A stretch of 64,000 nt of DNA from Blepharisma japonicum. Its lineage: Eukaryota; Ciliophora; Heterotrichea; Heterotrichida; Blepharismidae. The position numbers were made by a program, and so were the translations under genes. Numbering within the stretch: position 1 is the first letter of the stretch; each line of letters starts with the position of its first letter. The stretch covers positions 62,001 through 126,000 of the forward strand of contig CATKHK010000064.1 of assembly GCA_949751835.1 (NCBI GenBank). The letters run 5' to 3'. Under the pieces are notes generated by a model. That model did not search any database. It had not been told where the DNA came from and worked only from the letters and a program-made list of their open reading frames with translations. Below are positions 1-64,000 of the stretch, one piece after another.

Positions 1-1
1 A

Positions 2-406
2 GTTGCCCGTATACACCAAAAACAAGGGAAAAATTTTCAGACGATTTTTAGAGATGCCAACCCAGATGCTCTGGATTTACTAAGAAAAATGCTTATTTTT
101 AACCCTGATAAAAGAATTACCATACAAGATGCTTTAGAGCATCCATATTTATCAACTTTTCATTGTGAAGAAGATGAGCCTACAACGACCCCAGTCTCTA
201 TGTTTGATTTTGAGTTTGAAAAACAGCCCTTAACAATGAGACAGTTGAAAGATTTAATTTATGAAGAAATTTTATTATATCATTTTCCTCATAAAAAGGA
301 AGAATACGAAAAAATGAAGGAAGAGTATGATAATCAGTCAAGGCAGGTAGGAAGAAGAATGCCAAAGGAATTTGAAGAAGAGGAAGAGGAAGAAGAGCTT
401 AATTAA
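2..406 (+). CDS. MAP kinase, C-terminal part (5' end outside window)
   Basis: The frame is open from base 2 to a TAA at 404-406, giving 134 residues of a longer protein. It carries the end of a protein kinase lobe ([18 protein letters not shown], then ALEHPYL), followed by a MAPK-type C-terminal extension with an acidic DEP stretch and [14 protein letters not shown], which corresponds to the common-docking/L16 region of ERK-family kinases. The tail ends in a Glu run. MAP kinases phosphorylate Ser/Thr-Pro sites in signalling cascades. The catalytic lobes and TxY loop lie upstream of the window, so the subfamily cannot be assigned. No in-frame TGA occurs in this part. Confidence 0.85.
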
Positions 407-991
407 AGTTGTGTATAAATAATAATATGAAGGTATTTTAAATTTTGTGTATTTTATAAAATTATTCATAATTTTTTAAGTATAGAAATAAAATACGATG
501 GAAATTTTTATACGAATTATAAAATCAAAATGCTTTATAAGCTTTCAATATTTATAGGTTTGCAAAAAAATTCACAAAGATCACATTCATAGTCAAATTA
601 GAATATAGCTAAATATTATTGGCAGTTCTGATCATGCCTGATAGCCCTTAAAAGGATAAATCCAAAAATTTTAGCATTAGCCGTTTAATTTATAAGCAGA
701 TAAATTAACCATCAAAATATTCAATTTTCTTCAAGGATTTCTTTAGATCCATAAAAAAACTCTTTTAAAATTTTTTTCTTATGAGAAACAAAATCCGAAT
801 CTTACATAGGAATGAATTTTAATTAGGGATTTAATAGGAAAAAATATTAGTGAAATTCTTATAAATTTTAATGATCTTTATAATAAACACTCCTCTCTTA
901 TAGGTATGATAAATTTTGATTTATATGAAATTTCATCCATTATGAACTGATAGAATTATTACTATTTGTAATATTTGCTATCAGACGTCCT
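407..991. other. Intergenic region, nothing recognised
   Basis: This is 585 bp of AT-rich sequence between the MAP kinase stop and the next start. All frames are broken by TAA/TAG and I see no RNA gene or repeat. It probably holds the 3' end of the kinase transcript and the promoter of the next gene. Confidence 0.5.
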
Positions 992-2167
992 ATGAAAAAC
1001 CCTCAAAATTCATCCAAAAAACCTTCAAAAATCAAAAATATCAAAAAATCACCTTCACCTGACATTTTACATGTCCCAATCCCTATCAAGCCAAGCACTT
1101 ACTATTCTTCTAACCAAGATGAGCTAAATATGCAACAAATCCTTGACTACAACACTTACAAGCTACTAAGAGCTGAGTTTAAACTGAGCCACAAAGGAAC
1201 AATCCTGCTCCGTAGATGCGCCACAAATCCAAATGTTCCAAATGAGCTAAGACGCTTGCCACTTTTAGTTCTCTTGACCGAAACCGCTGAAGAAATGATG
1301 CTAAATGACCTAGAAATCGTCGTCTGGGATATTTACCTAAAAAGATTCGTATGGATTGAAACATTTATACCATTTAAAGCAATGCTTTATATAACTGCTT
1401 TAGCAGTGAAAACTTATATGAATCAATCAGTTCAGCCGTTCAAAGCTTATCTATCAGCCAAATTTTCCAACTTTTATGGCGTTTATAATCTTTGAGTTGA
1501 AAAAACTGGAAATTTGTTAACTATTTTTCCACAAGAGCTGAATAATGCGTTCAAGGCTTTGTATAAGCCAGTAAATTCCCAAAATGATGAAGAGTTGATA
1601 GATTACAATTATTATGTTGACGATATTTTAGAGATTGCACCGCCAGTTGTTCATAAAGCCAATAATATCCCAATAAAAGAAACTTTTATCATTACAGAAC
1701 CCATCAGAGAAATTCCTATTATTAAAGAGCAAATAGCTCACATAGAGGCTCATAAAGACCATAGTCATCATGAAAATATCAAAGAAGAAATTATTGAGTC
1801 AAACCAAGAACCTTTTGGGATTGTATTAGGAAAAAAAGATTCCATATTTTGTTACCCGGAAACACCAACTTTAGCAACTTCATGGAGTTATATGTCAAAT
1901 GGAAGCAAGAGTGGACAAGAAACTTCATGGTTCGATAACTCAGATTCTGATGGAAAAAATCAAGTAGCTGAAAAACATGAAATTAATGATGAAGAAATAC
2001 CTACTTTTCATAGTCAGCAGTCTTTATTTTCAGCCTTTTGGAATACCCAGAGCATTGGGAAAATCCAAGTTATTGAAAAAAATGAAGTTAATGATGAAGA
2101 ACTTCCTGAATTTACCAACCAGCAATCTTTATTCTCATCTTTTTGGAATGCTCAGCCAACTGAATAA
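992..2167 (+). CDS. Hypothetical protein with duplicated C-terminal module
   Basis: This 391-residue frame reads through one TGA (1493-1495) in the context NL-W-VEKTG. The N-terminus is Lys/Ser-rich and basic. A central segment (about residues 50-200) looks globular, with hydrophobic helices such as LPLLVLLTETAEEMML and a WIETFIPFKAMLYITALAV stretch. The C-terminal third is acidic and contains two tandem copies of a 35-residue module with the core DEE.P.F..QQSLFS.FWN. I do not recognise the family. The repeated SLFS.FWN core looks like a short linear interaction motif, which is inference. The TPR gene follows 281 bp downstream on the same strand. Confidence 0.75.
1952..2161 (+). repeat. Tandem 105-bp coding repeat (2 copies)
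   Basis: Units 1952-2056 and 2057-2161 are each 105 bp (35 codons) and encode related modules with QQSLFSAFWN and QQSLFSSFWN cores. They are clearly homologous but diverged. Confidence 0.8.
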
Positions 2168-2448
2168 CAAGAGATTTAAGTAATCATATTCGAAAAAATA
2201 ATGTAAATTAATTAGTTTTAACTAGCTCTGTAAAGAAGAAATTCTCAACTTTTTAAGGAATAATTTCTTGATACTCTTAGAACTTAGGATTTTAAAAAAT
2301 TCCCAAAAATTATAATCTGCTGTTTAGTTTAAATTTAAACTAATTAATTTTCTTTTATTCATCATATATTTTTCCCGTGCTACCACATAATTTTTACTAT
2401 TCAAATGCTCCAGCTTTTTGGCCAATTTAGCTATTTTTTATTAACATA

Positions 2449-3390
2449 ATGGAAGATTTAGATGAATTAGACAGGCTTTCTGAGAAATTCAAAGCTGAAG
2501 GAAAATACGTTGATGCTCTTGATATTGTTGAGCGAGGTCTAAATATTCGAAAAGTGAGGTTTGGAGAAGACAGCCAAGAAGTAAAAAAAAGCTATCACAA
2601 ATTATGCGAACTTTGCAATATTCTAGCAACCCATTATCTTCAACGAGATGATTCAGATTTAGCTTTTGATCTATTGAAAAGAGCTGAACTTTTGTGTGAA
2701 ACTGATGATCATGCTAAAGCGATAACTTACAATAACCTCGCATGCTATTATAGGAAAACTGGAAAAGCAAGGGTAGCTTTAACGTATTTAAAAAAAGCCC
2801 TAGCACTTGATAATGATACGCCGAATACTCATTTAAATTTATGTGCTTCTCTTTCACAGATTGAGAAGCATGAAAAAGCCTTAGAGCATGCAATGCAAGC
2901 TGTTATACTTTTACAAGATCTTTTCATAACGACCACTCAAGCAAATCAAGGCTTCGAAGAGCATTCACCTGTTTTAGCGATTGCTTATCATAATATGGCA
3001 GTAGAACTGGAATATTTAAAAAGAACAAATGAAGCCATAACGATGTATCAAAAAGCCGTGGATTTTGCAAAGAAAAATTTACCAGCTGGACACCCTGTCA
3101 TTGATAGCGTACAAAGAGTGCTTCATAACGCAACAAAAGATGTAGAAGAGCATAAAGAAAAAACTATGAAAAGAAGGCAGAAAACTTCATCGAAAACCCA
3201 GTTTTATTCGAATAAGAAAATAGATAAAAAGGAATCAAGAAGAGAAATTGATGAAGAAAGAAGTTCGGATAGTAAAAGAAAAACATTATCAACAGACCCT
3301 GTAGCAAGACCGGGGCGTATTGGGGATGGTGATGAATTTAAATCAACTCAAAATGGAGAAGGTCCTAAATCTAATTTAATTGAATTATAA
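2449..3390 (+). CDS. Tetratricopeptide repeat protein
   Basis: The 313-residue protein carries TPR helices: EGKYVDALDIVERGLNIR near residues 17-34, AITYNNLACYYRKTGKARVA near 91-110, then NTHLNLCASLSQIEKHEKAL and AIAYHNMAVELEYLKRTNEA further on. The pattern (W/L..L...Y...G....A....) resembles the kinesin light chain/Nephrocystin class. The last ~80 residues are basic and Lys/Arg/Ser-rich with no repeat, probably disordered. TPRs act as protein-protein adaptors; the partner is unknown. The N-terminal half of the gene at 19957-21801 is of the same general type. There is no in-frame TGA. Confidence 0.8.
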   Translation: MEDLDELDRLSEKFKAEGKYVDALDIVERGLNIRKVRFGEDSQEVKKSYHKLCELCNILATHYLQRDDSDLAFDLLKRAELLCETDDHAKAITYNNLACYYRKTGKARVALTYLKKALALDNDTPNTHLNLCASLSQIEKHEKALEHAMQAVILLQDLFITTTQANQGFEEHSPVLAIAYHNMAVELEYLKRTNEAITMYQKAVDFAKKNLPAGHPVIDSVQRVLHNATKDVEEHKEKTMKRRQKTSSKTQFYSNKKIDKKESRREIDEERSSDSKRKTLSTDPVARPGRIGDGDEFKSTQNGEGPKSNLIEL

Positions 3391-3709
3391 TTTCTTTAAT
3401 AAAATTATATTTCAAAATATCATTCGTTATATATGTAGCAGAAAACTCAATATTAGTTGAGCCTTTAAGCCAAAATAATATTATATTAATAAATAAATCT
3501 GAATCATAAATTTGCTTGTTAGAATAGGAGAAAAATAGAATAAAAAAATAATAATAAAATTAATTATGCTAATAAAAAATAAAATTCAACAGTTATTACC
3601 ATTAAATTTATTTAATATGAAATACTTTCTGATAGGACTATTTTAAAGACATTTTTTTCACCATTTGCAGACATATGAGCCCAATAAAATGCTAGTATAA
3701 TATAACATA
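3391..3709. other. Intergenic region with collagen-gene promoter at its end
   Basis: This AT-rich 319 bp gap has no coding potential seen. Its last ~80 bp hold the upstream element shared by the collagen-like genes (see 3653-3709). Confidence 0.5.
3653..3709 (+). promoter_or_regulatory. Shared upstream element of collagen-like gene A
   Basis: TTTTTTCACCATTT at 3653-3666 ends 44 bp before the ATG. ACATAT starts 39 bp before the ATG (3671) and is followed by GAGCCCAAT. A TATAATATAACATA block abuts the start codon. A TTTCTGATAGG sequence lies a little upstream. The same order and spacing recur before the other collagen-like genes. Confidence 0.6.
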
Positions 3710-4264
3710 ATGGTTAAAATTGCAATTCTTATCGCATTCTTTATTGCTGTATCGGCAGTTAAACCAATCTTATTCAAGCAAGAACAAAGCAAAGTGTCAT
3801 TTGTCCAAGATAAAAACTTAGTAAAAAACACTGGACTAATTCAAGGGGATGCTGATGAATGTGGCGGTTGTAAAGCAGAAGAATGCTTTGAATTTGACGA
3901 AGATATTGATGATGTTTGTGCCGGACCAGTAGGACCACAAGGACCAACAGGACCACAAGGTCCACCAGGCCCATGTGGGCCAGCAGGACCACAAGGATGC
4001 CCAGGACCATGCGGACCATGTGGACCTAAAGGTTGTAAAGGCCCAACAGGACCAAAAGGAGAAGATGGACCAAAAGGACCTGATGGAGAAGTCGGATGTC
4101 AAGGTCCACAAGGCCCTGCAGGATGCCAAGGTGACCAAGGAGACGAAGGTCCAAGAGGTGTAAGCGTGAAATGTGTCTCAGTTCCAACACCAGATTGCAA
4201 TGATGAATGTGGAGCAGGTGAAGTAAACTTTGTTTCAACCAAGATTCGTACAGCAAAACATTAA
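3710..4264 (+). CDS. Secreted collagen-like protein A
   Basis: This 184-residue protein starts with a signal peptide ([19 protein letters not shown]). A linker with a Cys-rich acidic patch ([11 protein letters not shown]) follows. Next come 27 uninterrupted Gly-X-Y triplets (about residues 67-147) beginning [19 protein letters not shown] and ending GPRGVS. The tail contains DCNDECG. Cys sits at X or Y of many triplets (GPC, GCP, GCK, GCQ), which suggests disulfide-linked trimers. Collagen repeats form triple helices; here the likely site is a secretory granule or the cell surface, which is inference. The downstream copy B is almost identical from residue ~48 to the end. Confidence 0.9.
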
Positions 4265-4271
4265 ATTTAAT
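3853..4271 (+). repeat. Copy 1 of a 419-bp identical tract
   Basis: By eye, bases 3853-4271 and 4917-5335 are identical, at a constant offset of 1064 bp. The signal-peptide region just upstream and the 3' flank just downstream are clearly different. This suggests gene conversion rather than a simple recent duplication. Confidence 0.8.
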
Positions 4272-4800
4272 TAACTATAATTAGTTGGCCAAGCTAGATT
4301 ATTTTTTAAAGAAAAAAGATTTGACAGTTAATTTCTACTAAATACAATTATATGCTAATCTTAAATACTTATTTACTAATTTTTCATCCTTGATAGAATT
4401 ATTGAATATAGTATGCTTTATTTTTGACTCAAAACAAACTAACATGACTGATTTAAAAATCAAAAATAAAAAATTTATATATTGCTAACGTTTGTGTCTC
4501 TTAAATAATTAATTTGGCAATAACATTATATCATTATAGACTTCACTTCAATTCTATTCGTTTAATAAAAATTTAAATTGAAATTGCATTTATATATTAA
4601 AATGTTAAAATATCATGCTTAAGAAAAGTAACTATAAGTTTTCATAAAATAAAATCCAAAAAATAACTCAATGGATACTCTAATATTTTTGTGTCTAAAA
4701 AAACTATTTAATGCTACATATTTCTGATAAGGCTATTTATATTTTTTTTCACCATTTATAAACATATTAGCACGATGAAATACTGGTATAATATAACATA
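4265..4800. other. Intergenic region between collagen genes A and B
   Basis: The 536 bp gap is AT-rich and non-coding. Its end repeats the promoter block of gene A with substitutions (TTTCTGATAAGG, then the element at 4744-4800). Confidence 0.5.
4744..4800 (+). promoter_or_regulatory. Shared upstream element of collagen-like gene B
   Basis: TTTTTTCACCATTT at 4744-4757 ends 44 bp before the ATG, and ACATAT begins 39 bp before it (4762). TATAATATAACATA precedes the ATG. Spacing matches gene A exactly. Confidence 0.6.
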
Positions 4801-5328
4801 ATGGCTAGGGTTGCAGTTCTTATCGCGCTCTTTATTGCTGTATCGGCACTTAAACCAAGCTTATTTAAGCAAGAAGCAAGCAAAGTAAAAAGCACTGGAT
4901 TACTTCAAGGGGATGTTGATGAATGTGGCGGTTGTAAAGCAGAAGAATGCTTTGAATTTGACGAAGATATTGATGATGTTTGTGCCGGACCAGTAGGACC
5001 ACAAGGACCAACAGGACCACAAGGTCCACCAGGCCCATGTGGGCCAGCAGGACCACAAGGATGCCCAGGACCATGCGGACCATGTGGACCTAAAGGTTGT
5101 AAAGGCCCAACAGGACCAAAAGGAGAAGATGGACCAAAAGGACCTGATGGAGAAGTCGGATGTCAAGGTCCACAAGGCCCTGCAGGATGCCAAGGTGACC
5201 AAGGAGACGAAGGTCCAAGAGGTGTAAGCGTGAAATGTGTCTCAGTTCCAACACCAGATTGCAATGATGAATGTGGAGCAGGTGAAGTAAACTTTGTTTC
5301 AACCAAGATTCGTACAGCAAAACATTAA
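4801..5328 (+). CDS. Secreted collagen-like protein B
   Basis: This 175-residue paralogue of protein A has a similar but diverged signal peptide ([19 protein letters not shown]) and a linker that is shorter by nine residues. The 27-triplet Gly-X-Y domain and the C-terminal tail are identical to protein A. Only the N-terminus has been free to change, so the two proteins probably build the same structure. The gene stands alone with its own copy of the upstream element. Confidence 0.9.
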
Positions 5329-5335
5329 ATTTAAT
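4917..5335 (+). repeat. Copy 2 of the 419-bp identical tract
   Basis: Partner of 3853-4271. It covers the last ~137 codons, the stop codon and a few bases of 3' flank. Confidence 0.8.
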
Positions 5336-6058
5336 ATTAATTATTAACTTCTGAAAAATTGTAATGGCATTTAAATAATTTTTTACAATCCATCCACTGG
5401 AGTAATATATTTATAATTTTCTGATATGAGAAAAATTATGCCATAGGCATATTGAAATTGCTCGAAATTTTTAATTTCACTTATTATTAAATTTTTTATT
5501 GGTTAAGTATACTTTTTATGATAGTCAAAAAATGTGAACTAGAGGAGGTCTTAGTATACTTCGGAAAGACAATTTTTATTACTCTTAAATGCTATCCTCT
5601 ATTGCATATTGTTAAGCTATATAACAAATAAAAAAATTAAAAAAAATAATTTATTAACCTCTATGACTTTACAATAAGGCTCAATTTTATCTACTAATTT
5701 TTAAACAACTCTTATTCAATTTTATAGTTTCTTATTAAACAATTAAGCAATTCAAATCTATTTAATACTATCTGATCAATTTTTAAAATAATTTGATTTG
5801 TTTTTTAATAAGTTTAGATATGCTAAAATAAAATAAATCAAAATGGCTGAGGCATTTGCTATTTGCCATCTAGAAATAGTTAAAATCTGCTCTTTCAAAA
5901 AATTAATTAATTTTAATAATCTTTTAAAATTATTCTAACCAAACTTTAATTTTCCCTTTTATAAATAGCAAAATCCTTTGCTTCTTGTAAAACAAAAATA
6001 GAAGTGTCTTAATAAATTTAAAAAAATTCAAATGAAAAGAAATAATTAGCTTATAATA
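5329..6058. other. Intergenic region, nothing recognised
   Basis: This 730 bp gap is very AT-rich and stop-dense in all frames. No RNA gene, repeat or pseudogene was seen. It separates collagen gene B from the XK-related-like gene. Confidence 0.5.
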
Positions 6059-6730
6059 ATGGGCTTGAAAGTTGATACCTTACTATTCTTTTTAGGAGGT
6101 GTTACAAATATCATAGACTTATTAACGGACATATATTACATTCTCACTCAGCACTTTGCAAGCAAAACTTTATATTACGCTTCTATATTCTTTTTGGTTG
6201 CCCCAGGAATACTTATTGTCTCTTTATGTGTCTTAACAACATTTTATGATCTTATAAGGAATAAAAGAAGGCTTTTATGTTTTCGAGCTGGCTTGAGCTT
6301 ATTTTTTGCCTTTGGCGAGCAAACTGGCTTAACGCTGATCATTTTTGCAGTTTATATTTATCTCAACAAATCTAAAAGAGAAGAAAGAGAATTAATTGAT
6401 TTTTTGACAAAAATCACAGGTGTAGTCCAAGGTTTTATTAAAAGTATCCCACAAATAATTTTACAAGTATATAATGGAGGAAGCTTAGGAGACTGAAATT
6501 ATGTGCTAATAATATCAGTGGGAGCAAGCGTATTTTCATTAGTTTATACATGTGGGATGACACTGTTTCTTTATGATAGGATAACTGAAAAGCATGTTCT
6601 TCCCAGTCTAGTAGATACAAGGGCAAACTATTCATTTGATAGAAGTAATCTTAAATTTGCATGGGATGAAGACCGTAAAAATAATGATTCAACTACAATA
6701 GAGCTACAGCCAAAGAGTGTAAAGCTATAA
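6059..6730 (+). CDS. XK-related-like multi-pass membrane protein
   Basis: This 223-residue frame reads through a TGA at 6494-6496 (GD-W-NYV). About four hydrophobic segments are visible: LLFFLGGVTNIIDLLTDIYYI, the region after TLYYASIFFLVAPGILIVSL, SLFFAFGEQTGLTLIIFAVYI, and VLIISVGASVFSLVYTCGM. The stretch VQGFIKSIPQIILQVYN followed by W..VL.ISVGAS resembles the conserved 'SIPQL.LQ.Y' helix of XK/XKR family proteins, which include lipid scramblases. The N-terminal D...D. .Y pattern also fits. The protein is shorter than animal XKRs (about 400 residues). The C-terminal ~55 residues are polar. Assignment rests on motif resemblance only. Confidence 0.5.
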
Positions 6731-7022
6731 GAGATTTTCTTATAAATTATTTAATAATATTTGCTTTGCAATATTTTGCGACATAAGAAATAAAATAATT
6801 ATTTTCAGGAAGAAATATTAGAAAATATATAATTTCCTTATTTTAAAATGGAATGAATTTGCATTAAACAAAAATAAATGCTTATAGATTAGTTTTCTTG
6901 TGCTGAAAATATTGTTGTGTTATCCAATCATTCTGATAAATATAATTATAATTAAATTGTTCAAATTTTACATAAAAATATAATTTATCCAAAAGACTCT
7001 CTCATTTCCTAATAAATTAAAA

Positions 7023-9092
7023 TTATTCGCATGCAAACTTATAATCAAAACTTGAAAGCGCAATCCCAAACGCTTGGAGAGGCGAAAAGGGCCACTGGAA
7101 GTCTAAATTAAAATTTTGATCCCCCACCCTTCCAAACTGCATATAAATTTTGTTTTCATCTCTATCATCAATCAATTGGAAATTTTTCACACTGGCTCTA
7201 TCCACTCTTCCATTGAAATTTAGCACAAAAGCTTGCACGTCTGCTTATAATTTACGTTCATTCCACTTCGGAGGCTTATTAAAAAAGCAAAACATTCCTG
7301 ATGTATTTCCTGCATTATATTGCTGAAGCATCCCTTCTTCTTTCTAAATAAAAATTACGTTCATTGGCTTCCATATACAATGATCTCCTGAATTATTTAC
7401 AGCTGGTATTAAAACTCTCATTTTTCTTGGTCCTTTTGCGCCCAGGATATTTGATTGCTAAATTATATTTACATATAAAACAATTGCTAATTCTTCTCTT
7501 GCATTCATAGGATTCGCACCTCTGTGTTTTGGATTCATGCCAGTATCAAAAATATGGAATTCCGTTCCAAGGAAATTTGATCGGACTTTGCCTGAGTATG
7601 CAGGGGATTTCACTGAAAATTCCTTTTGGTTATTTGTAATCATATAGTTTGAGGTTCTATTTCCTCCTCTCTTTTTACCAGCAAGCAGAAATGTCATGCC
7701 GTCTGTTATGTGAAAATAATATTTTGAGTAGAATCCCTTTTCTCGCCTGATATTACATTGCAGCATCATGCCTCGGCGAATTGGGCTTGTCAGGAATTTC
7801 CTCATATCAGTCATATCTTGGGCAAGAGCTTCACGAATGTTTAGAGATGGCTCTCGAGGAATATTTTGTTGTCTTTTAACATCTGCAGAATCTGGCTTAT
7901 TAAGAGGATTAGTGGGAGCAGGAGGTTCTGCTTTGCCGTTTTGAGGGGTTAGATTATTTTGAGGAGGAAGTCTATCTTCTGGTGGTCGCCTTTCATCTTG
8001 TCCATTAGGAGTAGGCCTTTCTTCTCTTGAATAATTTGGCTTTTCGTCACGAGATTGCTGTCTTTGAGGATCATTTGACCCAAGAAGAACTTTTTCATGA
8101 GGAGAACGGTCTGGCTGATAAGCTTCTACTATTGGTGGTTTAATATATTGTTCAGGCTGACTTGAAGGTTTAGATTCAAGATGGGCATATTTCGGCTCAG
8201 GAGGAATGAATTGCTCAGTTACAATTGTAGATCGGCTTTCAGACTGGGGTTGGCTAGGTCTTTCATATTGTGGAGTAGGAACGGGCTGATTTTTTTGATC
8301 TTCAAGCTGCTTATGGATTCCTTGGAGGGTTTTGCTTGGTGTATTCCTTGATCCTTCTTCAAGCTTAACTTCTTCAAGCACTTCCTCATCCTTAAACACA
8401 GTTCTCTCTGGCTTAATAGGTCCTGGCAAGTTCTCAGGCTGCCTAGCCTTTATAGGGCCAGGCTCATATGCAAAATTTTTGGGTGCAGTGAACCCTCTTA
8501 ATTCTTTATTCCCGCTTAAATCTTTTTCATTAAAAATTTTATTTGAATCCAAATAATTTTCAATTTTGGACTGTTGCTCTAATCCTGAACTGATCCCTGG
8601 CTTGAAAAAATCACTAGACTGTATTGGTGCAGTACCAGAACCTCCTCTGCTCTTTAATTTTTCTCTTTGCATTGCTAGCATCATAGCACGCATTTGAGCA
8701 TTGCTGCTCCCTGGCCTTGCTGGATTTGTATCTGGCCGTGGTTCTTGTCTTTCAGGGTATTCTATATTAATAAATCCAACTTTTTCGCTATTTTCTTTTC
8801 TTACAGGCTGCATATTTTGTTTAGACCCATCAGAGCCGTCTATGACGTATCCACCTGTAGCATATTCTCCTGGTTGTGGCTTAAAATAAGTGGGAGGGGC
8901 TGGGCCTGTATAAAAGTTGTTTTCTTCAACAGGCTGGAGGTTTTGATACTTGGGCTTTTCTTCATATTCAAAATCTCTTTCAAGGTGGGCTGGCTGAAAT
9001 GATCCAGGGTGCTGCTGATCATATGGAGGATTTTCCTGATCTGATGGGTCGGAAAAGCTATCTGAATCTTCCAGATATTCACGCCTAAACAT
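7023..9092 (-). CDS. Tubby-like protein (three 15-nt introns)
   Basis: Joining four exons by removing 15-nt introns at 7458-7472, 7344-7358 and 7241-7255 gives 674 residues. The first ~410 residues are Pro/Gln/Glu-rich and probably disordered. The tubby beta-barrel follows, starting near DMRKFLTSPIRRGMMLQCNI with the YYFHITDGMTFLLAGKKR strand. It ends with the family's hallmark C-terminus: ASVKNFQ in spirit (RASVKNFQLI), MQFGRVGDQ.F, FSPLQAFGIALSSFDYKFACE. Tubby/TULP domains bind phosphoinositides, and TULP3-type proteins carry membrane cargo into cilia with IFT-A. That role is plausible in a ciliate but is inference. The C-terminal end only makes sense when all three introns are spliced. Confidence 0.92.
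7241..7255 (-). other. 15-nt intron (tubby-like gene, intron 3)
   Basis: Sense sequence GTAAATTATAAGCAG. Removing it joins WNE-H-VQAFVLNF in frame. The A at position 10 matches the other introns. Confidence 0.88.
7344..7358 (-). other. 15-nt intron (tubby-like gene, intron 2)
   Basis: Sense sequence GTAATTTTTATTTAG. Removing it joins IWKPMN to KEEGML. The sequence is identical to the intron at 9530-9544 in the LITAF gene. Confidence 0.88.
7458..7472 (-). other. 15-nt intron (tubby-like gene, intron 1)
   Basis: Sense sequence GTAAATATAATTTAG, containing in-frame TAA and TAG. Removing it joins ELAIVLY to QSNILGAKGPRKMRVLIPA, a normal tubby-domain sequence. Confidence 0.9.
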
Positions 9093-9414
9093 AATTGATT
9101 ATAATTAATAGAAAAATTGTTTTGATAATAATCGTGGTGAGTTAAATTTTTAATAGAGAGATTTCTCAATTGTATCTACAATTAGGAAATTATTTAATAA
9201 TAAAATTACCAACTTTTAGCTTTATATCTTTATTTTTTTTGCTTATTATAATTAGCTATAATTAACACTAATAATTGATGAGCCAACTTTTCTTTCTATG
9301 TTTAGCATTTTGGAATTATGGGGCAACTTTGCCATAAATTTTTAAAAAATTTAATGTTTGTATCCATAAATTATTATCCCTTTTATTAAACCTAACACAA
9401 TGCAAATATAATTC
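9093..9414. other. Intergenic region, nothing recognised
   Basis: These 322 bp lie between the tubby-like start and the end of the LITAF gene, both on the minus strand. The sequence is AT-rich with no coding or repeat signal seen, and probably contains the tubby-like promoter. Confidence 0.5.
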
Positions 9415-10251
9415 CTATTTTTTGCTTCTTTTAATTTTTGTTATGAGAGTCTTGCATTTTTTACAGTGATAAAGAATTTCTTTGAAATCACCACTTCCGT
9501 AACAAGTTCTACAGCACAATTTTTGCCAGCTAAATAAAAATTACAATGTCAATGAAGGAAATTTAAACTTTACAACAGTTGAGACTTCGCATTGGCATTT
9601 AGGACAGTATGCCTTGGTAGCTATGTAATCTTTAAAATCACAATGAGGAAGGCCTGATTGTTTTTCATAATAATAATTTTTGTCTCTATATGAATCGGTC
9701 TCATTTTCATTTGTGCTTAAGGTAGGTTTTGCATTAGTAGATTCTTTTAATTTTCCTAGTATTTTTGTGTTTTTGCCTGTTTTATGTGCTATGTAGCTTT
9801 TGTTTTCTGCTACCAATGACTGTTTTATAGAATTTTTTGTACTATCTTGGGCAAATGATTTTAAAGGTTCTTGGGTATTTTCAGTAACTTCCAAGGGTGA
9901 AATATCGCTTAACAATTCATCAGAATCATAGTCAAAGTTTAAATCTAAACTTCCTACTCCATAATCCCAGAAATCCAACGAAGTTTCCAATTTTAGCAGC
10001 CCATCGCTTGGAACATTACTGAGTGCTGATATAAACCTTTGGCTTTGGCTGAGATTATTGATAATCATAGTTGGCTGCCTTGTATGAATGCTCTCCTTAT
10101 TGCTTTCCTCAAATGACTCCACACACATTTTTACTTCATTTGGAACCGTGCTTTCTCTAGATCCTCTTCTCTTTAGCTTGCCATTATCTCGATAAGGTCT
10201 TTTTGGCTCCAAATGCAAAACTGCATTTGTTCCATAGCTTAGATTTTTCAT
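9415..10251 (-). CDS. LITAF-domain protein (one 15-nt intron)
   Basis: The first exon runs 10251-9545. Removing the 15-nt intron 9530-9544 and reading to TAG at 9415-9417 gives 273 residues. The first ~200 are polar and low-complexity. The C-terminus is a LITAF-like zinc domain: AYCPKCQCEV near residue 220, a segment with FPSLTFWQKLCCRTC, and a closing HCKKCKTLI pair. LITAF/SIMPLE proteins sit on late endosomal membranes through this domain. Without the splice the second CxxC half would be lost, which supports the intron strongly. The start is 16 bp from the divergent Pumilio start. Confidence 0.85.
9530..9544 (-). other. 15-nt intron (LITAF gene)
   Basis: Sense sequence GTAATTTTTATTTAG. It splits the Phe codon of SLT-F-WQKLCC. 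It is identical to the tubby-like intron 2. Confidence 0.88.
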
Positions 10252-10267
10252 TTTTGGATTAATAAGT
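10252..10267. promoter_or_regulatory. 16-bp gap between divergent start codons
   Basis: The LITAF start (10251, minus) and Pumilio start (10268, plus) are separated by only 16 bp. Any promoter must overlap both coding starts or the starts lie further in; the second is less likely for the LITAF gene because few downstream Met codons exist. Confidence 0.5.
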
Positions 10268-11701
10268 ATGACATCTCCTTATTATCATCAGTTTCTTGTG
10301 CCAGGAGATTCCAACCCTTCTCGTTCCACTTCAGCTCCTCCTATGCTAGACTCAAATATGATATTTGCCTTTCCTATGGGACAAGACTATACCATCGCAT
10401 TCTCAGATATTCGTAATGACCAGATGTATGAAGAATTCTATGAGAGGTATAAGGCAAAAATGAACATTCCTCCGCCTCTTAATGAGCCTCTGCATACAAC
10501 ACAATCAAGGAAAATGTCCCAAGTTTCTGATTCTGACGATCGTTCTAGATCTACAAGTGTATTGGTAAATCATGTAGTGGACACATGCATAAAGGAAGAA
10601 GACCCACCTGGAGGATTTAATGAATATTCCCAGCCAAATGTCCAAGATTTCCAACAAAGTAGCTATAGTGGCTCAGAATTCTATGGGTTTACTCAATTTA
10701 GTGCACAGCATATATACACAAATGCTTTAGATATGGCGAAAGACCAAATAGGATGCAGAATGCTACAGAAGAAGCTGGAAGAACAAAACCCATTTACAAT
10801 CCAGACGATTTATGACCAAATAATGCAGCAGCTGCCAGTATTAATGGTAGATCCTTTTGGGAATTATTTAGTGCAGAAGTTGATGGAGGTATGTGATGAA
10901 GGGATATTAAGGTCAATTATTAGTGTGGTTTATAATGAAATCACTCAAATTTCGTTAAGTCCTCATGGGACAAGAGCAGTACAAAAACTACTAGATATTG
11001 TGGCTAAGTACCCCAATCATATACAAACTATAGTTGAAGCTCTGAAAAATAACGTGATTGCCCTTATTAAAGATATCAATGGAAATCATGTCATACAAAA
11101 ATGTTTACATACTTTAGGGCAAGCCAATACCAATTTCATATATGAAGCCACCAGTTTAAATATTATCGATATTGGCACTCATAGGCATGGCTGCTGCGTA
11201 TTACAAAGATGCATCGATGCAGCATCTCAAAGACAGCTAGACCTTCTAGTTGACAAAATCGTTGAAAATGCTGTCGTTTTAGTCCAAGATGCCTTTGGAA
11301 ATTACGTGGTACAGTATGTGCTTGATTTGAATTCGCCAAATATCAATGCAAGATTAGCATTTATCTTCATCCCTTACATGCAGAAATTATCAACTCAGAA
11401 ATTTTCATCAAATGTAATAGAAAAATGTTTGCAGCAAAACCAAAGTGAAGTTCAACAAGCTATGATACAAGAAATTGGAAATCCAAAGAACTTAGCAAAA
11501 ATGATACCAGACCAATTCGCTAATTATGGTAAAATTCATTTAGTTGTACAGCGAGCTTTAAGCCTTGCTGCACCAGTACTTTTTGCGAAGATGATGAAGG
11601 ATATAAAGCCACTAATGGATGACTTGAAAAGAAGCCAGTTTGGGAAGAAAATTTATTCAAAATTAATGAAAAAATATCCAGAGCTAGCCGACAAAAGGTA
11701 A
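10268..11701 (+). CDS. Pumilio/PUF-family RNA-binding protein
   Basis: This 477-residue protein has a ~155-residue polar N-terminus and then eight PUF repeats. The RNA-contacting cores can be read in order: IGCRMLQKKL, FGNYLVQKLM, HGTRAVQKLL, NGNHVIQKCL, HGCCVLQRCI, FGNYVVQYVL, FSSNVIEKCL and a final YGKIHLVVQRAL-type helix. PUF proteins bind UGUA-containing 3' UTR elements and repress or localise mRNAs. The contact residues look canonical for most repeats, so Nanos-response-type target recognition is likely, although this is inferred from the family. There is no intron or TGA. Confidence 0.93.
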   Translation: MTSPYYHQFLVPGDSNPSRSTSAPPMLDSNMIFAFPMGQDYTIAFSDIRNDQMYEEFYERYKAKMNIPPPLNEPLHTTQSRKMSQVSDSDDRSRSTSVLVNHVVDTCIKEEDPPGGFNEYSQPNVQDFQQSSYSGSEFYGFTQFSAQHIYTNALDMAKDQIGCRMLQKKLEEQNPFTIQTIYDQIMQQLPVLMVDPFGNYLVQKLMEVCDEGILRSIISVVYNEITQISLSPHGTRAVQKLLDIVAKYPNHIQTIVEALKNNVIALIKDINGNHVIQKCLHTLGQANTNFIYEATSLNIIDIGTHRHGCCVLQRCIDAASQRQLDLLVDKIVENAVVLVQDAFGNYVVQYVLDLNSPNINARLAFIFIPYMQKLSTQKFSSNVIEKCLQQNQSEVQQAMIQEIGNPKNLAKMIPDQFANYGKIHLVVQRALSLAAPVLFAKMMKDIKPLMDDLKRSQFGKKIYSKLMKKYPELADKR

Positions 11702-11824
11702 AAAATATTTAGCAATGGACGTGGAAAGTAATAGGATGGAGTAGTATGTAAAAGATATTAATTTAATTTAGTTACTCATATTAGTCAAATCTCAATAAAT
11801 TCATGCAAATTAATTACTTTTACA

Positions 11825-12718
11825 TTAATTAAATATTGTTAACAACTGCTCTTGGTCAGCTTGGACATCTAAATCTTCAAACACAAATAGAGGTCCTGGA
11901 GTTCTTAGTACCAAACTAAAGCCCAAAAATTTCATTGCGGATTTATAACTCCCTAAATTTTTGGGAAAATCATAAATCCCTCTCAAAATTCTATCAACTA
12001 CAAACGCCATATCGAATTCAGAGTATTCTGACGCATCTAAAATTTTTGGCACCAGCCTTTCTTGCCTCAAAGAATTCGCTGCAATTATTAATGCTGCAGC
12101 TGCTTCTTGGGATGGCAAAAGTCCAGTATTATAATAAATCTGCAGAAGAACCAAAATTAACTCTGCAGTTCTTCTGATTGCTAATGATGGGTTCACTATT
12201 TCACATAAATAGCCTAGAAAATCAGCACAATTAGGAATCGCTAAGTCAAATTTGAGTGTTTTTAGGATTTTTTGTTCCATTTTTCTGATTGACTTTTCAG
12301 AGAGTCTTTTATGAGCGATCTTCTCGTATACGATTTTTAGCCTTAAGGAATAAATATCTTCAAATTTTGACGCAACGAACATTGAAGTTACGCCAACTAG
12401 ATGCAGTTTAGTCGCTGGCAAAGACTCAGAGCATTTTTGGAAGTATTTATCCATAATTTTTACGGCAAGGAAAAAGGTTTGCCCAGAAGTACGGTACTGA
12501 GCAAGCACTTCAATCATCCAGTCAATCATGCGAGACCGAAGCTCTGCAGTAATGTTATGCTTGGAAAGGCAAGTGCCTGTCATAGACTCAGTCTCCCCAA
12601 GCTTAAGAGATGAGAAAATGTCCTCAGTTATCCTTTGCTTACGGTCGATCCTAAGGTTATTTAGCTTAAGATCTGTCCAGTCTTGGAGCGTGCAATCGAT
12701 ACTTTGCTCAAGTTGCAT
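11825..12718 (-). CDS. Mitotic (A/B-type) cyclin
   Basis: This 297-residue protein contains the cyclin box: ITAELRSRMIDWMIEVLAQY near residues 54-73, then TFFLAVKIMDKYF, LVGVTSMFVASKFEDIYS and the second fold with NCADFLGYL. The MR.ILVDW-like stretch is RMIDWMIEV, typical of A/B cyclins that activate cell-cycle CDKs. The protein is short and its N-terminus is too short to show a clear RxxL destruction box. It converges on the Pumilio gene, with 123 bp between the stop codons. Confidence 0.88.
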   Translation of the reverse strand: MQLEQSIDCTLQDWTDLKLNNLRIDRKQRITEDIFSSLKLGETESMTGTCLSKHNITAELRSRMIDWMIEVLAQYRTSGQTFFLAVKIMDKYFQKCSESLPATKLHLVGVTSMFVASKFEDIYSLRLKIVYEKIAHKRLSEKSIRKMEQKILKTLKFDLAIPNCADFLGYLCEIVNPSLAIRRTAELILVLLQIYYNTGLLPSQEAAAALIIAANSLRQERLVPKILDASEYSEFDMAFVVDRILRGIYDFPKNLGSYKSAMKFLGFSLVLRTPGPLFVFEDLDVQADQEQLLTIFN

Positions 12719-13222
12719 TATATTCTTTATAGACTATAGGATACTTTCAGACTGGTTGGATACTTTTCATCAAGTGAAGATACACTAGTGATTTGCAAGA
12801 TATCTATAATTTTATCATTAGAGTAGCTTCGTATAATGTTTAGGCCATAGAAGGAAGAGCTTATAAATAATGAGTAATGAGATCCTCTAATTTTATGCTA
12901 TCTTGAAAATAAATTGATGCTAAAATTTATTTAATACCAAAGCCTTAAATTTTATCATCTTATTTCATTCTTTTTCAGTTGAGTTTTAAATGATATTTGA
13001 TAGAGAATTTTCAGAAATGCATTGTGTCTTGGATTGAGCTTTAGAAGAAAAATTATTTTTTCAGCTATTTAATTGGATTTAAATATTCTTAAATTTTTGT
13101 AAAACTGCATACAAAATCTGATTTTAATTATATATAAAGTTGCACTATACCTTGTACAGTTAATCATCCTACAGATAGAATTGGAAAGATATTATAAACT
13201 TTATTAAATAGAATTCATAAAT
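12719..13222. other. Intergenic region, nothing recognised
   Basis: 504 bp between the cyclin start (minus) and the kelch-like start (plus). It must hold two divergent promoters. AT-rich, without a coding or RNA signal that I can support. Confidence 0.5.
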
Positions 13223-14036
13223 ATGACAGAAGAAAATAGTAACTCTTTATGAAGAAATCAAGCTCTATTCAATAGGCGGAAATTATAATATTGCAACATT
13301 GAAAAGCTTTGATATAAATTCTAACAGGAAAGATAAAATATTTATAGAAACTTCAGAGCCTCTCGATTCTGGGACATCTATAACATCACTTCCTGACTCC
13401 TCTTTATTTTGTTTTGGGAATTCCTATCAAGAATTTGGGACTACATACATCATAAATCCAGAAAGTGGAACTTACATCAAGTTTTGCCATGGTAATCCTT
13501 GTTCAAAGCCTGGAATTATTTTCCATAATGGTTATATCTATGCTTTCGGAGGAGAATATATTTTTGATTTTTCTGATTTTGCAGCTAAATTTGAAATGAA
13601 AAGTAGTCGATGGATCACAATATCTGCAATCCCAAAAGCATCGCATGAAATCTCATCAATTTCTTATAATAAAAAGATTTTATTTTCAGGATTTCGCCAT
13701 TCGAAAGTATATGAATATGATGAAGATTTGAACAGCTATAGTGAAATTTTTGAAGTTACAAAATTTATGTTTAAGATTTTAATTTATGAAAATCCAAGAA
13801 TTTATATTTTTGAAACAGAAAGAAGGGTTTTTGAAAGCGGCTTTAATAATCCATATATATGAAATACAATTGGAAGTGCAAATCTTGCAAAAGGATACAA
13901 AATATATTCAATTGATTTTCAAATATTAACATATGCATGCTTAAGAGTTCTTAAAATGGATAGAATATCCTATTTTTGTTTTAGATTTAACAAGGAAAAA
14001 AAGAATTTTGAAAAAATTTCTGAGTTTAATGATTAA
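13223..14036 (+). CDS. Kelch-like beta-propeller protein (one 16-nt intron)
   Basis: Splicing out the 16-nt intron 13239-13254 gives 265 residues starting MTEENKIKLYSIGGNYN. One TGA (13860-13862) is read as Trp (PYI-W-NTIGS). Kelch-type blades are visible: the N-terminal YSIGGN strand, SLPDSSLFCFGNSY, IIFHNGYIYAFGGEY, RWITISAIPKASHEISSISY and KILFSGFRHSKVYEYD. Kelch proteins are interaction scaffolds; no partner domain (BTB, phosphatase) is present and the propeller is small. A decayed tandem copy follows at 14263. Confidence 0.75.
13239..13254 (+). other. 16-nt intron (kelch-like gene)
   Basis: GTAACTCTTTATGAAG. Removing it joins the start codon exon to IKLYSIGGN. The A six bases from the 3' end is at the same place as in the 15-nt introns. 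The pseudogene retains the intron position (14279-14293, GTAATTTTCATGAAG, 15 nt). Confidence 0.8.
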
Positions 14037-14102
14037 ATAAACTAAATTATTTTCATATCTTGATACTTCTTAGGGAAATTATCAAAAAATTATAAGGCCT
14101 CA

Positions 14103-14148
14103 TAATAATCAATTCAGATAAAATGGATCATATTCTTCAATACAACTT
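14103..14148 (+). repeat. Duplicated fragment of the COG7 5' end
   Basis: These ~46 bp match 14984-15031, which spans the COG7 start codon: both read ATAATAATC, then TAAAATGGAT and ATAT..TTCAA. The fragment lies after the intact kelch gene just as the real COG7 start lies after the kelch pseudogene, so the duplicated unit ran from the kelch gene into COG7. Confidence 0.6.
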
Positions 14149-14262
14149 GTATCCGTTCTTGAATAATCATAAAGGCTAGTAATAAACCCAAAACATATTT
14201 TATAGAGCCTTGCTTTAATTTATTATTAGAAAACACCCAATCTAAATAATGGTAGCATAAAT

Positions 14263-14965
14263 ATGACAGAATAAAGTAGTAATTTTCATGAAGGAACTTC
14301 ACTTTATTCAATACGTAAGATTGCTTTTTGATTATTAAGAAGATTTGACATAAAATCGAGTCAGAGAGATAAATTTTTTAGAGATATGCAAAAAAAAAAG
14401 TATTTTGGCAACCTATAGCACTTCTTCCTGATTCTTCTCTATTCTACTATGGAAGCTACTGATAATCTTATGGATTACTTGCCAAAATTATATCTGCGAT
14501 CTGATGTTCACAGAAAATCCATACTATAACTAGATTGTCTTTCAAAAAGGTAATATTTATGTTTTTGGAGGAAATGGCAACTATAGACCTTATGATTATG
14601 CAGAAAGTTTCTAATAAAGATAATAGATGATCTGCTTTATTAAAGTCTCAGAAGTGTCAAATGATATCTTATGCGCCTGATATATGAATAATGCTTATTT
14701 ACTGGGTTTCTCCATTCTGCTGTATATGAAATAATGAAGACATTACTAGCTACAGCGAAATATTAAAGATCAAAAGTTATCTTTAAAGTTTTAATAATTG
14801 ATTGCCTTAGTGATTATACTTTTTGAGCAAAATAGATAAATATTTTGAAATTGGGATTAGGATACTTTGAAACTTAATAAGAAATTTAAAATTTGAAAAA
14901 GAGCACAGGATATTTAAAATCAATCATCAAACGCCATATGCATCTGTTTGAGTGTACAACTTAGC
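14263..14965 (+). pseudogene. Decayed tandem copy of the kelch-like gene
   Basis: The copy begins ATGACAGAA like the intact gene but has TAA as its fourth codon. It then shows several frameshifts and further TAA/TAG stops. Homology is still clear along its length: the intron position, TTTATTCAATA after it, the CTTCTTCCTGATTCTTCTCT block, ATTTATGTTTTTGGAGGAAA (the kelch GG), and the AGCTACAGCGAAATATT block. The end is lost after about 14960. No protein can be made from it. Retention of the intron position shows DNA-level duplication and not retroposition. Confidence 0.8.
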
Positions 14966-15004
14966 AAGATTTTAATTATCTAATAATAATCATTTTCATA
15001 TAAA

Positions 15005-17068
15005 ATGGATGATATCTTTCAAGACAATTGAGATCCTGTATCATGGCTAAACGCAATTTTAGAAAACGATTCACAGCCTGAACAAAAACTTAGCTCGCTA
15101 AGTATAAAACTTCAACTACTTGAGCAAGATCTCGAGGCTACACTCGAATTTAAATCATCGTCTTTGTTCAAAGATATAGGAACTTATAAAGATCAAGTAT
15201 CAGCTCTCTCTATCGATACAATAGATCTCATAAAAGAAACTGAAAGAATCGAAAACGCTTTTAAATCATTAAAAGCCCCTGAACTAGAAGAGCTTAAGCG
15301 TGATCACCTTCTTACAGAAAGGATTTCTGACTGTAAAAATGCACTGCAAGAAATAGAAACTTTTGAAAGCAAAGTTGAGAGACTGCATGCACTTTTAGAT
15401 TCTAATGAAGATATTGAAAATATTACAGAACAGTTTGCAACTATGAGGAAATCACTTAAATTTATGGCAGGATTGCCACAATTCGAGAAATTTGTTGAAA
15501 AAATTGAAAGCTTTATGAAGGTTATTAAAGAAAGACTAAGAAAAAAAACTGAAGAAATGAGCAAAAAAGAAGCTCGAGAAGAGTTAAAGAAATTGCATAG
15601 AATTTATGATGAATTAGAAAATAGCATGGAATTTGCAGAAATTTTGGTAGGAAATCGCTTAAAAATTTACCAAAAAAGCACTTCTGAAACATTTGATGAG
15701 ATGATTTCTGAGGTTTTACAAAGAATCAGAAATGAAGGAAGTTTATTTCAAACTATTTTCCCTGACCCATCGCCATATCTTGAAACATTATTTGAACAAA
15801 TTTTAAGCAAGGAAAGAATCAGCGATTTATTTTTAGGTCAGCCAATAGATTCACTTATTCCAACATTTACATCTTTATTATCATTGATTTCATATGTGAA
15901 AAGTACAACAAATTCCATTAATCCAGTATCTTTGCATATCATTGCAATTTCTAATAAGCTGTCTCAGCTAGAAAAGAGGGTTTTTGATAGTTCCAACATT
16001 CCTAGGGTAATCAAAGATAATCCGATTGATAATTGGAAGAAATCAAGTCATTATTTATTAAATGAAATTAAAAATTCATGGGAAAGGTGCTTGAAAATTA
16101 CACTTGGCACATCAGCCTCAGAATGGTGTCCGATAATAGAGCAAGCAATGATTATTGAAATAGAGAAATTCAAAAATGAAATTAACAGCTTTGTTTTGCA
16201 AAATAATATAAAAACTCTTCCAAATCTCGATTTTTCTTCAGGCCCTTCTACTCAATTTCAGCTAAATTGAAATGACGTTCAAGCAACAATAAAATTTTAT
16301 GAAGAAATTTTAGATTTTTATGTGGAAGTTGAAAGAATCGATGGAAAAATAAGACAAGAATTTTTAAACTGTATGACAACTTCATATTTCTCAACAGAAT
16401 TTACAGAGCAAAAAGAACTTCAGGATGCAATACAAATAAATAATCCGCATTTAGCCAAAAAATGCCAACATTTTGTAAGAACTTTAAGAGAAGGGGGGAG
16501 GTTTTTTAATGGGATTTTAAAAGTTTTAGAGTCAATGCTAGACGAAAGCAAAGATTTAGCTCTTAGAGTTTTATATCTACCAATTGCAGGAAAACTTTAT
16601 AGCTATCATGCACTTTCAGCTTGAATAGAACCTGTAGCCCAATTTTCAGCTTCACCGTCGCCGAATATTATAGCTGTTGGTGAGCATTTGCTAGGGCTTT
16701 TGCAACAATTGGCGCCTAGTTCGCCTGATATGAATTATGAAAAAGCTTATATAGTTGAGTTTTCTGTTTCATCGCCTAGAGATTTACCTCATGGACTCAA
16801 TGTTCATTTTTGGATTGCTGTTCTTGGATACTCACTCTTAGGTATTTTTACTTCAAAAATTCTACAAATAAAACAATTAAGTCAGCAAGGGGGAAAACAG
16901 TTAGCTGCAGATATAGAATATTTGCTAAACATAATAAAAGCACTAACAATTGATAAGGATACAGACTCTTCACACTCAAGAAACCTTGTTTACTTAAAAA
17001 ACAGTTTGCAAGGAATGAAAAATGATAATCCGCTTTCTTTAGCAATTTTAAATAGGATGATTAGATAA
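15005..17068 (+). CDS. COG7: Conserved oligomeric Golgi complex subunit 7
   Basis: This 687-residue frame starts MDDIFQDNWDPVSWLNAIL and reads through three TGA codons (DN-W-DP near 15026, LN-W-NDVQ at 16268-16270, SA-W-IEP at 16622-16624). The start D..WDP..WLN, then an N-terminal coiled region (SLSIKLQLLEQDLEATLEF, EAL-type helices to residue ~200), match COG7, a lobe B subunit of the COG tether that guides retrograde intra-Golgi vesicles. Length is close to the family (about 770 in human). The C-terminal helical part is more diverged. Identification rests mostly on the N-terminus; another CATCHR tethering subunit is the alternative. Confidence 0.7.
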
Positions 17069-17474
17069 TAAACTATTATTAATACTTCAAATGCCAGAAT
17101 TTGTTAAAGCTTTAGCTTTAAAGTTAAATTTACTTTATTCACTTAAGCTTTTATACTGCATGGATTAATCTCATACTTTTCTATATTTTATTTAAGTTTC
17201 CATGAAATATTTAATACTTTAAAAATTTTTACTCCAAGTCCTATGGCATATTTACTTTATTTTTGCTACACTAACTTCTTATCGGTTATAAATCAATACC
17301 GTATCTTTATATTTTTCTATACTTATTCTCTTCTTCTCCCATCTTGTTTTTATTTCGAATTTTACTGCCATACTTAATTGCTGAGTTATCAGAAAACGTC
17401 TTCTCTGCCATCTTTAAATCCTGTCCAATACTACAAGCATATGGGTACCAGAATTTTGAAACGAGATAATTAAT
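17069..17474. other. Intergenic region with part of the collagen upstream element
   Basis: 406 bp, AT-rich, no coding seen. Near its end, GCATATGGGTACCA at 17438-17451 (37 bp before the ATG) matches the ACATAT..G..CC part of the shared element; the T-tract/ACCATTT part is absent. Confidence 0.45.
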
Positions 17475-17984
17475 ATGGTCAAACTTGCAATTCTGATGGT
17501 TCTCGCTCTAACTGCCCTTGCATTTAAGCCGAATCTCAAGGGGTCATTTTTAGAAGGAGACGAGTGTCAACAACAGCAATGTGGACACGAGCAAGATGAA
17601 TGCCAAGTCAAAATTGTATATCAAAAAGGAGACAAAGGTGACAGAGGCGAGCAAGGATGCCAAGGACCACAAGGCCCACCTGGCCCTCAGGGACCTCAAG
17701 GTTGCAAAGGGCCCAAAGGAGACCAAGGTCCAAAAGGTGATAAGGGAGACCAAGGCCCACAAGGCTGCGCTGGAATAAAAGGAGAACGTGGAGAAGCAGG
17801 TCTTTCTGGAGCACAAGGCTGCCAAGGGGAAAAAGGAGAACGTGGAGACAGAGGACCAGCTGGAGTCATTATTAGGTGTCAGGAAATCGATGAAGTTGTA
17901 AGAAATTGCGGATGCAATGATCATGATGAGAGAGATGAAAGAGATGAAAGAGATGAAATCAAATGTGCACAAAAACAGTGGTAA
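17475..17984 (+). CDS. Secreted collagen-like protein C
   Basis: This 169-residue protein has a signal peptide ([19 protein letters not shown]) and a Cys/Gln-rich linker ([16 protein letters not shown]). It has exactly 27 Gly-X-Y triplets from GDKGDRGEQ to GPAGVI, richer in charged GDK/GER triplets than the other members. The tail has an NCGC motif and a [11 protein letters not shown] repeat. It is the most diverged of the five. The Gly-X-Y length is conserved while the X and Y residues are not, which suggests that helix length matters. Confidence 0.9.
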
Positions 17985-18433
17985 TTACATAAGTGATTTT
18001 TACTAAATATTCGCCATTTTTTTCTAATAGTTTAAAAAAGAAAAAATTCTGATATTTTTGAAAATATGTGGGTGATCAATAAATAAAATAGAATGTTTGA
18101 AGATTTGACTTAAATTGGTATGTAAAGAATTAAAATATCATTTGTGTTTGATTTTACTGCATTACGAAATTATTTATGGAATTGATATTAGTAAAAATAT
18201 TTATGAAAAAGATTATTGAATTCTAAATAGACTGTCATCATAATTTTAAAAATATTATACAGAATAAAAATTATAATATTTTTATTTTTATTCAATGCAT
18301 TGTTATAATACAAAATTTTGCTTAATTTTACTGTTTAATCATATATATTTTTTAAAATATGGAATTATTTTTAATCATTTTTTACCATTTACATGCATAT
18401 AAACCCCAAAAAAACAATGGCATATAATATCAA
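17985..18433. other. Intergenic region between collagen genes C and D
   Basis: 449 bp, AT-rich and non-coding. The last ~56 bp hold the shared upstream element (18378-18433). Confidence 0.5.
18378..18433 (+). promoter_or_regulatory. Shared upstream element of collagen-like gene D
   Basis: TTTTTTACCATTT at 18378-18390 ends 44 bp before the ATG; GCATAT begins 39 bp before the ATG (18395) and is followed by AAACCCCA; CATATAATATC lies at the start codon. Confidence 0.6.
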
Positions 18434-18895
18434 ATGGTAAAAGTGGCAATTCTGATAGCACTTTCTATTGCTGTTTTAGCTGTTAAGCCCAGCTTATTAC
18501 AACAGGAAGAAACATTAACATCTGGAGGATGGGGCTGCCCAGCTGTGGAAACCGAAACAGTAGAATTTGACGAGTGCGTTACAACAAGACAAGGGTGCCC
18601 TGGACCTCAAGGTTGCCAAGGACCTCCAGGATGCCCAGGCCCACAAGGTCCTAAAGGACCTCAAGGATGTCCAGGACCAAAAGGACCTAAAGGACCACAA
18701 GGAGATCAAGGAGATGAAGGCCCACAAGGATGTCCAGGTCCACAAGGATGCCCAGGACCACAAGGACCACAAGGATGTCCAGGCCCACAAGGTCCTACAG
18801 GCCCAAAAGGTTGCACAGGCCCAAGAGGATGCAGCATTAAAATTATAGAATATGACGATGATGATTGCTCATGTGAAGAAGCTACAAACGCTTAA
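18434..18895 (+). CDS. Secreted collagen-like protein D
   Basis: A 153-residue protein with signal peptide [19 protein letters not shown], a short linker with two Cys, 27 Gly-X-Y triplets ([16 protein letters not shown] to GPRGCS) and an acidic tail DDDDCSCEE. It is the most Cys-rich helix of the family, with GCP/GCQ/GCT triplets in many positions. Predicted role as for the other members: a short, heavily cross-linked secreted rod. Confidence 0.9.
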
Positions 18896-19389
18896 GTTTA
18901 AACTAATTATTAAAATTATTCCTATCAGTTAAAAAAGGCCATTTTTAATTTAAATGGTTGGATAAAATTAAAACATAAAATAAAAAACTTTGCTTATATA
19001 AAAAACGGTTTGCTGGAAATATAGAAGTAATATTATTTAATATTTATATAAATGCTTGTAATCATTATGATGCAAAATACATTAAAAATTTAATATAAAT
19101 TGTCGATATATTTTAATTAATTTTTTTAAGTTGATGAAGAATTGAATAAGCTTGTTTATTGCCTGTTTAAAATTTATTTTACTTTATATTTTGACAAATT
19201 TTAAGAATGCTTTTAGAGAATTTTCCATATATGGCAAAGTTAACAATATTGATTTTAATATTTTAAGATGATCAGATCATTTTTGCACAAGATTGTAACA
19301 TATCATTTCTGATAAGAGGTTATTTAAACTATTTTTTTACCATTTTCAAACATATTGGTACCAATGAAAAAACATCATATAATAATACA
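18896..19389. other. Intergenic region between collagen genes D and E
   Basis: 494 bp, AT-rich and non-coding. It contains TTTCTGATAAGAGG near 19308 and the shared upstream element at its end. Confidence 0.5.
19333..19389 (+). promoter_or_regulatory. Shared upstream element of collagen-like gene E
   Basis: TTTTTTACCATTT at 19333-19345 ends 45 bp before the ATG; ACATAT begins 40 bp before (19350), followed by TGGTACCAAT; CATATAATAATACA abuts the start codon. Confidence 0.6.
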
Positions 19390-19851
19390 ATGGTAAGAGT
19401 TGCATTTTTAATAGCACTATCCATCGCAGTACTGGCTGTTCAACCTAATTTACTACAGAATAAGCAAGTAGCAGCAAGCTCAACCAATCAGGCGTCAGTT
19501 GTTGCAAACGCCCTTAATACTCCGCTCGTTAAAAATACAGCTCCGGTAAAAGGCGGGTCACAAGGCTGCCAAGGTCCGGCTGGCCCTCAAGGTCCTCCAG
19601 GTCCACAAGGCCCACCAGGCCCTCCTGGTCCACAAGGTGATCAAGGATGCCCAGGACCACAAGGAGACCAAGGTGATCAAGGATGTCCAGGACCAAAAGG
19701 GCCTTGTGGACCTGCTGGCTGCCCAGGACCAAAAGGGCCTACTGGATGTGTCGGAGTTCAAGGACCTAAAGGATGCACAGGACCAACAGGCGATAGAGGA
19801 TGCAAAGGAGTAGTTGTTAACGCATGTGATTTCTGCGAATGTGATGAATAA
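19390..19851 (+). CDS. Secreted collagen-like protein E
   Basis: A 153-residue protein with signal peptide [19 protein letters not shown]. The linker (to about residue 55) is Ser/Ala/Asn-rich and lacks Cys, unlike A-D. I count 28 Gly-X-Y triplets from [12 protein letters not shown] to GCKGVV. The tail is CDFCECDE. It is the last gene of the C-D-E group and converges with the TPR/IQ gene, 105 bp apart at the stop codons. Confidence 0.9.
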
Positions 19852-19956
19852 ATCTAAGAGCTAACTAAATTATTTTATTTTATATTAAAATTGGATTATT
19901 ATTAAAAATATTATTTTAAATATTAAATTTAAATTGTTGAAAATTACATAGATTTT

Positions 19957-21801
19957 CTATATTTTAAGCTGCAATGATCCATTTTCAATCAATAATCTGC
20001 TCAGAATAAATGGCACTTTTTTTTGAATTGTTTCGTAATCTTGCAATAAATCTAGTTGCATTGTATAGTTATAGGCCAAATCTCCGTTAACAGCTACTAT
20101 TTCAATTTTCTTTTCTTTGCCAAACATATATTTCATTTCTACATCATATTCAGCATCATCAGAAAGGGCAGCCTTTCCTATATAAATTATCCTTGATATA
20201 ATTTTTTCAGTGGTTTTCTCATCGTTGCTGATGTCAACATGCCCATCTCTGATAATAACTTTCTCAATTATATTATCTTGGATTTTTCTTAGTTCAAATT
20301 CATCAGATTCAATGCTGAGCCTTAAACATATATCAGTCAAACTTATATCTAAATCAGAAGGCTTTTGAAATCCTTTTTCTAACGGAAAAGCATCAATAAC
20401 AACATTAATCTCCACCTTTTTCCTCATAAAGCGGTGCTTCAGCTGAGCTTGCTTAATGCTCCTATAAACAGTTACAAAATAATACCCCTCATTTAAAATA
20501 GCTTTCCCGAATGTTATATAATCATAAAATTTTCTTTGCTTTCCATATATTTCTTGGCATTTTAAACTTCTAAACCAAGATTGGATTTTTATAATTGCTT
20601 TCTGATGCCTATAAAATTCATCAGAAAATATTTTTGAATCTCCGATATTACGCTTGGCAGCCTCAGAATTATTTTTTGGGCTTATTTTATTTTCAAGCCT
20701 AGAAACAATCCTCTGTATTTTGATCTTTTTAGTGTTTTTTATTTTTGGTGCAGGCTTTGAAATATTATATTTACTAGTTCTCGCAGAGACTTCAGTTGAT
20801 CTTTCTATTGTAGACATAGAATCAGGGGGAGAGTACTGAGAATGCTGATGGATTGACGAGTTATTGCTATATTCAGATTGAGCTGCTGACCTATTAACAG
20901 CAAAATGGGGAGGAATCACATACTTTGACACCCCCGGGTCTAAGTGTCTATACCTTGGTCCATAAGATGACGATTTTCTCGACTGTAAAGCTCTGCTACC
21001 TATTTTCTTTCTATCTATGCTCATCACAGCATCATATAAATAAGGTGACTTTTTCCTTTTTGACCTTGACGTAACTACAGACACAGGCCCTCTATTTATT
21101 AATTTTATTGGTGACAGCCTTGACTTCCCTTCCAAATAATTTATTTTTTCTCTGAAAGCTTGCTCCAAAAAAAAGTCATTCACAAATTCTTCACAAAATT
21201 TAAACCCTTCTCTATATCATAGCAGTGCAGTTGACATTTCATTGTTTTCTTCTTTTAAAAGCCCATAATTATAATAAGTTACTCCAAGAGTATGTCTAGC
21301 AGCTGAAATATCGATATGAGCTAACGTTATGGACTCTTTTGCATGGAAATAAGCAAGTTCAGCGTGAATCATTGCAGATTTTGAGTCTTTTAAGTCTTCT
21401 CTGTAAATAGCACATGCATTTAAATGCAAAGCTGCTAATTTATAATTGGTAGAAGTTTGCATGGTTGCAGCTTCTATGGCTGATAAAATTTCTTTGATAG
21501 CTTCGTTGGTTTTTCGTAAGACTCTGAAACAAAAGGATAATGCATTTTTTATATCACAAATTTTGTCTTGCAACCCGCTTGGAGGATATAAAAGAGATAA
21601 AAATTTTCATAGGCCAATTGCATTTCGATAATCACCTTTTTTCATGATTTCTTGGCCAGTTATGTAGAGTTTTAGAGATATTTCTTTTAAGATTTCTGGG
21701 TTCTTTTTATATTTTGTAGCTAAGGATTGTAAACTGTCTAGAGCTATATTGATGTTCCCAAGCTTAATCTGAGAATCAATTTCATTTAAAATCTTTTCCA
21801 T
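19957..21801 (-). CDS. TPR and IQ-motif protein
   Basis: The 614-residue frame reads through two TGA codons (21607-21609, AIGL-W-KFL; 21217-21219, TALL-W-YREG). Residues 1-220 are TPR-like helices, including YKLAALHLNACAIYRE and ISAARHTLGVTYYNYGLL. The middle is Ser/Lys-rich and probably disordered. Near residue 405 lies an IQ motif (AIIKIQSWFRSLKCQEIY), which in other proteins binds calmodulin or centrin. The C-terminal ~180 residues form a beta-rich domain that I do not recognise. Calmodulin/centrin-binding scaffolds of this kind are common at ciliate basal bodies and cortex; that placement is inference. Confidence 0.8.
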
Positions 21802-21949
21802 ATATAGAATGCAAAGAAAATTTACTTTATTTTATGAAGAGAAGCGATAAAGTTAAAAATTTTTAAATATTCGCCCATATTTTTAAAGCTATTTATTTAT
21901 ATAATTCATTTCCCTATTATGAGAAGTAGTAGAATATTTATTTAAATAA

Positions 21950-23020
21950 TTAATCCCATCCATTGATATCTTGATCTGACAGAGGAATCTCAACTTCTGA
22001 GTTTGATTTGCGTTTTTTGGCTGAATCTGGTCTTTGCTTTTGATTATGCGAAGAGTTCTGAGAAGCTTGGATCTCTTGAGATGGCTGATAGGGCACATAA
22101 GCTTGGAATCCATCCCACTTTATTTCGTTTTTTTCGTTATTTTCTGGAGGCTTTTGCATTAACTCTGAAAGTTTTACATATTTTTCTTCTTCTACGACTT
22201 CTTGTGAAGCTACTTCAGGCTGATATAAAGAAATTGCTCTTCCCACAGTTGCTTTTTGTCCAGAAGGAGGATTTATTACAGGTACTTTAGTCATTCGTGG
22301 ATGCATTACGTGGAGACTTTGAGGGATATAAGAATCAGTTTGGACATCTATTGCTTCATTTTGGGCTGAAAAATCAGATTTTCCTGGGTTTTCTTGAATA
22401 TTTTTCAGTGGGCTAGATTTTTGTTCAAAATTTTTAATAAAGGGTTTTGGCTTAATTTCCTGTATCGGCATTTTGGAGACTTGTACTTGTGGCTCCTGTC
22501 TGATTTCCATCTTGGCTTGGGGTTGCTTTGAAGAACCTTTTGCTAGAAGATTTTCTCTTATTTTTTTTAAAATTTTTATACGATGTCCAAGAGGAACTCC
22601 GATTTGTTCTAAATGAGCTTCAGTAAGTTCACATAGAATCTCAAGGTCATCGATTCCATTATCTTGAAAAGCAATGGCATATTTCTCCATTCCTATCGAT
22701 GCCAAAAATTGTTCAACCTCATTCACTTTGGAATTCTCCACAATATTTTGGCTTTTTACATCATTTTTTATTTTTTTGTTTTCCTCCACAGCTGGCTTTG
22801 TGATTTTTAAAGCTTTATGGGTATTTTTAACAGATTTTTCTTCTTCTATTGGCTTTGCTTTTTCTACCAACTGAGTATTAAATGGCTTTGATTTAAAATC
22901 GGATTCTTTATATTTTGGCTTTTCGTATTTTTCCATTAGAGATTTGAGTTCATTTCATCTCTGCTCTCTTTGTTTGGCTTCTTCAAGGATTTTCTCAGTG
23001 ACATTTTTCTTTCCTTTCAT
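21950..23020 (-). CDS. SAM-domain protein
   Basis: A 356-residue protein starting MKGKKNVTEKILEEA. A TGA near 22957 is read as Trp (EQR-W-NELKSL); an upstream ATG is required because the later Met starts inside a helix. A SAM domain is visible near residues 93-150: VEQFLASIGMEKYAIAFQDN, IDDLEILCELTEAHLEQIGV and GHRIKILKKIRE. SAM domains form oligomers or bind other SAM proteins. The rest is Gln/Pro/Lys-rich and probably disordered. The function is unknown. Confidence 0.8.
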
Positions 23021-23209
23021 TGAAAATAATACCAAATTAAACTATCTTTGCTTTGAAAGATAAAAAATTTTTATAAATTTATCAGACAATTTTATAAGAA
23101 TTATTATAGAAATAAATACATATCAAATTAAATTAATTATTTAAATAAATCTCTTATTAAATCTTTCAAATTGTTTCTTTTCACATTCTTTATAACTTTC
23201 TCCTAAATT

Positions 23210-23857
23210 ATGAGCTCGTTTCCTAAGCCAGCCAGAAAATCACACAAAAAAGAGCCTACAAGCTCTTTTAAGAGCTATAAGTCATATGCCACCTCCCTTC
23301 AAGAAATAGAAATAAAGCACAGGGAAAAGAAAAGAAAATCTGAAAAGAAAGTGAAATGCCAGCTCATGATCGTTGATGAAAATGGAGACAAGCGGCCAGC
23401 AACTGTGTCTGAATTGGAGTCATTTGAAGAGGAATATCCTGATATATCTAGATATTGGAGAGATCCGGAAGCCTCATCAGAATTAGACACTTATGACCAA
23501 AGCGCGCTAGATGGCCTTAAACCTTGGGAAAAACCAGGAAAAAGGCTTTTAAATGCTCTCTGGAGGCATAAACACGCATGGATATTTTATGAGCCAGTTG
23601 ATTGTGTGAAGTTGAAAATTCCCGATTATTATGATGTGATCAAGCATCCTATGGATTTCGGGACTATCAAGAAAAAACTAAATAACAATGTATATGAATC
23701 TGGCGAAGACTTAATAGCTGATTTTGACCTGGTTTTTGAGAACTGCCGCACTTATAACCAGCCTGATTCAGATGCTTATCTAATGTGTGTTCAAGTTGAA
23801 AACGTTTATAAGAATCAATTGAAGATTTTGGGACTAGAAAAATTTCATCGTAAATAA
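23210..23857 (+). CDS. Bromodomain protein
   Basis: A 215-residue protein with a basic N-terminus (~60 residues) and one bromodomain in the C-terminal half: ALWRHKHAWIFYEPVD (helix Z), then PDYYDVIKHPMDFGTIKKKL (ZA loop and helix A) and FDLVFENCRTYNQPDSDAY, which keeps the acetyl-lysine-binding Asn in YNQP. Bromodomains read acetylated histones. No second bromodomain or ET domain follows, so it is a short single-bromodomain reader. Its stop codon is 14 bp from the stop of the convergent SAXO gene. Confidence 0.9.
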   Translation: MSSFPKPARKSHKKEPTSSFKSYKSYATSLQEIEIKHREKKRKSEKKVKCQLMIVDENGDKRPATVSELESFEEEYPDISRYWRDPEASSELDTYDQSALDGLKPWEKPGKRLLNALWRHKHAWIFYEPVDCVKLKIPDYYDVIKHPMDFGTIKKKLNNNVYESGEDLIADFDLVFENCRTYNQPDSDAYLMCVQVENVYKNQLKILGLEKFHRK

Positions 23858-23871
23858 AAGCTAAAAATTAA

Positions 23872-24648
23872 TTATAAATCACCTGCTTTTCTAGCTCTGC
23901 GGATTATTCGAGGTATATCATTAGTCTCAGTAAACGCCAAAGAGCTAGTGGTTTTATATTGAGTTGGGAATGGCAGTAACGCCACTGTATTATCCTTAGG
24001 CTTAAATTTTTCAGTTGGTATATAAGTATGTCTAATATAATTAAGTCTACTTGTCGTTATAACTTTTTCATCAGCTGAAGCTGATAATAAAATATTCTTT
24101 GTCTCGCTTGGCTTATAAGATTTTGCTGGGCTTAATTCATATCTCAGGAAATTTTCTGAGTAGGTGCTAGCTGCATTAAACTTATGATGTCCTGTATGTA
24201 GCCTTGTTTGGGCACCTCTCGAATTTTCTATAGGAACCTGCCCAGGATCAAAATAATCTTGGCTATATTGCGACTTGCTTAAAAATTTTAACTTATGGAC
24301 CTCTGGCGTTATCTTTTGATGTGGCTTGTAGTCAATTTTGTATGGGGTGAATTCCCTTCTTGCAGTTGTTTCTGATTCAAGCTTGAATAAGCTTGGCTTT
24401 ATAGGTGAAGCTGAATGTGTTGGCCTTGCTGCTATTGGATGCTTCTTAAATTCTTGCCGATAATATGACCTTAATGATGATTTCGGGTATGCTTTTTGCT
24501 TGATAAGTCTTGGACAAATATGTTTTCCACATGTACATTTACTGCATAAGCAGTAACCAGCCTCATGATCATTCTCTGTTATCAAATCTAAGGCTAAATT
24601 GTTTAAATAGCAGTTATCCAGTTTAGTATTATTAGCATTAATTTGCAT
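23872..24648 (-). CDS. SAXO-family microtubule-associated protein
   Basis: A 258-residue protein. Near residue 30 it has the Cys-rich signature CLCSKCTCGKHICPRL, which matches the N-terminal Cys motif of SAXO (FAM154) proteins, although here it lies further from the N-terminus. The rest consists of degenerate ~30-residue 'Mn'-type repeats with S.Y...F/Y-type spacing (SSLRSYYRQEF, TTARREFTPYKI, SKSQYSQDYFD, ASTYSENFLRYE). SAXO proteins bind and stabilise axonemal microtubules. Basic pI and repeat layout fit a microtubule inner or wall protein; that detail is inference. Confidence 0.75.
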   Translation of the reverse strand: MQINANNTKLDNCYLNNLALDLITENDHEAGYCLCSKCTCGKHICPRLIKQKAYPKSSLRSYYRQEFKKHPIAARPTHSASPIKPSLFKLESETTARREFTPYKIDYKPHQKITPEVHKLKFLSKSQYSQDYFDPGQVPIENSRGAQTRLHTGHHKFNAASTYSENFLRYELSPAKSYKPSETKNILLSASADEKVITTSRLNYIRHTYIPTEKFKPKDNTVALLPFPTQYKTTSSLAFTETNDIPRIIRRARKAGDL

Positions 24649-24686
24649 TCATATTTATCATAATTAACTATCTCTATTAGAGCATC

Positions 24687-25373
24687 TTATTCATTTGGCT
24701 TTGATTCCTTGTTTCTCTTATTTTCCTGCATTTTTAAGTATTGCTCAGCCGCTGCTTTTACAGTAAAGCAAGGAATCAGCTGATCTTTTCGCAAATTTTG
24801 ACCCGTCAACGGACAAGTATTATGATTATCAAGCCACATCTCTATATGTTGTCTTTGATAACAATGCCCATATGGTGTCATTACTGGATCAGTCATTAAA
24901 TCGTTTGAAATGGGGCACAATAAAGCTTCCATGCCTTCTGCGTACTCTATATTTTCAAATTCATTTTTTTGGGCCTCGCTATTTGGAGCAACTATTATTG
25001 GTTCTGGAAGATCAATATTGGACTGTATAAGGTCTTCTTTATTTGATTGACCATTTTCTATGCCTTTTTCACCCTCTTCAGAAGATTTATTTTGTAGAGT
25101 CCTTTGTGTTTCAATACATAAGCTGTCCAAAATTTGTTGTCCAGCTTTAACAGACTGATTTCATTCATTTACAACTGCATTTTGAAGTATTTGAGTGCTT
25201 TTCTCAATCGCATCTTTTCCTTCTTGTATCATATTTTGCCCAGCTATTACAGATTGATTTCATTCCTTTATCACTGTATTATGAAGCTGTTTAGTTGCAT
25301 CTTTGCCTTCTTGTAAAGCATTCTCCAAGAATTTCCCTAAATCATTCCACATTTGTATTATTTTACTACTCAT
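24687..25373 (-). CDS. U-box E3 ubiquitin ligase
   Basis: A 228-residue protein starting MSSKIIQMWNDLG. Two TGA codons are read as Trp, both in the same repeated context EWNQSV.AGQ; the frame would otherwise be split. The N-terminal ~80 residues are a helical repeat with GKDA and EWNQSV copies. The C-terminal ~75 residues form a U-box: ALLCPISNDLMTDPVMTPYG, then YQRQHIEMWLDNHNTCPLTG and a closing helix. U-boxes recruit E2 enzymes without zinc. The N-terminal repeat probably binds the substrate or oligomerises. Confidence 0.85.
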
Positions 25374-25530
25374 ATTTTAGGCTTGATCTTGAATTAATCC
25401 TGATTAAATAGCATGCAGAATTTCACAAGTTTTAATTATGCTTTTCTATTTTAATTTTTCTAATTATATTGAGTGCAATTCATTTTAAAATCATTTTATG
25501 TTTCAATAAAAATCTTGAAACTTTATTGAA

Positions 25531-26361
25531 ATGCTATATAGGAGATTACTTTTAGGATTAGGAGCAGCTGGCGTAGGAACTACTTCTTATTTTTTAGATA
25601 AGAGCCCATTGACTGGAAAGAGACGCTTGATATTGTGGGGAGAAAATGTTGATATTTATATCGGTAAAATCACAAGCGAAAACCTTCACTCTCAATATAA
25701 GGAACGAATTTTATATGAGAGCACAATAGAGCATCAGTTAGTTAAATACTTATCTCATTCTCTTGTACAAGAAATCCCTATTAAGCGTGACTGAAATGTT
25801 ACAGTTATAGACGAGCCATCTGTAAACGCATTTGTCACCCCAGATGGCTCGATTTTTGTGTTCAAAGGATTACTAGATATAGTCGATTCCATAGACGAAT
25901 TAGGCTTTATTTTAGCTCATGAATGCTCTCACGTTTATCTAAGACACTCTGCAAATCAGCTATCAACTAGAGGAATTTTATCAGTAATTGTGATGCTTTT
26001 CCAACTCTGACTTTTCGGAGATATCTATAACACCTCAATGGCAGAAAATTTACTTATCATTTTACCTATGAGCAGGAAATGTGAGCTTGAAGCTGATAAA
26101 TATGCGCTTATTTTAGAATCAAAGCTAGGGTTACGCTTAGAAGGGGCTTCTTCTATGATGTCGAAACTGAAAAAGTATGAATTAAGAACAGAACTCTTAT
26201 CAACACATCCTGTATCAGATCATAGAGTGAAAGAAATAATAGCAACTACAATGAAATTGAAAGACGAAACAACACCACATGATTATGAAGTGCTGAGACT
26301 GAAAATTGCAGTTGCTGCTAAATTATTTGAAAAATATGAAAAAATAAGGCATAAAAGATAA
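25531..26361 (+). CDS. OMA1: OMA1-like mitochondrial zinc metalloprotease (M48)
   Basis: This 276-residue frame reads through two TGA codons (25792-25794, KRD-W-NVT; near 26010, FQL-W-LFGD). It has an N-terminal hydrophobic anchor (LLLGLGAAGVGTTSYF). The catalytic HExxH is AHECSHVYLRH near residue 130, and the third zinc ligand Glu is in CELEADKYAL. The motif 'STHPVSDHRVKEI' is the family's closing signature. OMA1-type M48 proteases cleave inner-membrane proteins such as OPA1 under stress in animals and related targets elsewhere. The protein is shorter than animal OMA1. Confidence 0.85.
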
Positions 26362-26474
26362 ATAATTTTATTTATACCTCAGGCGATTTTTATGTTAAAT
26401 AGATTGTAATGATACATAAATAGATTATTTTAGATAATTTTAGTATAAGATTCAATTAGTTATCTGATATTAAT

Positions 26475-27122
26475 ATGGCAGCTCGCAACTTTGGCCAAGT
26501 ATTAGAAAATCTCAGCTTCTATCAAAATAAAGAGCAAAAATCTTGGCTTGATAAGATAAAAGAATACTGAAAGCCAGAAGCTCAGCCAAGTAAAGAAGAA
26601 AAGAGTTTTTTAGGAAGTATTGCAAGCAGCATTAAGAAAAAGGGAACAGACAGCATGAATGTTATCAATAACGCCACTCAAAGAACTGCTAGATTAAAAT
26701 ATTTTTTTATTTTTATTTCCCTTTCTATTGGACTTTTCGTTGGATCTTTTACATTCCTTCCAATGGTTTTACTATTTCCTCAGAAATTTGCTTTGCTTTT
26801 TAGCTTGGCTTCTTTAACTATGCAGATCGCTTTGAGTTATTTAAAGCCTACAGTCTGGGATTACATTAAAGCATTATTCTCAAGCAAGGAAAACTTAGTA
26901 GTATCATTTGTCTATTTCTTTTCTATTTTATGGACAATTTATGCAGCTGCAATACTTGGAAGCTATATAATGGTGTGCATTTCAGCGATTATACAAATGT
27001 TTGCAATTGGCTGGTACATTTTCAGTATGTTTCCTGGGGGTTATTCTGGGTTTTTGAATCTTTTGAAATATGGATGCAAACTTTGCCCTTGCTTTTCTGG
27101 AGATTCATTATTGCCGCTATAA
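26475..27122 (+). CDS. SFT2-family vesicle transport protein
   Basis: A 215-residue protein starting MAARNFGQVLENLSFYQN, with one TGA read as Trp (KEY-W-KPE). A polar N-terminus of ~75 residues is followed by four membrane segments: FFIFISLSIGLFVGSFTF, the LFSLASLTMQIALSYL region, VVSFVYFFSILWTIYAAAIL and IIQMFAIGWYIFSMFPGGY. The 'FPQKFALLF' and 'WY..S.FPGG..G' signatures match SFT2/SFT2D proteins, which help fusion of endosome-derived vesicles with the Golgi. Confidence 0.85.
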
Positions 27123-27174
27123 CAAATTTAATAGAAAATTTAAAATAACTAGTAATCTTATGTAAATTTTCCTT

Positions 27175-28407
27175 TTATTGTTGAGCTGAATTATCCTTTG
27201 GCTTAGTCTCTTCATCTTTTAAGAAGCAGTAATGTGCAGTTTGGTAGCTTCCTCCTATTTTTTCGACTAGTTTTCCTTTAAATACTTCATTTTTCACTTT
27301 CCAAATCCTTAAATCTTTTATTTCTTCTACAAACTTGTTTGCAAACATTTTACCAACAAAATAAACATCTCTTTCATCATTGATGTAACCAGCAAAATTG
27401 TCTCCAGCAAAAATACTAGTGATTTTTGCATCTGGCGGTGTATTTAACTTCATAGGCTCCCACCACAATTTTCTCCCAGCAACGTAAACTTCTTGATCTT
27501 CAGTCTTAAACACAATGATATTTTCCCCAGTTTCTACATCAATAACTTTTTTCCCTTCTAAAGTCGACTCAACTTCTGTAGGATGCCTCTGGCACTCATA
27601 CATGTCAAGTCCAAGACTTGATCCAATAGCTAATTGCCCTTCATCATTTCTCCCCCATGTAAAAACCCTTCCATCATCTAGTAATATAGCTGTATAATAA
27701 TTGCATGCTGAAATTTTCTTAATTTTTACGTTTTCATCATTCTTAATTTCCTCGAAAAATCGGTTGATAACAGGGCTTAAATGGTTCCTGTTAGTTCCTA
27801 AGCCTAAAACTCCATGTTCTCCTTTACCCCATATAGTCAAAATTCCATTGCTTCCTAATGCTAAGCTGTGATATGAGCCTGATGCAATTTGTGTAATGTC
27901 ATCATATTCCTTTAAAGCTTCTATAGGAGTAGGGACAAATTTATCATTAAGATCCCCATGACCCAAAGCGCCTCCACCTTGTGAAAACATTTTTCGCCAT
28001 AATCCTCCTGCAAGCTGCCCACCGTAGCCCATTGTCCATACATCTCCTTCTGTAGTTAATAGAACTGTATGATGCTGTCCGACTGCGACATCTTTTACTT
28101 TGATTTCAATGGTTTTTAGAGATTTTATTAGTGTTGGCTTGTCTTGTGAATCTTCAGAGTCGTGGCCTAAGGCTCCATAATTTCCTTTTCCAAAGGTGTA
28201 AACTAGCCCATCATTAGTAAGAATGGCTCCATGGTTGATGCCGAATGCTACTTTTGAGATTTCGCCAGCTGAAAAACCTTGAAATTCGTTTGGGACATCA
28301 TTAGAGGACTTAGGTAAGTTTGCACTTTTTGAATAACGTGGATTTGACCCCCAGGTATAAAGCTTCCCAGAATACGCAAAAAATCTTTTTGCAAGCTTAT
28401 GGAGCAT
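27175..28407 (-). CDS. RCC1-repeat protein
   Basis: A 410-residue protein built of RCC1 blades: KLYTWGSNP at the start, VYTFGKGNYGALGHDSEDSQ, VWTMGYGG..., LTIWGKGEHGVLGLGTNRNH, VFTWGRNDEGQLAIGSSLG, plus AFGINHGAIL and VGQHHTVLLT strands. It forms a seven-bladed propeller; the last blades are diverged. The N-terminus MLHKLAKRFFAY looks like a mitochondrial presequence, so an RCC1L-like mitochondrial role is possible, but a nuclear RanGEF role is not suggested. Its start lies 29 bp after the stop of the mutase-like gene, on the same strand. Confidence 0.85.
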   Translation of the reverse strand: MLHKLAKRFFAYSGKLYTWGSNPRYSKSANLPKSSNDVPNEFQGFSAGEISKVAFGINHGAILTNDGLVYTFGKGNYGALGHDSEDSQDKPTLIKSLKTIEIKVKDVAVGQHHTVLLTTEGDVWTMGYGGQLAGGLWRKMFSQGGGALGHGDLNDKFVPTPIEALKEYDDITQIASGSYHSLALGSNGILTIWGKGEHGVLGLGTNRNHLSPVINRFFEEIKNDENVKIKKISACNYYTAILLDDGRVFTWGRNDEGQLAIGSSLGLDMYECQRHPTEVESTLEGKKVIDVETGENIIVFKTEDQEVYVAGRKLWWEPMKLNTPPDAKITSIFAGDNFAGYINDERDVYFVGKMFANKFVEEIKDLRIWKVKNEVFKGKLVEKIGGSYQTAHYCFLKDEETKPKDNSAQQ

Positions 28408-28436
28408 AAAAAATATAAATAAAATCCTAATAGCGC

Positions 28437-29111
28437 TTAATTTGATAAGTTATACTGCGCAGTTATTTCTAATCGTTGATTAAACTCCAGAACTCTTGGG
28501 ATCCCTGCAGAAATCGTGCTTTCTAAAGTCTCAATTCCTTCAACATCCCCTAAATGATTTCTCAATGCTTTAATTGAATGGCCATGGCTTACCACAAGTA
28601 CATTTTTCCCTTTCAGCAGAGCTGGAGCAATTTTATCCTGCCAATAAGGAATAATCCTGGCTTTGCAGTCATTCATACTTTCTCCACCAGGTAATGCTTC
28701 TAACGGGACATATTGATACTTTGCCTCATGAGAAGGATGCTTATCGTCCATTAAGTCCAATAGAGGAGGTCTTACATCATCGTTTAAAGCTATTTCGCTG
28801 CTTGATTCTTTATTGAGTCCTTCCAGTTTTCCATAATGACGGGTATTCAAACGCCAGTGCTTATGGACTTTTAAACTATTTATATCAAGCTCATCAATAA
28901 TAATATTCGTTGTGTGAACTCCTCGCTTAAGCATTGAGGTAAAGCCTATATCAAGTCTTATCCCACTTGCACGTATAAAATTAGCAGCTTCTCGAGCAGC
29001 GTTCACTCCGTTTTCTGATAAGGCGACGTCAGCCCAGCCCGCGTATTTTTGCTCTTCGTAGTAAACGGTATTCCCAGACCGGACTAAAACAAGATAAGAA
29101 ACCTTTGACAT
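28437..29111 (-). CDS. Phosphoglycerate-mutase-like protein lacking catalytic residues
   Basis: A 224-residue homologue of cofactor-dependent phosphoglycerate mutase. The fold and order of motifs are intact: LVLVRSGNT, GWADVALSENG, RLDIGFTSMLKR, WRLNTRHYGKLEGLNK, ALPGGES and VVSHGHSIKALRNHL. Two key residues are changed. The phosphohistidine of the RHG motif is Ser12 (codon TCT at 29076-29078) and the Glu of the WRLNERHYG motif is Thr90 (28842-28844). The second active-site His (His176) remains. In the family these two residues are the nucleophile and the general acid/base, so mutase activity is unlikely. It may be a regulatory pseudoenzyme; this is inference. Confidence 0.88.
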   Translation of the reverse strand: MSKVSYLVLVRSGNTVYYEEQKYAGWADVALSENGVNAAREAANFIRASGIRLDIGFTSMLKRGVHTTNIIIDELDINSLKVHKHWRLNTRHYGKLEGLNKESSSEIALNDDVRPPLLDLMDDKHPSHEAKYQYVPLEALPGGESMNDCKARIIPYWQDKIAPALLKGKNVLVVSHGHSIKALRNHLGDVEGIETLESTISAGIPRVLEFNQRLEITAQYNLSN

Positions 29112-29182
29112 TTATGAAAACTGCCTTTATATGAAATATTTATCTCTACTAAGAAATTCTTATTAAATTTTACCTTTAAAAC

Positions 29183-31588
29183 CTAAATCAATGCAAGCTT
29201 TCTTTTGACTTCCCTTATGTAGCTGCTTAATTCTTTGAATTTTTGTTCAGCGCTCGGAATTCCTCTTACTAAATCGTTAGCTTCTCCATAATACATAGCA
29301 AGCTCTTTCATATCATTTTTTAGCTCATTCGACTCATATGATTGAGCAAAATTTAAGAGGATTTGATGAATTTGTAGAGCAGTTACTATAAGATTAGGGA
29401 TTTCTTCTTTAATTGAGTAATGGAGTCTTTTGAATCTACCTTGGATTTCACTTTGACGGGAAATGGGACGAATTGGGAATAAAGAAGTTGATGACAATAT
29501 TGCAAGGGCATGGTGGAATTGTCTGTTAATAATAGCGTTATAGAAGGTTAAAAACTGCTCTAAGATTTGGATTGTTCTATCGAGATCTACAAAGCTTTCA
29601 AAGATTCTCTCTTGGCGATATTTTTCATACAAATCTTGATAGTTCTTTAATACATAATTTTCCATTTCACATTGCCCTTTTTCTTCTTTCAGCTGCCAGC
29701 CTCTTTCAAAGTCTTCTTTCCAGTTTTCGCTTAGTTTTTTTATTTCATTTTTTATTTCAAAAATCCACGTTTCTAACACCTTTTCATAATTTTCCACCAA
29801 ATCATATAAAACTACAGCTTCTGGGGCTTTTTGTCTTGCTGCATAATCAGCAATGGCTTCCACACAAAGCCTATAATTTTGTTCAGAAATGACATCTTTG
29901 AATTTATTAGAAAAAATGTACATTTCATCATTAAGGACAATTTGATAGTTTTCGAAAGAAATCACCAAGTTGCTAGCCTCAGAGACAATTCCTTGTGTGC
30001 TTGTCATTAATGAAATGTACATTAAGGCTTCATTTGGCAAAACAGACTCAAAAATTTTGATATAGTCTGATATGATTTTATTCAAATTGACATGGATAAC
30101 GTTTTCATAAACTTCAAACGCATTTTCTAAGCTAGAAAAAATAGGTAGCATGCTATTTTCATTTAGAATTATAGCTAGATGGATTGCTTCTGTGTTGTAG
30201 TCATCAATGGAGTACAAATATTGAATCGCTTCACCATAGCACATTGTTGATATTAATGCTATTGTATAAACAATAGTTTGGTTTTCGAATTGCTGAGGGC
30301 CGCATTCAATAAGATATCTTTGAAGCTCTGATAAAACCAGCACATTATAATTTTCACATTCATATTCCAAATTTTGTGCTTGTGCTTCTTCTATTGGCTG
30401 TGCTATTTTTAATTTAAACCATAAATAATCTTCAAGTGTATTCTGCTGCAATTCATCAATATCTGTGTTCATTTTTGCTAATAAAATCAGGACAGCACGC
30501 TGATATACATCCAAAGTTGAAGGATCTCTCATTGAATTCACCAGCTCTGATATAGACCTTGCATCTAAAAATTCCCTTAATCTGAAATAATCTGTTAAAT
30601 GTTGTGCCAGCCAATTGATATCTTGATGATTTTCGCAATATTTTATAGCTTCTTCTTTTAGCCCAGCTCTCAGCAAGAAATAAAGAATCATCCAAGCTGG
30701 TTCATTTTTATTATCAAGGACTATATTTGTGCCTGTAGGTAATGTGTCTAGAATAGCTTGAGAATAAGCTGTAATTTTGGCTAACATTGAAGGGTCTGAA
30801 ATATTGTGGGTAGCTTCTAAGACTTGCTCAGCGAACATTTGTTCAAAAAACTCAGTTGTGTTAGACATTATTCTGACTGCGAGTTCAAAAGGATCGCCTG
30901 AGCTTATGTCTTTTAGCTGTGCAGAAATCAATCTTCAGATTGTTTCAAAGCTTTCTCGATCGATATCTCCTCGTTTTTGTTCCATCAAAATTAAATCTTG
31001 AAGAGGCTGGTATCTCGTATTAGTCAACTTTGCATGAAAAATTTTGGAAATAATTGCATTATACGCTGCCACAATTTGTGGAGTCTTGTCTCCTGTATAC
31101 AGTGTCTGCTTTTTCTTTTTAGGAGATGGAATAGTAAAATAATCTTTTCCTCGTGCTTCCACAATTCGTTCCTTAATTTTGTTTCAATCGGTTAGCTTTT
31201 GGTCTGTTTCTCTGTTTTTAAAGTCCAAGAGAGGGTCGTGGTTAAGTCTATCTACAACGCTCTGGACTATCAATTTTTTGTATTTTTCCACGAGCTCCTC
31301 AGGATTCTGTGTTGTGGGCTCTTCCTCTTTGTACATTTCATAATGCTGAGCCTCTACAGCAAGCTTATTTAGGAGAATGTCAATATTGCTGGGGTTATAG
31401 CTGGTTCCCGCTAGAAATTCTTTAGTTTTTTGTTCAGATTGAGGCAATAAATGAGATTTTTGTTTCATGTATTTGTTAAGGAGGGCGTGGATGTGGGGGA
31501 GGCGGCGGTTTACTTTAAAAATGCTTTGTGGGATGTGATCTAAAAGACTTTCACTTAGCTCGCTGAGAATATGTAGCTTTAAGTCCAT
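29183..31588 (-). CDS. NUP93: Nucleoporin Nup93/Nic96 homologue
   Basis: An 801-residue frame with two TGA codons read as Trp (31184-31186, KLTD-W-NKI; 30932-30934, FETI-W-RLI). It is almost entirely alpha-helical. Alignable Nup93 landmarks are FLAGTSYNPSNID near the N-terminus, EPAWMILYFLLRAG, TLDVYQRAVLILLAKMN followed by EDYLWFKLKI, and the C-terminal helices. Length is close to the family (about 820). Nup93/Nic96 is an inner-ring scaffold of the nuclear pore. There is no FG repeat, as expected. Confidence 0.8.
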
Positions 31589-31894
31589 TTTCGATTTACA
31601 ATAAATTTCGAATAGGAAAATTGAATAATTTTATTTCATAAAAGCTAGTTTTTATATAAAATTTAATATAAATGTCTTATTAGTTCCTAAATTACGAAAT
31701 TGGTATTTCACTTCAATAATATAAATTACCGACAAAATGTATTTTTTGTTGATATTTGATACCGAATTCACTAATATTTTCCATTTTATTAATTTCGCCA
31801 AAAATACTCCTTAATAGACTCAAAATTTAAAATATAAAATACCTTTCTGAGCATTTTAAATAACTGATACCAATAAAATAGCTTTCTATTATAA
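31589..31894. other. Divergent promoter region
   Basis: 306 bp between the divergent starts of Nup93 and the giant repeat protein; AT-rich, no coding or RNA signal seen. Confidence 0.45.
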
Positions 31895-34800
31895 ATGGAT
31901 AAATCCAACGAAGCAATTATTCGAAATATTGTTGTACAGCTCACGAGTGCAATCCAGAGGCAATTTACAGAGCAGCAAAAAATCCAATCGCTCATGTCAA
32001 ATCTTAATTCACTTCTAGACCAAACTTTTGGAATAGAGCAAACTAAAGAACTTTTAAATTCGTTAACATCCAATGAAGATCCCGGATTTCAGCCTAGATG
32101 CCTTGTATTGGCCATAAAAGTGACTCTGATTCGGAAGAAACTTCAAGTGAAGAAAGTCAAATACGCTTTCAATTTAATTAGATGCCTTTATAGAGATTTT
32201 AAAAGAGAATCCACAATTTATGGAAATTCGTTGTCTATAAGTCGGCCTATCAGTTTGTTCAATAATTCCCCAGAAAATAAAACCAAATTTGTTGATATAT
32301 TTGATGCTAGCCCAGGTAAAAGTATGGATTGCTTATTTAAAGATTTAAGCCAGTCTGCTATACATATCCCAAAATTAAAACAAAGGAACAAAGACATCGG
32401 AGAAGCTTGAAAAATTCAAAAAGAAAAAGCAATGAAAGGTAGGTTTTTGATGTTTTGGCACCAAAAAATGCTGGCTAAAAAATTCAAAAATTTAGCCTCT
32501 TTGAACAACTGTAATAAAATTTTTAAAAAATGTATGGGAAAACATTTCAATAACTTTTTGCAGTCAGGAACTAGAAGAGCACGATCTCTATCATCGCTTT
32601 CAAGGGTGGTCAAGCGAGCAAATAAACGAAAATTTCAGTCTCCATTCAATTTCTGAAAAAGAAATAATGATAAACTTTCTTTAAAAAGATCGTTTGATAG
32701 CTTCAATTTTGCTTCTCCTCTTATAAGCCCAATATATTCACTTGAAAGTTTGCCTAAAACTTGGATTTCCCCACAAAATCCTAATAAAGAAGAGCTAAAA
32801 GAAGCTCCAAAAATTCAAGAAAGTCCTAGTAAAACGAATAATTTTGCATACTACAAATATAGAACAGTAAAACCAAATAAAGCAAAGACTGAAGAAAGTG
32901 AAAGTTTGGTTAATAAAGGTATGAACAAGCCAAATATTAATGTATCATTTGAATATGACCCTGAAAAAGTAAAGCCAAACGAGCCTGCTAATTCTAGACA
33001 AATTGAAGATTCTCCGAGACGTCTACAACTGTCTAATAAGCCAATGATCCACGAGCTACCAAAATCAGGCATTTGTTCTCCAAATTTATTATCAGTTGAA
33101 GCAACGCCTCGATTTAATATAAAAAATGAAGAATTTAAAAATCAAAACCCAAAAAATCCAGAAGATATTATTGGAGCTGTAGAAAACAGCATTTTATCCA
33201 AAATTAATCAGCTGGATCAAATAGATAGTTTAAGACAGTCTATAGAAGGTGACTTTAATTTTACAGAAGAAAGCTCTGACATAAATCCTGAGCTTAGATC
33301 CCCAACTAACGATCCAGTTAAAGATCCATTAAAATTTCCTAAAAATAAAAATCAGCCTTCAAGTCAACGATATGGAGAAGATGAGATTAATATAGAAGAA
33401 AATTTCTTTGACATAGAGCCAGATTCTTATAGCTCATCAGATAAGGTAGAGTCAAATGAGATGATGAATAAAGATCAACCAAAAATAGAGGCTAGGCAAG
33501 ATATGAAAGGTCCTCAAAAACTGCATGAAAAAGGCGATTCTGAAAGAAATGTATCAGATAGTCCAAAAGAATCTGCAAATGAAGATGTAAAACCAATAGA
33601 GCATTCAAAAAGAGCTGTTAACCCTAAAATTGACATAATATCTGATAAGCCAGATATAAAAGAAGAGGTTGAAAATTTAGAAAGGCAAGTTCCAAAAATG
33701 AGAAGACCAATAATGACCCCATATAAAAAAGAAAAAGCATTATTTAGCGAAAATCCTGCAATTAAAGACGAAATTCTTATTGAAATTCCAAAAAATGATC
33801 TAGGAAAAATAATCTCAGATGTGATGCTTAAAGAGGATGAATACAGTTCAGATCCTCAATCCAATAAAAAGGAAAATGATCTTCCAAATCAATTATCAGA
33901 AAATAAGCCAAATTTTGATGAAATTCCAAAAATCAACCAAGAAAAAGTATGCTCAGATATAGAATATGAAGGAGACGAATGTAATTCGGATCCCCATATT
34001 GATGAAAATTGAAATGATTCCTTATACCAATTGCCAGAAAATGAACAAAATTTTGATGGAATTCCAGAAAAGAATTTAGATATGATGTGCTCAGATATTG
34101 AATATGAAGAAGAAGAAGAAAAAGAAAAAGAAAAAGAAGATGAAAAAGAAAAAGAAGAAAAAGAAAAAGAAAAAGAAGAAAAAGAAAAAGAAAAAGAAGA
34201 AAAAGAAAAAGAAGAAAAAGAAAAAGAGGAAGAAGAAGAAGAAGAAGAAAAAAAAGAAAAAGAAAAAATAGAAGAAGAAGAAGAGGAAAAATACAACTCT
34301 AAGCCGCTAATCAATGAAACGGGATATCATTCCTCAAAGCAATCACCAGAAAATAAATCAAATTTTGATGGAATTCCTGAAAAAAATTTAGAGATGATGT
34401 GCCCAGATATTGAATGTGAAGAAGAAGAAGAGGGAAAATGCAACTCTAAGCCATTAATCAATGATATGGGATATCATTCTTCAAAGCAATCACCAGAAAA
34501 TAAATCAAATTTTGATGGGATTCTTAAAAAAAATTTAGAGATGATTTGCCCAGATATAGACTGTGAAGAAAAATGCAACTCTAAGCCATTAATCAATGAT
34601 ACTGGATATCATTCTTCAAAGCAATCACCAGAAAATAAATCAAATTTTGATGGGATTCCTGATAAAAAATTAGAGATGATTTGCCCAGATATAGAATGTG
34701 AAGAAGAAGAAGAAAAATGCAACTCTGAGCCATTAATCAATGATACGGGATATCATTCTTCAAAGCAATCGCCAGAAAATAAATCAAATTTTGATGGGAC

Positions 34801-37800
34801 TCCTGAAAAAAATTTAGAGATGATTTGCCCAGATATAGAATGTGAAGATGAAGAAGAGCAATGCAACTCTAAGCCATTAATCAATGATACAGGATATCAT
34901 TCATCAAAGCAATCACCAGAAAATAAATCAAATTTTGATGAAATTTCAGAAAAAAGCGGCCCATCTTTAAAACATGAAGAAGATAAATACAGCTCTGATC
35001 CCAGAATCAATGAAAAAAGAAGTTGTTCTCCTAAAAAATTATTGAATAATGATCCAAATTTTGACGAAATTCCTATAATTAATCAAGATGTTACTTCAAA
35101 GAGCCCTAAAAAGCCTGAAAAAAGGATAAAATTAAGATCCAAAAGGCCACAAGAAGATATAAAATATGATCCAGTAAAGCTTGAGCAAGAAGATTATGCA
35201 GATACTCAAGAAGTAAAAGTAAATAATCTGGGTCAAAGTGTAAAGCAGGATAAAATTCAGCCAATTGGAATAGAAATTCAATCTGAAAATAGGATTTCTG
35301 GCTTTGATCTTAATGAAAGACCAATTCTTGAGCAAGATTTTTCTAAAAGAATAAGTAAATCTTCAAAAAAAGCATTAAGATCAGCTCCCGATAAAAATAA
35401 AACTATAGAAGGAGAACAATGGAAGGAAGAAATTACAAATAAGCAATCAAATCCTATAGAAAATTTGATAAATAAGTATGAAGAAACTAAAAAGCCATCT
35501 GATAGCTCATCAATTGAAGAGAAAGAAGACCAATCAGAAAGTTCAAACCAAGAGCATGAAAAATATTTACCAGAAAAAAAGCTAGCATCTATAGAAAATC
35601 TACCTGGCACTCAGTTATCAAAAGGAGAAGAGCATTTGCCTTTAGTCCAGGCCGAAGCTATAGATCAAAATCCATTTGAAGCTGCTCAAAAACTATCAAG
35701 TGAAGATTCCTTAAAAGAATTATCTTTTGGAGCATCTATAAATGAGCCAAGTGCAAAGAAAACAAGAAATCTCTCAAGAATCCCCAAAATCTCTTTACAA
35801 CTTCTAGAAGACTCAAACCAGCCTGAAATTCAATCTTCCCCACGAGATCCTGACTATAATGCCCCATTGCATTCTCAGTCTGACCCCCGATCCTTGCCTA
35901 GCACTGCAGAAAACACCAAGCGAAGCCCTAGAGATCCTTTAACCCCCAAATCTAAAATTCCAGTAAGAAAGCAAGTACGATCTCGGACTGCAACACAACG
36001 AAGCTCAAATGTTTTAAATTCTCCACGAGAAGAAAAATCAGCTGAAAAAGTAGCTAGCCCTCAGCTTAATAAAAGCTATGTTCAGATTTTTGAAAATAAA
36101 AAAGAGTACTACCAAGAGAAACAAAATAAAGCAAGATGAAGTAAAGAACACTATTCTAAAAGTAAAAGTTTAGGCTATCTTCACAAAGAGTCAATGAATA
36201 ATCCGGAAACACCCTTAAGAAGTGATAGAAGATCGAGCATATTTATAGAAGAAAGAAAAAAAGATGATACAAAAGATAAAAATGACAACGAGCTTGTAAT
36301 GCCTGAATTCAGTGATTCTCCGAAGAAAATAGCTGAAAAACGAAGAAGAAGTAAAAGTGATTTATATATTCCATCAGATATACAGTCCAAAGAATTTTTA
36401 AATCAGGCTGAAGTTCCTGGCAGAGCTAATATCTCAAACCCAACCAAACTGCGCAGAGATAATTTATCAGGCTCCATCAAGTCAGAAAATCCTACTTTCT
36501 CGAGTCCTATCAAATCTGGTAGAGATCATTTAACTGGCTCAACCAAATCAGAAAAAGTTAGATTTGCAAGCCCCATAAAATCTGAAGGAGATACTTTTTC
36601 AGGTTTTATCAAGCCTGGTACAACAGACCATCCAGCCTTGGTTTCTGAAGAGGAAAAAAGTAACATAAAAAATAAAGATCAGAGAAATCCTTTCATTAAA
36701 AACCAAAGCTCAGGCAAAGCTAAAAAGAAAATATCTAAAGAAATATTTGAAAAAGAAAAAGAAATAAAAAATTCTCCAATTTTATCTGACCCTTTTGAAA
36801 CAAATAAACAAATTGAAGAAGATACTCCAATTCCTATTTCAGAAAAAGAGATCTCCATATTTGCTGAAACTTCAGTTAATAGTCCAGGAGAAAAAAATAC
36901 ACAAAGAGAGTCTTTAAGTTATAAGGATAAGGGAAAAAAAAGAAAGCCTAGAGATTCTTCTATTACTCCTCTAAAAGACGAAACAAAAACCTCAAGCAAT
37001 CCTTTAGCTTCAAAAGAAGGCAATGTGGATAAGCCCATTTCTTCTCAAGACAATAAAGTCAATTTATCTAACAAGCAAAAAACATCTAACGATCCTCTAG
37101 TTTCTTTTAAAAAAGAAGAAAATAAAGTCCAAGTAAATCAATTAGCTCCTGCACAACAGGGTAAGACAATTACTCAGCCAGATTCACAAATTTCTGTTCT
37201 TAATGAAGAATTAAGCATCCCAACAGTACTTTCAGCTTATGAGCCTAACAAAGAAACTCAATCTACAAAAAATCCACTAACTTTTCCCCAAAAAAGAGAA
37301 GTAAGCGCACCCACAGATCCCTTTGCTTATCTTTCAGGTAAAGAATCAAAAAAACCTTCAATTGATACTAAAAACCAAGGAAATTTGATCAAAGACTGAA
37401 AAGAAAAAAGCGAAGCCCCAACTGATCCTTCAATGTCAATACCAAAAGTAGATGCTTTTACTATAGATCTAATAAATGATGAAGAAGCACCTTACCAAGC
37501 ACAGGGGAGAGGAAATAAAAAAGCAGATCCTTTTATTAATAAGGAAAAAGTAGAAGGAAAACCAACAGCAGATGCTTTAAATAAGGAAAGAGAAGAAGGA
37601 CAAGCAGCAGATTCTTTTCTAGAATCCTCAGAGAAAGAGAAAACTAATAAAGATTCTTTAGATTATAAGCCAGTTGAAGAAGAAAAAGAAGAGCAAACAG
37701 CAAATTCTTTTCTAGAATGCTCAGAGGAAGAAAAAACTGATAAAGATTCTTTAGATTATAAGCCAATTGAAGAAGAAAAAAAAGAAGAGCAAACAGCAGA

Positions 37801-40800
37801 TTCTTTTCTAGAATCCTCAGAGGAAGAGAAAACTAATAAAGATTCTTTAGATTATAAGCCAGATTCTTTTCTAGAATCCTCAGAGGAAGAGAAAACTGAT
37901 AAATATTCTTTAGATTATAAGCCAATTGAAGAAAAAAAAGAAGAGCAAACAGCAGATTCTTTTCTAGAATCCTCAGAGGAAGAGAAAACTAATAAAAATT
38001 CTTTAGATTATAAGCCAGTTGAAGAAGAAAAAGAAGAGCAAACAGCAGACTCGTTTCTAGAATCCTCAGAGAAAGAGAAAACTAATAAAGATTCTTTAGA
38101 TTATAAACCAATTGAAGAAAAAAAAGAAGAGCAAACAGCAGATTCTTTTCTAGAATCCTCAGAGGAAGAAAAAACTGATAAAGATTCTTTAGATTATAAG
38201 CCAGTTGAAGAAGAAAAAGAAGAGCAAACAGCAGATTCTTTTCTAGAATCCTCAGAGAAAGAGAAAACTGATAAAGATTCTTTAGATTATATGCCAATTG
38301 AAGAAAAAAAAGAAGAGCAAACAGCAGATTCTTTTTTAGAATCCTCAGAGGAAGAGAAAACTGATAAAGATTCTTTAGATTATAAGCCAGTTGAAGAAGA
38401 AAAAGAAGAACAAACAGCAGATTCTTTTCTAGAATGCTCAGAGGAAGAGAAAACTGATAAAGATTCTTTAGATTATAAGCCAGTTGAAGAAGAAAAAGAA
38501 GAACAAACAGCAGATTCTTTTCTAGAATCCTCAGAGGAAGAGAAAACTAATAAAAATTCTTTAGATTATAAGCCAGTTGAAGAAGAAAAAGAAGAGCAAA
38601 CATCAGATTCTTTTCTAGAATCCTCAGAGGAAGAGAAAACTGATAAAGATTCTTTAGATTATAAGCCAGTTGAAGAAGAAAAAGAAGAGCAAATAGTAGA
38701 TTCTTTTCTAGAATCCTCAGAGGAAGAGAAAACTGATAAAGATTCTTTAGATTATAAGCCAGTTGAAGGGAAAAAAATCCCTGAATCCCATTATTACCCA
38801 CAAAATGAAGAAAATATAATGCCTGGATGTCCTTTATATATACCAGAGAAGAAGAAGAGCCTAATAGATGTTTACTCAAACCAAGATCCTAAAACAAAAG
38901 GAGATAAGAGCTTGCCTGAAGAGTATTTAGTTCATAAGCCAAAAGTGGAGAATAAATTACCTAAAGATTTTTCAAAGCCAAAAAATGATAAAAAGAACTC
39001 TAAAAGCATTAAAAAGCAAAAAGATGAAAAAATTCCAGATAAATATAATGAAGAGCAAAGAGATGAAAGCACAGCACCTGAAGGTAGAAAAGAGTTAAAA
39101 AACCTTAAAAGTCTATCTGAAGACATTGAAGATCCAATAGAAGAAAGTGATACTTTCGAGGAAGTTGAGCCAATTGATGAAAATTGCACTTTTGAAGATT
39201 CTGAAGAAAGAAAAATTATTACTGTGAATCCAATAGAAGAAATTAGAAAAACTAAAGGAACAATGCCATCAAGTAAGCCAATTGAGGATGTGGCAAAGCC
39301 TTCAAAGATAATAAATGAGATGGAAAGTGATAGAAAGCCCAGGGCAGATAATAAATTAACTGAGAGTATCGTAAAGCCAGCAGAAAAACTCAAAACAACT
39401 AAAAATAAAGTCAAAAAGCCAAAAGAAGATATCACAAAGACAAAAAAAGAAATTTACCAAGCTAAAACTATCACAAAGCCAGAAGACGATAATAAGTTAA
39501 CTGAAGATATCCAAAAACCATCGAAAAATATCAACTTGGCTAAAGATGACCCAGACCAAAAAGGCAAAAGGAGGCAAATGGACGCTCAAGTCAACTTGCC
39601 AGAGGATATTAATAAGATAAGTGCAAATCCAAAAATTAAAAGTAAATCAACTGAAACTTTAACGAGCTCAAGCAAGACGGCCAATGAAAATTCAAAGGCA
39701 AATGAAGAAACCAAACTATCTGAAGCTTTAATGGATTCAGAAGAAGGCACTAATGAGGAGGACAGCGGAAGTGCAAAGCTATATGATAAAAGGAAATTCG
39801 CCAAAGCTACAATAAGTCCACAAGAAGATATAAATGTAACAAAAGAAATAAAAAAACCAGAAGAAGCAAGTAAATTAACTGAAGATAAAATGAATCAAAG
39901 TAAGGGCACTGAGATAGAGAAGGAGACTCAAAAGCCAAAGAAAGAAAATAAATCAACTGAACCCATAGCTTACTCAAAAGATTTTATTAATAGCACAACC
40001 AAATCAATACAAAGGCCAAAAGAAGAAAGTAAATCACCTGAAGCTATAATTGACTCAAGAAAGAATGCTAATGTAAAGGCCGAAAAAAGTGAAGAAAGCA
40101 CACCAACTAAAGACATAGATGACCCAATAGAGGTTATTAAAGAAGCAGTTAAAGAAAGTGCGAAGCCTAAGGAAGAAAGTTTAGCAACTGAAAGAAAAAT
40201 AATTCCAAAGGAGGATGATAAGAGAGTAAAACACATTGCAAAATCAATGGAAGAAAGCAAATCAACTGAAAGAATAGTGATTCCAAGAGAAGATTTTAAT
40301 GTCTCGAAAGATACTGCTAAATTAGTAAAAGAAAGTAAGCCAACTGAGGCAATAATGAACTCAAGAGAAAATGCTCAAGTAGATGAAGATAGAGCAGAAC
40401 CAAAAGAAGAAGATAAATCAGTTGAAACAATAACAAATCCAAGAGAAAATATTCAAAAAATCAATTATACATCAAAGCCAAAAGAAGAAAATAAATCCAA
40501 TATGGCAAAAATAAATTCAAGAGAAGATATTAAAAGAGCTCAAGATTCTCCAAAGTCAGAAAATAAAAGTAAATCAACTAAAGCAATAATAAATCCAACC
40601 GAAGATATTGAGTCAGATGAAGACATAACAAAGACAAATTTTGAAAATAAATGAGGCGAACCTGCTATAGATCCAGAAATAGATAGAGACAGTTTAAAGC
40701 CAAAGGAAATAAATCAATCAGCTGAATTCATTGCAGAATCAAATAAAGGCATTAAACAAATTAAAAAGAATCCATCTAGAACTATAATGAAGCAAAGAGA

Positions 40801-43800
40801 TGATATTAAAATATTTGGAGATAGAGCCAAACCAAAAGAGGAAGGCAAATGGACAGATACTATGATATATCCTAATTCTGGACTCAATTATCCTCAAGAA
40901 GATTCTGATTTATCAAATGCTGATGAGCCCCAAAGAAAAAATAAGGCAACTAAAGGCACCTCAAAGCCAATAGAAAAACTTGAAATAAATAAAGATATCA
41001 CAAAGCCAGTAGAAGAAGTTAAGACAGGGTATGACATTATTGAAACATCAGATGGAAAAAAGCCAAAAGAAGCTACTATAATGACACTAGTAGAAATTAA
41101 GAAAATTAGCTCTATCCCAAGCGTAAAAGAAGAATTTGGAATTAACGAAGATATCACTAGCCCAGAAGAAGGAATGGAAATGCCAAAAGAAACTACTAAG
41201 CCATTAAAAGATTTTGATATTAAAAGAGATAGTACAGAGCCAATAGAAGAAAATAAGGCAGCACAAAATATTGAAAATCTATCAGAGTTTGCTGAAGGGG
41301 TTTCAATTAAAACTACAAAAGATATTGAAAAGCCAGTAGAAGAGCTTGGAATAAATAAATACAATGCAAAGCCTATAGGAGAAACTAAGCCGAAAAGGGA
41401 TAAAGTAAAGCAAAAAGAAGAAAATCAGGCAGCAAAAGATATAGCAAAACCAGTAGAAGAATTTAATATAACTAAATACATAAGAAAGCCAACAGAAGAG
41501 ATTGAGACAGCAAAAGAGATAGCAAAGCCAATTAAAGGGCTTGGAGCAAATAAATACAATGCAAAGCCAATAGAAGAAATTGGGACGGCAAATGATATAG
41601 CAAAACCAGTAGAAGGACTTGAAATAAGTAATTATATTCCAAAACCAATAGAAGAAATCGACGCATCAAAAGATAAAGCAAAACAAACTAAAGAATTTGG
41701 AATAAAGAAATACGCAGCAAGACCAATAGAAGAAATTAAGGCGTCAAAAGATATAGAAAAGCCAATAGAAGAGTTCGGAATAAATAAAGACATCACAAAG
41801 CTAACAGAAGAAAATGATAAATCAAAAGTTATAGCAAATCCAAATAAATTACTTAGAATAAAGAAAGATAGCTCAGCGCCAATAGAAGAAATTAAGCCAC
41901 AAAAAAATATCGCACAGCCAAGAGAAGAAACTAAGGCAAGTAGAGACACTGAAAAACCAACAGAATTTGGATTAAATAAATCTATAGCAAGCCCAGAAGG
42001 AGAAATTGAGACAGTAAAAGATATCACCAAGCCTCAAGAAGAGTTTAGAGTAAATAAAGATGCTACAAAGCCAATGGAAGAAATTCGAGCAGTAAATAAT
42101 TTTGCAGAGATATCAGAAGAAAAGAAGGTAGCTGAAAGGGCTGATAAGCCAAATATAGCAGCTGAAGACATCAAAGAACCAGTAGATGAAATTAAGGAGG
42201 CAGAAAGAATCAAAAAGCAATTAGATGAAATTAAGGCAGCTGAAAGAATCAAAAAGCCATTAGATGAAACTAAGGCAGCTGAAAGAATCAAAAAGCCATT
42301 AGATGAAACTAAGGCAGCTGGAGAAATCAAAAAGCCATTAGATGAAATTAAGGCAGCTGAAGGAAACAAAAAGCCATTAGATAAAATTAAGGCAGCTGAA
42401 ACAATCAGAAAACCATTAGACGAATCTAAGGCAGCTAAAGGAATCAAAAAGCCATTAGATGAAATTAAGGCAGCTGAAGAAATCGAAAAGCCATTAGATG
42501 AAATTAAGGCAGCTGAAGAAATTAAAAAGCCATTAGATGAAACTAAGGCAACTAAAGGAATCAAAAAGCCATTAGATGAAATTAAGACAGCTAAAAGAAT
42601 CAAAAAGCCATTAGATGAAATTAAGGCAGCTGAAGAAATCAAAAAGCCATTGCATGAAGGTAAGGCAGCTGAAAGAGTCAAAAAGCCATTAGATGAAACT
42701 AAGGCAGCTAAAGGAAGCAAAAAGCCATTAGATGAAACTAAGGCAGCTGAAGAAATCAAAAAGCCATTAGATGAAATTAAGGCAGCTGAAGAAATTAAAG
42801 AACCAGTAGATAAAATTAAGGCAGCTGAAAGAATCAAAAAGCCATTGGATGAAACTAAGGCAGCTGAAAGAATCAAAAAGCCATTAGATGAAATTAAGGC
42901 AGCTGAAGGAAACACAAAGTCATCAGATGAAATTAAGGCAGCTGAAGAAATCAAAAAGCCATTAGATGAAATGAAGGCGGCTAAAGAAATCAAAAAGCCA
43001 TTAGATGAAATTAAGGCAGCTGAAGAAATTAAAAAGCCATTAGATGAAACTAAGGCAGTTGAAGAAATCAAAAAGCCATTAGATGAAATTAAGGCAGCTG
43101 AAGAAATCAAAAAGCCATTAGATGAAATTAAGGCAGCTGAAACAATCAGAAAACCATTAGATGAAGCTAAGGCAGCTGAAAGAATCAAAAAGCCATTAGA
43201 TGAAATTAAGGCAGCTGAAAGAATCAAAAAGCCATTCGATGAAATTAAGGGAAGTGAAAGAATCAAAAAGCCATTAGATGAAACTAAGGCAGCTGAAGAA
43301 ATCAAAAAGCCATTAGATGAAATTAAGGCAGCTGAAGGAATCAAAAAGCCATTAGATGAAACTAAGACAGCTGAAACAATCAGAAAACCATTAGATGAAA
43401 TTAAGGCAGCTGAAGAAATCAAAAAGCCATTAGATGAAATGAAGGCGGCTAAAGAAATCAAAAAGCCATTAGATGAAACTAAGGCAGCTAAAAGAATCAA
43501 AAAGCCATTAGATGAAACTAAGGCAGCTGAAAGAATCAAAAAGCCATTAGATGAAACTAAGGCAGCTGAAGAAATCAAAAAGCCATTAGACGAAATTAAG
43601 GCAGCTGAAGAAATCATAAAGCCATTAGATGAAACTAAGGCAGCTGAAAGAATCAAAAAGCCATTAGATGAAATTAAGGCAGCTGAAGGAAACAAAAAGT
43701 CATCAGACGAAACTAAGGCAGCTGAAGGAATCAAAAAGCCATTAGATGAAATTAAGGCAGCTGAAGAAATCGAAAAGCCATTAGATGAAATTAAGGCAGC

Positions 43801-46111
43801 TGAAGAAATCAAAAAGCCATTAGACGAAATTAAGGCAGCTGAAGACACAAGAAAGCAACCGCATAAAATTAAAGAAGCTGAGGATACTACAAAGCCAACA
43901 GAAGGGAATCAAGCAGATAAAGAAATTTCAAAACTAAAAGAAGATATTAAAGAAGAATTCTTAAAGCCAAAAGATGATGATAAGGAAGAAGAGGATGGCA
44001 ATAAGTCTGAGGATATAATGAATCCAATAAAAGAGAATAAGATAATTGAGCAAGTTGAAGGACATAATCCAACTAGGTATAGCTCAAAGCAAATCGAGAC
44101 GGAGAATATTATTAAAGGTTCAAAGGCAGACTCTCCTGAAAAATTAAACCTCCACACGGAGAAATCAGATCTTCCAATACAAGCTTCTAAGGCTGTACAA
44201 GAGCTGCCACAAACAGTAAACGAGCTTCAAAAAACTTTACCAATTGAAAGCGAGCGCTCTAAGCCTAAATCTGTGTCGTTCATCGTTGCTCCGCTTGAAA
44301 ACCAAATTGATATAGAGACAGAAAAGCGTATCTCTAAGACACCCCTAAAGCACACCTCAAAAATTCCAGTAAGATCTAGCAAACCTCCTGAAACAGAAAA
44401 ATTCGTTGTGCTTTATGAATCAAGAGGAGCGGGACTAGAAGGAGATTCTAAAAAAATAAGGAAGTCCACAGTTAGATCGAGTAAGCCACCACCACCGCCA
44501 CCGCCACCACCAAAAGTTCCTGAAACAGAAGATACTGATTTATCTAGCAAAGCTTCCGAACCTTTAAGCCGTTCAAAATCGCAACCTCTTCGGTCAAGCA
44601 AACCCCGAGGGCCTGAAGATGTCCTTTCTGACTCTAATTTGCAAATAGCCATTGCAGGTGTTCTTGGTGATTTATTGAGTTCCATAGTAAAGCGAATTCA
44701 CCACAAGTATAAGCAAGCTGCTTGGAAAAAACTTGATAAAACCCAAATCAGTAATATGTCAAAGCTTGACTGTATTAAACTTGTTATAATGCCTTTATGG
44801 ATTAAACTAGTACTAAGGGGAGCTTTTGAGCAGTTCAAGTTAAATGGAAGGCAAAGCATTTTTGCTAAAATTGCTGATAGCTTTGATTCAAAGCTTGTAA
44901 GCCCAATTTCAGATGATGATTCGCCAATAGAGCCAATTGAGCAGGGGAATAATTTTAAAGATCCAGATGTCCTTGAAGAAGTAAATCTTCCAGGTACAGC
45001 TGTACTATCAAAAAATAAAGGACAGAGCCTTCGCAAAAGTAGAGAAATATCAACTGTATCTCAACCTCCTTTTCAAATTTCTCCACAGCAAAAAGCTAGT
45101 CAGCCTATAAGTGGCAGGATTTCACCAAATTTAATTCAAACAAGCAATGAAACAGCCAAAATTGAGCCAGACAAAACAAATATAACAAATAAAGAAAAAG
45201 AAATAAGGAATCTTTTTATTTTAAGAGCAGCAAATCTATTATCCACAATTTTAAAGAAAACAATAATAAAGCAAGAAATCAAAAATTCATTAGAAGCTAT
45301 AAAGAATTATGAACAAAACGTAAAAATCTCTCAAAAGGTTCATCGTTTTGCACAAATTCTTATTAAACTCTCGCTTAAGCCCCATTTTGATTTAATTCTC
45401 AAATCACCAAAATCAACTCGTGCTAATAAAACTAAAACTCAACGTCCAAGATCTCAGTCATCTAGTAAAGCTAAATCAAGCTCTCTCAGTAAAAATGTCC
45501 CGATAAAGCTTTTAACTAGTAATTTAAGGGGTCAAATTAAGGACAACCTGAGTTTTGCATTTCAGAGAATTTTAAACTTCTCCTCACAAAATTCTCCATC
45601 ACAAGATAGAAAATCCCAAAGCAGGCCAAAAATTATTGATCGCCGGAATACCTTGATTTTTGAATTCCTAATGCAGAAAACTGTGCAAATTTTACAGTTC
45701 AGACTAAAATCCTCTGCGTTTAAATATATTCAAGAGTCAAGTGTTTTTTCATCAAACTACCAAAAATATAAGCTTGGGCTTCGAAATGGGTCAGAAATTT
45801 TATCTATTGCGTCGCAGCCTCAATCAAAATATCAAAAATTAAAAGATGAACTTTCATTTATTAAGACATCAAATAATTTCCATCAGAAACTACTAGAGAC
45901 CTTGCCTACATCAATAAGCACACCATCAATCCACTCAAGGAAAAGCTCTTACTTCAGCCCAAGAGTGATTTTACCTCCTCCTAAAGATATTCATGATTAT
46001 ATCAATGATTTCATTGAGCTTTCGAGAGAAAAGGTTGAAGCTTCCTATTTGTCGAGTCCTTCATCAAGAATGACTTCAAGAATGTCTTCTCCAACAAGGA
46101 GATATTATTAA
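31895..46111 (+). CDS. Giant charged repeat protein, 4,738 residues
   Basis: One 14.2-kb frame with six TGA codons read as Trp (32408, 32654, 34010, 36137, 37397, 40652); I count six TGG as well. No TAA/TAG or intron occurs. The N-terminal ~260 residues are basic and helical (TLIRKKLQVKKVKYAFNLI; MFWHQKMLAKKF). The middle is extremely Glu/Lys-rich. It holds a Glu/Lys tract, five copies of a ~46-residue repeat, thirteen copies of a 31-residue repeat, old ~22-36-residue repeats, and about 43 copies of a 13-residue repeat (KKPLDEIKAAEEI). A nine-Pro run precedes the C-terminal ~490 residues, which are basic with helical segments (IAGVLGDLLSSIVKRIHHKY; LFILRAANLLSTILKK). I do not recognise the family; a filament or linker scaffold is a guess. 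Confidence 0.85.
34106..34290 (+). repeat. Polypurine Glu/Lys-coding tract
   Basis: The coding strand is almost pure purine; 34142-34268 is 127 bp of uninterrupted A/G made of GAA and AAA codons with EKEKEEK periodicity. Such homopurine runs can form triplex DNA. Confidence 0.85.
34291..34975 (+). repeat. Five ~46-residue tandem repeats
   Basis: Five units, each starting CNSKPLIND.GYHSSKQ and continuing PENKSNFDG....LEM.CPDIECE, with acidic runs of variable length between. Related remnants occur just before and after. Two Cys per unit are conserved. Confidence 0.85.
37590..38770 (+). repeat. Thirteen 31-residue (93-bp) tandem repeats
   Basis: Units read ADSFLESSEEEKTDKDSLDY then KPVEEEKEEQT; the fourth unit lacks the linker. 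In the middle of the array KPVEEEK and KPIEEKK versions alternate, a 62-residue higher-order unit. Copies are highly similar at DNA level. Confidence 0.9.
42169..43860 (+). repeat. About 43 tandem 13-residue (39-bp) repeats
   Basis: The consensus is KKPLDEIKAAEEI, with variants E/R/G at the charge positions and occasional EPVD, SSDE or KPLHE units. Length changes are all multiples of 39 bp. The reverse strand is open over the same stretch, an effect of the repeat. Confidence 0.92.
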
Positions 46112-46802
46112 TAATTTGAAATTTCATATAGTTATTATTTTTGTGTAACTAAATATAGAAAATCTAGATTTATTACTAACAGTTATATTTCTTAGAACTA
46201 TATGATTTTAGCTTTATTTATTATGATTAACTCAAAAAAATTATTAAATAGCATTTAAATTCTTTAATTGCTGAAATTTTATTATTTAAGATTTAAAATA
46301 TTCTTAAAATGGCTGATATATTCAAAATTTTAGATTTAATAAATATCCATTTTTTGCTCATTACGATTTTTCAATTGGGATTTTTGAAGAAAAATTTTCT
46401 ATTTATCTTGTGATCAATTTCTCAGGAATTTTGAGGTCGTATTTATCTATTTTCCCAAATTTTCATTAACAAAGTTAAAAGGTATTATAGCCTACTTATA
46501 AAATTTATTTTTTTGCATAAAGTAACCGCTGCAATTTATAACCGCTAGTTTTCCTTAAAACTAAAATTTCAATATATAAGAAGCTCATTTGGTAAAATGA
46601 TAGTTAATCCCTATTAATCATTTATGCATTTTGTAGGACTGTGGAAAAATTAAATATAATTTGCCTATCTGAAGGTCAGTAATAAGCAAGCATAGAAAAA
46701 TTTCATAAATATCCAGTTTTAAAATTTTTGCAGATTTTCCATATTTTCTTAAGATAGTAAATTGTAGAATTCATTAATATCTTTACTCATAATATCTTTA
46801 AA
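46112..46802. other. Intergenic region, nothing recognised
   Basis: 691 bp between the convergent ends of the giant repeat gene and the dynein gene; AT-rich, no coding, RNA or repeat signal seen. Confidence 0.5.
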
Positions 46803-49800
46803 TTAATAATCAATATTCAAAACTAACGCAACTCCTTGCAATATCCAGTGAGATTGATGCTCATCTGTCTTCAAATCTGCCTCAAACACCAACCCTCTGC
46901 CTGCTGCATTTCTTCTAGCTTGAGTAACATACACAGGAGTTTTAACAGTCCCTCTAAGTTTCACCTTATTTGCTTCTTCAGGTATGATTTTCATGACTGG
47001 CATTTCGAAAACCAATTCTTTAGGATCTTGCTTCTTTATGCATTTATTTTTAGAGTCCCATTTAGCACCTTCCAAATAAAGCCCAGAAATATATTTCCCA
47101 CGCTTTGGATTTTTCTTGACTTCGTCTGCAAATTTGAATTTCGTCACTTTGGTATATAGTGTAGATCTATCTAAAGCCCATGTGTTATCTCGACAAGTTT
47201 GCTGCACAACTGCAGTTAAGAAAGACTCAGGGATGTGAAGCCCACTTAACCACATAACTCTAGGCTCGCCTTCATCTCTCCACTTCCGGTATTGTTGGTC
47301 TCTCTTTATGAAGAAGGTCATCCATGCACTTAAAGGTTTTTCAGTTTGGGGCGATAACCTTGCCCAAGGCTCAGGCAAAAATCCGTTTGTTAGGGAAAAA
47401 GCAAGTTCATCAAGCTCGCTACTCATACCAATTTCTCCCCTGAGTGCTCTAGCTAGATTGCTGAGAGTGCTTTGCATGATGATTAAAAGGTTATTAAACC
47501 TTTCTATTTCTTGTAGAAGAACAACTTGGCTAGGCTTGAGATTTTCGCCTAATTGCTTACGCATTGCAATCTGGTCATAGATTTCAGGTATTTTTGATTG
47601 GATATCAACAATTATGGACTGTAGGTACTCGTCTTTATTTCCACCAGAGGCAGAAGTAGCTTCTGAAGCCATAGACAGGAGGTTTACCCATAATCCTTTA
47701 GTTGCATTTGTGAAGTAACCAATTTCTGCATTGGTGTGGAGTCCGAAGACTTCTGGGGAGTTTAGAGTGGGCAAGGCTAAAATTGAGCTGCTGTAAGAAT
47801 CATAAGTTCCTTCGCTAGGAATTGTGTAATGGTAGCCACTTTTAGAGAAGAAAAATGGCTGATTTGTGTCGAAAATGAAATTGCCCATATATTCATTAAG
47901 ATAGGTAGTCAAAACTCTTCTATCGTAATCATCAGTAACTCTTCCTCCATACATAGCTTCTCCAATTAAATATTTCAATGAGTTCCAAGGAATACTATCA
48001 TCTTTTTCTCTAAAAGCCTTTCCTAAATACATAGAAAGCAGTCTTAGCGAAATTTTGAAGTCACTGTCATTGAAGTCATAGCTGACATTCCATCCAATTT
48101 TTCCATACTTCTTCCTATCTTGCACTACAGCATGATAAAATGTCAAGACATAGACCAATGGCTTAAATGCAGGGTGTGGGCACTCTTGCAGCTGATCTTC
48201 ATTTACTTTTCCAAATAATGACCTCATGTTCTGCTTTAGACCATCTGGTGGTTCAGTAACTATTTTTAATGATTGCTGCAGGATACTTAATGGAAATACA
48301 TCAGTAGGCTCTGTGGTCAGCCAAAGCCTGAAGTCTTGATGAGGCTTTGAAATTTGCTCAAGTTCACGTTCAAGCTCCTTCATCCAGTTTTTCAGCAGAT
48401 GGCAGTTTTGAAGCATGACCCAGTGGCCTCTTTGTGCACCTGTCTTTAGATACTCTAAAGCGAGATTCCCCATTCCTTGCCCCAATGCAAGAGGTTTGAA
48501 TTTATTTCCTGTAAAGCCTTTCAGCTCTCCTAGCTTGGTAACATCACTTAAAGGATCTGCACCTGGGGACAAAATGAATACGACTGGAGAGTTTGGATTG
48601 GTCTGCTCATAAATTTTCTCATATATTGGTGGAGGTGGCATAATATATAGCTCATTTTTATGCTTTTCTACAATGAAATTTTTGATTCCGTTATAAACTC
48701 TGTCAACTCTAAATAGCTTAAGTAAACATAGTTTTCCTAGAGGTGTCAGGCTATCATAACCGCATGGGATAGGCGCTCTTTCTGGAGTTTCTAAGTCATA
48801 CCATTCTTTCCAAGTTTTTTCATTGTTAAGTATATCTTCTCTAAGTCTAGAAAACTTAGTGTTCAAATCTATAATCCTTTCAAGGTCTTTCCAGCCTTGT
48901 TCAGGCATCCACGCGAAAGGTTTTTTCATAGCGACTTGCTCCAGAGAGGTATTTCCTTTTAAGAAAAAGTCATATTCTTTATTATCAATTTCTCCGTCGT
49001 GTTGCATAATCATGATTGTCATATGGAAGGAAAACATGATTTTATGCTTTTCAAAGATCCCTAAACAAGTATAGTTATAAACATTCATAGTCAGTTTTTC
49101 AATAATGTTCTTTACTCTTGTCACAGTCATATTATCCTTTCTGGCATCTCGAATAGACTGCGTAAACACCTGCAGATAATTCGCTAAAGAATACTCATAC
49201 ATCTGAGAAATCGCTGATAATCCTGACATGGCGAAGAAAAGAATAGAACCTCTCAGTGCAACTGGCTGGTATGCTTGTCTGTCCTTTTCTATTTCTCCAC
49301 GAGTGATTTTGGCATTTTCTATAGCTTGAGTGATTTCAACAGTTTTTTGCTTAGTTTCTTCAAGGGTGGCGACCAAAGTGGTGTTTTCCAAAATATCTCC
49401 TTTAGCTTCGGTAAGATTTTTCAGCAAGCTTTCTTCTAACTGTTTTCTGGTGGCTTGGTTTTTGCTCATTTCAATGACAAGCTGCTTTCTCATTTCTTCT
49501 CTTTCAGGCTTTTCCAGCTTAACAACTTCATTAAGCAGCTGGTCTTCTAGTCCTTTGAGCGTGACAGTGTAATTAATGATACTGGTTTTGCTCATGATTT
49601 CAGGGGTATACTGAGGGTTTGATAGTTTTGTGGTCATAAAGAGCTTGAATTTGTCGCTCCAAACAATACTGGCACCCATCAAAGGTAATATTTTTTCTCC
49701 AGCCCTGACGGTGTAGCTTTTTTCGAGAACAGGATCTACAGTAGGATCTAATTCTTCATCAACATTTTCTATTAGCAGAGAATTTCCGAACTTGATGCAG

Positions 49801-52800
49801 TTTTCCACAAGTTTGTTGAACTTAGGATTGTTAAAAGTAGTAGTTTCCAAGTTATTTTCTTTTTCCTTCTGCTTTATCCATTTCACAGCTTGCTCTTGTG
49901 GATCAATACAGAGAGGGAATCTATTAGAATAAGTGGTCAAAATACCGTTCTGTATACTTAATTCATCTTGTGGAAGCCCCTCACTAGCCCATCTAGCGCA
50001 TTCTACATCATTGGTCAGCAGCTTTTCTATCCTATAATGCTCGCTCAATGGAACTTTTCTTTCTTTTATATCAGCTTCCCACGCTTCATACACCATTCTA
50101 ATTCTGAATTGATAATTGAAGGCGCCTGTATAGCATAAAAATGAAGATGACAACAAACAATCACCAAGGAGGTTATACTTGTCTTCGCGCAGCTGGATGA
50201 TGTCTTCAGCCCAACGCTTCTTCTCAGTCCCAAGCCCAGAAATAAGTCTTGAAGCCATATTCAGTTTCCTTTCCATGTCATTAGCTTGTTCAGTCAAATA
50301 GTTCAATTCTTCAGAAGCTGCTTTGTGTTTCGCATTCAAGTCCATGATTTCCGCTTGTAGAAGTTCTAGCTTTGCTGTGATTTCTGCAAGCTCTCTTTTG
50401 GCTTGCTCAAGCTTTTCTGTTTGCTTTTCTACTTTGATTCTCAGTGGTTCAACTTCCGTATAGGTTTTGTAGTATTTCATCATAGAATCCATCCACTCGA
50501 AAAGGTTTCCTGCTGCATCAGAGACAGCTGCAACGACTTCTTTATTAAACTCAGGCTTCTTCAGGTAGTTTTGAACCTTCGTGTACATTGCTTTGGTGAC
50601 ACTGGAGACTTGATAAGACTGCAGCACAGGCTTGCTTAGTGAAGTAAGCATAGTTTTGCAGCCAGCCCACCCTTCAGAGTCAGGAGGACAGTTTGGAACT
50701 GGCTTCAATATAAGCACACACATGCAAGTATCCATGACTGGCTGAGGAGGTTTTGCATATGTTCTGACCTCTCCGAGCTTCTTGGCATCTAAGACTTCTA
50801 AGGCTCGTTTAGCGTTTTCTAAAATAGGGCGAGCTTCTTCTAAAGCTTCAGTTGCTTTGATTTTGTCTTCAGTGATTTCTTTTTCTCTAATTTCCAGCTC
50901 ATCTTTTTTGTCTTTGACTTGCGCTTGTTGAGTTTTGACAAAAGCAGTTTTCTCCTGGAGATCTTGGATCATGCTTTCGACTTCGCTTTTCTTAATGTCC
51001 ACTTCTTTTTTCTTGACTTCAAGTTCTTTTGACATGACATCAACTTTTTCTGAAGAGTCCCTTAGCTTAACAAGCCCATTTTCTAGTCTTACTACGTTGA
51101 CATCGATTTCTTTTCGCTTGACAGCAAGCATACTGATATAGGTATTAATATAATCCAAAAAGTTCTTAGGAGTTGCATGGTTTTTACGCTTCATTGTGTT
51201 CTCAAATTCTTTAGAAAATACAAAAATCGAGGAATGGGTTTTCACAATATGCTGCTCTATATTAGGACGATGCTCTTCTGGAAGGTCTTTCCCTTTCATA
51301 AAGTAACTCGCGACACTCAAAAGAGCGTCTTCAGGCCAGCTGAAGAACCAGTCAATTGAAGTGCAGTTTACAAGCCCAGGGAAGTTTCTACATCTGATTC
51401 TCAAAGTATCTGAAGCTGGAGACATGGCAAGAACTATATGCAAGTTATCTCTAGCTTTATTAATGAAATAAGTCCACTTGATGTCCTTATTTGGATTAAT
51501 TAAACCTTCTCGCTTCATTTCGTCTTCAAGAGGTCTAACCAGTGAGTATTTTTCATCTTCTGTGTAGAGGGCAGGGACCATTCCCATTGTAAGAATATTA
51601 TTGATGAACTCTAAAAAACTTTCTTCTTTGATATGGTTATCAGTTATCAAAAACACGACAGATTTTTCTTTCAGCTTTTCAAAGAGGATTTTCAAATCTT
51701 CTTTGAAATTGATTTCAGAGTAGTTTTTAGTCAATGAAATTTGGAACAACTCATGCTCTGCTGTAAAAGCAGCAAGTCTGGTTAAACTTTGCTTGCCTGA
51801 ACCTCCAACACCTACAAGCAGTGCATTTCCACGGGCCATTCTGAAGATACGGTGAATCCTAGTGAGATGGTCAATTGCATAGTTGAAAAGCACCAAGTTC
51901 ATAGGGACTCTCTCTTCGTTGTATTCTTTAAGAAGCTTATTAAACTTATCTGTCGCGACTTGGTACTCTTTGAGATCTTCGTAAAGTCGAGCTTCTTCTG
52001 AACTATGCTCAACAGGGTCAGCAAATCTGAAATCTCCATACAGCAAAGGCTCTTGCATCGCAAACTCAGACTGCTCAGCAAAGTGCTGACGCAGAAGTCT
52101 TGGCAGGATTTCCTCAGTAACAAGGTTTCTATCAGTAAAATCAATAAGCCTATCTGCATATACACGGGTGCACTCATTTCTCCATAACTTAATAAATTCA
52201 GGAAGAGTTGAAAATACTTCATAAGTGGCCTGGAAAAGGCCTTCGAAAACTCTTGATAAGTCACGAAGGTTGAAGATGTAGTGGAATTTCACTGGAGTTC
52301 TTGGGAGCTTTTCTAAGATTTCTTTGTGGAGTTTTAGTGTAGCATCAGTTAAGTGCTCGGCTGAGTCAATGATTTCGTTGCCAAAGCTTTCTAAATGCTT
52401 GCTCAAAATCGACTTGAAAATGTGCTTTAGTGAGTCATCAGATGGGAAAGTGATGTTAAACACATTAAATAGGGATAAAAACCTTGGGTCTGTTGGAGAT
52501 CTTCCACCACCAGGTGGCTGCATTGAGCACAAATAAGTTGTATCGACCACGTGCTGCTCTTCGAGAGTTGCCATATCAAAATAATACCCTTTGTCGATCA
52601 AAAACTTGAAAAATGCTATAGGCTGTTGTGTACCATATTTATCGAAATTTGGCATATGCATGTCATCAACGAACACAATCAGTTTTGTCCCCATAGAAGG
52701 TCCAACTAATTTTCCACTTCGTTTAGCTAATTTTTCAGCTAAATTGCTCATAACATTTGCAGAAGAAGTTCTTGAGGAAAAGTTGATGTTTAGCACTTGA

Positions 52801-55800
52801 TATAAGGTTGGCTCTAAGCCTTCAATGAAATTTTGAATGGTGACTGTTTTACTTGTCCCACTTTCTCCTGTGAAAATAGTAGGGATTTTTCTAGAAATCA
52901 GCTCTGATAGAAGCCAAATGTGTCTTTCTGTATCAATAGTAGGAACTAGGATTTTGGAGAATTTTCTGTCTGATGGAAGCTCAAATCCTTTAGCTCTAAC
53001 TCTTTCTTCCCATGGTCTCCAATCTCTTAAACTTCTATCCCAGTAGTAATTAAAGTAATTTGTCGGAGGCAGTTTTCCATCTACAATGTTCTTTAAGAAA
53101 GCTTCAAATTTAGGACGATCTTCTGAGACTAAGCAAGCTCCTAATGACCAAAGCATAGCAAACACAAAGAGTGGCTCAATAAACTCAACATCAGTGTGGG
53201 AGCTGTCAGTAGGCAATAATATGTCCATCATAGTACAAAGCTGAGTGACCATGTTAAGACCACTTCGTTGAACAGCCATAGCAAGTGGCTCAGTAAAGTT
53301 GTCTTCTTCCATTTTTCCTTCTAAAATCCTCCCTATGCATCTATCAATATATCTGTTGAAAAGAACTATTAAAGTGTCGCTGATATTATTTTCTCCTTGG
53401 TCAGTCTTGCTCTTGGCCCATCTTTCATAGTAAGGCTGGTACCCTAGATCTTTATCATCAACGTAAACCATACCGCATCTAGAAATGGTGGCTGGGGAGG
53501 CATATTGCAAATCATAGACTTCGTAAAGCATAGCGCAATACTTTTCAAGCCTGATTCTTTCACCATTATTAAGTGTAAGCAGCTTATTATCGTCCATAAC
53601 GCTGTTCATGTTTTCGACCCAAAGAGCATCAACATCACCATCATACAAAATCCAACGCTTTTCTTTTTTGCCTTCTGGAATGGGCAAGTTCATTATTCTG
53701 AACAGCTTACTTAGTAGCCCATCAGTCCAATCTCTGGTTGCAGGGTCAAGTTCGCCATAAAGTTCCTTCAAAGTAATCGATTTACAGTTTAGCACGTCAA
53801 TATGGACCTTCATGTCTTGTTCTACGCCTTGATACCCATTTTTCAAAGCATAAATTACTGTTGTTTTTCCACCTCCTGTAGGTCCTACGACCATAGTTGT
53901 GTGTCTGGTAAGCATAGTTTCATGGAGTTGCATTACTTTATCTACTTGCTTTAGGAATTTTTCTTCATCTGAATGCATGAAGCCATGAGCGTTGAAATAG
54001 TTGATAACTTCTGTTTTCAAATTATCATAGACTACTCTAGGACAGTCTAGGCTTGGGAACAAATCATTGATCAAGCCCATAAATAATGGGACATCTTCAT
54101 ATACGAATTTTGGCTTATTCATATCTCTAAGTGCTCTCATTAGAACTAAATCTTCACTCATATCGGGGGAGCCTCTTTTCAGAGACCCAGCCATGACTAG
54201 CACAGACTTAAGAGCTCTTAGCCCAAAATCATAGTGATACTGCTTAGATAGCTGCTCTTGGGCTAACTTGTACAGGACAGTCATTTTTTTAGCTAAAATT
54301 CTTGCCAGGGTGAACCCTTCAGACATAAGCATAATTTCACAAATCAAGATCATATCAGGGACGACCATAGTGCAAGGCCTGAATAAGGCTTTTAAGTTGT
54401 CAGGTAACTCACTTCGGCCTGCATATCCAGGGTTCATGGTGACAAAGATTCCGACTGTGTCTACAAGAGGAATTTCTTTACCTAGCAAGTCGACTGTGTT
54501 CTTTTTAGCGTTTAATGAGTTTTGAATAGTCTTGATTTGGATTGAGATGACAGAAAGAACTTCGACGTTGATTCTGTTAAATTCATCAAAGCAGCCCCAA
54601 AAACCAGTTTGTACAAGACCACTGAAGATAGTGCCCATAGCTTGGTAATCAAGACCTTCACCGCAGTTGGTGACGACACATCTGATGGCTAAAGATTTGG
54701 CTAAATCTTTGACAGTTTCTGTTTTTCCAGTTCCTGCTGGGCCTGCTGGAGCTCCTCCAAGTTTAAAAGTAAGAGCAGTGGTTAAAGTCATGACGCATCT
54801 ATCTGTTAGTGGAGTAATGACCAATCTTCCGTTAAGCCCTTCATATTCATAACAATATTTGAACTCTCCTGTGCATTGTCTAACTACAATGTCATCTACA
54901 TCTCTGTCCCAATAAAACCTGAGCTGCGACTCCCACTCAAATTCTTTGGCATCCAATATTGAATCTCTCACAAATCTATCAACAATATCTCTAGCATGGA
55001 CATCCAAAATAATCAAGGTGTTTACTTTTTTCATCTGTAGCCTTGGCAAATCAGTCCTTACTAAGTCAATTAAAGCTATCAAATTCGCTGTCTCCTTGGC
55101 GCTTTCTTCTTTCATTGCGTGCTTGTTTCCTTCTTTTACTCTTCGGAATACATCCTCAACACTCCAAGTCCACCAAATTTGAGTGCCTGCAATGGCAACC
55201 ATACCAATATGGTCGAGGATCCATGGAATTCTTTCGCTCTCTGCATAATAATAAGTTCCTTCTTTGGTCATTTTGTGAAGGGTGTCAATCATTTCGTCAT
55301 CAAGCTTGTTCATTCAGGTTTCTACAGGGCCTTCTGGCTTTACAGAGTTTGCAAATGAGTATTCTTCTCCTTCTTCTGAAAACATACCAAGGACCATCTT
55401 ATTTCTGCTGAATTTGAGCTCTTTGCAGTTGTCATAAAGCTTAAGCATGTGTTGCTGGATATCTTCAGGATTGCTGGAACCTAAAATACTAAGAAGTTCA
55501 TCATCAGAAATGAAGTAAAATCTTGGGAATGAGCCTTTTTTGGTATCTAGATAGTTTGAAAGTCTTTTCTGGCACTGGTCTAGATCTTTAGAAATCCCTT
55601 TTAGCTCATCTTTACGCTCTTCTGGACGAAAAGCATCTTGATAACAAGCAGCTAAGACATTTGGATTTTTATTTGTATTTTCCATGAGCTTTCTGAAAGA
55701 TTTGTCAATTCTGTCGAACTTTTTGACCTCTTCTTTAAGCATAAGTCTGATATCTTCACTACCTACAAAAATGCTTTCGAGGTATTGCCATTTTCTTTGG

Positions 55801-58800
55801 ACAGCAAGCCACAAGTCGATACAGTCAGAAATGATGTTGATTTGCTTTTCCAATGTTCGGATTCTTTCCATGAATGGCCCTGCGTATTTGGTGTTTGTCA
55901 GTTTGGATAGATCTGATAGCTGATCATCAATGATTTCCTTAATTTCATCACAGTTTAATATGACCCATCCTTTATCTTCAACTCCACGCTTATATTTTCC
56001 CATTGGAAAAACTCTGACTTTCCACAAATTTTCAATAGTTGTCAAAATTTGGTCATTCGCAGCTTCATTTCTTGCTTCAGTTGCAATTTCATCTACCTTT
56101 TCCTGGTGATTCTGCAGTCCTAAGTCAAACACTTGTTGCAATGTGATATTTTTCAAGTCTAATTTCTGCTCGTACCCAATTGCTGCCAACAATTTCTGCC
56201 AATGCCTAGTTTTGACATTTTCGCTTTTCATGGTTCTGATCAATGGGACACTTTGCTTAAATCCAGTCACTTCATTTCTCAGTTTTTCATAAGTAGGGTT
56301 ATTTTCATATTCTGCTTCTAGCTTCATGGTTTTCTTATAGAGATCGTCAGAATCTTTTTCGATCACGTTGATATCAATATCATTCCAAGGCATCGAACTC
56401 CATTTTTCTATCTTTGTTTGGAGCTCTGTGTAGATCCCATACAAGTCTTTAAGTCTTTTATTGGATTCTTCCATTGCTGCAAGCTCTTCAAATGAACTTA
56501 TAGGGAGTCCAAGCAATTGCTCGGCAAGGACTAAGTCAACTCTGATTTTGTTGAGCCTGGATACTTCTTCTTCGAAATGAGCTAATGATACCACACCTTC
56601 TTTTAACGAAGTTTCTGCGGCGCCAGGGCCAGTTTCTTTGTAGCGCTTATAAGAGTCTTTAAGCTGCTTCTGGAACTTTAGCACATCTACCTTGGTTTCT
56701 TCGGCGAATCTTTCTTTGTATTTCAGCATTGAGTAGTTTTTTTGATTTGCGTCACGACGAAGATCCCGCCACCTTTTAGAAAGGATTTTGGATTCTTCAT
56801 AGGTTTCTTGACGGACTGGGTCATCTAGGCTTTCCTTGTTGTACATTTCAATAGTTCTGTACATTTCTTCGACTTCCAGAATTTTGAACTCTTTGGCCAT
56901 GTGGGAAGAATTTATTTTTGAGATGACACTTAGAAGATTTTTCATGCTGGTGATATCACTTGGAGTCTCTTGAAGTTCTTTTTTAATGGTTTCCATTTCT
57001 TCTAAGAGAACTCGTAAGCTATTTGAAGCTTTGTCGTAAAGAATGTTGGAGAAGAGGTCAAGCCATTTTTTAGCTTCACGTTTTACAGAGCGACGGGTAT
57101 TTGTGTCATCAATTAGCATAAAAAGGACTCTGCGTTCTGCCTTGACATTTTTATAGTCAATAATTGAGTAGCTGTTTCTGTTCATATTAAACTCAATAAA
57201 TGACAAACTCATATTTTCTCCATTTTTTTCATATTTTGACTTAAGCTTGTCATCAGAAAGAGTTTTATATTGATGCTCCAGAGTTTTTGTGATGTTCCCC
57301 ATCTTCTTAGACAGTCTTTCTATCATTTCATTAACACTCATATGGATTGTGACAATATTTTTTATTTTTCCAACATCTGAGTAGAAGTTATGAATATATT
57401 CAATTGTGTCCATTTTTTCCCTAGGCTTACAAAGCTCACATCGGCCTTTTTGCCATCTAGGAAAAGCCTTGGCAGACTCAAGGATATTGGTGACAAGTTT
57501 TTGCAATACATTGTAAATATCCTGCTGGGAGGGGTGGAAAGTGATTTTAGGTGGAGTGAAAGATGACATAATTTTGAAAAGAGGAGGACGGTCTTCCTGC
57601 TTGGTAAATAATGCTTTTATGGTAAGAAGACCTCTGATAACCATAGTGGTGATGGCATTAAAAATCCTTTTTTCCCAGTAGCCATAATATTTGACCATGG
57701 ATTCTGCACCTTTTGTTTTGGTTCTCAGAGTGATTTCTTCAATAGATAGTAAATTGTCGCTGATTTCTGAGTATTTTTTGAAGAGCTCATTGACCACTTC
57801 TTGTCTTCGGTTTTCAATGAAATCGTAGAATTCCATTAAATCCATGACATTTTCACTGTCTTTTCTAGTCCAGTCAAATTCTTTGACAATTTTGGCTTCT
57901 TCAATAGCTTTGACTCTTTCTTCAATCATATCTCTTTGTTTGTAGACTTGGGACTTAATTACTGTGAATTCTTTTAAGGCTTTTCTACAGTTTTCTATAA
58001 AAGTTTTGATACCTAAGGAGTGCCAATTATAAGAAGTTAATCCTGGCTCTAAAGAGCTATTCAAATCAGCTATATGGTCTCTAAGTAGCTTTTTCTCTTC
58101 AGGCTGGAGAGTTCCCACAGTTTGATTATACTCGGAAAGCATGGCATTAAGCTGATCTACATGCTTTCTATAATCTTTTTCTTGCAAGGCTACATTAAGT
58201 ACTGTATTCGAAAGTGCATCTTGCTTCATATACTTTGCTTCTCTAATCATCATTTCAAGTGCTGGGTCAAAATCTACTGCAAAGGACTCTCCATCTTTCT
58301 TTAAAATGTATCGTTTCAGTGAATCTGTAGCGATATCATTAGATTTCTTGCTCCATTCATTGATTATGGTTTCTTGGTACTCATGCCTAATCTGCTTCCC
58401 TAGCTGAAAATATGCCTTGCACACTTTTTTACCTTCATTTTCTTCTAATAAATTTTCTCTTGATTTAAATTTCATAATCGGTTTTTTCACTCTTTGGAAA
58501 ATGGCTTCACTCCACGCAATTTTCCCTGCACAAGGTGGCTTTCCTTTGCTTATAGGTGGAATTTCTTTAAAACTGCCAAAAAGCTCACTCATGACCCTGA
58601 CTTCATCTCCATATTTTTCTAAAATATCTGTGTATTTTTTCTGCATTTCATCTTTGATTCTATCCCTTGTTCTGACATTTTTTAAGTTTTGGATTAAGTC
58701 AAAGGCACCTTCAGCCGATCTCAGGCCCTTGAAGACCATTTGGATCATGATAATTGTCTTATCTTCTATGATTTTTACTTCTTCTTCAAATTTAGCGTAG

Positions 58801-59894
58801 GTTGTAATTCAGAGCTTCAGGCTATCAACAGCAAAAGGTTTAGAAAACATTTCAAGTGGCTTCGATAAAATGCTGACTTGTTCAATCATGTCGTTAATGC
58901 CAGCTGTGTCTTCAGTGACTTTGATGAGATCTTCACCTAAAAAGCTTTTAAATTCTTGGATGCAGATGACAGCTTTTTTAAGGTCTTTTAAGACTTTGGT
59001 CATATGCTTGGTTCTTTCGAAGAGCTTTTTCTGGTCATAAGGCCAATGAGATTCACCACTTTCGACTTCTCTTCGGGTTGCAGAAAATGTTTCTGACCAT
59101 TTTTCAAGGACTTTGATTCCTTTTTCAATGATGTCTTGAGACTCTTTTAAATTGTCTTTTTTGAAAATTTCATTAACTCTAATCTGTGACTCCACTTTGT
59201 CAGCTATTTCATTCGCGATGCATGTCATTAAATTAAGCATTTCATCACCCTTATAATGTCTTGAAATCGTCCACACTAGTCTAAGTCCATTCATCAAGCT
59301 TGTAAGTGTCTCATCAATCGCCACCAAATTTCCTCCTTGAATAGTCTTAAACTGTCTTTCCAAGGTATTTAAAAATTTTACATTATCTTTGGCGACTGAA
59401 AAGATTTTGTTCAAATTTGCCATTTCTTTTCTGAAGTTTTCATATGTCAAGTTATCATATGAATTTTTTGCAATTTGCATGACGTTTTCGATTCTTTTTA
59501 CCCCTGGGAGGTTAAACTGCTGATGCAAAGTCGTCAAAACTGCACTTCTGTTTTTTCAAAACTCTATTTCAGCCATTGCAGAATTGGTGCTTTCAGGCTT
59601 TTTGGCTTTTTCAGTTGCAATGACTTCTTTGATTTTGTTAGTTCAGACCTCCATTGCTGCTTGCAGTTCTTCGCCACGGGTGGCTAGAATTTCCTCTTCA
59701 CTGACATCGGCGGGAAGTTCTGGGATTTCAATGGTCACTTTGCCACAAATTTGATGTAAAGTAGTCTCCACCTGGGCTGAAAATTTCTCAAGCATTGATT
59801 TTACTTCTTGTTTGGACTCAATTTGGCTGAAGACGAAGTTAATAAGGTATTTGAGATCCGTCAGCGGCTTTGAGCTGGGATCGGATGGATTCAT
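46803..59894 (-). CDS. Axonemal dynein heavy chain, inner-arm f/I1-like
   Basis: A single 4,363-residue frame starting MNPSDPSSKPLTDLKYLI. Four TGA codons are read as Trp (59643-59645, 59556-59558, 58809-58811, 55314-55316). The tail and linker fill ~1-1650. The six-AAA motor shows P-loops at about residues 1713 (GPAGTGKTETVK), 2005 (GPTGGGKTT), 2344 (GESGTSKT) and 2696 (GVGGSGKQSL), with CFDEFNRIN and VFVDDMHMPNFDKYG Walker-B segments. The microtubule-binding stalk coiled coil follows around 2930-3260, then AAA5-6 and the C-terminal domain. All four P-loops look intact. The P1 region (VVTNCGEGLDYQAMGTIFSGL) resembles DNAH10-type inner-arm heavy chains more than outer-arm chains. No intron is visible in 13 kb. 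Confidence 0.95.
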
Positions 59895-60182
59895 TTTAAT
59901 ATTATAAGAATGGATGCAAAATGCAAATTAAGTGGAAACTCAGTGATGGAATTTCAATAGACTGAAAAGGTGTAAGATTTATTGGAAATTTAGGGAAGCA
60001 GTTATAAGGGCAAGAAAAAGGAGTTTCACTAAAAAGAGAAATTATATAAATTTAAAAATAAATAAATTATTAAAAGTTTAATTTATTTAGTTTATGACTT
60101 TTGATAAGCTTATTTATGATACAAAATTATGAACTCACGTCCATTTTCTTATTAGAAAATTTGATTTGCTTTCATATTAAAT

Positions 60183-61538
60183 ATGACTGATGCTTCGCTA
60201 GATAAAAGCCTTCTCTCAACAAGCCAATCTAACAATGAGAGAGTGAATCTGATAAAAAAAGAATTTTCTGACATAGACACAAATCAAGACCGGCAATTAT
60301 CATTTGAAGAAATAAATTCCTATTTATCTAAAAAATGTCGCAAGCCCTTCAATCCCATTCTTTTGAATGAAATCTTCAAAACACTCGATAAAGATCAAAA
60401 TTCTATGGTATCATTAGATGAGTTCGTATCAGGCTATTATCAAGCAGAGACTTTAGTTAAATCTCGTATTGATCAATTAAAAGTAGCAATCGCTGAAAAT
60501 ACTCAAAAACTCTCAGACACTCGTCGCCAGTTTATTGAGGCAAAAGCTAGTAGATCTGAACGCCAAAATGTATTAACTGTATCTGTTAAAAAAGCTGAAG
60601 GTTTAAAAGCTGCTGGTTTAACAGGAAATAAAGCTCCTCTAGTCAAAGTATCTTGTGAAAGTCAAGAAATCACCACACAACCTTTTCCAAATCCAAAAAG
60701 CCCTACATGGAATGAGACTTTTTCATTTTTCGTTAGCAATGGAACTGGAAAAATATTAATTGAAGTTTTTGACTCTGATAGAGGGAAGCCTTCAGCATTT
60801 TTAGGAGAAGTTTCAGTCCCTTTAAGTGCCCTTACAGATCAGCAATTGCACGATGATGCTCTAGATTTGACAGGGAAAAATGCAACAGACAAAGTCTCTG
60901 GGAAAATTTATTTAGCTTTCCAATGAATCTATGACCTACCAAAGTATTTAGAAGGGCTCATTAACCAATTTCATGATATTATTGATGAAGATAAATCAGA
61001 ATTGCTAGAAATGGAAAAATATTACAAAGATCTTGAGTCTATTTTTGGTGGAACTGGGGAATGAATACTTTCAAACCCAGTTTTCCAAAGAACTGAACAA
61101 CAATTCTCAGCTAAAATGGACGATGTTGCCGCAAGAGCTTTTGGGGTTGGAACCATTAAATGGTCTTTTGCTAATCAATTGTCTATATATTTATTGCTAT
61201 TTTTCTCAACATTGTCCATGTTTGTGAGACCTGATTTCTTTAATGTAACTTTTATGTAGCTTTTGATTGGAATTTTGGCAGTTTATTACTACATTACACA
61301 TACAAATGTTGCTTTTCACTATAAGCTTTTAGCTTTTGCAATTATTATTTCAGAAATTTATGATTTGATATGGATATGGATCTATTTATCAGTAATTTTT
61401 ATACAGAAATGGATGGAGGGATCTGAGCTATATGACGATGGGATTAAAAGGTTTGTCGCCATAATCTCGATTTTAAACTTTATAGGAAAACTTATCTTTG
61501 GAGCAATTTTTTGGAAAAATTCAATCGAGTTATCTTAA
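60183..61538 (+). CDS. EF-hand, C2 and membrane-domain protein (one 15-nt intron)
   Basis: Exons 60183-61244 and 61260-61538 join to 446 residues; two TGA codons are read as Trp (60924-60926, AFQ-W-IYD; GTGE-W-ILS). Two EF-hands (DTNQDRQLSFEE, DKDQNSMVSLDE) have calcium ligands in all main positions. A C2 domain (VLTVSVKKAEGLKAAGL to SGKIYLAFQW) spans ~138-248, but some calcium-binding Asp positions look replaced. About 60 residues of linker and three to four membrane segments (LLLFFSTLSMFV, LIGILAVYYYI, IIISEIYDLIWIWIYL, IISILNFIGKLIFGAIF) end the protein. A calcium-responsive ER or plasma-membrane tether of the MCTP kind is the nearest guess. Confidence 0.8.
61245..61259 (+). other. 15-nt intron (EF-hand/C2 gene)
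   Basis: GTAACTTTTATGTAG, containing an in-frame TAG. Removing it keeps the frame and joins PDFFN to LLIGILAVYY, both parts of the membrane region. Confidence 0.85.
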
Positions 61539-61612
61539 CTGGGTTTAAATAAGGTTAATAATAGCTACAAATATGCCATTGCAAAATTAATATATAATGC
61601 TATAAAAACCTA

Positions 61613-62344
61613 TTATTTATTTTTCTCAATTTCAATCTCAATGCTCCTTACAATTCCTTTATCACTCAAGTTTGATGCTAAAACATTCATAAATTGGCCA
61701 TTTTTATCAAAAAGATACATATAAGATGTATGGTCCAACATATAATCTTCTCCATTATAAATCTTATTGCTATAAAGTTTGTATCTCTTTAAAAAATCAG
61801 GCAAGTCTTCGACTGGAACCAGTAGTCCATTGATTTCTTTATGAAATAAATTTGTGAACCTTCCTACATCTTCTGGAGTGTCTCTTTCTGCATCTAATGA
61901 TACAAATAAGTATTTTATATCATTTATTCCTTTTTCCTTTAAAATATTTATAGCTGAGCTTAGCTTTTTCAGAGAGGTTGGACAAATATCCGGGCACCTT
62001 GTAAAGCCAAAATAGTAAATGACATAAGAACCCCTGAAATCTTGATCTGTAACATGCTTTCCTTGAGAATTAATCATTTTTCAAGGGCCTCCAATTTTAT
62101 GCTCAACTGCTATTCGAGTCGTAGGCTTATCAGCATCTTTGCTAACTGGCATATATTTTTGCAATAGAATTGATGATGCGATTCCTAATATTCCACCCAT
62201 AAAAATCAAGCCTTTATAACTTTTAGGCTGCTCATTTTGTTGATTATTTTCGTTTTGATTACCTTGCTTTGGATCAGTGCTAAATACTCGAGAAAGATAA
62301 ATATTTTTTCTAAGTGTTTTTGCGCTTTGTCTTAAAAGCATCAT
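61613..62344 (-). CDS. SCO1: SCO1/SenC mitochondrial copper chaperone
   Basis: A 243-residue frame with one TGA (62078-62080) read as Trp (IGGP-W-KMINSQG). The N-terminus (MMLLRQSAKTLRKNIYLSRV) looks like a mitochondrial presequence, with one membrane helix after it (YKGLIFMGGILGIASSILL). The thioredoxin-like domain has the copper-binding FTRCPDICPTSL (CxxxC) and the distal His in MLDHTSYMYLFD. SCO1 inserts copper into the CuA site of cytochrome c oxidase. All copper ligands are present and the length is normal, so it should be functional. Confidence 0.92.
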
Positions 62345-62751
62345 TTCTAAATCAATAAATATGAAAACTATCTAAACTTAAAATAAGTATCTTTTGTGTT
62401 TAATAATTTTTAATGGAAATTTTAATTTTAACTCTTGGAATATAAAAAATTTATCAAATTTTAGATGCCAATAATATTAAAATTGAGGTTTTGTCGTTCG
62501 ATGCACTTTCCCTTGATCTAATCTGACTTAAAATTTTGATATATCTCTAAGCCTTATAAGAGTCTTTTTAGCTATTAGTTTAATGTCTATAATTTTACTC
62601 ATCAGAAGATTTGATATATAAAATCTGCTGAAAAATTTCAAAATATATTTTTATATCAAAGAGACTGCTCTGTGTCAATTCAAACAGAAACTATGTCCAA
62701 ATTTAAGTCTAATCGGTATCCATTTTAAATTCAAATAAAATTAACAAAAAT
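62345..62751. other. Divergent promoter region
   Basis: 407 bp between the divergent SCO1 and DOMON genes; AT-rich with nothing recognised. Confidence 0.45.
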
Positions 62752-63441
62752 ATGTTATTTCTGGTGTATCTAGCACTTCAATCTCTTATTCCTTTAGGAC
62801 TATCAGCAATTATTCAATCACTTTCTATAGGAACACAACTCGCATGGTATTTCCCAGATAACTCAACCATAACATTTTACTATTTAATGCCCACTGAATA
62901 TGTAGGGACTTCAAACTGGGAATGAATTGGAATTGGATTCCTCCCTTCATCCTCTGGCTATTCTATGACTGGGGCTGATATCGTTACAATTGAAACCTCT
63001 TCAGGGCAAACTGATGATCGTTTTGCCACTGAAAATGGTTATCCTTCTTTAGATACATCAAATGGTGGGAAAAATAGCCTTCAGGAAATACAGCAGTCGA
63101 CAATGGACACATATACAGTTTATTCTTGGACCAGACAATTAAATACTGATGATAATGATGATCTCGGTTTGCAAATAAATGGACAATATTTAACAATTTC
63201 AGCAAAAGGGAATATTGTTGGTGGGGATATTGCTCAACATAGCAACTCAGGAACAAGCAGTGATTCTATAGTCTTAGCTTATGACGCAAATCCTTTAACT
63301 CAAGCTACTGTCAGCCAAAATACTAATGGGGAAAGCCAAAGCACTAGCACAAATAATGATACAACAACAGAAAATAATAGTTCAAGTCTGTATCTTTCTA
63401 GTGCTTTTGGCCTTGGATTCATTCTTTACATAACTGTTTAG
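62752..63441 (+). CDS. DOMON-domain surface protein, possibly GPI-anchored
   Basis: A 229-residue protein with a signal peptide (MLFLVYLALQSLIPLGLSA). One TGA is read as Trp (NWE-W-IGIGF). A DOMON-type domain follows: WIGIGFLPSSSGYSMTGADI, then DRFATENGYPSLD, YTVYSWTRQLNTDDNDDLGL and a last strand. DOMON domains bind haem or sugars. A Ser/Thr/Asn-rich stretch and a short hydrophobic C-terminal tail (LYLSSAFGLGFILYITV) fit a GPI attachment signal. The ligand cannot be deduced from the sequence. Confidence 0.75.
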
Positions 63442-63927
63442 CTTGGTAAATAATCAAATTTAAATATAATAAGGAAATGCTGTAAAGTAATATTAAATTC
63501 GAAAATTGAAGATTTTAGTTTACCTAAAATAGATCCAGTAATAATTGTAAAATGAAATTAAGTATTATTAATTATTTTAAAGACGGACTTAAAGAAATAA
63601 TAGTAAAGGTGAAATATATCAAAAGCTAAATTTTCAATGTGCAGTTAAAAAAATTATTTTTTAAATATAGTTCTCATAAAATAATTGGCCGTTAAGAGCA
63701 AAACCTGATTAGATGGCAAATCAAAAGATTCCTCTGATGTGTAATAGCTATATAGATTATAATATGAAGTATTGAAAAACCCAAAAGAACAAGTATTCTT
63801 CCAACAAAATTAAAACATTTTGTAAAAGTGTATTTTTGGACTTAATTCTTATATTTTTGCAATATTCCTCAAAATAATTTTCATATGCTGTTTTACATAA
63901 AACATGTAAAAGATTTAAATAAAGAAG
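63442..63927. other. Intergenic region, nothing recognised
   Basis: 486 bp, AT-rich, stop-dense in all frames, between the DOMON gene and the last, truncated start. No RNA gene seen. Confidence 0.45.
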
Positions 63928-64000
63928 ATGGAAATGGAGCTTATAGGTCCAATCAAGGTAAAAGATGGTCTATTTATCGGGGATGAATTCTCCTCTCAAG
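63928..64000 (+). CDS. Start of a dual-specificity-phosphatase-like gene (partial)
   Basis: An ATG with an in-frame TAA just upstream opens a frame of 24 codons to the window edge: MEMELIGPIKVKDGLFIGDE. The KVKDGLFIGDEF. .Q opening resembles the N-terminus of ciliate dual-specificity phosphatase-like proteins. Too little is present to be sure. Confidence 0.4.
   Translation, partial: MEMELIGPIKVKDGLFIGDEFSSQ

Follow-up and report, generated by a model that had tools for sequence, protein, structure and literature searches.

The PEVK region of titin is built of 28-residue repeats and in human soleus muscle can be as long as 2,174 residues (PMC3859903); it contains glutamate-rich sub-motifs (PMC12295887). 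Centrin scaffolds form another described group of repeat proteins: the published Sfi1 motif reads Ax7LLx3F/Lx2WK/R (PMC5112337), and the giant scaffolds of myonemes have been reported to carry many repeated centrin/spasmin sites (PMC12661445). For the heterotrich cortex, a 2021 review of Stentor describes contractile fibres of the centrin type and bundles of microtubules (PMC8511388). A literature search, judged by titles and abstract openings, found no published work on the gene described here.

The window analysed in this study is a 64,000-nucleotide stretch of Blepharisma japonicum DNA. It holds one frame of 4,738 codons, as a preliminary description of the window had stated, but the '4.7-kDa-class' label attached to its product was wrong, since the protein has a computed mass of 539.7 kDa (pI 5.5). 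The features of the frame are as follows (window positions):

31895..46111, + strand: whole reading frame, 4,738 aa, TGA read as Trp, TAA stop
31895..32689, + strand: N-terminal conserved basic domain, aa 1-265, present in two paralogues at 40-42% identity
33842..35131, + strand: array A, ~48-aa repeats, 8 copies, acidic, with steps of 42-49 aa and one of 104
34106..34291, + strand: simple Lys/Glu tract inside array A
35774..35785, + strand: SRIP motif, SxIP-like (aa 1294), a weak lead
35951..35962, + strand: SKIP motif in a basic, Ser/Pro-rich context (aa 1353), a weak lead
36455..36619, + strand: 22-aa short repeat, ~3 copies, the third partial
37586..38775, + strand: array B, 31-aa (93-bp) repeats, 13 anchored copies, acidic
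39212..42175, + strand: array C, diverged 26-aa (2 x 13) repeats, 5' limit approximate
42176..43891, + strand: array D, 44 copies of a 13-aa (39-bp) unit, near-neutral polyampholyte
44357..44368, + strand: third S[KR]IP motif (aa 4155), a weak lead
44645..46108, + strand: basic C-terminal region (aa 4251-4738) containing short hydrophobic segments
45953..46066, + strand: C-terminal 37-38-residue motif common to the giant protein and both paralogues

Six TGA codons lie within the frame and were translated as tryptophan; the bacterial code splits the interval into five + strand ORFs of at least 300 aa. TAA and TAG codons number 143 and 151 in one of the two other forward frames and 320 and 52 in the other. 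The TGA-encoded W254 aligns with a tryptophan of both paralogues, where the codons are TGA and TGG. This code and the genome's telomere repeat, CCCTAACA, agree with the heterotrich source that had been suggested and, taken with a GC content of 33.7%, indicate Blepharisma or a close relative. Over the whole gene, codon usage in the sense frame correlated with that of a neighbouring dynein gene at r 0.77, compared with 0.39-0.67 for the other five frames. The frames were poorly told apart for the joined ends (0.77 versus 0.71) and for array B (0.66 versus 0.63).

Searches of the same genome with the ends of the giant protein identified two paralogues (P1 and P2, also P0001 and P0002; loci G000:C2 and G000:C74), basic proteins of 1,237 and 1,096 aa with pI values of 9.6 and 9.9. 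The N-terminal ~260 residues matched them at E 1.6e-58 and 4.0e-49, and the C-terminal motif at 55% and 49% identity (E 1.1e-5 and 2.2e-5; E 7.6e-5 in a further search). Beyond this motif the C-terminal region of the giant can be aligned only weakly to the paralogues, with 23-34% identity between its last 230 residues and P1, whereas P1 and P2 have a longer C-terminal region in common with each other. On these alignments, the three proteins make up a three-member family defined by the N-terminal domain and the C-terminal motif in one frame. Repeat scans found no tandem array in either paralogue, and protein periodicity exceeded that of shuffles in none of 13 windows. Since the giant and its paralogues have little in common away from the ends, descent from a short ancestor whose middle grew is the more economical interpretation; an alternative history, in which a long middle was lost before the paralogues split, could also apply. 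The proposal that the terminal domains were kept while the middle grew is strongly supported by paralogues that have both ends and lack an array. The ends are non-repetitive and basic, as described, with net charges of +34 (aa 1-265) and +41 (aa 4251-4738).

The paralogues also bear on whether 31895-46111 is one gene at all. Mis-assembly is possible in repeat arrays, and the interval might be artefactual or might consist of several genes that the repeats have fused in the assembly, but the frame runs uninterrupted across the giant. In addition, each paralogue carries both ends within a single open frame, so that both ends of the giant belong to one family, which counts against an artefact. We consider this explanation highly improbable.

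Searches of Pfam-A and PDB with the ends gave no convincing family match, in keeping with the earlier statement that no family was recognised; a match of the ends to an unrelated known family, which had been named as a refuting outcome, was looked for in these databases and did not occur. The giant contains no Pfam domain at E<=10, Ig and FnIII included. Several sub-threshold hits were taken as chance. The N-terminus gave DUF6827 (E 0.097) and AI2M-like_HNH (E 0.31), the C-terminus gave YtzH (E 0.1) and P1 gave Collectrin (E 0.15); further hits from the Pfam and PDB searches of ends and paralogues were biliverdin reductase (E 0.8), uS4B (E 0.96) and AbaSI (E 0.04). In PDB the queries were the ends and P1. 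FAP76 (E 0.3, query residues 4-72) was likewise taken as chance, at most a lead.

The middle holds several independent repeat lineages, namely array A, the three-copy 22-aa repeat, array B, the 13/26-aa repeats of arrays C and D, and the simple K/E tract, which lies within the 104-aa step of array A. When the copies of array A were scored against a consensus built from three core copies, the alignment scores in order along the array were 60, 105, 175, 179, 183, 182, 152 and 49. Core copies are near-identical and outermost copies degenerate, a pattern that supports the claim of growth in the middle. For the 22-aa repeat, the lag-22 signal was 0.155 against a shuffled maximum of 0.134, and 0.144 against 0.138. 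The 93-bp and 39-bp arrays are homogeneous, as had been noted, with mean pairwise nucleotide identities of 92.5% for array B (11 of the 13 anchored units compared) and 87.1% for array D (44 units; amino-acid consensus KPLDEIKAAEEIK). All matches reported in genome searches lay inside the giant gene (5/5 for array B, 12/12 for array D). Higher-order block duplication was not found in array D, in which the longest run of matched units was 3 (mean 3.5 with shuffled unit order), and recent large exchanges are therefore not directly visible.

Arrays C and D had been counted among at least four unrelated arrays. Separate lineages do exist, but a profile of the 13-aa array links these two. The profile was run over 10 blocks with 500 shuffles each. 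Two blocks were set aside, one preceding array C (equalled by 167/500 shuffles) and one overlapping array D (0/500). No shuffle did as well in five of the remaining eight blocks, and 3, 4 and 8 of 500 did so in the other three, compared with 220-477 of 500 in four control blocks. When the young array served as protein query against the genome, matches to the old region had E-values of 1.6e-9 and 2.7e-13. On these profile and search results, array C is an older part of the lineage of array D, with a 13-residue unit and a 26-residue double unit. The repeats at 39.2-42.1 kb are indeed diverged and older, as first proposed; the unit of 22-36 residues assigned to them is replaced by the 26-residue double unit.

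Selection was compared between the ends and the repeats. For the N-terminal domain, pN was 0.35-0.41 and pS 0.60-0.83 between the giant and its paralogues, and 0.10 and 0.71 between P1 and P2 (first 100 columns); on these values, the domain evolves under purifying selection. Among repeat units, dN/dS was 0.95 or 1.22 for array D, 0.41 for array A and 0.67 for array B. Replacements in array D thus look neutral, and array A, by its ratio, is under amino-acid constraint. None of the 116 differences among 42 core units of array D creates a stop (~6 expected naively), and translation of the frame showed no stop in any repeat copy. Neutral replacements together with the lack of stops suggest that an open frame and bulk composition carry more weight in array D than residue identity.

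These data bear directly on the possibility that the repeats are a tolerated expansion in a disordered linker, in which the ends alone matter and length has no function. Neutral replacement in array D (dN/dS about 1) fits this idea, as does the fact that the paralogues manage without arrays. The constraint on array A, the absence of stops and the presence of several separate repeat lineages in the giant, with none in the paralogues, argue against it without being decisive, and we regard it as unlikely.

The description of the middle alone as acidic holds for arrays A and B (net charge -64 and -90) and fails for arrays C and D, which are near neutral (-17 and +3). Arrays C and D together (aa 2301-3999) comprise 1,699 residues. 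Most of this stretch consists of 13/26-residue repeats in which K, E, P and I are abundant; the fraction of charged residues is 0.41-0.51 and the net charge near zero. Charges are mixed more evenly than in shuffles in arrays B (kappa 0.095 versus 0.190) and D (0.113 versus 0.155); mixing in arrays A and C was not better than shuffled. All seven middle segments fell on the disordered side of a charge-hydropathy plot, but so did four of seven end segments, so that the method gives no clean separation of ends from middle. A 104-aa stretch of array D was predicted with a mean pLDDT of 48.6 and no secondary structure, although the alignment consisted of nine rows of the array against itself and the low pLDDT is weak evidence of disorder. 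The Ala/Glu/Lys-rich 12-residue stretches that lie between the prolines of array D could, from their composition, form short helices. AlphaFold modelled the N-terminal 270 residues alone as all helix (pLDDT 41.4, pTM 0.22), a model of insufficient quality for fold comparison.

Given a heterotrich-type cell, the giant could be a centrin/spasmin scaffold of the myoneme, of the Sfi1 or giant-scaffold type, in which the repeats would bind EF-hand proteins and calcium would shorten the array. Six patterns were tested for enrichment in six end regions (36 tests, 1000 shuffles). The C-terminal region of each paralogue contains 8 F-x-x-[WI] motifs against 2.66 expected (2/1000 and 1/1000 shuffles), and [AS]F-x-x-[WIFL] occurs 7 times in that of P1 (1.14 expected, 0/1000) and 3 times in that of P2 (1.06 expected, 81/1000). 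F-x-x-W is found twice in each paralogue N-terminus (2/1000 and 9/1000). For the giant C-terminus the F-x-x-[WI] count is marginal (5 versus 2.15 expected, 50/1000), and array A has 7 such motifs over 8 copies, with an F-x-x-I in most copies. A profile of the P1 copies ranked both Sfi1-type repeats of the gene carrying Pfam Sfi1 in the top two places within that protein, but only at a level reached by 21/200 and 25/200 shuffles, and matched nothing in the giant middle and C-terminus above the 95% level of shuffles. The family thus resembles Sfi1 and the ciliate scaffolds (Sfr proteins, myoneme) in its hydrophobic-aromatic end motifs, strongest in the paralogues, and in the F-x-x-I of array A.

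It differs from them in that the largest repeat region of the giant is almost free of this motif: F-x-x-[WI] occurs once each in arrays C and D and is missing from array B, and runs of 377 and 240 residues contain no F, W or Y. Pfam Sfi1 (PF08457) found none of the three family proteins at E<=10, while detecting one other gene of the genome (C113) at 28.4 bits against a cut-off of 22, and the published motif had no match in the three whole proteins. By the Pfam model and the motif, the family does not belong with the Sfi1/centrin scaffolds, and the specific form of the myoneme analogy first drawn for this gene fails on these grounds and on the near lack of F and W in the largest repeat region. 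We consider a centrin scaffold quite improbable.

SxIP motifs bind EB1. The giant might accordingly act as a microtubule-end or km-fibre linker, its S[KR]IP motifs, set in basic stretches rich in Ser and Pro, recruiting EB1-type proteins and its middle spacing microtubule ribbons. Seven loci of the genome exceed the cut-off for the EB1 C-domain, and aa 266-4250 contain three S[KR]IP motifs against 0.39 expected (11/1000 shuffles), a class that was picked after seeing the sequence. When all [ST]xIP motifs in the giant were counted, enrichment was lost (5 versus 3.0 expected, 193/1000), and neither motif form occurs in either paralogue. This explanation seems to us more doubtful still.

We favour, with about even confidence, an interpretation in which the giant is a disordered tether or spacer between conserved ends, a soft entropic spring belonging to a family of three genes whose products are probably cytoskeletal linkers, and in which it alone would have a middle grown from repeats. 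The N-terminal module and the basic C-terminal region with its motif would be two attachment ends, as their conservation suggests. The anatomy of the arrays points to growth of the middle to ~3,985 residues via repeated unequal exchange between tandem copies. Part of an older 13/26-residue lineage would have been re-homogenised into the 44-copy 39-bp array, alongside the separate 31- and ~48-residue arrays. Because the middle is rich in polar and charged residues, and because its largest repeat region has a net charge close to zero and hardly any aromatics, we infer a flexible chain with a contour length of ~1.4 um. Such a chain would tether or space two cytoskeletal sites, acting as a soft entropic spring akin to titin PEVK. 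A spring role is compatible with the composition and predicted disorder of the middle, and the cortex would be the most likely site of the protein.

Titin PEVK is long, of low complexity, charged, disordered and elastic. Arrays C and D have a composition of a similar kind, their disorder being predicted only, and elsewhere the middle has a K/E tract and E-rich arrays. Unlike titin, the giant lacks Ig and FnIII domains; unlike PEVK, its repeats contain ~7% proline, and V is mostly replaced by I and A. The likeness was judged by composition, and we assume that the origin was independent of titin PEVK. In its boldest form, which we think quite unlikely, the tether interpretation makes the giant an elastic tether of the titin type that arose in heterotrich ciliates, anchored at its ends, with a PEVK-like polyampholyte spring of ~1.4 um contour length that evolves in length by repeat exchange. 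This spring would set how the cortex stretches passively and recoils, with the short paralogues providing fixed spacing on the same anchors. If so, it would work alongside centrin myonemes and microtubule ribbons. The giant and its paralogues offer a comparison within one genome, in which shared ends either flank a giant repeat middle or lack one, and so open a direct way to ask if selection acts on tether length. Should the giant prove to be cortical, the heterotrich cortex would gain a passive elastic component.

With TGA read as tryptophan, the plus strand carries a frame of 4,738 open codons at positions 31895-46111, a length conditional on sense TGA, as six TGA codons lie inside it. The codon at W254 of the encoded giant protein is TGA, and the aligned codons of its two paralogues are TGA in one and TGG in the other; this alternation across three genes supports TGA as a tryptophan codon within the giant's family. 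For Blepharisma stoltei, a published genome is described with 41 Mbp, 66% AT, UGA as tryptophan and CCCTAACA as telomere unit (PMC9942806). The window has a GC content of 33.7%. When the genome (45.2 Mb, 224 contigs) was searched with three copies of CCCTAACA, 77 and 91 overlapping matches were obtained on the two strands against 0 for the reversed control, and all listed plus-strand matches fall no more than 430 bases from the contig start. Taken together, these features place the DNA in Blepharisma or a near relative.

The ends of the giant are common to two paralogues that lack arrays. A genome search with its N-terminal 300 residues gave three matches, namely the gene itself and two loci (42% identity, E 1.6e-58; 40%, E 4.0e-49), and the C-terminal 546 residues found the same pair, through an extreme C-terminal motif of 37-38 residues common to all three proteins (55% and 49% identity, E 1.1e-5 and 2.2e-5) and, at one locus, an additional weak piece (E 0.065). 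Each locus is a single open frame, of 1,237 residues (P1; the sequence used, P0001, misses the final residue) and 1,096 residues (P2, counted from the conserved MDKS start). Searches with the whole paralogues (E<=10) returned 4 and 5 matches, all within the three family genes; P1 recovered the N-terminus of the giant and not its C-terminus, P2 both ends. P1 and P2 are about 50% identical across the first 885 residues of P1 and align again at the C-terminus (53%). No tandem arrays were found in either: TRF at its lowest threshold gave only short low-scoring rows (in-gene scores <=49), and self-periodicity was not above the proteins' own shuffles in any of 13 windows. Over the first 100 alignment columns, P1 and P2 differ with pN 0.10 and pS 0.71, and the N-terminal domain of the giant differs from either with pN 0.35-0.41 and pS 0.60-0.83, the pS values being close to saturation, so that no rate is given. 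Judged from these substitutions, the contrast between pN and pS shows that the N-terminal domain is under purifying selection. Compared with P1 in three blocks, the last 230 residues of the giant protein reach only 23-34% identity (pN 0.47-0.55). We consider it very probable that the giant is encoded by one genuine gene, belonging to a family of three, in which the repeat middle has expanded.

This middle holds four arrays of graded age:

Repeat arrays of the giant protein
window 33842-35131, about aa 650-1079, plus strand: array A, 8 copies of a ~48-aa repeat
aa 1907-2300, plus strand: array B, 13 anchored copies of a 31-aa (93-bp) repeat
about aa 2440-3427, plus strand: array C, diverged, 26-residue period
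aa 3428-3999, plus strand: array D, 44 copies of 13 residues (39 bp)

Copies of array A score 60, 105, 175, 179, 183, 182, 152 and 49 along the array when aligned to a consensus built from three core copies, which themselves hold the three highest scores; each of the eight scores higher than all 300 of its own shuffles. Leaving the consensus-makers aside, the two non-core neighbours still reach 175 and 152, against 60, 105 and 49 for the outer three, and such a fresh centre with decayed edges is the pattern expected under unequal exchange. Most copies contain an Asn-Phe-Asp-[Gly/Glu]-Ile core, and in no other array is such a motif present in the majority of copies. Array B has a mean identity of 92.5% (11 copies compared) and array D one of 87.1%; a block-duplication signal was not found in D. 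The 26-residue period of array C exceeds the shuffled maximum in four of six sliding windows starting at aa 2401-3151 (0.21-0.34 versus <=0.161), the lag-26 signal not being above shuffles in those starting at 2401 and 2851. A profile of D placed in register on C was equalled by 0 of 500 shuffles in five of eight blocks and by 3, 4 and 8 in the other three, compared with 220-477 on four control blocks (aa 1081-1613); two blocks outside this count, one before C and one overlapping D, gave 167 and 0 of 500. When the genome was searched at protein level with a 130-residue piece of D, matches fell in array C (E 1.6e-9 and 2.7e-13), across the C/D border (E 3.9e-15) and farther upstream (E 0.017 and 0.031). 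We conclude that C is the old and D the young part of one repeat lineage. All 12 matches of this search (among the best 34 candidates scored) and all five of array B (among the best 17) lie in the giant gene, and we conclude that, among the best candidates scored, the arrays are private to it.

Pairwise dN/dS comes to 0.41 for the first 36 residues of five copies of A, to 0.67 for 11 copies of B, and to 0.95 or 1.22 for D (44 copies or 42 core copies), values that describe rather than test, because exchange spreads variants and copies are not independent. The 42 core units of D show no stop among 116 differences from consensus, where 6 of 117 one-step changes would give one; we read this as residue change being apparently free and frame loss not. 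An antisense open frame of 883 aa (41632-44283, minus strand) underlies arrays C and D and probably arises incidentally from the repeat, given that codon usage in D favours the sense frame (0.68 versus <=0.51 in others).

The ends are basic (net charge +34 and +41), A and B acidic (-64 and -90), and C and D near neutral (-17 and +3); charged residues make up a fraction of 0.41 in C and 0.51 in D. Charges are mixed more evenly than in shuffles in B and D and at about the shuffled level in A and C. All seven middle segments fall on the disordered side of the charge-hydropathy plot, yet so do four of seven end segments. In a 104-residue stretch of D, AlphaFold predicted no secondary structure (pLDDT 48.6), and its model of the N-terminus is all-helical and unreliable (pLDDT 41.4). 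An extended chain measures 0.36 nm per residue, at which aa 266-4250 would span ~1.4 um.

For a heterotrich protein, the alternative that first suggests itself is a centrin/spasmin scaffold, a class described as having many repeated binding sites (PMC12661445). Array A has 7 loose F-x-x-[WI] motifs across its 8 copies, and these are enriched in the C-terminal regions of both paralogues (8 observed versus 2.66 expected, each) and marginally in that of the giant (5 versus 2.15, 50/1000); however, C and D have one each and B none, the published Sfi1 motif Ax7LLx3F/Lx2WK/R (PMC5112337) has 0 matches across the three whole proteins, and the Pfam Sfi1 model, over cut-off on another gene of the genome, matches none of them. 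Given the motifs in array A and the C-terminal enrichment, the ends, or array A, may have a distant EF-hand-binding role.

The sole Pfam Sfi1 match in the genome search (contig C113, 20761-21018, minus strand, 28.4 bits) belongs to a 933-aa frame (locus L021, 4104-6902, minus strand) whose first part is leucine-rich-repeat-like by eye. The EB1 C-domain is over cut-off at seven loci (L033-L035 and four others), seemingly many for a unicellular genome. Other reading frames of the window include:

Other reading frames
46803-59894, minus strand: dynein heavy chain, 4,363 aa, 4 TGA, one uninterrupted frame
3710-4264, plus strand: short collagen-like frame
4801-5328, plus strand: short collagen-like frame
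17475-17984, plus strand: short collagen-like frame
18434-18895, plus strand: short collagen-like frame
19390-19851, plus strand: short collagen-like frame

The apparently complete dynein gene is next to the giant, tail to tail. The five short frames each have a signal-peptide-like start (by eye) followed by Cys-bearing Gly-X-Y repeats, and look like a cluster of secreted mini-collagens of the ciliate; frames 3710-4264 and 4801-5328 are near-identical in their collagen parts.

For the giant itself, the chances that it acts as a tether or spacer seem about even. The two ends would attach to partners, and the middle would be a flexible spacer or entropic spring whose length would have changed via unequal exchange. 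The site of action may be cytoskeletal, probably cortical, though confidence in any named location is low. The nearest functional analogue of the middle would be the PEVK segment of titin, described as 28-residue repeats in up to 2,174 residues (PMC3859903), a likeness of function for which homology is not claimed.
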